From Diphasiastrum complanatum (lineage: Eukaryota > Streptophyta > Lycopodiopsida > Lycopodiales > Lycopodiaceae): a stretch of DNA of 64,000 bases. Positions 1 to 64,000 of this stretch are shown piece after piece (positions within the stretch are counted from its first letter, which is position 1; each line of letters begins with the position of its first letter). The notes beneath the pieces were generated by a model. It saw nothing but the letters and a program-made list of their open reading frames with translations. It was not told where the DNA came from and did not search any database. Position numbers and translations under genes: made by a program. The DNA is taken from positions 2,069,334 to 2,133,333 of the forward strand of contig CM055100.1 of the NCBI GenBank assembly GCA_029204225.1, given 5' to 3'.

Positions 1-2196
1 CCTCAACAAAATGGGGTGGCCGAGAGGAAAAATAGGAGTCTATGTGAGTGTGCAAAGTCCTTGAGGCTTGATGCATCACTTCCCATCTCATTTTGGGGAG
101 AAGCCATAACATGTGCTAATTATTTGTGTAATAGACTTCCTAGTAGTGCTATAGATGGGATCTCACCTTATCAAGCCTTGTTTGATAAGAAACCCAATGT
201 AAAATATTTTAAGATCTTTGGATGTACTTGTTATGTACACATTCCTTTGGAGACTAGAAGGAAAGAAGATGCTACCTCCTTCAAAGGAATCTTTGTTGGC
301 TATGGAGAAAATAGCAAGGGATATAGGATATATGATCCTACATCCAAGAAAGTAAAGGTAAGCAAGGATGTACTTTTTGATGAGTCACAATTTGCTAAGA
401 GCTTGTCAAATGGATCTAACCCATTGTGCATTGAAGATCTTGACAAATCCGAGGAGGATCTTGACAAACCCGAGGAGGATCATGACAAACCCGAGGATGG
501 AGATTTGGATCCAAGTCAAAAGGGGCCAAGAAGATCATCAAGGAGCAAGGCCGAGCCCTCAAGGCTTACCTATGTGGACAAGGGAAAGCAAAAGGAAGGC
601 TCTACATCTTCTACCTCTTACTCTTTTTTAGCTACATTGATTGAAGAACCATCATCTTTTGAAGAAGCATGTAAATCTAAAGTTTGGAGAGATGCAATGC
701 AAGTAGAGTATGATGCATTTGAAGAAAATCATACTTGGAATCTTGTAAATCTTCCAAGAGGAAAGAAACCACTTGCATGTAAGTGGATTTATAGAATTAA
801 GTACAATCAAGATGGATCTATTAGTAAATACAAAGCTAGGCTTGTTGCTAAGGGATTTCTTCAAATAAAAGGATTGGATTATGAAGAAACATTTGCACCT
901 GTAGCTAAGCTTGTAACTATTAGATTAATCATTTGCATTGCTACTTTGTTCAAATGGGATCTCTACCAAATGGATGTGACAAATGCCTTCTTGAATGGCT
1001 TCTTAGAAGAGGAAATCTACATGATGCAACCCGAGGGCTTCATCAAGATTGGTGAGGAGCAAAAGGTGTGCTACTTAAGGAAGAGCCTATATGGCTTGAA
1101 GCAAGCACCTAGAGCTTGGTACTCTAGGTTGCATGATTTTCTCTATTCCCTTGGCTTTGTACTAAGTGCTTATGAACCTTCTTTATATTTCAAATGTAAT
1201 GAAGGAAAGATCATCATTTTGGTTCTTTATGTTGATGACATCATTATGACAGGAAATGATGATGATGGCATAGGCAAAGTAAAAGTTGACTTATCTAGTG
1301 AGTTCAAGATGGTAGATCTAGGCTTCCTAAAGTTTATACTTGGGATAGAAGTGTCTAGAAGTAGCAATTGTACTTTCATAAGTCAATCTAAGTATGCTAC
1401 TTCCATTCTTGAAAGATTTGGTATGAAAGATTGTAAGGGGATTGACACCCCTATGGAGCATGTTGTGAAAGCAACTAATGAAGGTGATGAAGCATCCTTT
1501 GAGGACATCACTCTCTTTAGGAAGCTTATAGGCTCTCTAATCTATTTAACCATCACTAGACCTGACTTAAGTTTTTGTGTAAGCAAGTTGAGTCAAAGTA
1601 TGCAAGCTCCTTTAATTCATCATTGGAAAAGTGCCAAGAGAGTACTTAGATATGTTTCTAGTACTAGATTTTTTGGTATACTTTATGAAGGATCTAACTT
1701 GCACTTGAGAGCCTACTCGGATTCAGATTTTGCAGGTGACAAGATGGATAGGAAGTCCATTAGTGCATTTGCAACATTTCTTTGTGGAGGAGTGATATCT
1801 TGGCTTTCCAAAAAGCAAGATACAATCTCACTATCTTCTTGTGAAGCCGAGTACAAGGCATTGACTTCAACAACCAAAGAGCTCTTATGGCTAAGAAGAC
1901 TCTTGATGGAACTACATGTGCTAGAGGCCGAGGAGATCCCTTACATATTTTGTGACAATCAAGCTTCTCAACAAATTGCTTCAAATCCTATCTTCCATGC
2001 TAGAACAAAGCATATTGAGATAGCTCACCACTTTGTGAGGGAGAAGGTACAATCCAAGGAAGTGCAACTACATCATGTACCATCATCCGAATGCATAGCT
2101 GATATCTTAACCAAACCATTGTCCAAAGATCCATTTTTTAAGTTAAGATATGCTCTTGGAATTGTAGATAGATGTACACTAGATTTGCCAAGTTAG
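1..2196 (+). CDS. copia gag-pol polyprotein, 3' part (integrase end, reverse transcriptase, RNase H), family A
   Basis: The frame is open from base 1 and starts inside integrase (PQQNGVAERKN holds the last catalytic Glu), so the element continues upstream of the window and no start codon is expected. Next come the integrase C-terminal region, an acidic linker with repeats of the type LDKPEED (residues about 140-165), the reverse transcriptase with the YVDD active site near base 1230, and RNase H with SDSDFAGDK and SSCEAEYKAL, ending in TAG. The product would be cleaved into enzymes that copy the element RNA in cytoplasmic particles and integrate the cDNA. No stop or frameshift is visible in 731 codons. 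Bases 1-826 match 25386-26211 almost exactly, so the two are copies of one family. The frame is clear; activity cannot be judged without the 5' half. Confidence 0.93.
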   Translation, partial: PQQNGVAERKNRSLCECAKSLRLDASLPISFWGEAITCANYLCNRLPSSAIDGISPYQALFDKKPNVKYFKIFGCTCYVHIPLETRRKEDATSFKGIFVGYGENSKGYRIYDPTSKKVKVSKDVLFDESQFAKSLSNGSNPLCIEDLDKSEEDLDKPEEDHDKPEDGDLDPSQKGPRRSSRSKAEPSRLTYVDKGKQKEGSTSSTSYSFLATLIEEPSSFEEACKSKVWRDAMQVEYDAFEENHTWNLVNLPRGKKPLACKWIYRIKYNQDGSISKYKARLVAKGFLQIKGLDYEETFAPVAKLVTIRLIICIATLFKWDLYQMDVTNAFLNGFLEEEIYMMQPEGFIKIGEEQKVCYLRKSLYGLKQAPRAWYSRLHDFLYSLGFVLSAYEPSLYFKCNEGKIIILVLYVDDIIMTGNDDDGIGKVKVDLSSEFKMVDLGFLKFILGIEVSRSSNCTFISQSKYATSILERFGMKDCKGIDTPMEHVVKATNEGDEASFEDITLFRKLIGSLIYLTITRPDLSFCVSKLSQSMQAPLIHHWKSAKRVLRYVSSTRFFGILYEGSNLHLRAYSDSDFAGDKMDRKSISAFATFLCGGVISWLSKKQDTISLSSCEAEYKALTSTTKELLWLRRLLMELHVLEAEEIPYIFCDNQASQQIASNPIFHARTKHIEIAHHFVREKVQSKEVQLHHVPSSECIADILTKPLSKDPFFKLRYALGIVDRCTLDLPS

Positions 2197-2209
2197 AAGT
2201 GAGGAGGAG
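2196..2209 (+). other. polypurine tract, family A
   Basis: A purine-rich run ending in gaggaggag directly precedes the 3' LTR. It is where plus-strand DNA synthesis starts. The same gaggaggag occurs before the family F LTR at 44591-44600 and, inverted, next to the family E LTR near 20071. Confidence 0.7.
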
Positions 2210-3071
2210 TGTTGAAAATTGTCACTTCTCACTTGACATTGGTTCATGTAAATATTGATCAAACATTAGAATATGTTGATGATATGATTTCACACGTGTG
2301 GAGCATGTTCCCATGTGTGAAAGGATGTACTTTTCATGTTTGTATATATCCAAATTGATTTTGTATCATTCTAGTTAGTGTGAACATGAAATGACTAGTT
2401 TTTAGTCAAGTTGACTAGTCACCTACAAATTAGCTTTTCCTTGCATGTGCATGAGTAAATGCTCCCACATGGCAAGTGGATGTTCACATGTGTGTATAGA
2501 GTACTAGAAGATAAGAGTTGACCATTTTCCTTAGATCCTATTTTGTAGGGAATATTCCTATATTCTAGGAGACTAGCTTTTTGGATTTTAGTCATATTCT
2601 AGAAGGTCAACTATTGGATAAGGATCAAGGATGGATCAAATGGATAGATATGAGTGATGTGGCACTCTTCACACGTGTGAAGGCCTGCTGGACTGTACCA
2701 GACTCATGGATGTACTTGATCCATAAAAGGATCATCATTTTGCTAAGAAAATTGATGAGACTTTTGCACTCTACACTTTTGTGAGATTTCTAGTCATTTG
2801 TCTTGTGATTTTTATGCATGATTGCTATCTAGTATCATTGTACTTGTTGTTTCAGGTGCAGGCCGTACAGTGGACAGTACTCCACACGTGTGAAGCCGCT
2901 CTCACTAAAAAATGATGTGTTGATCCATTGCTCTTGCTTAAATCCAAGTGTAGTGAATCTAGATCAAGATCTAATGTGTAGAACTTGATAGATTCATTGA
3001 TTAAGCAACCAATAACTCTCTATGATTGTAAAGTACAATCATTATTGTCCTAAAAACTGTAAAATTTATCA
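2210..3071 (+). repeat. 3' LTR of copia family A (862 bp)
   Basis: It begins TGTTGAAAATTG and ends AAATTTATCA, the canonical TG...CA. It aligns over its full 862 bp with the 5' LTR at 22162-23023, with scattered substitutions only. The palindrome CACACGTGTG occurs three times (2291, 2670, 2883). The five bases after it (caata) would be one side of a target duplication; the other side lies upstream of the window. Confidence 0.9.
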
Positions 3072-4789
3072 CAATAGAATATCAAATGATGGAAGTAGCA
3101 ACAATCAAATATCAAAAGACCCGAAAGGGTCATCATTTGTACACATTGAATGTAAATTTTTGAAGTACATATTTTTGTGTTGGCCTTTCAATAAGACCAT
3201 CTATCTATTTTTCTATATAAATTTTTTTTCCATGAGTTCTTTCAAGTAGTGCAAGCTCTCCAGCTTCTTGTTCCGTTGTCACCGATGTTGCATTAGAGAG
3301 AAAAATCTTAATCATCTCTTGTCGAAATTCAAATATGTCATTTTGTGTGAATTTTGGACAGGTGAACTACAAATCATCAACAATAGACAAGTTAGAAAAA
3401 TACACAAAAACAAAAAATCATATAAATAAAATCAGTGTACATCCAGACTCAAATTACTTGACGTATATTGACATTTTCACCTTGGCTGATGAACCATTCC
3501 ATAAAGCATTTTACATTTTTAATGGCATACCAGTCACAACTGAATGAGTCAACTTGCTGAGAGGACTGAGAATCAAAATAGAGAATGTTAGTTTCACATT
3601 TTTTATATGGCAATTTGCATTATGAAAAAAGTAAATGAAAAATTGGTTACATGTGCGTCTATTATCTCTATGTGCTTTGCTACACACAGGGCCTTTGTTG
3701 GAAAATATATGATCATGCTTTTGTACATCTCAATGTCGACATTGAGATGTGTTGATCTCAAAGAGTTCATTCTCAACACCGTGGATTGACAAACCGGCTT
3801 CATCCACTCTTAGTGATATAATATGTACAGACCAGTGCTGACTGCAATCAACCAAATAGTCAATGATATGTAAATGAAAAAAATACAAATAAAGCATATA
3901 ATGAAACAATACATACAATTCAAATTAAACAATACATACTTTTGACAATATAATACAACAAAAATTTTGGTATCGCTTGGCATGGGTCGTAAACATGATG
4001 AAGCTGATTGCTCGTCATTAAACAGGTGACAAAAAAAATTGAGTAAGCACAAAAATACCTGGAACACTGTCGCTTTTGTACAACTGAACCCAATAATTGA
4101 GTCCAGCTTCGACAATTGGGTCTGTGAAGTCCGAAGACTTATTCATTAATTCCTTACAGATAGCAGGTTTAAATAGCTCATATATGATATATTGAATACA
4201 AAGTGACCACCTAATTTATCTATTTTTTTTAGCTCATATCACCCCATTTGGTTTGGAAGCCCACCAAAAACTCTAAGTTTCGAGTGAATGTGCGGCCGCG
4301 CGGACTGTGGGGTCGGGACAGTTGATATTTTTCTTTGAAAACTAGATAAGATCCCTTTTGGCATCTACATCCATCTTCCAACTGTACTCTGAAAAGATGA
4401 CCAGCCAATTCATATTATCGAGTGTGATTTGGTCGAGAGGGCCCGTATCCACATTCTGGCAGAAGGGGGTATACATGCCCTTTTGAGGACACTACAATTT
4501 TGTGCCCTTAGTTGCATCCATAGCAGCTGTAAATTCTTCCACCTTGTCGTTGAGGTTGGGCAATGTAGGTCGCATAATACTCATTGAATGCTAGGTTGTG
4601 AATGGATGCCAAGCCCTTAGAGGCTGTTTTGGGTCTCCACTACCCTTCCACACCTCCTTCGCTAGCTGAGAAAAGTCCAAGCACAAGAAAGCACACAAAA
4701 CAAGCTAAATCTACCCCAAAATCTACCTAGGACAAGCTAAAAAGCAAAGGCAACTAAAAGAACCACTATACCTAGTTAGTGAAAGCCTA
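3072..4789. other. AT-rich stretch with no recognised gene; lower part probably interior of the Ty3 element
   Basis: No long open frame or known domain is evident. On the minus strand, 4587 to 4331 reads as a plausible coding remnant with two stop codons; I cannot name its family. A minus-strand segment near 3730-3918 contains a His-Trp strand pattern (SQHWSVHII) that loosely recalls Ulp1-type (C48) peptidases carried by some plant transposons, but this is too weak to call. A perfect 26-bp palindrome lies at 3725-3750. Confidence 0.4.
3725..3750. repeat. perfect 26-bp palindrome
   Basis: The half-site acatctcaatgtc is followed immediately by its exact reverse complement, with no spacer, centred on a SalI-type gtcgac. 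By chance a 13-bp perfect arm is expected about 0.001 times in 64 kb. Confidence 0.9.
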
Positions 4790-4807
4790 TCCCCGACAAC
4801 GGCGCCA
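4790..4807 (-). promoter_or_regulatory. primer-binding site of a Ty3/gypsy element (tRNA-Asp type)
   Basis: Read on the minus strand this is tggcgccgttgtcgggga, one base downstream of the LTR end. It is the PBS typical of plant Tat/Athila-like Ty3 elements, complementary to the 3' end of tRNA-Asp. It fixes the element's orientation as minus and marks 4809-5562 as its 5' LTR. Confidence 0.8.
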
Positions 4808-4808
4808 T

Positions 4809-5562
4809 TGTAGAGTGTGTTGAATAGTCGATGAGCAGCCCTCTACCTGTCAAAAGGGTTAGAACACAAAGATAGGGCCCTAACTATACTTAGTTGCTAA
4901 TTTAAAAGCTTACTAACTCTACTTTAACACTACCCAACCTTAGTACTACTTCAACTAACTCTAAACACAAGCATTCATCATGATTGAGAGTGAAAAAGAG
5001 GAAGAGAATGAGAGTTAGAGGGAGGTTAGCTCATGTGCTCATCCTAGCATACGAGAAACCTTAACTATTACAAAGCAAGAACTAGCAAATGGGAAGCAAG
5101 AAGCAAAACACAATGAAAAGCATAAGCAAGCAAAGATAGCACATAAGGATGCTTAAGCTCTCAAATTAGTAGAGTCTCCTCCTCTCAAATAAGCATGAAA
5201 AATGGTTACAAATGGTGCCTTTTTATCTTTGGGGTGGCCCTTGCCCCCTGTTTCTTATTGGCTACTTGCAAGAAGGTGGGATTGAAATACAAGAAACACA
5301 AACAAATCTATGGTGCAGGAAGAAACACACCCCACCTACCACCATTTGACTTTGACTAGTTTACAAAACTTAGAAACTTAAGTTTAAGCTTAACTTTGGC
5401 CTTCTAATATTATTTTTAATTACATGGTCCAAAGTCAAGTTTATGTCCAAAATTATTTATTTACAACTGCTCATTGGACCATGGGCTTACGCATGCAGGA
5501 TGCCATGACCCTCACAACTATTTGCAACTAATTTATTTATTTACATGGTAATACCCTCAACA
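4809..5562 (-). repeat. 5' LTR of a Ty3/gypsy element (754 bp)
   Basis: In element orientation it begins TGTTGAGGGTATTACC at 5562 and ends CTCTACA at 4809, with the PBS one base beyond. It cuts a copia gag just after its zinc knuckle at 5563, so it inserted after that copia. No second copy of this LTR is recognisable in the window, so the interior below 4790 is truncated and most of gag-pol is missing. Confidence 0.75.
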
Positions 5563-6062
5563 TGAGGTTAGCTTGCTTGATTTGGTTCTTTTTCTTGAAG
5601 CAATTAAAGACATAGCGGCCTTTCTTGCCACAAAAGAAGCACTTGATCTTCTTCTTCTTCCCATTAGATGCTGAAGCTTGAGATGATTGATCTTCCATCT
5701 TTGACTTTTTCTTTGTCTTTGTCCTTCTTGAAATTTTGTTGTTGTCCTTTGCTCCTCCCCTTTGGCTTGCCCTTGGTGAATAAAGGTTTGTCCTCTCCAC
5801 CATCCTTCAATGAGAGCTTGTTAAATCTCAAGAGCTTGTTCTCTTGCCTACATTCTTCAGCAATAAGGACTCCCTGAAGTGAATCCAAGCCTGGAAGATC
5901 CTCCTTGATTGCATAGGATTGGAAAATGTTATCAAACTCATCTTTCAATCCACTAAGGATGACTTGGACTTACTCACTTTGATTAAGATGATCTCCTATG
6001 CATGCAAGCTCTCTATGAAGATCTTTCACTCTCATGACAAAGTTTGAAGCACTCTCATCACT
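5563..6062 (-). pseudogene. copia gag fragment (family C), C-terminal half with zinc knuckle
   Basis: Minus-strand frames give the gag UBN2-type region (ASNFVMRVKDLHREL, then SYAIKEDLPGLDSLQG), a lysine-rich linker and a CCHC knuckle starting CFFCGKKGRY. The knuckle has lost its usual His: the pattern reads C-x2-C-x3-GRYVFNC. One in-frame stop (about 5971) and one frameshift (about 5700-5800) break the frame. The downstream part is cut at 5563 by the Ty3 LTR, and the upstream part ends at a junction with a different gag near 6062. Confidence 0.8.
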
Positions 6063-7012
6063 CTTTAGAGAAATACTCTTCATGACTTGTCATATGAGAA
6101 CTTTCACCACTATCAATCCACGATGGATCGATGTCACCTTCACTTGACAACAAACTTGAAGACATAAAAAAGAATTCATCATTTTGTTCAACACCATGAT
6201 CAGTTAAAGTTGAATTTCCTTGCTTCTCTCCATGATCTCTCTTTTTCTTGTAACATTCATTAGAAAAGTGTCCTTCATTCCACAATAAAAACACTTAAGC
6301 TTAGACTTGTCCTTCTTCTTACCACCAAAAGAGGATGCCTCACCTTGATCCAAGTTCCCTCATGCTTCTTGAATCCCTTCCCTTTGCTTTCGCCTTTACC
6401 TTTGCCCTTAGAGAGAATGCCTCTTCTCGTCCTTGAGTTGAAGTGGCTCCTCCTCTTGCTTGTAGCCTATGTTCTTCAACAACTAAGACCTCTTGTAAGT
6501 CCTCCACACTTAGAAATGTCTTTTGGATGGCAAAACTTTGCACTAGGTTAGCATGATCATCTAAAAATCTATTGAGCATTACTTGTACAAGCTCTACTTC
6601 TTTAATGCTATCATTAGTACATGCTAGATCATCATTTAAGGCTTTGACCACTCTCCCCTTCCTTTGGGATACATTGGAAGATTTGCCTTCTTAGGGTTAG
6701 GACCCTAGAAGTGGACTTACTTTCATACACCTTCAAGGCAGTCCAAACTTCACTTGAAGAAGTGCATTTCCCAACTTCCTTAAGAAGTTCATTTGTCAAA
6801 TTCGTTTTTATGATGTGGAGTGCCTTCTTGGCCCTCTTATTATACCTCACTTGGTCTTGAAGCACCAAAGGCCTCTCTTCCACACCTGCAACAATATCCA
6901 TCAAGTCATTCGACTCAAGTAGGGACTCCATCCTTACTTTCCAAGTAGAATAGTTAGCTGAGTTGAGCCTATCATTACTTTCCAACATGATTCCACTTAT
7001 AGTAGCCATCAT
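6063..7012 (-). pseudogene. copia gag plus start of protease (family B)
   Basis: The reading starts at an ATG near 7009-7012 with the usual copia gag opening (ESNDRLNSANYSTWKVRMES) and runs through UBN2-like sequence, a basic linker and a degraded zinc knuckle (CGKKGH equivalent reads LWNEGHFSNECYKKK). It then reaches the protease motif WIDSGESSHMT near 6110-6130, where the conserved Ala after DSG is Glu. Frameshifts fall near 6640 and 6300. The frame ends abruptly at about 6062 where family C gag begins, so the rest of protease, integrase and RT are missing. No LTR or PBS is recognisable upstream of 7012. Confidence 0.82.
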
Positions 7013-10000
7013 GTATAATGATTACACTATCATTAGTATCATACAAATTCAATATCTAACTTGATTCATTAAAATGTCAATGGAGTGCCTTATTGTTCTC
7101 GCCAGTAGACAAATATAGCACTTTAGGTACTTCCTTCTTGGTTACACACATGTGGCTTCTTGTTACTCATAGTACACAATGCTTTCAGTTTTGTAGTAGT
7201 GCATGTGATTGCCAATGGGATAGCAACTCAATTCATAAGCAAAGTCTTTAATTCAATTCTTTAAGAGATTTTTAATGACCATTTTGAGATTTCACCATGT
7301 TTACTTTTTCATTCTTTGATAAGTACATTTGGGCGATGTTATATCTCAAGAACATCGTCGTTGTGATATCAATCCTTCGTTCTTTAACCTATCCAAACCC
7401 AATGTTAATGGGATAATACCAAGGTCTCAAAGGATCTGTTCAAGACAAGATTCAATATGTTCGAACAACATACAATAAGTCTGTGTGTTGAAAAAGCTTT
7501 TTGTTGAAAGCTATAATGACCACTTCATGATTGATTCAATCTCTAGATTTCTGACCGTTGAGAACGTTACTTGAGGATATGAACTTACTAAGGAGAGGAG
7601 TGGCTATCTCCTCTCATACCAAACCATGCCATACTCACCTGATGGATCTCTCCACACTTTCTTTATGCTAGATCTATGTGGGAACAAGAAGAAAGTCTTG
7701 GTGCAAAAAACAAGTAACATATTTTTGGTGTTGCGCTAGATTCCAAGAGACTCATCCAGTTTGATGATTTTTGTTGTTTTTGCAAGTTTGGCTGTTGTTT
7801 GATATTGGCATGATAGCTGTCCACCATTTTGTTAAGTATGTTCTCGCATTTACCTGGTTTTCTGCCTCTGAAAATTTTGCAATTCTTAGTTATTGAGCGT
7901 AAGCTCAAATATGTGTGCTTGTGTTTGAGTTTTCCTTTTAGGCCTATGTTTAAGGTTTGATCATGTGAATTATTCTTTATGAAAATTCAAGTTTGAGCAC
8001 CTCACAAACTGTGGATATGAACCATTTATGTCTTTTGAGTTCACACGTGCCAGCTCAATCAAAATTGCATCCTCATGTTCATTTTTAAGTTTGTCTTTGA
8101 GAATGTGTCCAAGCAACATATTTATCTTTCGCATCTGTAATTCTGTGAATGTTCATGTTTTGTGTTCAAGGACTCTCCTTGGAAAATTATGCAAAATTCT
8201 TGTACTTGAGTTTGCACATGCAAGCTCAAACAGGAGCTTACATGTATGATTTTGTTAATACATATTCAGGTTCAAATACTACATCTATCTTCCAGTATAT
8301 CTTTTTCATGAAAACTCTGTTTTACAGTAATTTTTGCCCCTATGATCTATGCTTGTACCCTACATTGTTCTGTTTTTATTACACGTTCTTGCATGGTCAT
8401 GCCCCCTGCCATTCTTACACAACCATCCCTCACCATATGGGCAATTTATTACAAATCTGTCATGTAATAAAGCAAGTCTCTCAATTTTTTTGGCAGTTCC
8501 TTTAATTTTGAGTATTTGGCAAACACTATCAACCAACTTGAACTGAGTCTAACCTTTGCAAGGCAAGGCCAACAAAATTCACATTGATACAAGGCAAATT
8601 GTGATGGCACACCTTTCAGAAGTACATGCTAACAAAGCTTCTGAATTTTCGATGCAAACAAGAACTAAAGCTATCATTCGATTTTCAGTGATTTCATGCC
8701 AAAATGGATTAATGCAATCACTTGATAATTTGCCTTCCCACAACATAGCATTGCCAAACCTTCAATTTGTATTGTTGCTAAGGAGGAAAAAAGCAGCTTG
8801 TAATCAGCAAAATCCATCTTGCTTTCATGCTCAATTGCTGACATGGGCTAACGTTTCTAGCCTTGAGTAAGGTTGTATTGATCTGCATTGCCCCATTTTA
8901 CATCCTCAAGAAAAAATTTGAATCAAGTAGTTTCTTTCTGGAAAGAAACGTCCCTAAATTTTCGTGGAAAAAAATCATTTTTGAAAACTTTTAGGCAATC
9001 AGGATGTGAGATCATCTAAAACCCGAAGACAAGCTTAAAAAATAATGATCCGAAGACGTGCAAATCATAATTCCTTGTATGTCACATTAAGGACATTAGG
9101 CGTCCGTTTGTGTACACTATAAAAAAAGAAACTTCGTCGCAGGCTGATTTTAAGTGAATGGCATGCAAAAAATTGTATTTCATCAATCTGAAAATGACCT
9201 CTTAATGCAACTGGGTAGCTTTTACACTATAGAAGTGTTGTAGGGTCTGTAAACAATAGTTCCTGTCACTGGATTTGACCTAAAGTGCATTCTGGCATAC
9301 TTGTTAGTGGTAAAAGTCAGCCAAGTAAAGGACCAAATCAGAGTGAAAAGCTAGCTAAAATAAATGAGCATCCCTTGAGCAGCGCCCAAATGAAAACATC
9401 ATGCTTCAAAAACAGGCCAACCCTTTGATTTTTTAAAAACATTTTGATATATCAGAATCAGCCAAAGATATGGATCATACATCATCACAAACATTAAAAC
9501 TTATAACAACTGTCTAGATCCATTCCCTCACCAAGCACCGCTGCCAAAATATGTAGCCTCCTTGACAACAGGCAAGCACTCCAAGTTAGTGTAGTCCATA
9601 ACGTGCAGGGTTTGGAACCAATAAGGATAAGGGTGGAGAAAAAAAACCTTAGTAAGATGAAGAAGCTGAATGGTAGCCAGAAATAGTCTCAAATCTAGGT
9701 CAAATCAAAATGTTTCTTCTAGTTTTTAACTGATCCAACATGTTGAAACAAAAAGCATACAACAGATCACCTTTTAAGTGATTCTGAGAACAGATGATAA
9801 TAGTGTACAAAGTAGGCACTAGGTTTCTCCACGATGAAGCTGGCATGAAATTTTCCAAGTAGTTCTCCATACTTATCACATTTAGGCCAGTAGATATACA
9901 ATATGAAGCACAGATGGAGAGTCACGAACCTTAAAGCCCTCCCTCAATAAGATTCAATTAGCTCTCAAAGTAAAGGATGTAAAAGTTAAGGCAAATGTGC

Positions 10001-10544
10001 TTATTACCGCCATCCTAGAAGAGAAATTGGAGGTGCCACATTTCATGTTCAAAGGACTTTATTTGCCATGATTGTCCTGCTTTCTTCATTTTAGACCAAA
10101 AACCAAGTTTTTCATCTAAATATTTTTGAGGAACCTTTAGATCACAACGACATAGTAAGCCAACCAACTATAAGCATCCGAATCCAGGATTGCCTAGCTA
10201 TAAATTGCTGCAATTAGCATCTGGCATAATATTGTACTTTGTGATCTTCCAACTCAAGTTGTACTCCTGACAATCCTATGTTTTGCACAATTTTATCATT
10301 GCCATGGTGAAAGTAATAACATGGGTTAGTAGCAATCCATGATCCCCAACACGCAACAAAGAAGCTCAATCACTGGTTTTCAGGCAACATTAGAAATCCC
10401 ATCTCTTATGGCAGTAGAAATGTACAATGATATTGTGGAGCTGAATGACAGCAGGATAGCAATATGCTATGAAGTTGAACGTGCGACGTCATTCACATTT
10501 GCAGTGTTTTATAAATAATTGTCCTGTTGGAACTCATATACTGA
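7013..10544. other. 3.5-kb stretch with no convincing gene
   Basis: I see no long ATG-started frame, LTR or RNA gene. The 104-codon frame at 8556-8870 starts at TTG and shows no family features. One short minus-strand segment, 9661 down to the TGA at 9528-9530, ends in a protein-like stretch (YTNLECLPVVKEATYFGSG) that could be the last exon of an unrecognised gene. The part nearest 10545 is likely 3' flank of the PPR gene. Confidence 0.5.
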
Positions 10545-12392
10545 TCAAAGCACGGTCTCCAATGCAAATATCCTTTTTGCAATACGTCTCGCCATCTGCA
10601 GCTTACCATAAAGCCTACAAGCACCTAATAATGTTGTCCATACACAAGAATCGGGTTGCCATGGCATATTGGTGATTGTGTCCTCTGCTTCATCAAAGAG
10701 GCCGGAACGCCCAAGAAGATCAACCATACAGGTATAATGCTTAAGTGTTGCTTGGATACCATAGACTGGATTCATGGACTCAAAGAAGTAAACCCCTTGC
10801 GCCACTTGGCCTGAATGGGTCCAAGCTGAAAGAAGTGAAACAAAAGTGCCATTGTCCAATTCCACACCTTCTTGGCACATACGATCAAATAGAAGAAAAG
10901 CGTCTTTGGCAAGGCCATGCAAAGCATAACCCCCAATCATGGAAGTCCAAGCAACAACATTGCAGGTCGGCATGCTGTCGAACACTTTGCGAGCATCCTC
11001 TATGCTCCCACATTTTGAATACATGTCAACCAGGGAACTGCCCACATGCAAGTCACTTTGCAATTGTCTTTGAATCACAAGCCTATGGACGAATTTGCCC
11101 TCCTCGAGAGCAGCAGCACTAGCACATGCACTCAATACCGCCAGAAAAGCGAGCTTATCCGGCTTGACCTGTTCGTGCTGCATCCATCGAAACAGTTTCA
11201 ATGCCTGCCTTCCCTGCCCAAGCTTGACATATCCCATGATCATGGCACTCCAGGAGACCACATTGCGTCTAGGCATTTCCTTGAAGACTCTATGAGCATC
11301 CTGGACGCTACCACATTTGACGTACATGTCGATCAGACAATTGGCCACAAAGAGATCCGAATCCAACCCACTTTGAATGATTTGCTTGTGAACTAGCCTA
11401 CCCTCCTCAATTGCTCCAAGACTAGCACATGCATTGAGGACTCCTACATAGGTGACTCGGTTTGGCTCCACCTTACCTTGCTGCATCTGTTGAAACAAAT
11501 GCAATGCCTTCTGTCCCTGACCACACTTAGCATAACCCATGATCATCGCACTCCACGAGACCACATCGTGCTCAGGCATCTTGTAAAAGACACCGCATGC
11601 TTCTGCTATGCTGCCACATTTGGCATACATGTCAACTAGGCAGCTGCCCACAAACACGTCCACTTCACACCCACTTCTTGCAATATGTTCATGGATAAGC
11701 CTCCCATGTTGCAATGCCCCTACAATGGCACATGCCTTGAGAATTGGAATAAAAGTAAATTTGTCCGGGCTCACGTGTTTTGCTTGCATTCGATCATAAA
11801 GCTGCAATGCTTTCATGTGTTGTCCATTCTTCACAAGTTGTGAGATCTGCACATTCCAGGTAAAATTACTTCGTTCTATCACCCTCGGTTTCAAAGTCCC
11901 CAATCTTTCTTTTACCCAATCAGGGGTCGTCCCACTCTCAATCCAAAGCGCCTCCTGCGTTGTTTTGTGTTTGAAATCAGGATGTCCATCCTTTTTCTGG
12001 TTACACGAGATCGAATCCAGATTAGGGTTTAGGGTTTAGTCAGCATCCATGGGCATTTTATCCACTAACAAAAAAATTCTTATTTTCTACTGCGGAACAC
12101 GTTCAAACTTCACCTTCTCAAACCTCTGATCCCACCACCGTGAAGTATCCGAAAAGAACTCTCTCCAAAGCTGCTCAGCGGTCATCTCCGAGCCCGACCC
12201 AAATTGTGGACCTGCCAAAAATAGCTTCTCAAAACCAATCGACTTAGATATAGAAGCATAACCAGGATTTTCTACTAGGATTACATAAGAAATGATTTGG
12301 GCGGGCATGTTAGAAACCGGGTGCTGAAAGGGAAGCCCTGCTACATGCAAACGATCTCCTAACATCCGATATCCTTGAGCATTGGATTTCAT
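10545..12392 (-). CDS. OSB-like PDF motif fused to a PLS-class PPR protein (two exons, minus strand)
   Basis: Exon 12392-12114 ends in LWREFFSDTSRWWDQRFEK; exon 11996-10545 begins KKDGHPDFKHKTTQEALWIE and TPDWV. Spliced in phase 0 across a 117-nt GT-AG intron, these form the PDF motif of plant OSB proteins (organellar single-stranded DNA-binding proteins). The earlier GDRLHVAG resembles the end of the OB fold. The same frame then runs into twelve PPR motifs in P/L/S order, for example LVDMYAKCGSIAEA, followed by an E-like motif (VWTTLLGACRLYG) and TGA. The predicted role is organellar nucleic-acid binding: the PPR array recognises RNA, and the OSB part would bind single-stranded DNA. No DYW domain is present, and the E motif breaks off after FALE. 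No ATG lies between the intron and residue 30 of the PPR part (11816), so the PPR frame alone lacks a normal start. Alternatively, a PPR gene may have landed in a decaying OSB gene. Confidence 0.72.
11997..12113 (-). other. predicted 117-nt intron in the OSB-PPR gene, carrying a telobox pair
   Basis: The donor is GAGAAG|GTGAAG at 12113 and the acceptor GTAACCAG|AAAAAG at 11997. Splicing restores the WWDxR...PDFKHK spacing of the OSB PDF motif, and both exons keep phase 0. The intron contains in-frame stops, so splicing is required for the fusion. Inside it, 12021-12039 is attagggtttagggtttag, two overlapping plant telobox motifs (AAACCCTAA), a motif usually found in promoters of translation and organelle-biogenesis genes. 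Confidence 0.68.
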
Positions 12393-12609
12393 AGCGGAGA
12401 TCTAATGATAATTGAGACGTTCCACCCATAATTTCACCACAGCTGGAACTTATATGTCCTTGTAGCGATCCGCTGCGCCGACGTCTGAAGGACTCCCAGT
12501 TCACATTGATCTTCGGTCTTAAATTATGTCTGAAACTGGTGCGCGCATTCTCGTACAAACAACTGTGCAAGGACTTGGCCAATGCCCCTTCCATTTCCTT
12601 CAGTCACTG
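12393..12609 (-). pseudogene. possible 5' exon(s) of the OSB gene (transit peptide and OB-fold start), frame disturbed
   Basis: An ATG at 12594 opens a frame rich in Arg and Ser (MEGALAKSLHSCLYENARTS), like an organelle transit peptide. The OB-fold-like piece TYKFQLW lies in a second frame, and the downstream GDRLHVAG exon in a third. Either unrecognised introns or small frameshifts separate them. A plausible acceptor (ttcttacacaaagctccag) ends near 12609. I cannot decide between spliced gene and decay by eye. Confidence 0.35.
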
Positions 12610-13413
12610 GAGCTTTGTGTAAGAAGACAATTCACCAGCAGGTATACTCTAGAATTGAGCATAGTGATAAATATTGTGATAGCACAACACAGACTTTACC
12701 ACAACCTAAGCAGTCATGCAAGCTATACCAAATATAATGCAGGCATGTCCAGCTTTTATAACTTATCAGAAGAAAGAAAAAAAACCATTTTTTATTCGAA
12801 ACTTTTGTAAATAATTAGAGCAGAAACAAAAAAAACTCCTGTTTCAACCAGCTGCAAAAAAGACCCAAGGAGTTCATGAAGCAGGAAAGAACATTGGGTT
12901 TCTTAATCCACCCGTTCTCCTGATTTACATCACTTCATACAAACGAACGGGAACGGGCCAGCCACATGGAGAGCTGCTCTTAGTAGAGCCAAAACAGCCC
13001 AAAAATGGTTCTCTAATATAGGAGTGAGCTAAAATGTCAATAGATTATGGCATAGCCTCGAAAGCATGCCCAAGTTGCATCCATACCCACCCATTCTAAA
13101 CCTTTTGGGTTGGAATGTTCTATTCCTGTATGTAGGGATCATAAAGAAATTTGTTTTTTTAGAGTAAACAACATCCGTTAACAAATTTGAGATCATAGTG
13201 GAGCCAATAAACCAACATTGAATTTAAAGTTACTGAGATTTGAAAGTGAAAATTGACTAGCAATAACTCAATAGCTTCTTCTTTTTTGAAGGCTTAATGA
13301 TACTATTGCATTTTCACAAATATACAAGTACAAAAAGGATGGCAACTCGTGGCCAAGACAGTCAGCAATCCAAAAGGACAACTTTATACACAGTCATATA
13401 CATAGCTTTAAAG
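12610..13413. other. intergenic, nothing recognised
   Basis: AT-rich sequence between the OSB 5' end and the family D RNase H. The 3' LTR of family D should lie here (minus element, below 13414), but I find no segment clearly matching the sequence beyond its PBS at 18862. Confidence 0.5.
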
Positions 13414-16400
13414 TCAACAAACTTTAAGTACATAAAGCTTTGATCTAAACTTATCAAACTTTTCTCCAACAAGTGGCTTAGTGAAAATATCAGCTAGTTG
13501 TTCTTCTGTGCTACAATGAACAACATGAATTTCACGACTCAGCAGCCTCTCACGTATAAAGTGATACTGAATCTCAATGTGTTTAGTTCTCGCATGGAAC
13601 ACTGGATTCTTTGCTAGCTGAATGCCACTCTGACTGTCGCTATGTAAAGTCGCAGGATTTTTCTGCTTCATGCCAACTTCTTCCAAGATTTGTCTCAACC
13701 ATATAGCTTCCTGTGCTGCACTACACATTGCCTTATACTCTGCCTCTGTGGTGGAAAGAGCAATTGTACTTTGCTTCTTACTAGACCAGGAAAAGCAACT
13801 ACCACAAAACTGGAATACATACCCTGAGGTAGATCTACGATCATCATAGTCACCTCCCCAATCCGCATCCACATAGCCACACAACTCAGGTAAACCATCA
13901 TGCTTCTTGTAAATCAAGCCATACTCTGAAGTGCCTTTTACATAACGCAAAATGCGCTAGTTGTCTTCCAATGCGTTTCCGTAGGTGCTGCCATAAACCG
14001 ACTTACAATGCCAACAACATAGCATATATTTGGTCTAGTCATGGTAAGGTAAATCAAGCTCCCTACTAACTGCCTATACAGCGTAGCATCAAATGACTGT
14101 GACTCATCAAGCTTAGAAAGTTGTTTACTTGGTTCAATAGGAGTATTTACTGGTTTGCAATCCTGCAACCTAAACCTGTGCAACAACTCTTTGACATACT
14201 TCACTTGTGTTAAACCCACTTCGTGTCCAATTTGCCACACCTCTACTCCAAGGCAATAATGCATCAGGCTGAGATCTGTCATCTCGAATTGTTCCATGAG
14301 TTCTTTCTTGATCATATCTATCATCTCTTGATTATTTCCCATAATAATCAAGTCATCAACATAAAGAACAATCAAAGCAACCATACCATCAAAGCATAAG
14401 ACATATAGATTTGGATCAGAGTGTGTTCTCACCATCCCCTTTGAATGAAAGTAGGCATCAATCCTGCTATACCATGCACGTGGTGCCTGTTTAAGACCAT
14501 AAAGCGCTTTCTTCAAGCGACATACTTCATTCTCCTGTCCTTTCACTACAAAGCCTTCAGGTTGAATCATGAACACCTCTTCTTCCAACTCACCATTCAG
14601 AAAAGCAGATTTCACATCCATCTGATGCAAAGGCCAACCAAAATGTGAAGCTAAAGCAACAAGTAGACGTAGAGTATTCCACTTACATGCCGGCGCAAAG
14701 GTCGCCTCATAGTCGATGTCTTTGCTTTCTGCATACCCTTTGATCACGAATCTTGCCTTGTGCTTTGCTATACTTCCATCTGCATGGTACTTAGTCCTGT
14801 ATACCCATTTGCAACCAATGGGTTTCTTGCCAACTGGTAGTTCTACTAAGTCCCATGTGCTATGCTTAGCAATTGACTCCATCTCCTCTCCCATGGCCTT
14901 GACCCAAATGTCATCATCCTTTGCTTCACCATAAGTCGATGGTTCTTTGCTTTAAATAATGCTAGATAAGAGAGCATAATTTGCTTCATACCTCTCAGGT
15001 TGTGTCTTCTCTCTTGTTGATCTTCGTAGCTCTCCCTGGCTAGATGATCCTGGAAAGTCATCCATGTCGCGGCTCTCCAACAATCTCTCAAACCACTTAG
15101 GGAGCTTCCTGTCAGGTGATCGGCTTCCTAGTGAGAATGTATCCCACGGTACATCCTTCTCCTTGCGTTTGTCACTTACAATTTCAATCCTTCTTGCACC
15201 AAAAGGTTTGTCCCTACCTCTCCAACCTGTCTCTTGAGGTTGAGTAGTAGTATCTTGAGATGTATCCTCATGTTCATCACTCGGAAGGTCAATGAATGGA
15301 TCAGCATCAGGTACTATCCTCACTATACCATCTTTCCCACTGGATGTCTCTATCTTCTCAGCATCCTCGTCTTCATACATCTTGGATTCATCAAAGATAA
15401 CATCACGGCTTACATGGATTTTGTTTTCCACTGAATCAAAACATCTATAGCCCTTCACACGATCATCATATCCTAGAAATATACACTTGATAGCTTTTAC
15501 ATCAAGTTTCCGTCTCTCTTCTTTAGGAATGTGTACAAAGGCCTTACATCCAGAGATTCGCAAGTGGTTCACCTTTGGCTTCTTCTTCGTGAATGCTTCC
15601 TCAGGTGTTATCTTTGGTATGGCAATGGTAGTACTTCTATTTTAAAGATAGACTGCCGTACTGCATGCTTCTGACCAAAAATCCTTTGGTAGTTTCATCT
15701 CAACTAGCATAGATCTGGCACTTTTCACAATCTTACGATTCTTGCGCTCAGCTACACTACTGAGAGCAGGAGTATGAGCTTGCGTAAATTGTCTTTTAAT
15801 CCCACATTGATCACAAAGATCATTGAAGTCATAAGACATGTACTCACCTCCACTATCTGATCTTAGGACTTTGATCTTCCTACCTATCTGATTTTCAACC
15901 AATGCTTTGAAACTCATGAAGTTGTCAAATGCATCTGATTTCTTCTTCAAGAAGTAGATCCATGTCTTACGTGACATATCATCAATAAAGGTCATGAAAT
16001 AGAAGGCTTTACCTAAGGACATTGTCCTCATAGGCCCGCATAAATCTATGTGGATTAAATCCAGGAGGTTCTTTGCTCTTGCAACACCCCCTTTATTGAA
16101 CTTCTCTCGATGCTGCTTCCCATATACACATGATTCGCACATCGATTTCAAGTGGTCTTCAATGGTAGGCAATCCTATTACCATCTCCAATTTTCTAATC
16201 AAACTGAGACTTCCCAAATTCAAGTGACCAAGCCTCTTATGCCACAACTCAGTTTGCGATGGAATGGACGATACAAGTCCATATTGCCCCTTGATTGTAG
16301 CTTTCAACCTGTACAATTTTGTATTGGGCTCCCTTACTCCATCCACGATAACTTTGAACTTTTGGTTCACATACTTCACAAAGCAACGATCATGGGTGAA

Positions 16401-17551
16401 TTCTACTTTCAACTTCTGATCAGTAATGACTCCAACAAAAAGTAGATTTTTTTTCAAACCTAGTACGTAAAGTACCTCTCTGATCATCCTGCTTTTGCCA
16501 TCAGGTAGTTGGATTGAAACAATGCCTATCCCCTTGATCTTGCACATATCGGCATTTGCTTGTGAAACGGACGTTCCATTATCCAACACTTTCAAGGTAC
16601 TGAACCAATTCTTGTTACCTGTCATGTGTCTTGTGGCGCTCGAGTCAATATACCATGCTTGATCATCTTGATTAGATGACAATGCAGATATGAAGATGCT
16701 AGAGTCTTCAATCTCACCCTCATCGACAAGGTTACCTGCTTGCTCTGGTTTCCCCTTGCCTTGTTCCGCCAAGAATTTGCGACATTCACTCTTCCAATGG
16801 CCTGTTTACCACAATGGAAGCACTTGTCTTTCTTCTTGGTCTTACTGGAAGATCCCTCATCCTCTTGAGACTTGGCAAATTGCTGCTTAGGCTTCTTCTT
16901 GCCCTTGCCCTTGCCTTGTTTCTGGCGTGTTGCAAGTGTCTGATCGTCAGTATTTTGACGTCTAGCTTTCACCATTTCTTGTCGTTGCTCTTCCTACATC
17001 AAGATTCCTATGAGCTCGTCAAAGGTTGGCAATCTTTCTCTTGATGCTATTCCGCTCACAAGCATCTGATAGGGTTCTGCAATGCCGCACAATGCATTGT
17101 GCACCAGCTCCACATCACGTATGTGCTCACCAATAGAATGCAGTTCATCCCTCATTGTCTTGATTCTGGTCATATACGTCTGAATGTGCTCTCCTTGCTC
17201 CATGCGGGCACTATTCAACATTGACTTCAGAAACATGATTCTTGATGGATTTGACGTCTCGAACTGCTCCTTTAGCACATCCCATGTCTGTCTGGGTGTA
17301 ACAACATCACAAATGTGGGTAATGATGTGATCCTTCACTAACAAGTTAATGAAGGTCAAAGCTTTCCTCAACTTTTTGTCGAACACTTTGATATCCGCTT
17401 CATTTGGCGGCCTTCTCTCATCGCCTGTGACAACTTCCCACACGTCTTTCTCCATCAATATGTTTTTCATTTTGAATTTCCACACTGCATAGTTGGAAAT
17501 CCCGTCCAATTTGCTACTTTCACTCAAAATGGACTCTCCCATGTTTGTCAT
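13414..17551 (-). pseudogene. copia gag-pol (family D), full length but disabled
   Basis: The order on the minus strand is gag (ATG at 17551 or 17542, MGESILSESSKLDG...), zinc knuckle start CFHCGK near 16820, protease near 16650, integrase 16500-14950, RT (YVDDLI near 14355) and RNase H to 13414. Damage seen: TAG replacing a Gln codon near 16994, where the related copy at about 30143 has CAG; a frameshift inside the zinc knuckle; stops near 15640; breaks near 14950 and 13945. The protease triad reads DSS where the other copy has DSG. Integrase keeps HKRLGH...CESC, HIDLCG, LRSDSGGEY and AERKNRK. This is a separate lineage from families A, E, F and H (different gag opening KLDGISNYAVWKFKM). Confidence 0.9.
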
Positions 17552-18849
17552 CACAAAACTGCTTGAAACTTTTGCCGTAGGCTAAAAACAGTATGCCGAG
17601 GCCAACAGTGATGTCAAAAGCTGAAAATAATGACTTGCACTTTTTCCCTTACCAGGCCACTCGTCGCTTTTCCACCAATTTGAAAGCCAAATCAGCGTCG
17701 GCTTTCGAAATGCACTCAGTCGTCAACTCCCAACTACGTGCCTAGTGGAATGGTGAAATCACTTTTGGCGCACTCCGAACACTTTCTCCGCTGCAATCAC
17801 TCTGTTTTGCTGTACCATACTTGCAGGTACAGTCCAGGTGCCCTTCATTTGGAAGTTATAGCCTTTTGTTTGGGTCTCAGACAAAGGACCCAAAAATAGG
17901 GACTTTTCTCCTTTTTGATTGTTTCTTCAAAGTGAAGAAACTTCACACTTCATGAACTTGGGACCCAACTCAACTCTCAATGTGAAAATTTTTATTGAAG
18001 TTGAATGGCTATAATTACTTCAAAACCTCTTTGTCTTCTTCAACTGCCCTTCAGACTCCATCTAAAGGTCGATTTTGATCCAACTGTGGATATTCATCTT
18101 AAGTAGCGCGATCTCAACCGTCGATCCATATCTACTCTCAGTCCTACAACTGTGATCTTTCCAAAATGTTGAAACAGGGTACTCTAGCCGTTGGACACTT
18201 CGGAGCGCTACAGCTCCACTCCCTTCACCGCGCACGACAACCTCCTCGCGGCCTCCTTCTCCTTCACGAGCTTCAAGCTATGGCTGCAAGGTTTTGTCCA
18301 CCCAGCTCTCATAGATCCAGTGCGTTGTACTACTTGCGGCTGTCCACGGCCACTTCAAGTCTGATTCGTACTGCTAGGGCGCCCTTCTCTGAGATCTCAC
18401 AACAACCAAAATAGTTCAGAACAGAGAGAAAACCAAGTATTTAGGCTTCCAAACCCTTGACCAGGGTTTTGCTTGCAACTTTTGATCTTGGCTTGCTTTT
18501 CACAACTCTCTAGCTGGCCAAATCAATTGCTCTGAGGTCGCCCTACCATTGGAAAGCTGATGCTTCAATCCGTTTGTCAAACGGTGTCCGATTGATTGTA
18601 CACTGACTGCAAACACCGAATAGCCTCTGGAATTTCAAAATTCCGTTTGTCGAGATTCTGATTCATCCGATAGCCCTTGTCTCTGAATCCTCACACAGTC
18701 TCAAGCTTACCAAGCTTCTGTGTGCTAAACTCTTTGCTCCAGTGTTTCTCCTTTCGTCTTCAACCCGCCGTAAACCCCGAACTCTCAAAAGACAGTTCTC
18801 CCAAAGCTCTCTTCAACGGCGATGTTGTACTATGTACACTCCCTGTACC
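17552..18849 (-). other. long untranslated leader of copia family D
   Basis: 1.3 kb separates the PBS from the gag ATG. It aligns with the leader at 28371-29585 of the second family D copy, for example the shared stretches around the PBS, a gagagttcgggatttacg-like segment and a block just before gag. No open frame of note is shared. Leaders of the other copias here are 144 to about 810 nt. Confidence 0.7.
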
Positions 18850-18861
18850 GCTCTGATACCA
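18850..18861 (-). promoter_or_regulatory. primer-binding site of copia family D (tRNA-iMet)
   Basis: gctctgatacca on the plus strand is tggtatcagagc in element orientation, complementary to the 3' end of initiator tRNA-Met. It marks the end of the 5' LTR, which starts at 18862-18863 and extends to higher coordinates. Confidence 0.88.
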
Positions 18862-19200
18862 ACTTAGAATTTGCTTTGCACAAGAACACGGATCATGCTA
18901 CACGTAACACAGACAAAAAATACTCTCCACAGCAAGCTCACATAGTACACAATACATATAGTTGTTCACTCAGGCAACCCATGCATGACCCAAGTTGTCG
19001 TTGGCGGGACGCGTGTCCCGTCGACTTGCCTCATGGCGAGGCCAATTGATCCTTATCCACTGATAGGACCCACAGTACAGTAGCATAGTGATTCTACTTT
19101 AATGTTAACTGCATGAACCACCCAACCAATATGGAGAGGCTAGTCAATACCCTAACCAATCCACCCCCAAGCCACAGTAAAGAACACAAGAGAGGAGAGG
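18862..19200 (-). repeat. probable 5' LTR of copia family D (outer end uncertain)
   Basis: Placed by the PBS at 18850. The inner end (ttctaagt in element orientation) lacks a clean CA, and the outer end is not resolved because family E LTR sequence abuts it; 19200 is an estimate. No matching 3' copy was found below 13414. Confidence 0.4.
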
Positions 19201-20070
19201 AAGAACTGGCTCAAGAATCACAATTCACAATAGGAGGATGGGCAAGTTTCCAATAGACCTATTCTTCTTAAGAGAGATGGAATATTCTCTTTAGGATACC
19301 CATGCAACCTAAATTGAGCTATTGATCTCCTATTCTTGCATCAAAGCTGTATTCACCATGCATGTGAGTTGATTTTCACACGTGTGGACTGTCCACCACA
19401 TGTACTTGTGATCTCCTAAGGTGTGTAGATGCACCAAGATCAAGACTAGATTGAGATTCAAGATCAATCTTGAATCCTATGGCAAAAACACACTACTACA
19501 TGCATTCAATCACTTCCAACTCTCACTCACACATGTGGGAAGTATTCAAAAAATAATCTAAGTAAAAACAAGCTGCTCTCCTCGGGTAGAGAGAGAAAAT
19601 ACATCAAGAGCTCTCGGGTAGAGAGAGAAAGCTAGAAATCCAATAACTCACCAAATCCATGAAATCACCAAATCAATTGATTTCAAAATGAGGAGTACAA
19701 TAATACTAGTAGGTCCACGAGCTACCACTATGCTTAACTATGATTGGACCACATTTTGTCACCTCTTGATCCTATTGGATCATTGATCTATGCACCTCTT
19801 AATTCTATTGGACTATATTCAAGCACACCTCAATTTCCTATTGGACCTCTTGGAATTAATCAAACAAAAACTTTACACTTGTCTACACTCTAATTAGCAA
19901 GTGTTTAGCCTCTTACTCTATTTTGGCTCAATAGTGGCATTACAAGTGGAAATGCATGATTTGTCATCTATGCCAAATTTATTCCTATCAACATCCTACA
20001 CCTAGATGCTTGATGTAAAAAGCATAAGACCCCTATATCTAACATAGATAATCTTTTTCAATTCTTCACA
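19200..20070 (-). repeat. 3' LTR of copia family E (inner end clear, outer end estimated)
   Basis: In element orientation the purine tract gaggagtg is followed by TGTGAAGAATTGAAAAAG at 20070, a normal LTR start. It carries CACACGTGTG at 19377-19386 and a short direct repeat, ctcgggtagagagagaaa, at 19581 and 19613. The far end near 19200 is only estimated. Confidence 0.6.
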
Positions 20071-20088
20071 CTCCTCCTAAAAGATTAT

Positions 20089-21605
20089 CTATGAAGATTT
20101 GAGCATTGATCTTGATATAACTCCAAGATTAGATCTATGCTTGATGAAAGCACTTTTGCTCAAAGGCTTGGTGAGTAGATCGGCAATACAAGAGGACGAG
20201 TTGACATGCTCCAAATAGATTTCTCCTCCAATAAGCTTTTCTCTCACAAAATGGTGTGCCACTTCTATGTGCTTGCTTCTTGCATGAAATATGAGATTAT
20301 TGGCAAGAGCTTGGGCCGAGATGTTATCACACTTGATCATTGGTAGATCATCCTCCTTGATGCACTTTAGTTCCATTAATAACTTCTTGATCCAAAGCAC
20401 TTCTTTGGTAGTTGTAGTGAGTGCTTTGTACTCTGCCTCACATGAAGAGAGATATATAGTATCTTGCTTTTTGGAAAGCCAAGATATTAGATTGCCTCCA
20501 AGAAAGATAGTGTATGCACTAATAGACTTTCGATCCATTTTGTCACTTGCAAAGTCCGAATCCGAGTAGCCAATAATGGATAGATCTTCACTTTTATAGA
20601 GTAAACCATAATCACAAGATGAAGATACATATCTTAAAGTCCTCTTGGCCATCTTCCAATGATGGATCTTAGGTTCTTACATAAATTGACTCAATTTGTG
20701 CACACAAAAACTAAGATCGGGCCTAGTAATGGTAAGCCAAATCAAGGAGCCTACAAGACTCCTAAAAAGTGTGATGTCCTCAAAGGATCTTTCATCACCT
20801 TTATTAGGATCTTTTACAATTTGCTCCATTGGAGTATCTATGCTCTTAGAATTTTTCATATGGAATTTTTTCAACATAGAGTGAGCATATCTAGATTGGC
20901 ATATAAAGACATGATTTTCATAAAAATCAATTTCTAGGCCTAGGATGTAATGTATCTCTCCTAGATCTTGCATTTTAAACTCACATCCAAGTGCTAGCTT
21001 GGTTTCATCAACTAGCTTGATACAACTTCCACAAAGAATAATGTCATCAACATAAATTAGAAGAATGACAATATTGCTATCAACAAACTTTAGATACATG
21101 GAAGGATCATAGTCACTAAGAGTAAATCCTAGTGAGATAAGGAAAGAGTTAAGTCTTGAATACCATGATCTTGGTGCTTGCTTGAGTCCATAAAGACTTT
21201 TGAAGAGCAAGCACACTTTGGACTCATCCTTGATGAATCCTTGAAGTTGTTCCATATAGATCTCCTCCTCAAGATAACCATTTAGAAAAACATTGGATAC
21301 ATCTAATTGGAACACCTTCCACTTGAAAAAACAAGCAAGAGAAATAAGAATTTTTATTGTCACCATCTTTGCAACGGGTGCAAAGGTCTCCTCATAATCA
21401 AGACCATGGATTTGAGCAAATCCTTTGGCACATAATCTTGCTTTATGCTTGTTGATGGTGCCATCATGATTGAACTTGATCCGAAATACCCACTTGCAAC
21501 CAATTACATGCTTGTTGGAAGGAGGATCCACAAGCTCCCAAGTATTGTTGGTGATCAATGCATCATACTCTTGCTTCATGGCATCACACCACTCCTTGGT
21601 ATTGC
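20089..21605 (-). pseudogene. copia pol 3' half (RT and RNase H), family E
   Basis: The minus-strand frame covers KEWCDAMKQEYDAL at the start of RT, the YVDDIIL catalytic box near 21045, RNase H (SDSDFASDKMDRKS, SSCEAEYKAL) and the terminal LLTKPLSKSAF. The only visible lesion is one in-frame TAA at about 20674-20676 where relatives carry Gln. At about 21605 the frame is joined head-to-head with a plus-strand copia fragment, so everything upstream of RT is missing. Confidence 0.88.
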
Positions 21606-22161
21606 ATTCATATCCACAGAGACAAAACGAGACGAATGATTTACATCACTCAACAAAGGTATCATCACAATGTTCTAAACAGATACAATCTAATGAATTG
21701 TAAATTAGCTCACTCACCGATGGATCCACGCCTACATTTGTCAAAGGACCAATGTCCCCAGACCAAGCAGGAAGAGGAGCAAATGGGAGAGTATCCTTAT
21801 CAATCGATACTTGGATCTCTCATGTACGCAATGATTTGTACAAGACCAGATATCTCTTTTGCAGTAAGCTCACTCAGCCAATATATGGCTAATCCTGGCA
21901 TTACCCATTGGAAGGCTCTCATAAGAGTCATGAGATATATTCGAGCTACCATGGACCAGTGCATCTGCTATGGAGATGTCATCAACGACAATCTTCATTA
22001 GCTCAAGGGATATTCTGATGCAAGCTGGGGAGGAAATGTAGACAATCGTAAGTCCACATCTGGATTTACATTCTTCTTCACCGACGCTCCTGTCTCATGG
22101 AACAGTCATAAACAAACCTCTATTGCACTTTCTTCTACAGAAGCAGAATACATTGTAGCTT
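21605..22161 (+). pseudogene. copia RT end/RNase H fragment (unassigned family)
   Basis: The plus frame reads IHRDKTRRMIYITQQ, then SILGSLMYAMICTRPDISF, then after one stop GYSDASWGGNVDNRKSTSG and SSTEAEYIVA. These are the connection domain and RNase H of a copia lineage different from A-J here. It stops exactly where the family A LTR begins (22162), inside RNase H. Confidence 0.85.
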
Positions 22162-23023
22162 TGTTGAAAATTGTCACTTCTCACTTGACATTGGTTCATG
22201 TAAATATTGATCAAACATAAGAATATGTTGATGATCTAATTTCACACGTGTGGAGCCTGTTCCCACGTGTGAAAGGATGTACTTTTCATGTTTGTATATA
22301 TCCAAATTGATTTTGTATCATTCTAGTTAGTGTGAACATGAAATGACTAGTTTTTAGTCAAGTTGACTAGTCACCTACAAATTAGCTTTTCCTTGCATGT
22401 GCATGAGTAAATGCTCCCACATGGCAAGTGGATGTTCACATGTGTGTATAGAGTACTAGAAGATAAGAGTTGACCATTTTTCTTAGATCCTATTTTGTAG
22501 GGAATATTCCTATATTCTAGGAGACTAGCTTTTTGGATTTTAGTCATATTCTAGAAGGTCAACTATTGGATAAGGATCAAGGATGGATCAAATGGATAGA
22601 TCTGAGTGATGTGGAGCTCTTCACACGTGTGAAGGCCTGCTGGACTGTACCAGACTCATGGATGTATTTGATCCATAAAAGGATCATCATTTTGCTAAGA
22701 AGAAAGATGAGACTTTTGGACTCTACACTTTTGTGAGTTTTCTAGTCATTTGTCTTGTGATTTTTATGTATGATTGCTATGTAGTATCATTGTACTTGTT
22801 GTTTCAGGTGCAAGTCGTACAGTGGACAGTACTCCACACGTGTGAGGCCGCTCTCACTAAAAAATGATGTGTTGATCCATTGCTCTTGCTTAAATCCAAG
22901 TGTAGTGAATCTAGATCAAGATCTAATGTGTAGAACTTGATAGATTCATTGATTAGGCAACCAATAACTCTCTATGATTGTAAAGTATAATCATTGTTGT
23001 CCTAAAAATTGTAAAATCTATCA
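22162..23023 (+). repeat. 5' LTR of second copia family A element (862 bp)
   Basis: TGTTGAAAATTG...AAATCTATCA, with the PBS following directly. Same length as the LTR at 2210-3071. CACACGTGTG occurs at 22243, 22622 and 22835. It interrupts the RNase H fragment ending at 22161. Confidence 0.93.
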
Positions 23024-23035
23024 TGGTATCAGAGC
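23024..23035 (+). promoter_or_regulatory. primer-binding site, family A (tRNA-iMet)
   Basis: tggtatcagagc immediately after the LTR. A further CACACGTGTG lies in the leader at 23186, outside the LTR. Confidence 0.92.
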
Positions 23036-23616
23036 TAAGTAAGAGAGTGATCATTGAATCATAAATCTTATAAAGATCATTGGCAAAATTTGTTTTTGGC
23101 CAATACTAGTGAGGGCGAGTTCTTCTAGAGTGATAGCTTGTAATCATTTGGATCAAAACGACTTGGAGGTTGTGTATGTACTTTTCACACGTGTGAAACC
23201 GTACAGCAACTTTCAATTCAAGTTACTTTGTGTTTGTTGGTCCCAAAATCACAATACTAGTTCATTTTTTGTGCTTTTTGAAGCATAGTATTGATCTAGA
23301 TTCATTCTAGCTAATGCCTATGACCAAATAGTGTTTTGGATCATTGAAGCATTTCTTTTTAGAGTCTAAAATCAGATCTTAGAGGCTGATTTGTTCAGAT
23401 CCTTAGTTGAAGTGAAATCTCTAAAAAAAGTGTAAAGCAATTTTTTTGTGAGAGTGAAAGCTAGGAATTTTTGGTAAGATCTTTGAGTATCATTTAAGCT
23501 TGTGTGCTAGTTTGATAGAGACAAGCCTATAGGCATTCTAGTAAGCTTTAGGCCTTTTCATAGATCTTTTAAAATTCAACAATCTTAGTGATTTTTTAAA
23601 GAGCATTCATTCTAAA

Positions 23617-26217
23617 ATGTCATCCATGGGTGGATATTTAATGGAATCAAGTGAGAGACTCACTTCCACAAATTATTCCATTTGAAAAGTGAGAATGGAA
23701 TCACTCCTAGTGATCCATGATCTATATGACATAGTTCAAGGAGTAGAGGAAGAGCCTCAAACTCCCCAAGAACAAGCCAAATACAAGAAGAGAGCGAGAT
23801 TAGCTCTACATTGCATAAAGTTAAATGTATGCAATGACCTCTTGAAAGAGGTGTCTTCTTGTACCTCAATTAAAGAGGCTTGGGATTCATTAAAGAGCAT
23901 TTATGAATCCAACAATACTTCAAGAATCCTCATGCTAAGAAATCAAGTTTTCCAAAGCATGAAAGGAAGTGGAGAGAGTGGACAAGACTATGTCCTTAGG
24001 ATCAAATCTCTTAACAAGGAGTTAAGTGCAATAGGAGAGAAGATCCAAGATCAAGAACTAGTACAGATCATCTTGAATGGTCTAGGTGATGATTTTACCA
24101 ACTTAGTCCAATCATTTGCCATTCAAGATATCCATTGAAAAGTTGTACAATGTTCTTATGGCCAAGGAGATTAGGCTTCTACACCTCAAGACAAGAATGA
24201 ATAGCATGTCACTTAATGGAGGAGAGGAGAAAGCTAACTTTACATCTAAAGGCAAGAAGAAGCAAAATCCATTCAAGAAAAATCAAGGCAAGGAGGCCGA
24301 GATGAAGAATGGAGGATCTACCTCCAAAGGCAAAGTGAAGAACAAGACAAAACTAGAGTGTTTCTTTTGTGGAAAGAAATGACACTTTGCCTCAGAATGC
24401 TACTTGAAGAAGAATCAACAAGCCAAAGGAGATCAAGGGAACATTGCTCAAGAGGAAGAAGATGAGGATGGATTCAACACATCCTTAATGGTTGCATCTA
24501 CACCAACTTCAAGTCAAGACACATGGTGGATAGATAGTGGAGCTAGTTCACACATGTCCTTTAACAAGCATTATTTTTCTACTCTTCTATCTTGTAATGA
24601 CTCTAAGAAGTCAATATACACTGCTAGTGATCAAGCATGCAAAATAGATGGCATAGCATCTATACCTCTTTGCTTAGGCACATCTAAAAGGATAGATCTA
24701 GATAATGTTTTGTATGTTCCTACCATTTCAAGAAACTTGCTTAGTGTAGGACAATTAATGGACAATGGACTAGATGTACATTTCAAGAATGGAGTTTGTT
24801 CTATCTTGAAAAATGATAAGTGCATAGCTAGTGGCATTAAGAAAGGTAGACTTTTTAAGTTGGATGCTAATGTTGCAAGTGAAAGTGTGAACTTGGCTAG
24901 GGAGGAGCTAACTCAAGTGGAGCTTTGGCATAAGAGATTAGGCCATCCTAATCTTCAATCTATGGAGTCAATGGCAAGCAAGGAACTAGCTCTCGACCTA
25001 CCAAGAGCTTTCAAGAAGTGTGAAAAAATGTGTGAGGCATGTGGCCTTGCAAAGTCACATAAGTCTTCTTACAAGAGATCTTCATCAAGATCTCTCTCTC
25101 CCTTGGATCTCATACATTCTGATGTACATAGTTTTTCACATGCAAGTAATGGAGGTGCCTTTATGTATGTAACTTTTATAGATGATTGTACTAGATTCAC
25201 ATGGACTATCAAAGAAAAGTCTTGCTTATGAAGCCTTCATTAAGTTCAAGTCTCTAGTAGAGAAACAACTTAGTACTTCTATCAAAGCACTAAGATGTGA
25301 TAATGGAGGAGAGTACACCCCCAATAAAATGAAAGACTTTTGTGAGATCAATGGTATTAAGTTACAATACACTTGTTCCTACACCCCTCAACAAAATGGG
25401 GTGGCCGAGAGGAAAAATAGGAGTCTATGTGAGTGTGCAAAGTCCTTGAGGCTTGATGCATCACTTCCCATCTCATTTTGGGGAGAAGCCATAACATGTG
25501 CTAATTATTTGTGTAATAGACTTCCTAGTAGTGCTATAGATGGGATCTCACCTTATCAAGCCTTGTTTGATAAGAAACCCAATGTAAAAGATTTTAAGAT
25601 CTTTGGATGTACTTGTTATGTACACATTCCTTTGGAGACTAGAAGGAAAGAAGATGCTACCTCCTTCAAAGGAATCTTTGTTGGCTATGGAGAAAATAGC
25701 AAGGGATATAGGATATATGATCCTACATCCAAGAAAGTAAAGGTAAGCAAGGATGTACTTTTTGATGAGTCACAATTTGCTAAGAGCTTGTCAAATGGAT
25801 CTAACCCATTGTGCATTGAAGATCTTGACAAATCCGAGGAGGATCTTGACAAACCCGAGGAGGATCATGATAAACCCGAGGATGGAGATTTGGATCCGAG
25901 TCAAAAGGGGCTGAGAAGATCATCAAGGAGCAAGGCCGAGCCCTCAAGGCTTACCTATGTGGAAAAGGGAAAGCAAAAGGAAGGCTCTACATCTTCTACC
26001 TCTTACTCTTTTTTAGCTACATTGCTTGAAGAACCATCATCTTTTGAAGAAGCATGTAAATCTAAAGTTTGGAGAGATGCAATGCAAGTAGAGTATGATG
26101 CATTAGAAGAGAATCATACTTGGAATCTTGTAAATCTTCCAAGAGGAAAGAAACCACTTGCATGTAAGTGGATTTATAGAATTAAGTACAATCAAGATGG
26201 ATCTATTAGTAAGTACT
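23617..26217 (+). pseudogene. copia gag-protease-integrase (family A), truncated at the RT start
   Basis: Gag starts at ATG 23617 (MSSMGGYLMESSERL) about 580 nt after the PBS. TGA at 23683 replaces the Trp that relatives have in NYSIWK. Frameshifts fall near 24125 and 25200, and a TGA interrupts the zinc knuckle (CFFCGKK then stop, HFASEC). The protease motif WWIDSGASSHM, the integrase zinc site (HKRLGHPN...CEAC) and LRCDNGGEY...QNGVAERKN are readable. Family A sequence stops at about 26217 just inside RT (DGSISKY) and continues as an unrelated copia. Confidence 0.9.
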
Positions 26218-27521
26218 GTTGTGAAGCACACGTCTCTACGCATATTATTTGCATGCGCAGCTGCCTATGATCTGAAGATCCACATTGTAGACGAGAAAAT
26301 AGCCTTCTTGCATGGGGAGCTAAAGAAGAGGTCTACATGGACCAACCACCAGGTTTTACCTGCGAGTCACTTGCTAGCTATGCATGCAGAATGCACAGAA
26401 GCATCTATGGACTGAAACAGTCCACCAGGCAGTGGTACAGAAAGAAGGATCACGCACTTAGATCCTTAGGCTTCTAGCCTTTAATGGCCAACTACAATGT
26501 TTATGTGAAAATCATAAACGTAGAGATCATCATAGTCGGTGTCTACGTAGACGACACTCTGATCCTGTCAGGGAGTGACAATCTAATTGCGTAGGTGAAG
26601 GCATATATTTCGAGGCACTTCGAAATATCGGACCTAGGAGAAGCCAAATGCTACTTGGGTTTACAGATCAATAGAGATCTTCAGGTTGGGAGATTGTATC
26701 TACACCAGTTAAGATACATTCAGAAGATCATTGATGATCTCGACATGGCAGATTTTAAGGGAGTAAATAGTCCAATGGTTCTTGGTGCAGTACTGACAAA
26801 TGAGCACCGTCCCAAAGATGAAGTAGAATGACAAGCAATGGAGCACAAGCCTTACAGAAGGCTTATTGGTTCTTTGATGTACTTGGCAGACAATAGGCGG
26901 CCGGACATTGCTTATGCAGTGTTCAGATTGAGCCAATTCAATATCAATCCAAGTCCAACACACTGAAAGATCGTCAAGAGGATCCTGCAATACATGTAGA
27001 GCACGAAGGACTATGGGCTATGCTATTGTCAAGATGCAGGATTCAAGATTGAATCCTACAGTGATGCAAGCTGGGCATCCCTAAAAGATGATAGTAAAAG
27101 CGTCTCAGGAGGATGCACCATAACAACCGATGCAGCTGTTATCTGGATCAGCAGAAAGCAGACAATAACTGTCCAATCATCTTGTGAGACAGAATATGTT
27201 GCTGCAGCCACAACGGCCAATGAGCTGACATGGCTCAGACAGTTCCTAGATGGACTAGAAAAGAGCACTGATGAACAGTTGATCCTACACATGGACAACA
27301 CCTCCGTTATTCATCTGACAAAAAACCCAGTGTTTCATTCCGGAACGAAGCACATCGCCATCAAATATCACTTGATCAGGGATCTGGTTGAGAAAAACGA
27401 GTTGAAGACCATTTTCATACCAACAAAGCAGATGGTAGCTGATATCTTTACAAAGGCATTGGATAAGACAATGCTTGAAAGGCAGAGAGCCAGCTTGGGA
27501 ATCAGAAAAATACACGGTTAA
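26218..27521 (+). pseudogene. copia RT and RNase H of another lineage, fused to family A
   Basis: The sequence reads TVVKHTSLRILFACAAAYDLKI, then after a 1-nt slip YMDQPPGF and SIYGLKQSTRQWY, the catalytic box VGVYVDDTLIL, SYSDASWASLKDDSKS and TKHIAIKYHLIRD, ending at TAA 27521. At least five stops or slips break it. In composition and motifs it is unlike families A, E, F and H. Confidence 0.85.
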
Positions 27522-28358
27522 AGAGGGAGCTGAAGAAACATTGTGTCTCTACTTTAAAACCTTAGTATTTTTCTTGTACTTGCTTTTTCGCAATATATTC
27601 AGTTGGCCGACATTTCGGGTCAGGCCGACACTTCCAAGTCAGGGTGAGGACGAACTATTGGACATGGACGAACTATCGGACCTCCACTACTCGGGCGTGA
27701 AGTTTTTCAAACTATCACGTTCCGCCGTCACCATGCAAACAACGTTAACACAAATGTACTTAAACAGATGTTTACTTAATCTTAGCTAATCAATCTTATA
27801 ATCTAATCCGTCATGATATATGTATTGGATCAGAGACAAATAGTGAAATATACACAGCAAGAAAACCCTGAATGCAGCACTCAGTGAGGCGCGTATCAAG
27901 GAAGAAAGATAGTTCTAGTAGTAGCTAGTTCCATGCGTGAGAAGAAAACACCTCTCTCACGCCGACGCGCTGATCAAGGAAACAAACAGCGCTCAAGAAA
28001 TATTTCTATGTACACTCGTCTTTTTGATAATATAAACGTGTACATCTCTTTTGCTCAATGTGTAATCTATGAATGTTGTGATGCTTGTTCAATTTCAATA
28101 GTAGATATATATCCGCTGTCATTAAGACATTATCTATTGTTCATAAACACATAGTTAGATTAGCAATAGCTATCTGCTTGTTCGGAGGATGACTAATCAC
28201 GACTTGAGGTAGTGACCTTATCCGAAAGATCGGCTCCATCTGAGCGACAACAAGAATCAACCAGAGAGCCTGCTATATTACCAATAGTGGTCCCAGAGCA
28301 ACCCGATTGCTCGGCCTTATCGAGCTCTTCAAGGACTCAAGGTCAATGATCTCATCAG
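27522..28358 (+). other. probable LTR sequence(s), boundaries not resolved
   Basis: This lies between the end of one copia RNase H (27521) and the family D-type PBS (28359), so it should hold the 3' LTR of the first and the 5' LTR of the second. The 3' end ctcatca next to the PBS fits an LTR end. An imperfect second PBS-like string (tggtcccagagca) sits near 28289. No repeat partner was found. Confidence 0.4.
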
Positions 28359-28370
28359 TGGTATCAAAGC
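28359..28370 (+). promoter_or_regulatory. primer-binding site of second family D copy (one mismatch)
   Basis: tggtatcaaagc differs from the usual tggtatcagagc by one G to A change. The sequence after it aligns with the family D leader. Confidence 0.75.
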
Positions 28371-29585
28371 AGAGTTCATCGTGGTACTTTCCTTCATTTT
28401 TTGAGAGTTCGGGATTTACGACGGGTGGAAAGCGAAAAGTGAAGCACTGGTGCACAATTTCTAGCATACGGAGGCTTGCCAAGCTCAAAACTGTGAATGG
28501 ATTCGGAGACAGGAATTGTCGGCTGAATTGGAACTTTAGCCAAACGGAATTTCAAAGTTCCGTAGGAAGGCTACTTGGCATTTGTGATTGGTATGCATCC
28601 AAGTGGACACCGATTGAAGAATGGTTTGAAGCAAAAGATTGCTTGTTGTAGGGTGACCTCAGGGCAAAGGATTGGCTTGCTAAAGACCTGTACAGGGGCT
28701 GCTAAGTCCAAGGAAAGGAATAAAAACCCTGGCCTAGGGTTTGAGACAACAAAAACATCATTATCTCTCGTTTCTCAGCATTTTTGAGAGTTATGAAAGT
28801 GTAGGAGAAGCCGCCCTAGGCAGTACAACGATCTACTAAACGGCCGCGGGCAGCATAGTGCATTGGATCAGTTTTGTGGGCAGCCATACCCTTTCCACCA
28901 TAGCCAAAAAGCAAGTAGAAGGAGGAGAGGGTCGCGACTGAGGACTCACGTGCGTCCAGTCTGAGTTCTGGCATAGTGCTTTAAAGAGGGTGCACATATT
29001 CGCTGATGACCGTTGGATCTTGAAGTCTAAAGGTCAATGGTGCCAAACAAATCGATGTGGGCCATCAAATCTAGAAGGGCCATTAAGATGTTAAAGAGGG
29101 TCCGAAGAGTATGAAGTGCATTTGGCCATGCAACTTCATTAAAAATCTTCAAAGTGAAATTGGAGTTGGGTCCCAAGTTTTTGAAGGTTGAAGTTTTTTT
29201 AAGGTGAAAAAACAGTTCAAAAGTGCAAAGAGTTCTTATTTCACCTCCTTTAGCCGTTTTGGATCAAACGAAGGGCTACGGACTCCAAACGGAAGGCACC
29301 CGGACCATACCTGCAAGTACGGTATCGCAAAATAGAGTGATTGCAGCAGAGAACGTGCTCAGTGGACGTCAAATCTCTTTAGCCCCTTTCAGGGAGTGGA
29401 TAGTCAGGAGTGTGAGGTAAAAGGCATTTCATGTTTGGAAAGTGACTTGGCTTGCAAAACGCCACCTAAGCGACGGGACGCCTTGGTGTGAAATTTTAGC
29501 AAGTCATTAAAATAAGTTACTGACGTCGCCATTGTAGTCGAAACACTTCATTTAGCCTACGGTTGCAGTTTTAGACAGTTTTGGG

Positions 29586-30963
29586 ATGGCAAACATGGGA
29601 GAGTCCATTTTGAGTGAAAATAGCAAATTGGTCGGGATTTCTAGCTATGCAGTGTGAAAATTCAAATTGAAAAACATACTAATAGAGAAGGAACTGTGGG
29701 ATGTCGTCACTGGTAATGAGAGAAGACCGCCAAATGAAGCGGACATTAAAGTGTTCGATAGGAAGGCGAGGAGAGCTTTAACCTTCATCAACTTGTCAGT
29801 GAAAGACCACATCATTACCCACATAAGTGATGCCATTACACCTAGACAAGCATGGAATGTGCTAAAGGAGCAGTTCGAGACGTCAAATCCATCAAAGATT
29901 ATGTTTTTGAAATCAAAATTGAATAGTGCCCAAATGGAGCAAGGAGAGTACATTTAGACTTATATGACCGTAATCAAGACAATGAGGAATGAACTGCATT
30001 CTATTGGTGAGCGCATACGTGATGTTAAGCTGGTGCTCAATGCACTATGTGACATTGTAGAGCCTTATCATATGTTCGTAAGCGGGATATCATCAAGGGA
30101 AAGATTACCACCAACCTTTGACGAACTCATAGGAATCTTGATGCAGGAGGAGCAACGACGAGAGATGGTGAAAGCTAGACGTCAAAATACTGATGATCAA
30201 GCACTTGCGACATGCTAAAAACAAGGCAAAGGCAAGGGTAAGAAGAAGTCTAAGCAGCAATTTGCCAAGACTCAGGAGGATGAGGGATCATCTAGCAAGA
30301 CCAAGAAGAAGGGCAAATGCTTCCATTGCGGCAAAAAGGGCCATTGAAAAAGCGAGTGTCGAAAATTATTGGCAGAATCAGGCAAGGGAAAACCAAAGCA
30401 AGCAGGTAAACTTGCCGACAAAGTAAAATTGAAGACTCTAGCACCTTCATATCAGCATTGTCATCCAATCAATATGATCAAGCTTGGTACATTGACTCGG
30501 GAGCCACAAGACACATGATAGGAAATAAAGATTGGTTCAGTAGCTTGAAAGAGTTGGACAATGAAACGTTTGCTTCACAAGCAAATGGTGATGTGTGAAA
30601 GATCAAGGGTATAGGTACCATTTCCATCCAACTACCTGATGGCAAAAGCAAGACGATCAAGGAGATATTTTATGTACCAAGTTTGAAGAAAAATCTACTT
30701 TTCGTTGATGTCATTACTAATCAAAAGTTGAAAGTAGAATTTGTCCATGATCGTTGCTTTGTGAAAAATGTGAACCAAAAGTTCAAAGTCATTGCGGATG
30801 GTATAAGGGAGCCCAACACTAAATTGTACAGGTTGAATGCTACAATTAAGGGGCAACATGGACTTATCTCGTCCATTTCATAGCAAATTGAACTATGGCA
30901 TAAAAAGCTTGGTCATTTGAACCTAAGAAGCCTTAGCTTGATGAAAAAATTGAAAATGGTGAA
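29586..30963 (+). pseudogene. copia gag-protease-early integrase (family D copy), truncated
   Basis: ATG at 29586 or 29595 (MGESILSENSKLVG). It aligns along its length with the gag to integrase zinc region of 13414-17551. Stops: TGA near 29657, TAG near 29957, TAA near 30217, TGA in the zinc knuckle near 30345, TGA near 30598, TAG near 30882. The protease keeps YIDSGATRHM. Homology ends at about 30963 just after ELWHKKLGHLNL, so the integrase core and RT are absent. Confidence 0.88.
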
Positions 30964-33140
30964 TGTGCAACGTGCATAGAAAATTTAGAATGCTTCTATT
31001 TATAATCTGATTCGTTCCTATTCAAAGCAACTGCACCTCTCATATACTCATGTTTCTTTGATGAAGTTCACCTCCCATGTTTCATTTCTTGTTATGGATG
31101 TTTTGTTTGCATATTGTACCAAATACCAATCTACTAGGTGAAGATTACTAGGTGAAAAGAGGATAGATCATAAAATGGAACACTGAAATTTGAATTGTAA
31201 CGATATTGAATGGGTTGTATACGGTAGTAACAAGTTGGAAACATATTGAAATCAAGTCGTATTGCATATTTTGAATAGAAAAACTTGATCGATCATGATG
31301 ACTAACATGTTTTTTTGTCCTCCTCCATCAAACAATTATCCATCCCCTTATGTGATCAGCCTCTTTCTATGAATATTTCCAATAGATCACCCTTGCATGC
31401 TTCTATGTAGTGCTCCCAAGTTTTTCCCTTTCACAAAACTCACTTTTCATGTTCTCCTAGACTTGTTTTCAATACCTCTAAGACATTCTATCTTTTAGTC
31501 ATAGCCTTAGTTCTCAATTCACTTTCAATTGAGAGTGTTCTCAAAGACATCACCCATAGAAACATTCACTTCTTGCCTAGAAGTATATGGCAGCCTCCTA
31601 TTCTTATGAGAATTTTTTAATAGTGCAAAGGATAATACCTGCGTCTTGAATATGGAAAATGAGATAATCCCTATTACTTTTTGGCCCTTTTCATATAACC
31701 ACCAAAATCAAACGCATCGCCTAGCCTAATTTTAGAAGACATCACCTAATTATTTATCAAGCTCTACATTTGAGAGCTACATAGCACCTCCAACCCTCGT
31801 ATAGTTTTCTTTTGATGCTCTCTATGAAAGAAAACGCCTTTACAAATATCACTATTCCAACCTCTTGACTCAATCTGAAATTGTCCTCCCTCTCCCCTTG
31901 TTGCCATGTACTGGTAATCAATTCTTGGATTCACATAATAAAACATATATTTGGGTTACAGCAAGAAACTTCCTAGCTTCCACGTATCCATTCTTCCACC
32001 AAATGATTTGTTTTCAGCGAGTCTAATTATTTGCTTTAATCTAATTTCTTGTCCCAAGTTAAGGCCGGTAGAGATCACACTATTAGAGTCTAAACTCTAA
32101 ACCAGATCATGGCTTTTTCTTAGTGCACGTCAAAGATAATAGTTCTAATGAGTTCACATTAATGCGATGCTCTTAATCGTTGCAACAAATTCCCAAATTT
32201 GGATAATATATGTTAAATTCAACCTTCATATTAGTAAAAAATAATTCTATTGAATGCAAAATCGGGATGCCAGATACTAGATAGCCTTGTGCTTCAATTT
32301 TGGAGCAGCCCAGTACGTTAATTGAAAGGTGGAGCTCTCGTGCCATTGCAATATGCAGGGTCACAGTTAACAGTCCATAATCATACCCGTGCAATTAATC
32401 GATCGCTTGAAGCCTGAGCTTTCTTTTATTCTGGGATAGCCTTGATTGGTAGGTCGTACATCTGTCCAGCTGTAAATCTTTTGGTATCTTACAAATGCCC
32501 AAGAATTCATGATTATCAGGAAAGTTAATATATTTCATTGTGCAAAAGTATTAAGAAAAAACAAAGAACCTCTTTTATTTAGACTGATGTTTCTTCAAAA
32601 AAATGAAATGCCCATGAAATAGAAAATACAAGCTCAAAAATACTAAAATAGCTATGTGGTGTAACCCCCCCCCCCCCCTTGCAAATGCCTAAGTTCCTAA
32701 CAAACACCACTCACCGTGATCCGATGAAAAAGCAAAGAGTCAGAAGTTGGCATACTGCAAGACATGACTGGACACACACGACAAAATAGGCTACAAGCTT
32801 CACAAATGTTCAAAAGCAACAGATTCATGTCTGGGTCTGCAATTTAGTACGCACCTTCAATCAACTCGCCCAAAAAGGACACGCACATTTAACGCTCAAG
32901 TAGATTGCCAGACAATCATTCATTCATTCCATTAGAAGATTGAATTGAATTCATCATTTGTGCTTTGTATAACCACATGAGCATTGGTATTGTACAAATA
33001 GCTCCAAAATACAAAGTGTACATTTACATGCGTTACTCCAGTAAAGCGGAACTCAACAGCAATGCACAAGTAGAACCAACTGTCCGATGATTTCACAAAA
33101 CCTTCAACTCCACAGATAAACCATAAGTAAGATATGGGTA
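30964..33140. other. intergenic, nothing recognised
   Basis: AT-rich sequence without a long frame, LTR or repeat I can identify. A 13-15 nt C run lies near 32666-32680. The part next to 33141 is likely 3' UTR of KRP. Confidence 0.5.
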
Positions 33141-34888
33141 TCATTGAAGCTGATGAAGACTACACCATTCAAAGCGGCCTTCCAAAGGGACACCATTTCT
33201 GAAGTCAAAGTTGTATCTGCAGAATAAGATCAGTACAGTTATCAACTTAGGTCTTAAATACATGGCATGAAATCTAGTTAATCGAAACTTGAAATGTATT
33301 TTGATTCTTCGAGTTCCACTGCTCAAAGCTATAAAGACAAAGTAGGAAGACAAGAAAAAATTTCCTACAGAGGAAATTTCACCTTTCAGATAAGGTGCTC
33401 TGCAGTTGTTGCTCTTCAGTGTGGAAAAAAAACTCCTCAATCTCATGAGGAGCGGGAACTATCAGACTCTCACTCGCAGATCTCAGAGCAGCTACTCTGA
33501 ATCTCTGATTCACCCGGACCCTCGTCGACGAACCCGGAGCTTCCGCTGTAATTTCCATGTGACTGAAATTGGAGGTGGGAGTTCCTTCTCTTAAATCTCT
33601 CACCTGTCCTGATTCAGCTACTGATTTACTGCACGCGGAATTTACACACATAACAAGGTCAGCAAACGGTTGCAGCCTCGATTAAAACATATCAATGCAG
33701 CCTTAATATAAACATATCAAACTACGATAACAAGATAGCTCTTCGAATTTACAGGAGACAGTGCTCACTTTTCATAAGCTGATAGACCGTCGTAGTCCAT
33801 TGTGTTATCGCCGAGAGAGACCTCAATCTGCAAGTTTTAGAGCATATTTGATGTTAAAAGAAATGACAAAGTTATTATACCACCAACACATTCGATGAAG
33901 CGTTCACTGAAATTTTCGAACTAAAACTAAAATCCATTCCAAGTAAAAGAGTCTTGCACTCAAATTTATCTGCCCGCTTAACTATAAAACCCACGATCAA
34001 AAAAATAGAATAAAACTTGAATGGTTCGACATGGATATTTACAAAACTTTCAACAAACGTCTTGAACTAGGACAAAAATGATAATCCATTCCAGTGGAAA
34101 AAAATTTCCCAGCACCTTTATTTCCCCCAGAAAACTGTGAGCTCCATAATCACGAATATTAGTTTTTCCTGGAGTCACATTATTACAACACATTTTTCTG
34201 AACTAAAATAAAAGGCTATTCCACTACTATCATGAAAACTAAAAAAAACTATCTAAAAATAATTGCTGCATGGTGAAGTATAGAAATCTATATCAGAAAG
34301 ATTGGTTATTTTCATGACCCATAAGAGGCTTTTTTTTGCTAATGATAAGAATAAAAAAAAAGCTTGACTATTGGGTAGATAGTAATGCCTAACAATATCT
34401 TACGGTAGGATAAGAGTTCAGACAGTTTTAACTAACCTTGAAGAAGACAAACGGTCTTTCTAGCGACCTTAAGAGGCAGTTTTGAGTAATTTTTGAAGTT
34501 ACAAAGAATGCTTTGCCTTTTTGATAGCCTTCAGTAAAGGAGAGAAAAAAACTATTGATTTCAGCTTTTTCAGTGAGAAAAAATTCACCTCTAATCCAAT
34601 GGCAGCTTCTGCTCCACATGAAGCCTGTTCAACAGACGGATGTAGCACCAAATTATTTCCTCCATCCCGGCTGCTCACCTTCTCCAGCTTACGACTTCTG
34701 AGTTCTAGGTAGCAGTTTTCAATCCGCTGTGGCAATTGGAGGGTTATGCTGTCAGATATGGCAACAGATAGCTTCTGGTTCTGCTCTAGAGCCAGTGTTC
34801 TGGCCCTTGTTCTCACACCCATGGATGCATGGGTCACCTCCACTGCTGCTGCCCCCACCCGCTTTCCTTTTCTCATGTACTTCCCCAT
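33141..34888 (-). CDS. KRP: Kip-related protein: cyclin-dependent kinase inhibitor (KRP/ICK), four exons
   Basis: Exons 34888-34589, 33827-33769, 33628-33383 and 33216-33141 are all GT-AG, join in frame and give 226 residues from ATG to TGA. The N terminus MGKYMRKGKRVG with GVRTRARTLAL, the CYLELRSRKLEK box and the IEVSLGDN segment are KRP family motifs. The C terminus, EIEEFF...ERYNFDFRNGVPLEGRFEW, is the conserved CDK/cyclin-binding region. KRPs bind CDKA-cyclin D complexes in the nucleus and restrain G1/S entry and endoreduplication. The length is typical. No lesion is visible, and intron positions separate the conserved blocks cleanly. It is the best supported intact host gene in the window. 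Confidence 0.93.
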
Positions 34889-35640
34889 GTTATCAACTAT
34901 AATAACCAGAGCAAAAATGACTTTGAGGTCATGCGAGAGGGAGAAATACCGAATTTGAGCTCAGGCTAGTGAAAAATAAACTGAATTAATTGGGTTCATA
35001 GATAGACCCAGTTTGAGCTATATCTTACATGGGAGAGCAAGTGTGGAAGAGTTCCAAAATCTACAGAGAGATCCCGTGAGTCTGTGTCATTGCGGCGAAA
35101 TCTTCTGGGAGGGAACAGTTTGTGTTGGAAAAACTGTCTGGATTGCAAGCTACCAGATCAATTTAAGGTTGGTATTGAGAAACGCTGAGATTTGGGATAA
35201 CCCATGAGGACCATTGCTGGGGAAATGTGCTGGTAATGCTGGGAATTGGCAAAAATGGTGACAAGTCCGAAGAAGTTAAGGATGGGAGGTGAGGTGAATA
35301 CGGGCTGCAAAAGCAGAGCGAACTCGAAGGATTTGCAGAAAATTGGTGCAGGAAAAGGGAAGAAATGATGCAAAGGAAGACTGAGTGCTCAGAACAGGGG
35401 AGACAGACACGTACAAAGAGAGAGAGAGAAAGGGGGGGGGGGGAGGGAGCAGTGATAATAGAGCAAGCGATCGATCAATCGAGAAAGAGAGAGAGAGAGA
35501 GAAACGAGAAAAGCGAAAGGGATCGAGAGAGAAAAGCGAGAAAGGACAGGAAGAGCAACCTGCTATTCCGGTGAAGGAGAGGAAGCCCACCTACACGTGC
35601 CAACCCATGCTTTCCCGCCAAATTGCCCTCTACGTTACTC
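34889..35640 (-). promoter_or_regulatory. KRP upstream region: GA-rich tract, G-box and E2F-type site
   Basis: Upstream of the KRP ATG, 35360-35570 is strongly purine-rich on the plus strand (repeated gagagaga, plus a G run near 35432), a pyrimidine-rich leader or promoter tract on the gene strand. A G-box CACGTG lies at 35594-35599 and an E2F consensus TTTCCCGCC at 35611-35619. E2F sites are expected for cell-cycle genes. The transcription start is not determined. Confidence 0.55.
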
Positions 35641-36234
35641 CTCCTAAACTCGAATTATCACGTAATCGGTCCTGTTAACGGGTATTAATTAGCGGTTAAA
35701 CGGTTGTTAAGATCTTAATCACGGGTTACGCGCCGTAACGCCCCCCCCGTTATGTCTCATTGAACGGCGAGGCCGAATTGCTATGGAAGTCCGTCGAGAA
35801 AACACACCCACTTCAGAGAACCACAACCGTCCGATCGGCATCTTCCGTAAGGATTGCTGACGTGTAATCCATCTCAACGGACAAAAGAAAACACTACTTC
35901 CACTAAAGGCATCGCCGAGCAAGTCCGGTGCGACCCAGGACACAGGACCTTCGGCGGCGGCCGTACGAGTCATCTGACTTCCAAATGTAGCGGGGCCGGA
36001 CCGACGCATGGTCCAATGGACCGGACAAAACTAGCGGTTGCTACTGGTGCCACGTCAACGAAGAGGTTGGGGCCTGGGCAGGGGCGCTTTTAGCGATTAG
36101 GTTAAAGTGCCGCTATATTTGTCGGGTCTGACAAAAGTTTTGGCACGGCGGGTCTGATCATTTCTCAGGTGCTCTAACGTCCTTTTATTGCCTCCAGGCC
36201 CCAGCCCCCAATGCTGTGGATTGAAGCTCCAAGG
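35641..36234. other. GC-richer intergenic stretch, nothing recognised
   Basis: Contains ttaacggttaa-like and C-run sequence and short frames without family features. It ends at the hAT MITE target site. Confidence 0.45.
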
Positions 36235-36438
36235 CAGTGTTCGGGAAACCTTTTTTGGGTTCTCCTCCAAAAACCTGTATTTCATGAACTCTTTCGGTTT
36301 TCTTAAGGATGACCCTCAATACATGCCGGTTATACATTATTTTATGACCTCAGGAAACCTGCAAGTTTTTGAGCATGCTGGTTTTTAAAAAAAGTTGCCG
36401 ATTCCATTCCTAAACTTTGCCAGCTTTCCCGAACATTG
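36235..36438. mobile_element. hAT-type MITE (204 bp)
   Basis: Terminal inverted repeats CAGTGTTCGGGAAACC and (reverse complement of the right end) CAATGTTCGGGAAAGC match 14 of 16. An identical 8-bp target duplication, ctccaagg, flanks the element at 36227-36234 and 36439-36446. The 8-bp duplication and CA-starting termini are diagnostic of hAT. It has no coding capacity, so it would need a transposase in trans. Confidence 0.85.
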
Positions 36439-37196
36439 CTCCAAGGGTAGCGTTTTATTTTGAAAAAATATTCTATACTAGATACCCAAAAATATTGGCC
36501 TTCAAATGCAAGATTGTCTCACAATTCTCCCACTCTTGAAATAAATAAAATTTTCGTGACCCGTCCCAAAAAAAAGATTTTGTAGGGAATCAACATATTA
36601 AGAAATATGTAATGTCAAATGCTCAGGTTTTGCTTGTATTTGTGAGGTGAGTCAAGGAGCAGAATATGCATCCACCTTTTTCTCTCCTGTGGAATCTACC
36701 ATTCTCTCTCCAAACTGCTTAAGTTTTGCTTGTATCTCTGAGATGAGTCAAGGAGCATAATATGCATCCACCTCTTTCTCTCCTATGAATCTACCATTCT
36801 CTCTCCGGAATGTGCATCATCTCTTCACCTTCTCACCAGGCATTTCGTCATGGAAGGCCCAAAGCCTCAGGGCTTCCACCCCCCCAAGAAGATGATTTCA
36901 CTATTTGACTTATTGCAAATCAAGTGCTATTAATCCTTTTTATTAAAATTTGACCCAACGGGGTTGATTAGCTTGGCATCCAAAGTTTCTTTGGTCCCAA
37001 ATTCGAGACTCCCCTTGGAAACCAAAAGCATTTTATTAAAATTTGGCACCTCAATGAGTTTATGATGATTTTTTACTACTTTGACACTTGCTATTACGCT
37101 AGTTTAAAATTTTGAATAAAAACATTTTTCAGCTTATTCACACAAAAAATTACCATAACCTCAAATTTGTGTAAGAAAAAATGTTAACATTATATA
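36439..37196. other. intergenic with a 96-bp direct tandem duplication
   Basis: No gene seen. Two adjacent units, 36627-36722 and 36723-36806, share gttttgcttgtat, gtcaaggagca, atatgcatccacct and ctaccattctctctcc. Confidence 0.6.
36627..36806 (+). repeat. tandem duplication, about 96-bp period, two copies
   Basis: Aligned units differ by scattered substitutions and small indels, so the duplication is not recent. No coding frame spans it. Confidence 0.75.
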
Positions 37197-37841
37197 TGTG
37201 ATAAATTGCCATAAATTGGCAGCATAGGTGAGTCCCACACGTGTGAGTCCATGTTGCCCCGTGTGTAGGCTACCTTAGATAGGTTAGATATCATTCATAG
37301 GATTAGTTAGGTTTGTTTGGTCGTAATTCCTAAATTATAGGGCCAACATTCCTTGAATCATGGAGTGGGTTGATCTACCTAGCCACCAACTTGGCAAAAC
37401 TCTAGGGTTAAGTAAGATTGACATTTTAGGGCAAAAAGGGTCAATAAACTCCCTTATTACATGCTGGATTTTCACCTAACTCATGTAAAAGGAAGCCCTT
37501 TTGTACATACATTCCATCTCTTAGAATTTTTGAGAGCTCATTGGCAATCTTGGCTTCTTCACTATGATACTTGTATTTTTTGTGATCCAAATAATAAGAT
37601 AATTTGTTCTCTGATAAATTATGATTTCAAACCATACTGGAGGTCCTACCACACATGTGGGGGTCGGGATCTTCATGTGGATGAATGTTTTTTTTATTGC
37701 ATTTGATTGATGTGTGTGGAATTGCTAATCTAGATCAAGTTTTTGTCATCTAGTTTTGCATTCAAGCTATAATCAATCAATCAATCCCTCTTGGGAGTCA
37801 CTAATAGGCTCAAGTAAGGTCCAATGTACTGTACTTCAACA
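37197..37841 (+). repeat. solo LTR (645 bp), related to the LTR at 48235
   Basis: It begins TGTGATAAATTGCC and ends GTACTTCAACA. It aligns with 48235-48935 at both ends and through shared blocks (cttattacatgctgga, gagctcattggcaatct). Flanking 5-mers are atata and gtata, a one-mismatch target duplication. No PBS or polypurine tract is adjacent, so it is a solo LTR left by LTR-LTR recombination. CACACGTGTG lies at 37236-37245. Confidence 0.78.
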
Positions 37842-39118
37842 GTATATCTCCGGCATGTAAGTGATTGAGAACATTGCATTGATGGTTTCAATAAACTTCC
37901 ACAAAAGCATTAAACGTTAATAAGCAACCTTAAGGCATCATAATACCTATAGTGATCTTGGGCCTCAAGTTGCTACTTTTTGTTTACTCTCTGAACTTTT
38001 TTAGCATTCCAAATCAATCACAGTTCATCCCAATTTATGGCTTTGTGATTACGCTTTTCAAAGTTATGCGCATTCAAGCGTTCGAAGTGTTTACTTTAAG
38101 AGAATTCTTCCACTCAAATTTAATCATATTTTGACATGAAAAAATTCGTTCGCAACATAATATACTAATTGGTAGTACAAGAATAGCTTGCCACAAATAT
38201 ATCGTGTGAGAATACAAATGGCGATAATCTTCATTCAAAGATATGACGAGCCATGTTTCATGCATCTTCAATCCAACACAAGCACTCTTAAAGTGTCAAC
38301 AAAATTAAATAGCTCTGGCTTACAATCATTGACATCAAAGTGATCACATTGTTTGGACCTCTACTATGAAAATGGCTTAAGAGCTTTTTCAACCATAAGA
38401 TGGTCGTTTTGTGCTTCAATCTAAGATTTGATGAATAATGCACAGGACTAAACAACCAATGGTTGTAGTAAACAATATATCTGGAAAGAATTGTTGCAAA
38501 GTTGCAATAATTTTCAAATCTGCAAAATCTTTACAATGATCCGTCATCATTAACATCAACGATCATTTTATCACCATACTACCGTTCTTTTCTACTTGGG
38601 CATAGGAGTTGCTAAAAAGAAAAATGCACACAAAAACTTTACATGTCAATAACACTCCATGAATGAGCACATTGCTTTGAAATAACTCCATGCACAAATT
38701 TGAAAAATAAAAGGATTTAATTTTGAAAGATGTGAACCTACAAATATAAGTTGGTTCTTGTAAGTTGTATTATTTTCAACACAATGCACATAGTAGCCAT
38801 TTTTCACATTTTTCAAAAATTAAAGTAAATATTTAGTATCATATGCAAATAGTTCAGAAATGGTGTATCGCCTCAACAACCCATTTGTTTCTGGATTTTT
38901 CGCGATCTCCGTCAAATGCATTTTCATGTCACTTAATATGTCAACTAGCATACGGATGACAAATGAAACTTTACAAATTCTTGTTTTTTCATGTCATAAG
39001 AGATTATCTTCTTTCCAATCTGTCAAAATAGTAGACAACAATTTGACAAGTTTTTTCATCACATTCCCACGAGATAACCATCAGACATCATGCATTCTTA
39101 AAGCTTGATCTCCTACAA
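37842..39118. other. AT-rich stretch containing a hAT transposase relic
   Basis: Apart from the minus-strand hAT C-terminus at 37960-38271 I recognise nothing. The copia element F starts at 39124. Confidence 0.45.
37960..38271 (-). pseudogene. hAT transposase C-terminal dimerisation domain, degraded
   Basis: The minus-strand reading ILVLPISILCCERIFSCQN then MIKFEWKNSLKV matches the hAT dimerisation signature (hydrophobic-PxSxxxCERxFSxxN...IK...RNxL). After a 1-nt slip it continues ERLNAHNF and INWDEL, stop, LIWNAKKVQRV, the usual tail of this domain. N-terminal parts are not readable. Confidence 0.65.
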
Positions 39119-39123
39119 TATTC
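39119..39123 (+). repeat. left target-site duplication of copia F (tattc)
   Basis: tattc at 39119-39123 equals tattc at 45283-45287, directly flanking the two LTRs. Confidence 0.9.
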
Positions 39124-39805
39124 TGTTAAAAATTCACAATTCTAGCTTGACTAGTTTTGGTCATATGACTTGTAAATAGTTAGATGGTCATGATGTGGCT
39201 TGTCACACGTGCCAAATAGCATAGGATTCCATTCATAAGGATGTTCTCAAGTAGACCTAAGTGTTAGAACCTTTGGAATGAGTCCAAATTATGCTTAGAT
39301 ACAAGGGAGAAAAAATAGGAGCTATTTTTGGTAATTTTTGCATTGTTGAGGGATCTCCAAGATTCCAATCCTAACTTGGTAGGGATGAAAGATCCACCAA
39401 AATTAGCATTAGGGATAGGTTTAGGGCTACTCATACCTGCCCAAAACCGTGATGGATCATGTATATATAGGTGATGATATCTCACCAAAATCAATCAAGC
39501 AATTTCATGTTTTTTCTCTCATAATGGTGCAATTTCTCTCTATGTTCATAATTGTTTGAGTACTTGTGATTACTAATGATTATAGGATTGAATGTAGGTC
39601 TGGTGTACATTACTCAGACTGTGGGAGGCCGTACTTTCACACGTGTGAAGCCTTCTTCAAGGATTTGGGCCATTTAGTGAGGTTCAAGCATAGATTTTTG
39701 ATGGATTTTGATGGTTCAACTTGCGCAAATCTTATGAAATCATAATCTATTGTTTCCCTCATCATTTCAAGTGTTTTAGGATCCTTATTTGCTGTAATTT
39801 TTACA
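39124..39805 (+). repeat. 5' LTR of copia F
   Basis: TGTTAAAAATTC...ATTTTTACA. CACACGTGTG at 39638-39647 lies in the sequence gtactttcacacgtgtgaag. Confidence 0.95.
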
Positions 39806-39817
39806 TGGTATCAGAGC
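39806..39817 (+). promoter_or_regulatory. primer-binding site of copia F
   Basis: tggtatcagagc directly follows the LTR end. The leader to the gag ATG is about 800 nt. Confidence 0.95.
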
Positions 39818-40617
39818 CTAAAAGCTGAAATGAGCTAAATCCTTGGTTTTCATTCAATTTGATCACAATTTTTGATCTAAATCATGTGTAGATTGGATCT
39901 TAGCATCTAGTATTGATTCTAGAACTCAAAGTGAGTCAAATACATTGGAGATTGGTGTTGTGTGACTTCATTTGCAGGTGTTTAGGTGTCTAAAACCAGA
40001 GGCAAAGTTGAATTCAATTCACATTACCAAGATAGCAAGTTTTGCTTGCTCCAAGCATTGATTTCTAAGCGAGTTTTGGAGGTGATTTCATAGAGGAGGC
40101 TTTCTAGCATTCAAGGAGAGGGAAGATCAGAGTTTTGGGGACTCTTCAAGGCTGTTCTAAGGTGTAGTAGGCACCTCCTAAAGTGATTTAGGTTCAGTCC
40201 AACCATTGCTTGACTTATGCACCAAATTAGATCAATTTTTCATCAATTTTGATCATTTTTTTGCTTGTGATTGGATAGTAGATTGTGTTGCATCCTCATT
40301 AAGTTCCATTTAGCTCTTTTACAAGTGATTTTGGAAGTATATTAGGTTGCTGAAATTCACTCTTGATCAGATCATTTGGAAGCTTTAATGTTCTTTATAG
40401 AAAAAGGGGCAATTCTACTAGTATTGTCTACTTCAATCAAGCAAGTGCATTGTTTCTAGTATTCTATGATTTGATTTTGTTAGAGATCATTCTTAGATCT
40501 TTATAGGAAGTCTATTACTGATCTTTTCAGGTCCCTAAGAAGTGGGATAAGGTAGACCTTCAATCAAATCAATAGAAGTAACCTTCATTTGTGTCAAGTC
40601 CTTGATTAGGAGACTAG

Positions 40618-43600
40618 ATGGCATCTATAAATGCATATCTTTTGGATACTAATGAAAGGCTCAACAAAACTAACTATTCCATATGGAAAGTTAGAATGGA
40701 ATCTATCATGATCATGCAAGATCTGATGGAAATTGTAAATGGTAAGGAGGGTGAACCTATTCATCCTCAAGAAAAAGCCAAATACATCAAGAGGTGCAAT
40801 GTTGCACTACATTGCATAAAAATGAATGTTGCAAATGAACTCTTAAGAGAGGTAGGAGATTGCACTTCTGCTCAAGATGCTTGGGAGACTTTGCAAAAGG
40901 TCTATGAATCCAAGAACCAAACTAGAATGTTAGCTTTGAAGAATCAAATCTATAGAAGCTATCAAAAGAAAGGAGAGAGTGCACATACTTTTTTCCTAAG
41001 AGTAAAGGAATTGAACAAAGAGCTAGCCTTTATAGGTGACCCTATCAAGGATGAAGAGCTTGTTCAACTCATATTGAATGGACTAAGCTTTGAATTTGAC
41101 AATTTGGTTCAGGGATATGCAATTATGGGTAAGCTACCCATACTTGAAGAACTCCAAGGCACACTCATGGCCGAGGAATCAAGAAGGAGCCAAATGCAAG
41201 AGAGGATGGATAGGCTTTCCATCCAAGGTGGAGATGACCAAGCTCTCTTCACCAAAGGCAAAGGCAAGTCCAAAGGCAAAGGATCAACATTCAAGAAGTC
41301 TACAAAGCTTGAGGATCAAGAAGGACCCCCAAAGGCATCTCCATCAACCACCAAAGTCAAGAAGGACAAATCAAAGGTGAAGTGCTACTATTGTAGCAAG
41401 ATGGGGCATTATGCCTCGGAATGCTTCAAGAGGAAGCAAGATCAAATCCAAGCCAACATGAGCAAAGAGGAGGAGGAGGAGAGTTCACATGAGGACTCTC
41501 TCATGATGTCCATATTTTCTTCAACAAGCTTCAAAGGAGAAGATCCTTGGTGGATTGACTCGGGTGCTAGTTCACACATGACTAGTAAAAGGGAGTTTTT
41601 CTCTTCTCTCTTATCTTATGATGGACCTATAAAGTCTATCTATACAGCAAATGATGAAGCTTGTAAGATTGAAGGAGTTGGTAGCATTCCCCTTTGCTTA
41701 GGATCTTCCAAAAAGATCAACATAGAAGGTGTTTTGTACATTCCTACAATAACAAAGAATCTACTAAGTGTTGGCCAAATGGTAGACAATGGTTTCAATG
41801 TTGACTTTGCTTCAAATGAATGTTTCATCAAGAATAAGGGTAAGATAGTGGCTAAGGGCACTAGACTTGGCAAACTTTATAAGCTGGATGCATTTGTGGA
41901 TACTAATGTTGTCATGTTGGCCGAGAAGAGCAAGATATCTACCTTTACTTTATGGCACAAAAGACTTGGACATGTCAACTCGGGTTCCATGGAGGCTATG
42001 ATCAAGGAGGAGTATGCTTTAGGCCTACCAAGGTCTATTGGGAAGGAAGACAAGGTTTGTGAATCTTATGCCTTATCCAAGGCACATAAGAAGGTGTTTC
42101 CTAACTCCATCACAAAGTCATCTCATCCTCTTGAACTCATACACTCGGATGTGCACATTGCTAGCACCAAATCTAATGGAGGTTCATCCATGTTTTTAAC
42201 CTTCATTGATGACTACTCAAGATATTGTTGGGTGTTCTTACTTTCCTTCAAGTCTCAAGTATTTGATACTTTTGTAAAGTTCAAGTTGTTTGTGGAAAAG
42301 CATCATAATCATAGCATCAAGATTCTTAGAAGTGACAATGGTGGAGAATTCATCTCCAATGAGTTCAAGGCCTTTTGTGAGGAGGAAGGGATCAAGAAAG
42401 AGACTTCTTGTCCTTACACTCCTCAACAAAATGGAGTTGCTGAAAGAAGGAATAGAACATTATGTGAATGTTCTAAGGCTTTAAGATTAGATGTTTGTTT
42501 GCCCAAATCCTTTTGGGGTGAGTCTCTTGTATGTGCAAACTACTTGATGAATAGGGTGTCTTGCAAAGCAATTGAAGGCAAAACTCCTTATGAGATGTTG
42601 TATGGAAAGAAACCCAATCTTAATCACTTGAAAGTTTTTGGGTGTATATGTTATGTGCATGTGCCATTGGAAACAAGAACCAAGGAGGATCCATCTTCCA
42701 CAAGAGGGATCATGCTTGGATATGCAAGCTCAAGCAAGGGCTACAAACTCTATCTCCCATCCTTGAACAAATTTGTTGTTTCAAGGGATGTCATCTTTGA
42801 TGAACATCATATGCATATGCTTGAAGAAGGCTCAAGTGATCCAACAATCAAGAAGAAGATGGCCGAGGAGCAAGATCTTGGTTTTGAGGAGGAGCTCATG
42901 GAGGAGCAAGCACCAAACCCACCTATCACACCAAGGAGATCTTCAAGGGCAAAAGTGGAGCCATCAAGGCTCACATATCAAGGCAAAGGACAGCAAGTTG
43001 AGGGTATCTCATCCACTTCTTATGCTTTATCTAGTTTTGAAGAACCGTCTAATGTTGAAGATGCATTGAACTCCAAAGAATGGTATAAAGCTATGTTGGA
43101 TGAGTATGATGCCTTGATTGAGAATGAAACTTGGTTGCTTGTTGAGAGACCTCAAAGGAATGTAATAGGATGCAAGTGGGTCTTCAAGCTTAAGTTGAAT
43201 GCAAATGGGAGTGTTAACAAACATAAAGCAAGATTAGTTGCAAAAGGTTATGCTCAAGAGAGAGGGATAGACTATGAGGAAACTTTTGCACCCGTGGCCA
43301 AGATGGTCACAATAAGACTAATCATTGCACTTGCATCACATTTTGGATGGATTCTATGTCAAATGGATGTCTCTAATGCTTTCTTGAATGGTTTTTTGGA
43401 AGAGGATATCTATATGGAGCAGCCACAAGGGTTCATCAAGCATGGAATGGAGAACAAAGTATGCCATCTCCAAAGAAGCATCTATGGCTTGAAGCAAGCC
43501 TCGAGATCTTGGAGTTCAAGACTACATTGCTATCTTATTTCATTTTATTTTGTTCAAAGTGAATATGATCCCACTCTTTACATTAAGTTTGATGATGTTG

Positions 43601-44586
43601 GTATTGTACTTTTACTCATTTATGTAGATGACATCATCATTAGTGAAAATAGTGTTGATGGTATTGAAAAAATCAAGATAGATCTATCCTTAGAGTTCAA
43701 GATGGTAGATCTAGGGTGTCTTCACTTCATCTTAGGCATAGAAGTACTTAGAGGGTCTGATTTTATCTTTATAAGTCAAGTAAACTATGCTCAAAGTCTT
43801 TTGAAGAAGTTTAAGATGGAAGTATGCAAAAGTGTTGACACACCAATGGAGCAAGATGTAAAAGTGCCAAATGAAGATGATGAAAGATCCTTCATGGACA
43901 TCACTTTGTTTAGGCAACTTATAGGTTCCTTAATGTGGATCACTATAACTAGACCAGATCTTAGCTTTAGTGTATGTAGGTTGAGCCAATACATGCAAAA
44001 GCCATTGAATATCCATTGGAAAAAGGCTAAGAGGATTCTAAGATACATCTCAGGTACATTGGATTTTGGGATTCTATATAGAGGAGATGTGATTAACCTT
44101 CATGCATTTAGTGATTCAGATTTTGCAGGGGACAAGAGGGATAGGAAATCAACAAGTGCCTATTCAACTTTCATAGGAGAAGGTGTGGTTTCATGGCTTT
44201 CAAAAAAGCAAGAAACTATATCTCTATCTTCAACCGAGGCCGAGTACAAAGCTTTGACAACCACTACAAAGGCGGTACTTTGGATCAAGAGATTATTGGT
44301 GGAACTAAAGATCATGGATTCAGAGGAGGCACCAATCATCTACAATGACAATATATCAGCCCAACACCTTGCATCTAACCCAATCTTCCATGCAAGATCT
44401 AAGCACATTGAGATATGCCATCACTTTGTGAGAGAAATGGTGCAAGCCAAGGAGATTGCTTTGGAGCATGTTCCAAGCAATGAATGTGTAGCTGATCTAC
44501 TTACTAAAACACTTCAAAAGACACCTTTTATGAAGTTCAGATCATCACTTGGAGTGACTAGTAAAGCAATGATTGAACCAAGCTAG
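40618..44586 (+). CDS. copia F gag-pol polyprotein, uninterrupted (1322 aa)
   Basis: The ATG at 40618 opens gag (LDTNERLNKTNYSIWKVRM). The zinc knuckle CYYCSKMGHYASEC is at about 256-269, protease WWIDSGASSHM has Asp314, and integrase has H-x-H at HKRLGH near 445. The integrase catalytic triad is D511 (HSDVH), D573 (RSDNGGE) and E609 (AERRN), a D35E spacing. RT has YVDD at 1002-1005, and RNase H has SDSDFAGDKRD and SSTEAEY; the frame ends at TAG 44586. Gag and pol share one frame, as usual for plant copia. One oddity: the integrase zinc site reads C481-E-S-Y484 where relatives here have CEAC or CEHC, so the fourth ligand is Tyr. The full frame suggests a recently active copy; the Cys loss may have crippled integration since. 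Confidence 0.97.
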   Translation: MASINAYLLDTNERLNKTNYSIWKVRMESIMIMQDLMEIVNGKEGEPIHPQEKAKYIKRCNVALHCIKMNVANELLREVGDCTSAQDAWETLQKVYESKNQTRMLALKNQIYRSYQKKGESAHTFFLRVKELNKELAFIGDPIKDEELVQLILNGLSFEFDNLVQGYAIMGKLPILEELQGTLMAEESRRSQMQERMDRLSIQGGDDQALFTKGKGKSKGKGSTFKKSTKLEDQEGPPKASPSTTKVKKDKSKVKCYYCSKMGHYASECFKRKQDQIQANMSKEEEEESSHEDSLMMSIFSSTSFKGEDPWWIDSGASSHMTSKREFFSSLLSYDGPIKSIYTANDEACKIEGVGSIPLCLGSSKKINIEGVLYIPTITKNLLSVGQMVDNGFNVDFASNECFIKNKGKIVAKGTRLGKLYKLDAFVDTNVVMLAEKSKISTFTLWHKRLGHVNSGSMEAMIKEEYALGLPRSIGKEDKVCESYALSKAHKKVFPNSITKSSHPLELIHSDVHIASTKSNGGSSMFLTFIDDYSRYCWVFLLSFKSQVFDTFVKFKLFVEKHHNHSIKILRSDNGGEFISNEFKAFCEEEGIKKETSCPYTPQQNGVAERRNRTLCECSKALRLDVCLPKSFWGESLVCANYLMNRVSCKAIEGKTPYEMLYGKKPNLNHLKVFGCICYVHVPLETRTKEDPSSTRGIMLGYASSSKGYKLYLPSLNKFVVSRDVIFDEHHMHMLEEGSSDPTIKKKMAEEQDLGFEEELMEEQAPNPPITPRRSSRAKVEPSRLTYQGKGQQVEGISSTSYALSSFEEPSNVEDALNSKEWYKAMLDEYDALIENETWLLVERPQRNVIGCKWVFKLKLNANGSVNKHKARLVAKGYAQERGIDYEETFAPVAKMVTIRLIIALASHFGWILCQMDVSNAFLNGFLEEDIYMEQPQGFIKHGMENKVCHLQRSIYGLKQASRSWSSRLHCYLISFYFVQSEYDPTLYIKFDDVGIVLLLIYVDDIIISENSVDGIEKIKIDLSLEFKMVDLGCLHFILGIEVLRGSDFIFISQVNYAQSLLKKFKMEVCKSVDTPMEQDVKVPNEDDERSFMDITLFRQLIGSLMWITITRPDLSFSVCRLSQYMQKPLNIHWKKAKRILRYISGTLDFGILYRGDVINLHAFSDSDFAGDKRDRKSTSAYSTFIGEGVVSWLSKKQETISLSSTEAEYKALTTTTKAVLWIKRLLVELKIMDSEEAPIIYNDNISAQHLASNPIFHARSKHIEICHHFVREMVQAKEIALEHVPSNECVADLLTKTLQKTPFMKFRSSLGVTSKAMIEPS

Positions 44587-44600
44587 ATAGTGAGGAGGAG

Positions 44601-45282
44601 TGTTAAAAATTCACAATTCTAGCTTGACTAGTTTTGGTCATATGACTTGTAAATAGTTAGATGGTCATGATGTGGCTTGTCACACGTGCCAAATAGCATA
44701 GGATTCCATTCATAAGGATGTCCTCAAGTAGACCTAAGTGTTAGAACCTTTGGAATGAGTCCAAATTATGCTTAAATACAAGGGAGAAAAAATAGGAGCT
44801 ATTTTTGGTAATTTTTGCATTGTTGAGGGATCTCCAAGATTCAAACCCTAACTTGGTAGGGATGAAAGATCCACCAAAATTAGCATTAGGGATAGGTTTA
44901 GGGCTACTCATACCTGCCCAAAACCGTGATGGATCATGTATATATAGGTGATGATATCTCACCAAAATCAATCAAGCAATTTCATGTTTTTTCTCTCATA
45001 ATGGTGCAATTGCTCTCTATGTTCATAATTGTTTGAGTACTTGTGATTACTAATGACTATAGGATTGAATGTAGGTCTGGTGTACAGTACTTAGACTGTG
45101 GGAGGCCGTACTTTCACACGTGTGAAGCCTTCTTCAAGGATTTGGGCCATTTAGTGAGGTTCAAGCATAGATTTTTGATGGATTTTGATGGTTCAACTTG
45201 CGCTAATCTTATGAAATCATAATCTATTGTTTCCCTCATAATTTCAAGTGTTTTAGGATCCTTATTTGCTGTAATTTTTACA
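44601..45282 (+). repeat. 3' LTR of copia F
   Basis: Preceded by gtgaggaggag. Same length as the 5' LTR. CACACGTGTG at 45115-45124. Followed by the tattc duplication at 45283-45287. Confidence 0.95.
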
Positions 45283-45287
45283 TATTC

Positions 45288-46825
45288 TTGATTCCAAGAG
45301 GTTTCTTGAATGCCTAAGATATCTTATAAGAGTCACGCAACCAATAATATACCTGATTTTTCAATGCATCAACAAAAATAATCTCAAGAAATCATTTAAC
45401 AGTGTCGCATGCCACTAATGCCTCCTAGGCTTTTCAGTTTAATGGATGGAATAGGGAATTATGATATACAATGGCCTAAGCAAAAGAATGCGGACATTTT
45501 TCCAATTGTAGCTAAGTTGGATAAGAGTTTTACCTATAGCAATGGAGACCAAGGCTCAATTAGCTTGAATATCATACATAGTGATGTGACCAAACAATAT
45601 TATTGCAATAGTTTTTAAAACTGGGTCCATGTCTTTCATTTAGTAGGTTTTCATTTAAGTCTAGAAGACTACTACTATGAAACAATGGTGGCTACGGACA
45701 AGTGTAGAACTACTGACAAGAACTACTGACAAATGTGCAATGGATGATAATGGCATTTCAACTTCCTACACACAAAAAATGGCTATTTCCACAACTTTAT
45801 AGTAGGCACAAGGTCACTTCAACAACTTTCAAGGCGAGCAAGCCCACAACCAAAGAGTATCCATCTTGCTATGAATCCTTGGATTGGTGTTGTAAGTTTT
45901 TATCCTAAATAAGCCCTTCACAACGAGAAAACAAGGAGCTCGTAATTAAATAAAAGGGAAGGAAAACGATGAGCTATTTCCAAATGACGTTTTCACATGC
46001 CACCTTAAAACAAACACTACATAACTTTTGGCACCAAAATATTGTCCATGCAATTTGTTATCTTATTTCATACGCTTGTGATTGAGCAAAAATCGGCAAA
46101 CTACAAGCATATTTGAGGTGAATCTCTTTGTCATACTTCTATAATATTTGTCATAAAAATTTGCAATTCCTCATATGCTTTATGACATCAATAACTTGAC
46201 TATGCATAATACTTAATTTATATGAGCATGTATAATACCTTCTCTAACCATTTTTAATAGCTCTAGTCCATTCATATAAGTTTCATTTATTTCAATTTTT
46301 ACATTGAGTATAGGCCACACTATACATGATCTAAAACACAAAAAGTTAAACATTAATATACAAAAACAAGCACTAATACATGGTAAAAGAATGATTTTTA
46401 CAAATGTCTTGAATTATTCCTATGAGTCCAAGTGAGTAATTCTCTACCTAATTATTACACCACCTAGCATGCTACTAAAACATTAACATGTGAATGTGTC
46501 CTTGCTTCTATACCCATACTCATGAAACAATAAGAAACTTACGAAACTTGAGATTTAGCTCATTGTCAACTTCCAAGAAAGTACTTGCACATGTCTACAT
46601 CTATACAAAAGTTTACATCGAGCTTAGAGATATGGCATATAGTATGATCATTGCACTTGGGGCACATGAGATGTTTCTTTTCATTGGAATGTCAAATGTA
46701 TTTCATCAATGCATTGACCTGTAATATGATTTCAAACTTACACATCCATATGCTTTACTTATGAGAGGTTGTACTCTATGATTTTTAAGTTGAAGCTTTT
46801 GCATCATGTGTTAACAAGATTTACA

Positions 46826-46870
<45 letters not shown>

Positions 46871-47675
46871 GAAATTGGGGGGGGGATTTTTTCACTTGAT
46901 GAGCAACTTAGAGCAAATCATGTAACCTTTGCATATTTAATGCCACGTAAAACAAGAATGTTGTTTTGATGCTTTGAGCTCTTTTAGCTAAAGATAATTG
47001 TTGTGTAATATTCATCATAAATGACTATACATAGAATCAACAATATGAAGTCATTAAGATGTGGATGAGCCCAAAGGTGACCATCTATTATTCATGGGAA
47101 AAGTCACCAATTGATATAATCTAGTTAGACTTCAATCAAAAAGCATATGCATTGTTTCACACTCGTTGCCCACACAGTCATTGTAATTGTTCCATGTATA
47201 TATACATAATGACAACTCATGAATAAATATGCAAGTGAGAAGAGTGATGAATGAATGGATGAGCGACAAGAACACGAATAATAATTTAGCGTGATTCTGA
47301 GTTCCTCCGTGAACTCCATTGTATCTTAATTATTTGATTATCTGATTTCTTAGAATCAGAGATATTTGAGAGAGTGAAAGCTATTCAAGAAGTAGAGATA
47401 GTTATTCAATCTGTAGCTAGCTAAGTAAGATCACAACACATAGTGTGCTATTATGATGAATGAGGGTAAATGATCGTGATCTAATAGTTGTATTCACAAT
47501 AGCTTAATTCAGATTTTCTATTTTCTTATTTGTGTTCTTTATGGATGCTTTCTGATATTTTCTATCTCATTGATACTCACTCCATTTGGAATGTCTAATC
47601 TCGAAGGAAGCATTATTGTCTGAGATGCCTAACTGTTTTGCTCCCTTCATGGTTGTCTTCGACACCTACAAGACA
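45288..47675. other. AT-rich intergenic stretch with a (TG)n microsatellite
   Basis: No gene, LTR or RNA gene recognised. It is the right-hand continuation of the copia F target site. Confidence 0.5.
46827..46867 (+). repeat. (TG)n microsatellite, about 20 units
   Basis: Uninterrupted tg repeat, followed within 20 nt by a G run. Confidence 0.95.
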
Positions 47676-48234
47676 TGTGAAAATTGTCAACATTTCCTTG
47701 ACTAGTTTTAGGCCAAATTTGGTAATTTTGGCACATAGTTTTGGATCTTACCTTTCACACATGTGGAAGAGGTCTAGATACTTTTATTTTAGTATATATT
47801 TCATATTGAAGACTTCAAGTTCTTCAAAATGACACCAAAATCATGTCATTTGGACATATAGGCCAAAATTGGCTATTTTTCTAAAATTGGGTCCTAAGTT
47901 CTAGAGAGAGGAGAGAGAGTCATCTCTCTCACCTATATTAGGCTGAATTTCGTGGAAAAACAGGTTGAAGAAACTTATGTACTATTTCACTAAGATGAAT
48001 AGATCATTGTTAGTGTTTCTTCCTCCATTGTGAGCATTGTTGTGTGTATTGTCTTCAAGCACTTGTGTATGATCTTAGGTGCTTTCCAAAAGTGGTAGGC
48101 TGATGTTGTAGGGCTGGTATGCTACTATTTTTTGTCGCCCTTAGTACCTTTGAATAGTTTCTTGAGTTCCCTCATCTCACATGGCAAGGCCTAAGGAATA
48201 CTTTTCATCCTTATTGTCTTATGAGGGAGAGAGC
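47676..48234 (+). mobile_element. copia fragment: LTR joined to a protease piece (relative of family H)
   Basis: 47676 starts TGTGAAAATTGTCAAC, as does the family H LTR at 61373. Similarity continues to about 48140 (shared blocks gagagaggagagagagtcat, cattgttgtgtgtattgtct and cttaggtgctttccaaaag). From about 48167 a protease-coding segment follows (SSHMARPKEYFSSLLS), so leader and gag are deleted. Another LTR begins at 48235 and cuts it. Confidence 0.72.
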
Positions 48235-48935
48235 TGTGAAGAATTGCCAAAAATTGGCAAATCTAGCTTGATCAAAAACCATGTAGAATAGTGTAAATTG
48301 TGTACACAAGTGGGTCCCACACATGTGAGGCCATGATGCCACATGGGAAACCCATCCTAATGTAGGTTAGGTCAAGTCAAGAGAGTTGGTCATGTCTATT
48401 TGGTGGTCATCCCTACTTTATAGGACCTACACCTAAGTTTAAGGTGAAAATTTGACCAACTAGCTACCTACCAAGCATAACTCTAGGAAATAGACTAGGG
48501 TTTCATTTTAGGTCAAGGAGAGTGAGTTAACTTCCTTATTACATGCTGGAAATCCACCTAACTTCAAGAAGGAAGTCGAATTTGCTATGTATTCCCTCTC
48601 TCCATAGTGAGAAGATAGAAAAATTTTGGAGCTCATTGGCAATCTCAAGCTAGTTCACTATGTACATTGAGTTTTTGTGATCCAAATGAAACCAAATCAA
48701 TTTCTACTTGTTTCTCAGGTTGAAGGCCGTACTAAAGCCTGTAGTACACACGTGTGGGCTCATATTTCAATGTTTATCAATGCTTTTGATTGTTAATGCT
48801 TGTTGTTTGTCAAATTGCCAATCTAGATCAACTTTTTTGTGTCTAGTTTTTTGATAGATTGTTAAGCAAGCATCAAATCACTCTTGTGGATCTTTTGTAG
48901 ATCCATTTATGGTCCTAAAGTACAGTACTTTCACA
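48235..48935 (+). repeat. 5' LTR of copia G (701 bp)
   Basis: TGTGAAGAATTGCC...ACTTTCACA, followed directly by the PBS. It inserted into the protease fragment ending at 48234. CACACGTGTG at 48747-48756. Related to the solo LTR at 37197. Confidence 0.88.
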
Positions 48936-48947
48936 TGGTATCAGAGC
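48936..48947 (+). promoter_or_regulatory. primer-binding site of copia G
   Basis: tggtatcagagc after the LTR end. The leader is about 790 nt and contains a direct repeat of about 190 nt spacing (gagattt/agtagttttcac... ctttgtgagggag), then the gag ATG at 49740. Confidence 0.88.
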
Positions 48948-49739
48948 CAAGTACAAGAGCATAAGCCATTGATCTAATGCAAATCCATTTTTAGCAAGTT
49001 TTGGTGCTAAAAGCTAGTATTGAGAGGGCAAGCTAGAATCTTGATTTTGGTGAGGAGATTTGATCCCAAACTTGGTAGGGGTCCAAATTCGTACTTTCCA
49101 CATGTGTGGGCACCTCTGAACCTGCATTTAATGCATGGTATTCATTTGATCCAAAAAAATTCAATTTGTGAGCTATTGGTGTAATTTTGGTGGAGATCCT
49201 AGGATAATCTACCAAGATCATTTGCCATTGATTAGATTTGAATTTGTTTTATGGAATCTAATTAATCTAGGCTGAGTTCAAGTCCTATTAAGGTTCAAAA
49301 CAGGTCTTGAAAGTACACCAAGAAGGAAGAAAGAGATTAAGTCATTTTTTTGTCCAAAAATAGCCAAATTTGGCAAGATTTGATTGTAAGTAGATTTCAC
49401 ATCATCTAATCTTCATTCCAACTTTGTGAGGGATTGCTAAAACTGAGATTATAAGTCCATTTGTTGGATTAGAAATCTAATTTGAGTGAAAAACTACAAG
49501 AGCGAGACCTTAGTGAGTTTCTAGAGACAATCAAATCCATTTCTTGGCAAGATTTGTTTGAAAGTAGTTTTCACTTCATCTTATCTTCATTCCAGCTTTG
49601 TGAGGGAGTGATAGAACTGTGATTATAAGTCCATTTGTTGGACTAGAAATCAAATTTGAGTTAAACTCTGCAAGTGTGAGACCTTTGTGAGTTTCAAGTC
49701 AATCAAATCTATTTCTTGTTTGTAGAAGTCACTAGTAGG

Positions 49740-51780
49740 ATGGGATTCGCTGGAGCATACCTTCTAGAAGCTAGTGAGAGGTTGAATTCTACAAATTATG
49801 CTATTTGGAAGGTTAGAATGGAGTCACTCTTAGTTCTCCAAGACCTTTATGAGTTCTTGATTGAAGACGAAGACGAACCTCTAGGTGCACAAGAGTTAGC
49901 TAGATACAAGAAGAGATCTAGGCTTGCACTTCATTGTGTGAAGATGAATGTGAGCAATGATTTGTTGAGAGAAGTATCAGCTTGTACTAATGCTAAAGAG
50001 GCTTGGGAGTCTTTAAAATCAATCTATGAGTCTAGCAACACTTCTAGAGTTCTTATGCTTAGAAATCAAATTTTGCAAAGCATGAGGAGAAGTGAGGAGA
50101 GTGCACAGGATTATGTACTCAGAATCAAGTCTCTAAATAGGGAGTTGGCTTCCATTGGAGAGAAGATTCAAGATGGAGAGCTTGTACAAATTGTCCTTAA
50201 TGGTCTACGAGATGACTTTGCAAATTTGGTCCAAAGTTTTGCCATCCAAGACACTTTGCCAACTATAGAAAAACTTCACAGTGTATTAGTGGCTGAAGAG
50301 TGTAGGATGCTCCATGCAAAATCTAGGATGAGTTCCTTGTCTTTGCAGGATGGTGATGAGAAAGCCAATTTCTCATTCAAGGGCAAAAAGAAGACCAATG
50401 GAAAGAAGAAGCATCCAAAGGAGGCCAAAGAAGAGGATGATGCATCAAGTTCAAAGGACAAGTCAAAGCAAAAATGCTTCTTTTGTGGAAAGAAGGGGCA
50501 TTATGCATCTGAATGCTACAAGAGGCTAAGAGCACAAGTGGAGGAGGACAAACAAGGAAACCTTGCAAAGGAGGAGGAGGAGGATGGAGTAGATGTATTC
50601 TTGATGACATCTACATCCTCACCAACAAGAAATAGCAATTCAAGAGACAATTGGTGGATCGACAGTGGGGCTAGCTCCCACATGTCTTGTGAAAATGATT
50701 TTTTCTCAACCTTACACTCTTTCAATGATGCTAAAAAGTTTGTCTTTACTACAAATGATGAAGAGTGTAGGATAGATGGTGTTGGCACCATCTCTTTGTA
50801 TCTAGAATCCTCAAAATGCATGGATCTAGAAAAGTCCTTTATGTACCATCAATCACCAAGAATATGCTTAGTGTTGGTCTACTCTTAGAAAGTGGTTTGG
50901 ATGTCCACTTTAAGCATGGTGTTTGCTTCATCTTGAAGAATGATGTTTGCATTGCAAAGGGATTTAAACATGGAAGATTGTTTAAGTTGGAAGCTAGTGT
51001 TGCTTTTGAAAGAATGAGCTTGGCGAAGGAGGAGATCACTCAAGAGGATATCTTGGCAAAGTGTGATCTTGCTTGCATTGAGGAGGAGCATCAAAAGGAG
51101 GAAGATCTTGAGGATCAGCCTCAAAGCATGAGAGTTCCAAGGGAGTTCTTAATGACAATGTCCAAGTCATCAAATTGCATGCAAATTGTCCATTCAAGTG
51201 TGCATCTTGCAAGGGTGGTGAGCATTGGAGAGTCTACTATCTTTGAATACTTTTTGGAAAGTATTAGTAGACATGAGGTGACTTGTTTCTTACCTTTAAG
51301 ATTCATGGTGTTTATTACTTTGTATGACAAGACAATGAAATGGGTTGCTTTGAAATCTACATTTGTTGTTGATAGAGCAATTTCATTGGATAACTATTTT
51401 TGTAATAGTTTGAATAGTGTCATAAAAGATGAAACATCATTTGTATTGGAAATCTTTGGGTCCACATGCTTTGAGCATGATCATTCCAATGGAAGGACCA
51501 AAGATTATCCTACTTCAATGATAGGAATAATGGTAGTGTTTTGCTCTTCAAGTAGAGATTGTAGAATCTACTTGTTTTCAACCAAAGAATTTGTCAATGG
51601 TGGAAATGTGATCTTTCAAGAGTGGAAGATTTGTAAACTTGAAGAAGCACCTTTGGATCAACACATTATTCAATTCATTGATGTTTTGGAGTCAAGTCAA
51701 GTGGAGGAGCAAGCTCAAGACCCGAGGACTCCAAGAAGAACCTTGAGTATCAAGATGGAGCCATCTAGGCTCAATCATAT
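49740..51780 (+). pseudogene. copia G gag-protease with a highly diverged integrase
   Basis: Gag from ATG 49740 (MGFAGAYLLEASERL) is intact through the zinc knuckle CFFCGKKGHYASEC and protease WWIDSGASSHM. A 1-nt slip near 50820 moves to a second open frame. That frame continues through the protease end (VPSITKNMLSVGLLLESG), but the integrase is eroded. The zinc site is missing and HSDVH reads HSSVH. The LRSDNGGEY region and the AERKN box are gone. FGSTCFEH...GRTKDYPTS and RIYLFSTKEF of the C-terminal region remain. RT is absent. The frame nevertheless stays open for 388 codons into the minisatellite. Confidence 0.85.
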
Positions 51781-51782
51781 GG

Positions 51783-52311
51783 GAGCCTTTCAGTTGACAT
51801 CTCGACCGAAGACCTTCTGTCCCATCTCAACTAGAGCCTTTCAGTTGACATCTCAACTGAAGCCCTTCTGTCCCTTCTCAACCAGAGCCTTTCCGTTGAG
51901 ATCTCGACCGGAGACATTCTGTCAAATCTCGACCAGAAGCACCCTATCAGATATTGATCGAAAGCTTTCTATCAAATCTTGAAAGGGCATTCCGTTGAAA
52001 TCTCAACCGGAAGCATCCTATCAGATCTCAACCGGAGGCTTTCTCTCAAATCTCGACCGGAGGCTTTCTCTCATATCTCAACCGAAGCTTTCTATCAAAT
52101 CTCAACCGGAGGCTTTCTGTTAAATCTCGACCGGAGCCTTCCGTCTTGATCTCGACCGAACGCATTCTATTAAATCTCAACTGAAGCACTCTGTCTGATA
52201 TCGACCGGAGCCATTCATTTAGATCTCGACCGGACCACTCACTCGGATCTCGACCTACCCTTTCTATCAATTCTCAACCGAGGATTTTCTATCAACTCTC
52301 AACCAAGAGCT
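51783..52311 (+). repeat. 25-bp minisatellite, about 21 copies
   Basis: Imperfect head-to-tail units of 24-27 bp with consensus near aggctttctatcaaatctcaaccgg. The atctc(g/a)accg core is kept in most units. It starts exactly where copia G integrase sequence stops (after KMEPSRLNHMG). The first 200 bp are in frame with that coding sequence and encode a repeated (R/Q)xxTFCxxSTRAFxL-like peptide. Confidence 0.88.
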
Positions 52312-52525
52312 TCAACTTACAATGTGAACCAAGTCAACTTCAAAACAAAGTCAACTTTATTATTTGACTAGGTCTCAGTGTTTGCCAAATACCACAGTTC
52401 TTTCCCAATTTATTGCAAAATCCTAACACCAAAAAAAAAAGAAGGGACTGTGCCATTTGGACACCTTATGCAATGTCCTTCAATGTTTTAGAGGGTCATG
52501 CAACTGGCATTCCAAGGCATGTTAC

Positions 52526-53529
52526 TGTTGGATTTATTTCCTCTAGCACCTAAATCCCATTTTTAATCTGCCTCCATTCATGCTGCATATTTACTTGCAT
52601 TGTCGCGCAGTCTGCATATTCACATGTAAATTCTCACAGGCGATGAAAAGACGAAAAGCAAAGGCTGACGTCACACCCTCTTCACACTCATGCAGCTACG
52701 CTAACAAACTGGATGACGACTGCAGCCACCCACGATCTCCTACGGACAACACATCCACCTTGTACTTTCTTCATCTACACACCTGTAACATTATGTATAT
52801 ATATTGAATACCATTTGCGTATTCATTAACGAAGATCAACATAGTGGAGAAGTTGGTAAGCGAGAGAGAACGAAGAAGATAAGCTTATCAGAAATAGACA
52901 AAAGTAGATGCTCTGTGCATTGATTCTTTAATTTGTCAACAATAAGGTTTCATTCCTTTACAGCTTAAATAAGCTTCGTAGGGCACGCGGTTTCGTCCGC
53001 TACTGTCTTGTGCTCTACCGCATTATTGACATGTATACTTGATATACTTAATCTGATACAGTTCTTTGTTCTGCGTTCAGATTTGTGTTGATATTGCTAT
53101 GCTTATTATTCACTCTGTCTGATCTTTCTAGTTGCTCTTTCTGGTAATAGACAACTAACGTTTAGTCTTGTCTTTTGCAAATCTTTCGCAACTAGTTATC
53201 AGTCGAGCACAGTCTAGCTCTTCGCGAACCATTCGCGACAATAATTTGTTTTGCTATTCACGACAAATCATTCGTTTGGCACTTCATTTATTAATGTTGG
53301 CTATGTACTAAAAAACAACCGTGATTTCCATCACCAACGTTCCGTTTGTTCTGATAGGCATAGTCATGCTTACAGAGAGAGTCAGATAGCTCATTCCGCT
53401 GTGCACGAACAATTTTTGTTCGAGTTCGTTTCTCGTTCGTGTTCGTCTTACCCCTCTGAGCTAATTTTTTGTTTCTAAAATACAACACCTTCCTCAACTC
53501 TCGTTCAGCTCTTCCCATCTCTCCAACAT
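52526..53529 (+). repeat. 5' LTR of copia I (about 1004 bp)
   Basis: The end is fixed by the PBS at 53530. The start is inferred from the inverted termini TGTTGGA at 52526 and TCCAACA at 53523-53529. No second copy is available to confirm the start. Confidence 0.6.
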
Positions 53530-53541
53530 GGTATCAGAGCT
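53530..53541 (+). promoter_or_regulatory. primer-binding site of copia I
   Basis: tggtatcagagc. The leader to gag is only about 144 nt. Confidence 0.9.
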
Positions 53542-53684
53542 ATTTTCATAGCTTGATAAGCTTCCACAGGTTAAGACTCTACTAGTCAATAGAATAATTG
53601 TTTTCTTGTTTTGTATTTTCAATATCATATTTTCATACTTAAGTCACTGATAGTTTCTCCTATCACTTAGACTGATTCTTCCAC

Positions 53685-56801
<3,117 letters not shown>

Positions 56802-59640
56802 CTAGATCTGCAAGCCTTGGGCTGAAAGGTTGTCACAATAGATGATTGGTGTCTTCTTAGAATCCAGCAAGTGAAGATCCAATAGCATCCTCTTTATCCA
56901 AAGCATCTCCTTGGTGCATGTTGTCAATGCCTTGTACTCGGCCTCGGTGGAAGATAGAGAGATAGTAGGTTGCTTCTTTGATAGCCATGAGATAGCTCCC
57001 TCTCCAAGATATATTGAAAAGGCACTTGTTGACTTCCTATCCATTTGATCACCTGCAGAATCTGAATCTGAGAAACCACAAAGGTTAGGTGAAGATCCTT
57101 CATACAAGATGCCAAAATCTCTAGATCTCGAGAGGTATCTTAGTACTCTCTTTCCTAGTTGCCAATGAGCCTCACTAGGATCTTGCATGAATTGACTTAG
57201 TTTACCAACCACATAGCTTAGATCAGGTATTGTGATTGTTAACCAAATAAGAGATCCTATGAGCTTTCTATAGAGAGTAATGTCCTTGAAGGATCTTTCA
57301 TTACCTCTTATAGATAGCTTTACATTTGATTCCATAGGAGTAGAAACTACTTTGCAATTTTTCATATGAAATCTTTTTAGACTAGAGTTAGAATGCTTCT
57401 CTTGACAAATGAAGGTAGAATTAGAAGTCCTAACAATCTCTATTCCTAAGATATAGTGAAGCTTACCAAGATCTTGTATCTCAAACTTACTTTTAAGTGC
57501 CATCTTGTTGTCATCTATATCTTCATTGCTATCACCGCTTAAGATTATGTCATCAACATAGATCAAAAGCAAAGTGATGTGAAACACACATGATTAGGCT
57601 CATCATGTGAAACATAGCCCTTGGGTTGCTCCATGTAGATTTCCTCTTCAAGATCACCATTCAAGAAAGCATTAGTAACATCCATTTGCCACATGTCCCA
57701 ACCATAAAGAGTTGCAAGAGAGATAAGGGTTCGAATTGTTACCATCTTTGCCATGGGTGAAAAGGTCTCATCATAGTCAATTCCATGATCTTGAGCATAC
57801 CCTTTTGCCACCAATATTTCCTTGTACCTTTTGATTGATCCATCTTCTTTTGTCTTGATCTTGAAGATCCACTTACACTCAATTGCCTTCTTGCCTTTTG
57901 GAAGTTCCACCAACCTCCAAGTGTTGTTCTTGATGAGTGCTTGATGCTCATGCTCCATGGCTTGGATCCATTCCTCCTTTTGAATTGCTTCACCTACACA
58001 AGTTGGGTCATCAAAAGAGGTAAGAAAAGCAAAGTTAGAGTTCTCTACCACTTGCTTTTTTTTTCCATCAAAGGTTAGCCTTGATGGCTTAGTCCTTTGC
58101 CTTTGAGTCCTCCTTGAAGGTTGCTTTGGAGTGGCATCTCCACCTTCATCCAAGGCATCTTGCACATCATGATGATTATTAGGCACATCAACATCATCAT
58201 CAACATTGACAACATTGGAAACATTCTCTTCATGAAAGATGACATCCCTACTTATGACAACTTTATTCATAGAAGGAATGTACACTTTGTAAACCTTGCT
58301 TACTTCACTATAGCCAACAAACACAACCTTCTTTGATGACGAATCTTCTTTAGTTCTATCATCAAGAGTGATGTTGACAAAACAAGTACAACCAAAAATC
58401 CTACAATGCTTGACACTCAGCCTCCTACCATATAGGACCTCAAAGGGAGTCTTACCATTGAAAGAAGCACTTGTCCTCCTGTTACAAAGATAGTTAGCAC
58501 ATTCTAATGCTTCTCCCCAATAGGACTTAGCAAGATTAGCATGTAGTCTCATTGCCTTGGCACATTCACAAAGGGTTCTATTCTTCCTTTCTGCCACTCC
58601 ATTCTGTTGTGGAGTCCTAGGACTAGAGTACTGACAAATGTAGTAAACACTTCATCCTTGGTTTTAAGAAGATAGACCCAAGTATACCTACTAAAGTCAT
58701 CAATAAAAGTTGCATACATTTTTGCCCCACCATTGCTAGTTGTACTAAAAAAATGAAGATCCGAATGCACAAGTTGAAAAGATTCTTTAGATCTAGAAGT
58801 AGATCTAGATTAAGCAAGTCTATGAAATTTGGACAAGGCACAATGTTCACAAAATGTATTATTTGCAACAAGACTTTTAAGGAGACCAAGAACATGCTCT
58901 TTCTTTGACATTACCTCCAAAGATTTGAAGTTGGGATGGCCCAACCTCTTATGCCAAACTTCTTGGTTTGTCAATTGTTCCCTAGCCATACATCCTTCAT
59001 TCTTAGAGATCACACATGCATCTAGTTTGAAAAGTTTACCATGCCTTCTTCCATTAGCAATCAAGGATCCACACTTACTTATCAAACAAGCATCTCCAAT
59101 GAACTCAACATCAAGCTCCTTGTCAATCATTTGACTAACACTAAGCAAGTTCTTAGTGATTGAAGGAATGTACAATACATTTTCAAGATTAGCTTTCCTA
59201 TTTGTTGAAAGAGAAACAAGAATTGTGCCTATGCCTTTGATGTCACGTTGACCATCATTTGCAGTAAAGATGATGTTGCTCTCTCCCTTATAAGACAATA
59301 AGGATGAAAAGTATTCCTTATGTCTTGTCATGTGAGATGAGGCTCCACTATCAATCCACCAAGGATCATTCCCATCTATATGTGCAATCAAACTTGAAGT
59401 CATAACAAGAGATTCAGAAACACTATCATCTTCTTCATCTATTGCTAGATTTCCTTGCCTCTCACTTGCTCTATTTTCTTCTTATGACATTCATTAGCAA
59501 AATGACCTTTTATTCCACAATAAAAAGCACTTGAACTTTGACTTATCTTTCTTTCTAAAAGAAGTAGAAGAGGAGGAGGAAGAGTGATCATCATGATCAA
59601 AGTTACCACCTTCGGACCATTTCCCTTTGCCTTTACCTTA
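56802..59640 (-). pseudogene. copia gag end to RNase H (family J, close to H), broken
   Basis: On the minus strand: zinc knuckle near 59500 (CGIKGHFANECHKKK), protease WWIDSGASSHMTR near 59350, integrase zinc site HKRLGHPN...CEHC, integrase core, RT and RNase H to SLSAQGL at 56811. Two internal losses relative to family H: about 130 bp at 58620-58635 removing the middle Asp region of integrase, and about 130 bp near 57575-57590 removing the YGLKQAPRSW block of RT. Both shift the frame. RNase H is cut at about 56811 and no LTR follows. Confidence 0.9.
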
Positions 59641-60618
59641 TTCGATCTTTCTTAGCCCATCTTCGAGCTTTCTGGCTCTTCGACATAGGATGAACTATTA
59701 TTGTTCTCCCATCTGCCTTGAGCTTGTTTGTTTCTTGAGTTCTGGTAATAGTCCATGGCTGCATGGCCCTTATTGTGACAATGGATACACTGAATCTTCG
59801 GATTTAGCCAACACGAATTGCCAATATGTCCTTCGCTTGCATCTCATGCACGTTTTCTTGTCGTCATTCTGTTGTTTCGGCCTTCATTTATTCTTCCATT
59901 TGCCTTTGTTGGCTCCCTCTGCTTGCTGGTCTTGATCCTGCCTTCAGTTTGACTCTCTCTTAGGCTTCAATTGATTTTTCATCTTCTCCTTGTTGATGTA
60001 GAGAGCTTGGTTAGAAGCATCCTTGTGATCAAGGTTCTTACGAGCTTCGACTTCTTCTCGAATCTCAATCACTGTCTTTTCAAGTGCCATGGCTGGATCC
60101 TTTGCTAGCAACGTTCGGGTTGTCTGGAAAGATCTTGGTGAAGCCCTTAACAAATAGGTGAGCTGCTTCTTTGCTAATACTGCATTTTTTGTTCCAGAAT
60201 CGTGTAATGAAAGGAATGGATCCTTCATCTTTCTGATAAAGGAGGTGAGATCTTTGCCACCCCATCACAGATTTGCTAGTTGATCTTCTAGAAGCATGAT
60301 ATGACTGCGTGATTTTGTTTGAAATCTTGTGAGTAAAGTATTCCACATCTATCTTGCATTGGAGAGTGTAGCCAACTCAAGTGTGAGACTATCTTCAATG
60401 GATGATGACAACACGACTACTGCCTTGTCGTTCTTCGCTCTCCATTCACGTAGCTCCTTGCCTATAGTTGTAGGCATCTCTTCGGTGCCGTCTACCTAGG
60501 GCCATAGCCCTTCTCCCTTCAATATGAGAGAGGTCTTTGTCTTCCATGCTAGGAAATTTGACCCTGATGAATCAAGGATTGTTCAGATCTTTGATTGTAT
60601 ACTGCTTATAGATGCCAT
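59641..60618 (-). pseudogene. copia gag fragment of a separate lineage (K)
   Basis: From an ATG at 60618 (MASISSIQSKI) the minus strand reads FLAWKTKTSLILKGEGLWP, LREWRAKNDKAVVVLSSSI, LTLELATLSNAR, FIRKMKDPFLSLHDSG and ALEKTVIEIREEVEARKNL. This is a UBN2 gag, ending in a degraded zinc knuckle start (CMRCKRRTYW) near 59850. At least five stops occur. The junction with family J gag is at about 59640. Confidence 0.78.
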
Positions 60619-60888
60619 TGCTGTAGATCGTGTTCTTCAGTTGTTATTTCTAGTTTCTTGTTCTGAATGCTTGTCTCTTGGATCTGATAGCTTTGCGGCT
60701 ATATCAGACTATAAGAAGTGTGAAAAATACAGATCCTAAGTGGATCTAAACTCCAAGATCATTGGCTTGAATGCTTGCACTCCAAACTACATAAGCTAGG
60801 AATTGGCAACACATTCTATGCTACCTAGAATGCAAAGAACTTGATCAAAAAGCATTTATCACAAATGGAAACTTCCATAAACATCAAG
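60619..60888. other. short spacer, probably leader of fragment K
   Basis: A degenerate inverted PBS-like string (ggatctgatagct) lies near 60675. Nothing else is seen. Confidence 0.35.
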
Positions 60889-61373
60889 TGCGGCCCAAAA
60901 TAGCATTATACAGTCCATAATACATCAGCCTATCACTTTTGGAAAGCACCTAAGATCATACACAATAGCTTGAAGACAATACACACAACAATGCTCTCAA
61001 TGGAGGAAGAAACAATGACAATGATCTATTGATCTCAATGAAGTATACAAAAGGTTTATCCAACCTGTTCTCCACGACTTCCCTACTATTTATGGATGAG
61101 GAAGATGACTCTCTCTCCTCTCTCTAGAAGGTACTTGACCCTAGATATTCCCTATATAGGAAAAATAGCTAAAAATGGCTTATATGACCAAAATACATCA
61201 AAATGGTCTCATTTTGAAGGGTATGAAGTTTGACACTTCATCATACTGAAAAAATACAGTAAATAAAAACATTGTGGCCTGGTTCACACGTGTGAAACTC
61301 CAGAACCAAAACTATTTACAATTTTAGCCAATTTAGGCCTCAAACTAGCTAGGAAATGTTGACAATTTTCACA
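60889..61373 (-). repeat. 3' LTR of copia H (485 bp)
   Basis: In element orientation it begins TGTGAAAATTGTCAAC at 61373 after a gaagagggag purine run. The far end near 60889 (CCGCA) is inferred from where similarity with the LTR at 47676 ends. CACACGTGTG at 61285-61294. Confidence 0.72.
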
Positions 61374-63999
61374 CTCCCTCTTCAACATTGGATGCTAGTT
61401 TCAACATAGTCTTTGAGCACATTCCAAGATTAGATCTATGCATTAAATATAGGTCCTTTCCCAATGGTTTGGTGAAGATATCAGCCACACACTCCTTTGA
61501 AGAGACATGTTGAAGCTCCACCTCTTTGGCAATGACTTGATCTCTCACAAAATGGTGAGCAATCTCAATGTGCTTGCTCCTTGCATGAAAAACAGGATTG
61601 CTTGCCAAGCTTTGGGCTGAAAGGTTATCACAAAGTATGATTGGAGTCTTCTCTGGTTCCAGCAAGTGAAGATCCAATAACATCCTCTTGATCCAAAGAA
61701 TCTCCTTGGTGCATGTTGTTAATGCCTTGTACTCGGCTTCGGTGGAAGATAGAGAGATAGTTGGTTGCTTCTTTGATAGCCATGAGACCACTCCATCTCC
61801 AAGATAGATTGCAAAGGCACTTGTTGACTTCCTATCCATTTGATCACCTGCAAAATCTGAATCTGAAAATCCACAAAGGTTAGGTGTAGTACCTCCATAC
61901 AAGATGCCAAAATCTCTAGATCCCGAGATGTATCTAAGTACTCTCTTTCCTAGCTTCCAATGAGCCTCACTAGGATCTTGCATAAATTGACTTAGTTTAC
62001 CAACCACAAAGCTTAGATCAGGTCTTGTGATGGTTAACCATATAAGAGATCCTATTAGCTTTCTATAGAGAGTAATGTCCTTGAAGGATCTTTCATTACT
62101 TCTTGTAGTTAGCTTTACATTTGATTCCATAGGAGTAGAAACAACTTTACAATCTTCCATATGAAACCTTTTTAGAATAGAGTTAACATACTTTTCTTGA
62201 CATATGAATGTAGATTTAGAAGTTCTAATAATCTCTATTCCTAAGATATAATGAAGTTTACCAAGATCTTGAATTTCAAACTCTCTTTTGAGTGCCATCT
62301 TGATTTCATCTATATCTAGATTGTTACCACCACTTAAGATAATGTCATCAACATAGATCAAAAGTAAAGTGATATCATTTTCATTCAATCTAAAGTAGAG
62401 AGAATGATCATACTCACTCATAACAAAGTTTTGAGAAAGTAAGAAGGAATTGAGCTTAGCATACCAACTCCTTGGTGCTTGCTTTAGCCCATACAAACTC
62501 TTTTGGAGATAGCACACATGATTAGGCTCATCATGTGAAACATAGCCCTCGGGTTGCTCCATGTAAATATCTTCTTCAAGATCACCATTCAAGAAGGCAT
62601 TAGTAACATCCATTTGCCACATATCCCAATCATAAAGAGTTGCAAGAGAGATTAGGATTCGAATAGTTACCATCTTTGCCACGGGTGCAAAGGTCTCATC
62701 ATAGTCAATACCATATTCTTGAGCATACCCCTTTGCCACCAACCTTGCCTTGTACTTGTTGATTGATCCATCTTGATTTGTCTTGATCTTGAAGATCCAC
62801 TTACAACCAATTGCCTTCTTGTCCTTTGGAAGCTTTACCAACCTCCATGTGTTGCTTTTGATGAGTGCTTGATGCTCATGATCCATGGCTTGGATCCATT
62901 CCTTCTTTTGAATTGCTTCACCTACACAAGTTGGTTCATCAAAAGAGGTAAGAAAAGCAAAGTTAGAGTTGTCCACCACTTGCTTTCCTTTTTCATCATA
63001 GGTTAGCCTTGATGGCTTAGCCCTTTGCCTTTGAGTCTTCCTTGAAGTTTGCTTTGGAGTGGCATCTCCATCTTCATCCAAGACATCTTGCACATCATGA
63101 TGATTAGTAGGCACATCAACATCAACATCAACAACATTGGAAACATTCTCTTCATGAAAGATGACATCCCTACTTATGACAACTTTCTTTGTAGAAGGAA
63201 TGTACACTTTGTAAGCCTTGCTTACTTCACTATAGCCAACAAACACACCCTTCTTTGATGAAGGATCTTCTTTAGTTCTATCATCAAGTGTGATATTGAC
63301 AAAACATGTACATCCAAAGATCCTACAATGCTTGACACTCGGCCTTCTACCATAAAGAACCTCATGAGGAGTTTTACCATCCAAGGAAGCACTTGTCCAT
63401 CTATTACATAGATAGTTAGCACATGCTAAAGCTTCCCCCCAAAAAGACTTAGCAAGATTAGCATGTAGTCTCATTGCCTTGGCACATTCACAAAGGGTTC
63501 TATTCTTCCTCTCGGCCACTCCATTCTGTTGTGGAGTCCTAGGACTAGACATCTCCCTCTTAATCCCATGTGCTATACAAAAGTCTTTGAACCTATTTGA
63601 GGTGTATTCCCCTCCATTATCAGATCTTAAGCATTTGATCTTTGTATTGAATTGGTTTTCCATTTCATTCTTGAACTTGACAAATGCAGCAAACACTTCA
63701 TCCTTACTTTTAAGAAGATAGATCCAAGTATACCTACTAAAGTCATCAATGAAAGTTGCATACATCTTTGCCCCACCATTGCTAGTTGTACTAGAAGAAT
63801 GAATATCAGAATGCACAAGTTGAAAAGCTTCTTTAGATCTAGAAGTAGATCTAGAATAAGCAAGTCTATGAGATTTGGACAAGGCACAATGTTCACAAAC
63901 ACTATTGTTTGCAACAAGACTTTTAGGGAGACCAAGAACAAGCTCTTTCTTTGCCATTACCTCCAAAGATTTGAAGTTGGGATGGCCCAACCTCTTGTG
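61369..63999 (-). CDS. copia H polyprotein, 3' part (integrase zinc site to RNase H), open
   Basis: The frame is open from the window edge (HKRLGHPN at 63999) for 876 codons. It has the integrase zinc Cys pair CEHC, the triad HSDIH, LRSDNGGEY and QNGVAERKN, RT with YVDDI near 62350, RNase H with SDSDFAGDQMD and SSTEAEYKAL, then ADIFTKPL and the end VEEGV. The TGA stop (61369-61371) lies inside the first bases of the 3' LTR. All catalytic residues I can check are present, so this may be a functional copy; gag and protease lie beyond the window. Confidence 0.93.
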   Translation of the reverse strand, partial: HKRLGHPNFKSLEVMAKKELVLGLPKSLVANNSVCEHCALSKSHRLAYSRSTSRSKEAFQLVHSDIHSSSTTSNGGAKMYATFIDDFSRYTWIYLLKSKDEVFAAFVKFKNEMENQFNTKIKCLRSDNGGEYTSNRFKDFCIAHGIKREMSSPRTPQQNGVAERKNRTLCECAKAMRLHANLAKSFWGEALACANYLCNRWTSASLDGKTPHEVLYGRRPSVKHCRIFGCTCFVNITLDDRTKEDPSSKKGVFVGYSEVSKAYKVYIPSTKKVVISRDVIFHEENVSNVVDVDVDVPTNHHDVQDVLDEDGDATPKQTSRKTQRQRAKPSRLTYDEKGKQVVDNSNFAFLTSFDEPTCVGEAIQKKEWIQAMDHEHQALIKSNTWRLVKLPKDKKAIGCKWIFKIKTNQDGSINKYKARLVAKGYAQEYGIDYDETFAPVAKMVTIRILISLATLYDWDMWQMDVTNAFLNGDLEEDIYMEQPEGYVSHDEPNHVCYLQKSLYGLKQAPRSWYAKLNSFLLSQNFVMSEYDHSLYFRLNENDITLLLIYVDDIILSGGNNLDIDEIKMALKREFEIQDLGKLHYILGIEIIRTSKSTFICQEKYVNSILKRFHMEDCKVVSTPMESNVKLTTRSNERSFKDITLYRKLIGSLIWLTITRPDLSFVVGKLSQFMQDPSEAHWKLGKRVLRYISGSRDFGILYGGTTPNLCGFSDSDFAGDQMDRKSTSAFAIYLGDGVVSWLSKKQPTISLSSTEAEYKALTTCTKEILWIKRMLLDLHLLEPEKTPIILCDNLSAQSLASNPVFHARSKHIEIAHHFVRDQVIAKEVELQHVSSKECVADIFTKPLGKDLYLMHRSNLGMCSKTMLKLASNVEEGV

Positions 64000-64000
64000 C

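Follow-up and report, generated by a model that had tools for sequence, protein, structure and literature searches.

A block resembling the PDF motif of OSB proteins is joined in frame to an array of PPR motifs on the minus strand of the window – the whole stretch of 64,000 nucleotides analysed here – and at the DNA level this joining is confirmed. Our favoured reading, held tentatively and a little short of even confidence, is that the locus is a nuclear chimera in which a partial OSB gene has been combined with a fragment of a PLS-class PPR gene. In its favour are the presence of half a PDF motif and the PPR array within one exon, with no in-frame ATG between them, and the gapless match of the array to the synthetic protein 9kfx; so too are the canonical length of every motif, a stop-free frame of 576 codons and fitting splice signals. 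A fusion of this kind had been proposed by the sequence-only reading: the in-frame joining of the PDF-like block to the PPR array stands, as does the PPR half, whose identity is certain from its profile matches and from the alignment to 9kfx, while little of the OB fold was found.

The window is plant nuclear DNA that carries a CDK-inhibitor gene of the KRP type along with many copia elements. The Kip-related gene lies about 21 kb from the chimera, at 33141-34888 on the minus strand; its last exon matches the Pfam CDI profile at 4e-07, its introns were placed by eye, and it begins MGKYMRKGKRVG... and ends ...YNFDFRNGVPLEGRFEW, the N-terminus being one to which we take the KRP name to apply. 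A copia-type polyprotein frame runs uninterrupted for 1322 aa at 40618-44586 on the plus strand, and repeats of 683 nt at 39124-39806 and 44601-45283, which are 98.5% identical, are likely LTRs; the element is young and possibly active. Directly upstream of the chimeric gene is a broken copia element (13414-18800, minus strand), and the stretch 16180-18022 shares about 80% identity with 29112-30960. The idea that an LTR of the upstream element provides a promoter was rejected: blastn of 9001-13460 against 13401-23000 returned only the 60-nt overlap itself and five matches of at most 20 nt, and on the side of the gene no LTR matching the element was seen. Rfam gave nothing at gathering scores.

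The joined reading frame

Frame translation of the minus strand revealed two ORFs, 12401-12087 and 12035-10545, lying in the same register. Once the predicted intron is removed, WWDQRFEK is joined to KKDGHPDFKHK and a single frame of 576 aa runs from an ATG at 12392 to a stop at 10545. The 117-nt GT-AG intron put forward beforehand is plausible: its splice signals fit, and its removal completes the PDF block. Its ends, with the slash marking the splice site, are a donor AAG/GTGAAG and an acceptor AACCAG/AA; the donor resembles those of the KRP-like gene in the same window (GAG/GTGAAT and AAG/GTGAAA, read by eye). Branch-point-like sites occur as CTAAT (A at -26) and CTGAC (A at -44), GC content is 0.39 as against 0.46-0.47 in the coding parts on either side, and four of the twelve GT-AG pairs tested between the two PDF half motifs leave the frame open. 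Within the predicted intron, at 12022-12038 on the minus strand, there is a telobox-like sequence, TAAACCCTAAACCCTAA, a plant telomere-type repeat that forms a 17-nt run of about two and a half units.

Table 1. Features of the chimeric locus, in positions of the window
Feature	Positions	Strand	Basis or remarks
E1 motif ending ...AKRIFALETVL, with stop codon	10545..10652	-	9kfx alignment, motif reading
Array of twelve PPR motifs in the order (P1-L1-S1)3-P2-L2-S2	10653..11867	-	Pfam, TIGR00756, 9kfx, motif lengths
PDF second half and short linker KKDGHPDFKHKTTQEALWIESGTTPDWVKERLGTLKPRVIER	11871..11996	-	same exon and frame as PPR array
Predicted GT-AG intron	11997..12113	-	exactly 117 nt, two in-frame stops inside
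OSB-like exon	12114..12392	-	OB-fold-like tail, linker, PDF first half; open frame 12401-12087
Candidate N-terminal ORF MEGALAKSLHSCLYENARTSFRHNLRP..., 94 aa, ATG 12594	12310..12594	-	transit-peptide-like by eye

Exon 2 (11996-10545, minus strand) is a single open frame of 483 codons and a stop, in which the second half of the PDF-like block, the twelve PPR motifs, E1 and the stop follow one another in that order. Because the PDF second half and the array share this exon, this part of the fusion is independent of the intron call. Exon 2 has no in-frame ATG until 11816, which falls inside PPR motif 1; the PPR part is therefore without a leader of its own and relies on upstream sequence. A candidate leader upstream has nine K/R against three D/E in its first 50 residues and a GC content of 0.46 versus 0.37 further upstream, and found no match in Pfam. 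In three-frame translation it does not share the frame of the OSB-like exon; it either needs an additional intron or is a relic. Many GT-AG joins between leader and OSB-like exon can be drawn and none was decisive.

Codon statistics do not settle the coding status of the joined gene. They are clear only for the PPR part, where the own frame has the highest score. The OSB-like exon likewise has its own frame as the best of six, but by a small margin: at 0.012 per codon it exceeds the noncoding mean (-0.095, sd 0.087) by about 1.2 sd. In the 42 codons of the PDF second half the own frame scores 0.010 versus 0.102 in another, and in the 71 codons of the candidate leader -0.071 versus 0.017. A simulation of random substitution without indels gave the 576-codon frame a probability of remaining stop-free of 0.47 at 1% substitution, 0.22 at 2%, 0.022 at 5% and 0.0005 at 10%. 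So steep a fall indicates that the joined frame is either constrained or young; between these the data do not choose.

The PPR array and the PDF-like block

All twelve PPR motifs have canonical lengths – 35, 35 and 31 residues three times over, then 35, 36 and 31 – and the exon 2 frame matches PPR_2 of Pfam at 7.1e-69 and TIGR00756 of NCBIfam at 1.9e-58. Alignment with the synthetic PPR-DYW protein 9kfx is gapless over 438 residues (E 3.4e-160), and across the 438 residues of the array there is neither stop nor frameshift. The earlier claim of twelve P-L-S motifs is borne out by these lengths, by the Pfam match and by the alignment to 9kfx. A profile check had been suggested for both families: it succeeded for the PPR side, with PPR_2 and TIGR00756, and gave nothing for the PDF block, which had no Pfam or NCBIfam match at E up to 10.

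AlphaFold, run on the exon 2 frame without an alignment, predicted helical hairpins forming an alpha-solenoid, with a whole-model mean pLDDT of 70.8; values are below 50 at residues 1-39 and 41-55, which comprise 13 residues of predicted intron and the PDF side. Foldseek returned 9kfx as the best chain for this model (1.5e-26, 54% identity), and the top-ranked chains were PPRs. Tandem motifs of 35, 35-36 and 31 aa that end in P2-L2-S2, together with a helical-hairpin solenoid, place the array in the PLS class; its style we take to be fern-like. It does not qualify as a PPR-DYW editing factor, the frame stopping at the end of E1 without E2 or DYW. A decayed E2/DYW beyond the stop was considered and rejected, since nothing of the kind was recognised downstream: the minus-strand frames of 2300-10560 match only copia gag and DUF4219 (Pfam, E up to 0.1). 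The three PLS units differ from one another by dN 0.32-0.50 and dS 1.26-2.19, values that speak for past constraint on the repeats and not for present function.

The OSB-like exon reads GDRLHVAG...AQIISYVILVENPG, by eye the tail of an OB-like fold, followed by a linker and then by LWREFFSDTSRWWDQRFEK, the first half of the PDF-like block (LWREFF...WWDQRFEK), upstream of the predicted intron; the second half, in exon 2, reads KKDGHPDFKHKTTQEALW...DWVKERL. The joined block fits the OSB PDF motif in its length of 55 aa, in its Pro-Asp-Phe tripeptide and in its position behind an OB-like tail, and the spacing of 13 residues between WWD and PDF presumably agrees with that of Arabidopsis OSBs. We take its family to be the OSB PDF motif, an assignment that its resemblance to OSB sequences and the published descriptions make very likely. 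The best PDB match of the block, XopAI at 0.044, was judged to be due to chance.

Of the remainder of an OSB protein there is less. The OSB-like exon matched no Pfam profile, and its AlphaFold model (without alignment; the last eight residues are predicted intron) had a mean pLDDT of 38.5, too poor for a structure search. Pfam detected no N-terminal OB half, either in this exon or upstream to 13420. The OSB part looks incomplete, with only the OB-like tail present by eye. According to reviews, OSBs occur in green plants only and carry, behind an SSB-like domain, one to three PDF motifs of 50 aa, the PDF motif being the part that binds ssDNA (PMC6963530; PMC4166229); the PDF of AtOSB1 is given as sufficient for this binding (PMC6963530). 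One review has OSB lost in Pteridophyta (PMC4166229), a statement that counts against an OSB gene here if the source plant belongs there.

Origin and possible function

The main rival to the chimeric-gene reading is a young, non-functional chimera, in which an incomplete OSB copy and a fragment of a PPR gene were brought together by duplication or retroposition and remain open by virtue of recency. We consider this less probable, though a substantial possibility. Selection is not needed to explain the openness of the frame, given a stop-free probability of 0.47 at 1% divergence; both partners look truncated, with no OB N-terminal half recognised, a leader out of frame and a PPR part that ends at E1 with nothing recognised after it; and codon use in the PDF second half does not favour its own frame. 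The chimeric-gene reading is itself weakened because the OB N-terminal half is not recognised, the leader is out of frame and E2/DYW is missing, and further because codon statistics are indecisive and copia elements are abundant throughout the window, a setting in which gene fragments are common. Yet 438 array residues without a stop or frameshift, the canonical length of all twelve motifs and an intron well placed between the PDF halves all argue against a dead chimera.

Were the gene instead a full OSB-PPR protein, the OB half and transit peptide would lie in upstream exons, either on the far side of the copia element (about 13.4-18.8 kb) or beyond the limits of the window. That element begins close upstream (13414) and could have enlarged an intron, and an acceptor-like AG stands just before the OSB-like exon; however, no SSB/OB match emerged from the minus-strand frames of 12380-13420 and 18800-22200 (Pfam, E up to 10) or of 31000-40600 (Pfam, E up to 0.1), the upstream stretches that the scan covered and in which short divergent exons could escape it. 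On balance we think a full-length protein improbable. Least probable of all, to our minds, is a pair of genes, in which the PPR gene has a start of its own and stands apart from an OSB-like gene or relic. OSB and PPR genes are otherwise described as separate families, and the telobox-like repeat of the intron resembles what we take to be a promoter element, but the region between the PDF block and the middle of motif 1 holds no in-frame ATG, so that a separate PPR product would lose part of motif 1 together with any transit peptide.

If the locus is a chimeric gene, its front would derive from the 3′ portion of an OSB gene – an OB-fold tail and one intron-split PDF motif – with the joining point in frame inside the exon that holds the PDF second half. 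The PPR fragment would be one of the PLS class that arrived without its own start, transit peptide, E2 or DYW, and the OSB 5′ part may supply both promoter and organellar targeting. Through the PPR code, in which SD and TD specify G and NN a pyrimidine, the PLS array would be expected to bind a single organellar transcript. In the P and S motifs the fifth and last residues are, in order, ND, SD, SN, NN, SD, SN and TD, with TP in S2; leaving the L motifs and S2 open, the predicted target over P and S motifs is roughly 5′-U n G A n Y G n A G-3′. One review assigns SN to A, ND to U and NS to C, and gives Ser and Thr at the fifth position a preference for purines and Asn one for pyrimidines (PMC11094755). 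Editing, if there is any, would require a DYW partner in trans, and some PLS proteins without C-terminal domains are described as working with partners in trans (PMC8809517).

The PDF motif might add a general affinity for single strands, which could keep the factor close to R-loops or organellar DNA. Since the code is reported to let designed PPRs bind ssDNA as well (PMC11094755), a sequence-specific ssDNA role for the array is conceivable by analogy. The chimera is possibly a working organellar PPR factor. That it is expressed as an organelle-targeted PDF-PPR protein, whose PLS array and ssDNA-binding motif tether a specific nascent transcript, or a specific ssDNA site recognised by the array itself, to the organellar genome – in effect a natural sequence-specific OSB – is a bolder proposal, and one we hold to be unlikely.

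Relation to known proteins

With OSB proteins the chimera shares a PDF-like block containing Pro-Asp-Phe behind a tail that is OB-fold-like by eye; it differs in that the N-terminal half of the OB fold is not recognised and in that a PPR array comes after the PDF block, where OSBs have the protein end or further PDF copies. With PLS-class PPR proteins of the E1 type it shares the order (P1-L1-S1)3-P2-L2-S2-E1 and canonical motif lengths, 9kfx being the closest solved chain, whereas a PDF block occupies the N-terminus in place of a leader of their own. Relative to PPR-DYW editing factors it is truncated, no E2 or DYW having been recognised. We regard it as a PLS-class PPR whose N-terminal partner is unusual. 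The designed protein cPPR-Telo1, which presumably lacks a PDF motif, differs in being designed. It is matched in sequence and fold (5orq/5orm) and illustrates that the PPR groove can read ssDNA (PMC11094755).

Relatives were sought in genome_contigs and viral_contigs. The PPR ORF gave 13 pattern stretches in viral_contigs, the PDF block 27 in genome_contigs and two in viral_contigs, and the PPR segment 85 and 12, respectively; none was confirmed. These are collections of prokaryotes and viruses, and missing relatives therefore mean little. The claim that no protein with this order has been described went uncontradicted by titles and the starts of abstracts in the open-licence PMC literature, where no OSB-PPR fusion appeared. 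A review that mentions OSB, the PDF motif and PPR together has, in the portion available, PPR passages that concern RNA polymerase, and the added domains that another names for PPR proteins – SMR, Rf-type, DYW and DYW:KP – are C-terminal (PMC11094755).

An N-terminal PDF fusion would, if true, unite organellar DNA surveillance and RNA processing in one protein, and would exemplify how expanding PPR families gain targeting signals from other genes. Even if the chimera is dead, it offers a clean snapshot of the birth of a chimeric gene in a copia-rich plant genome.
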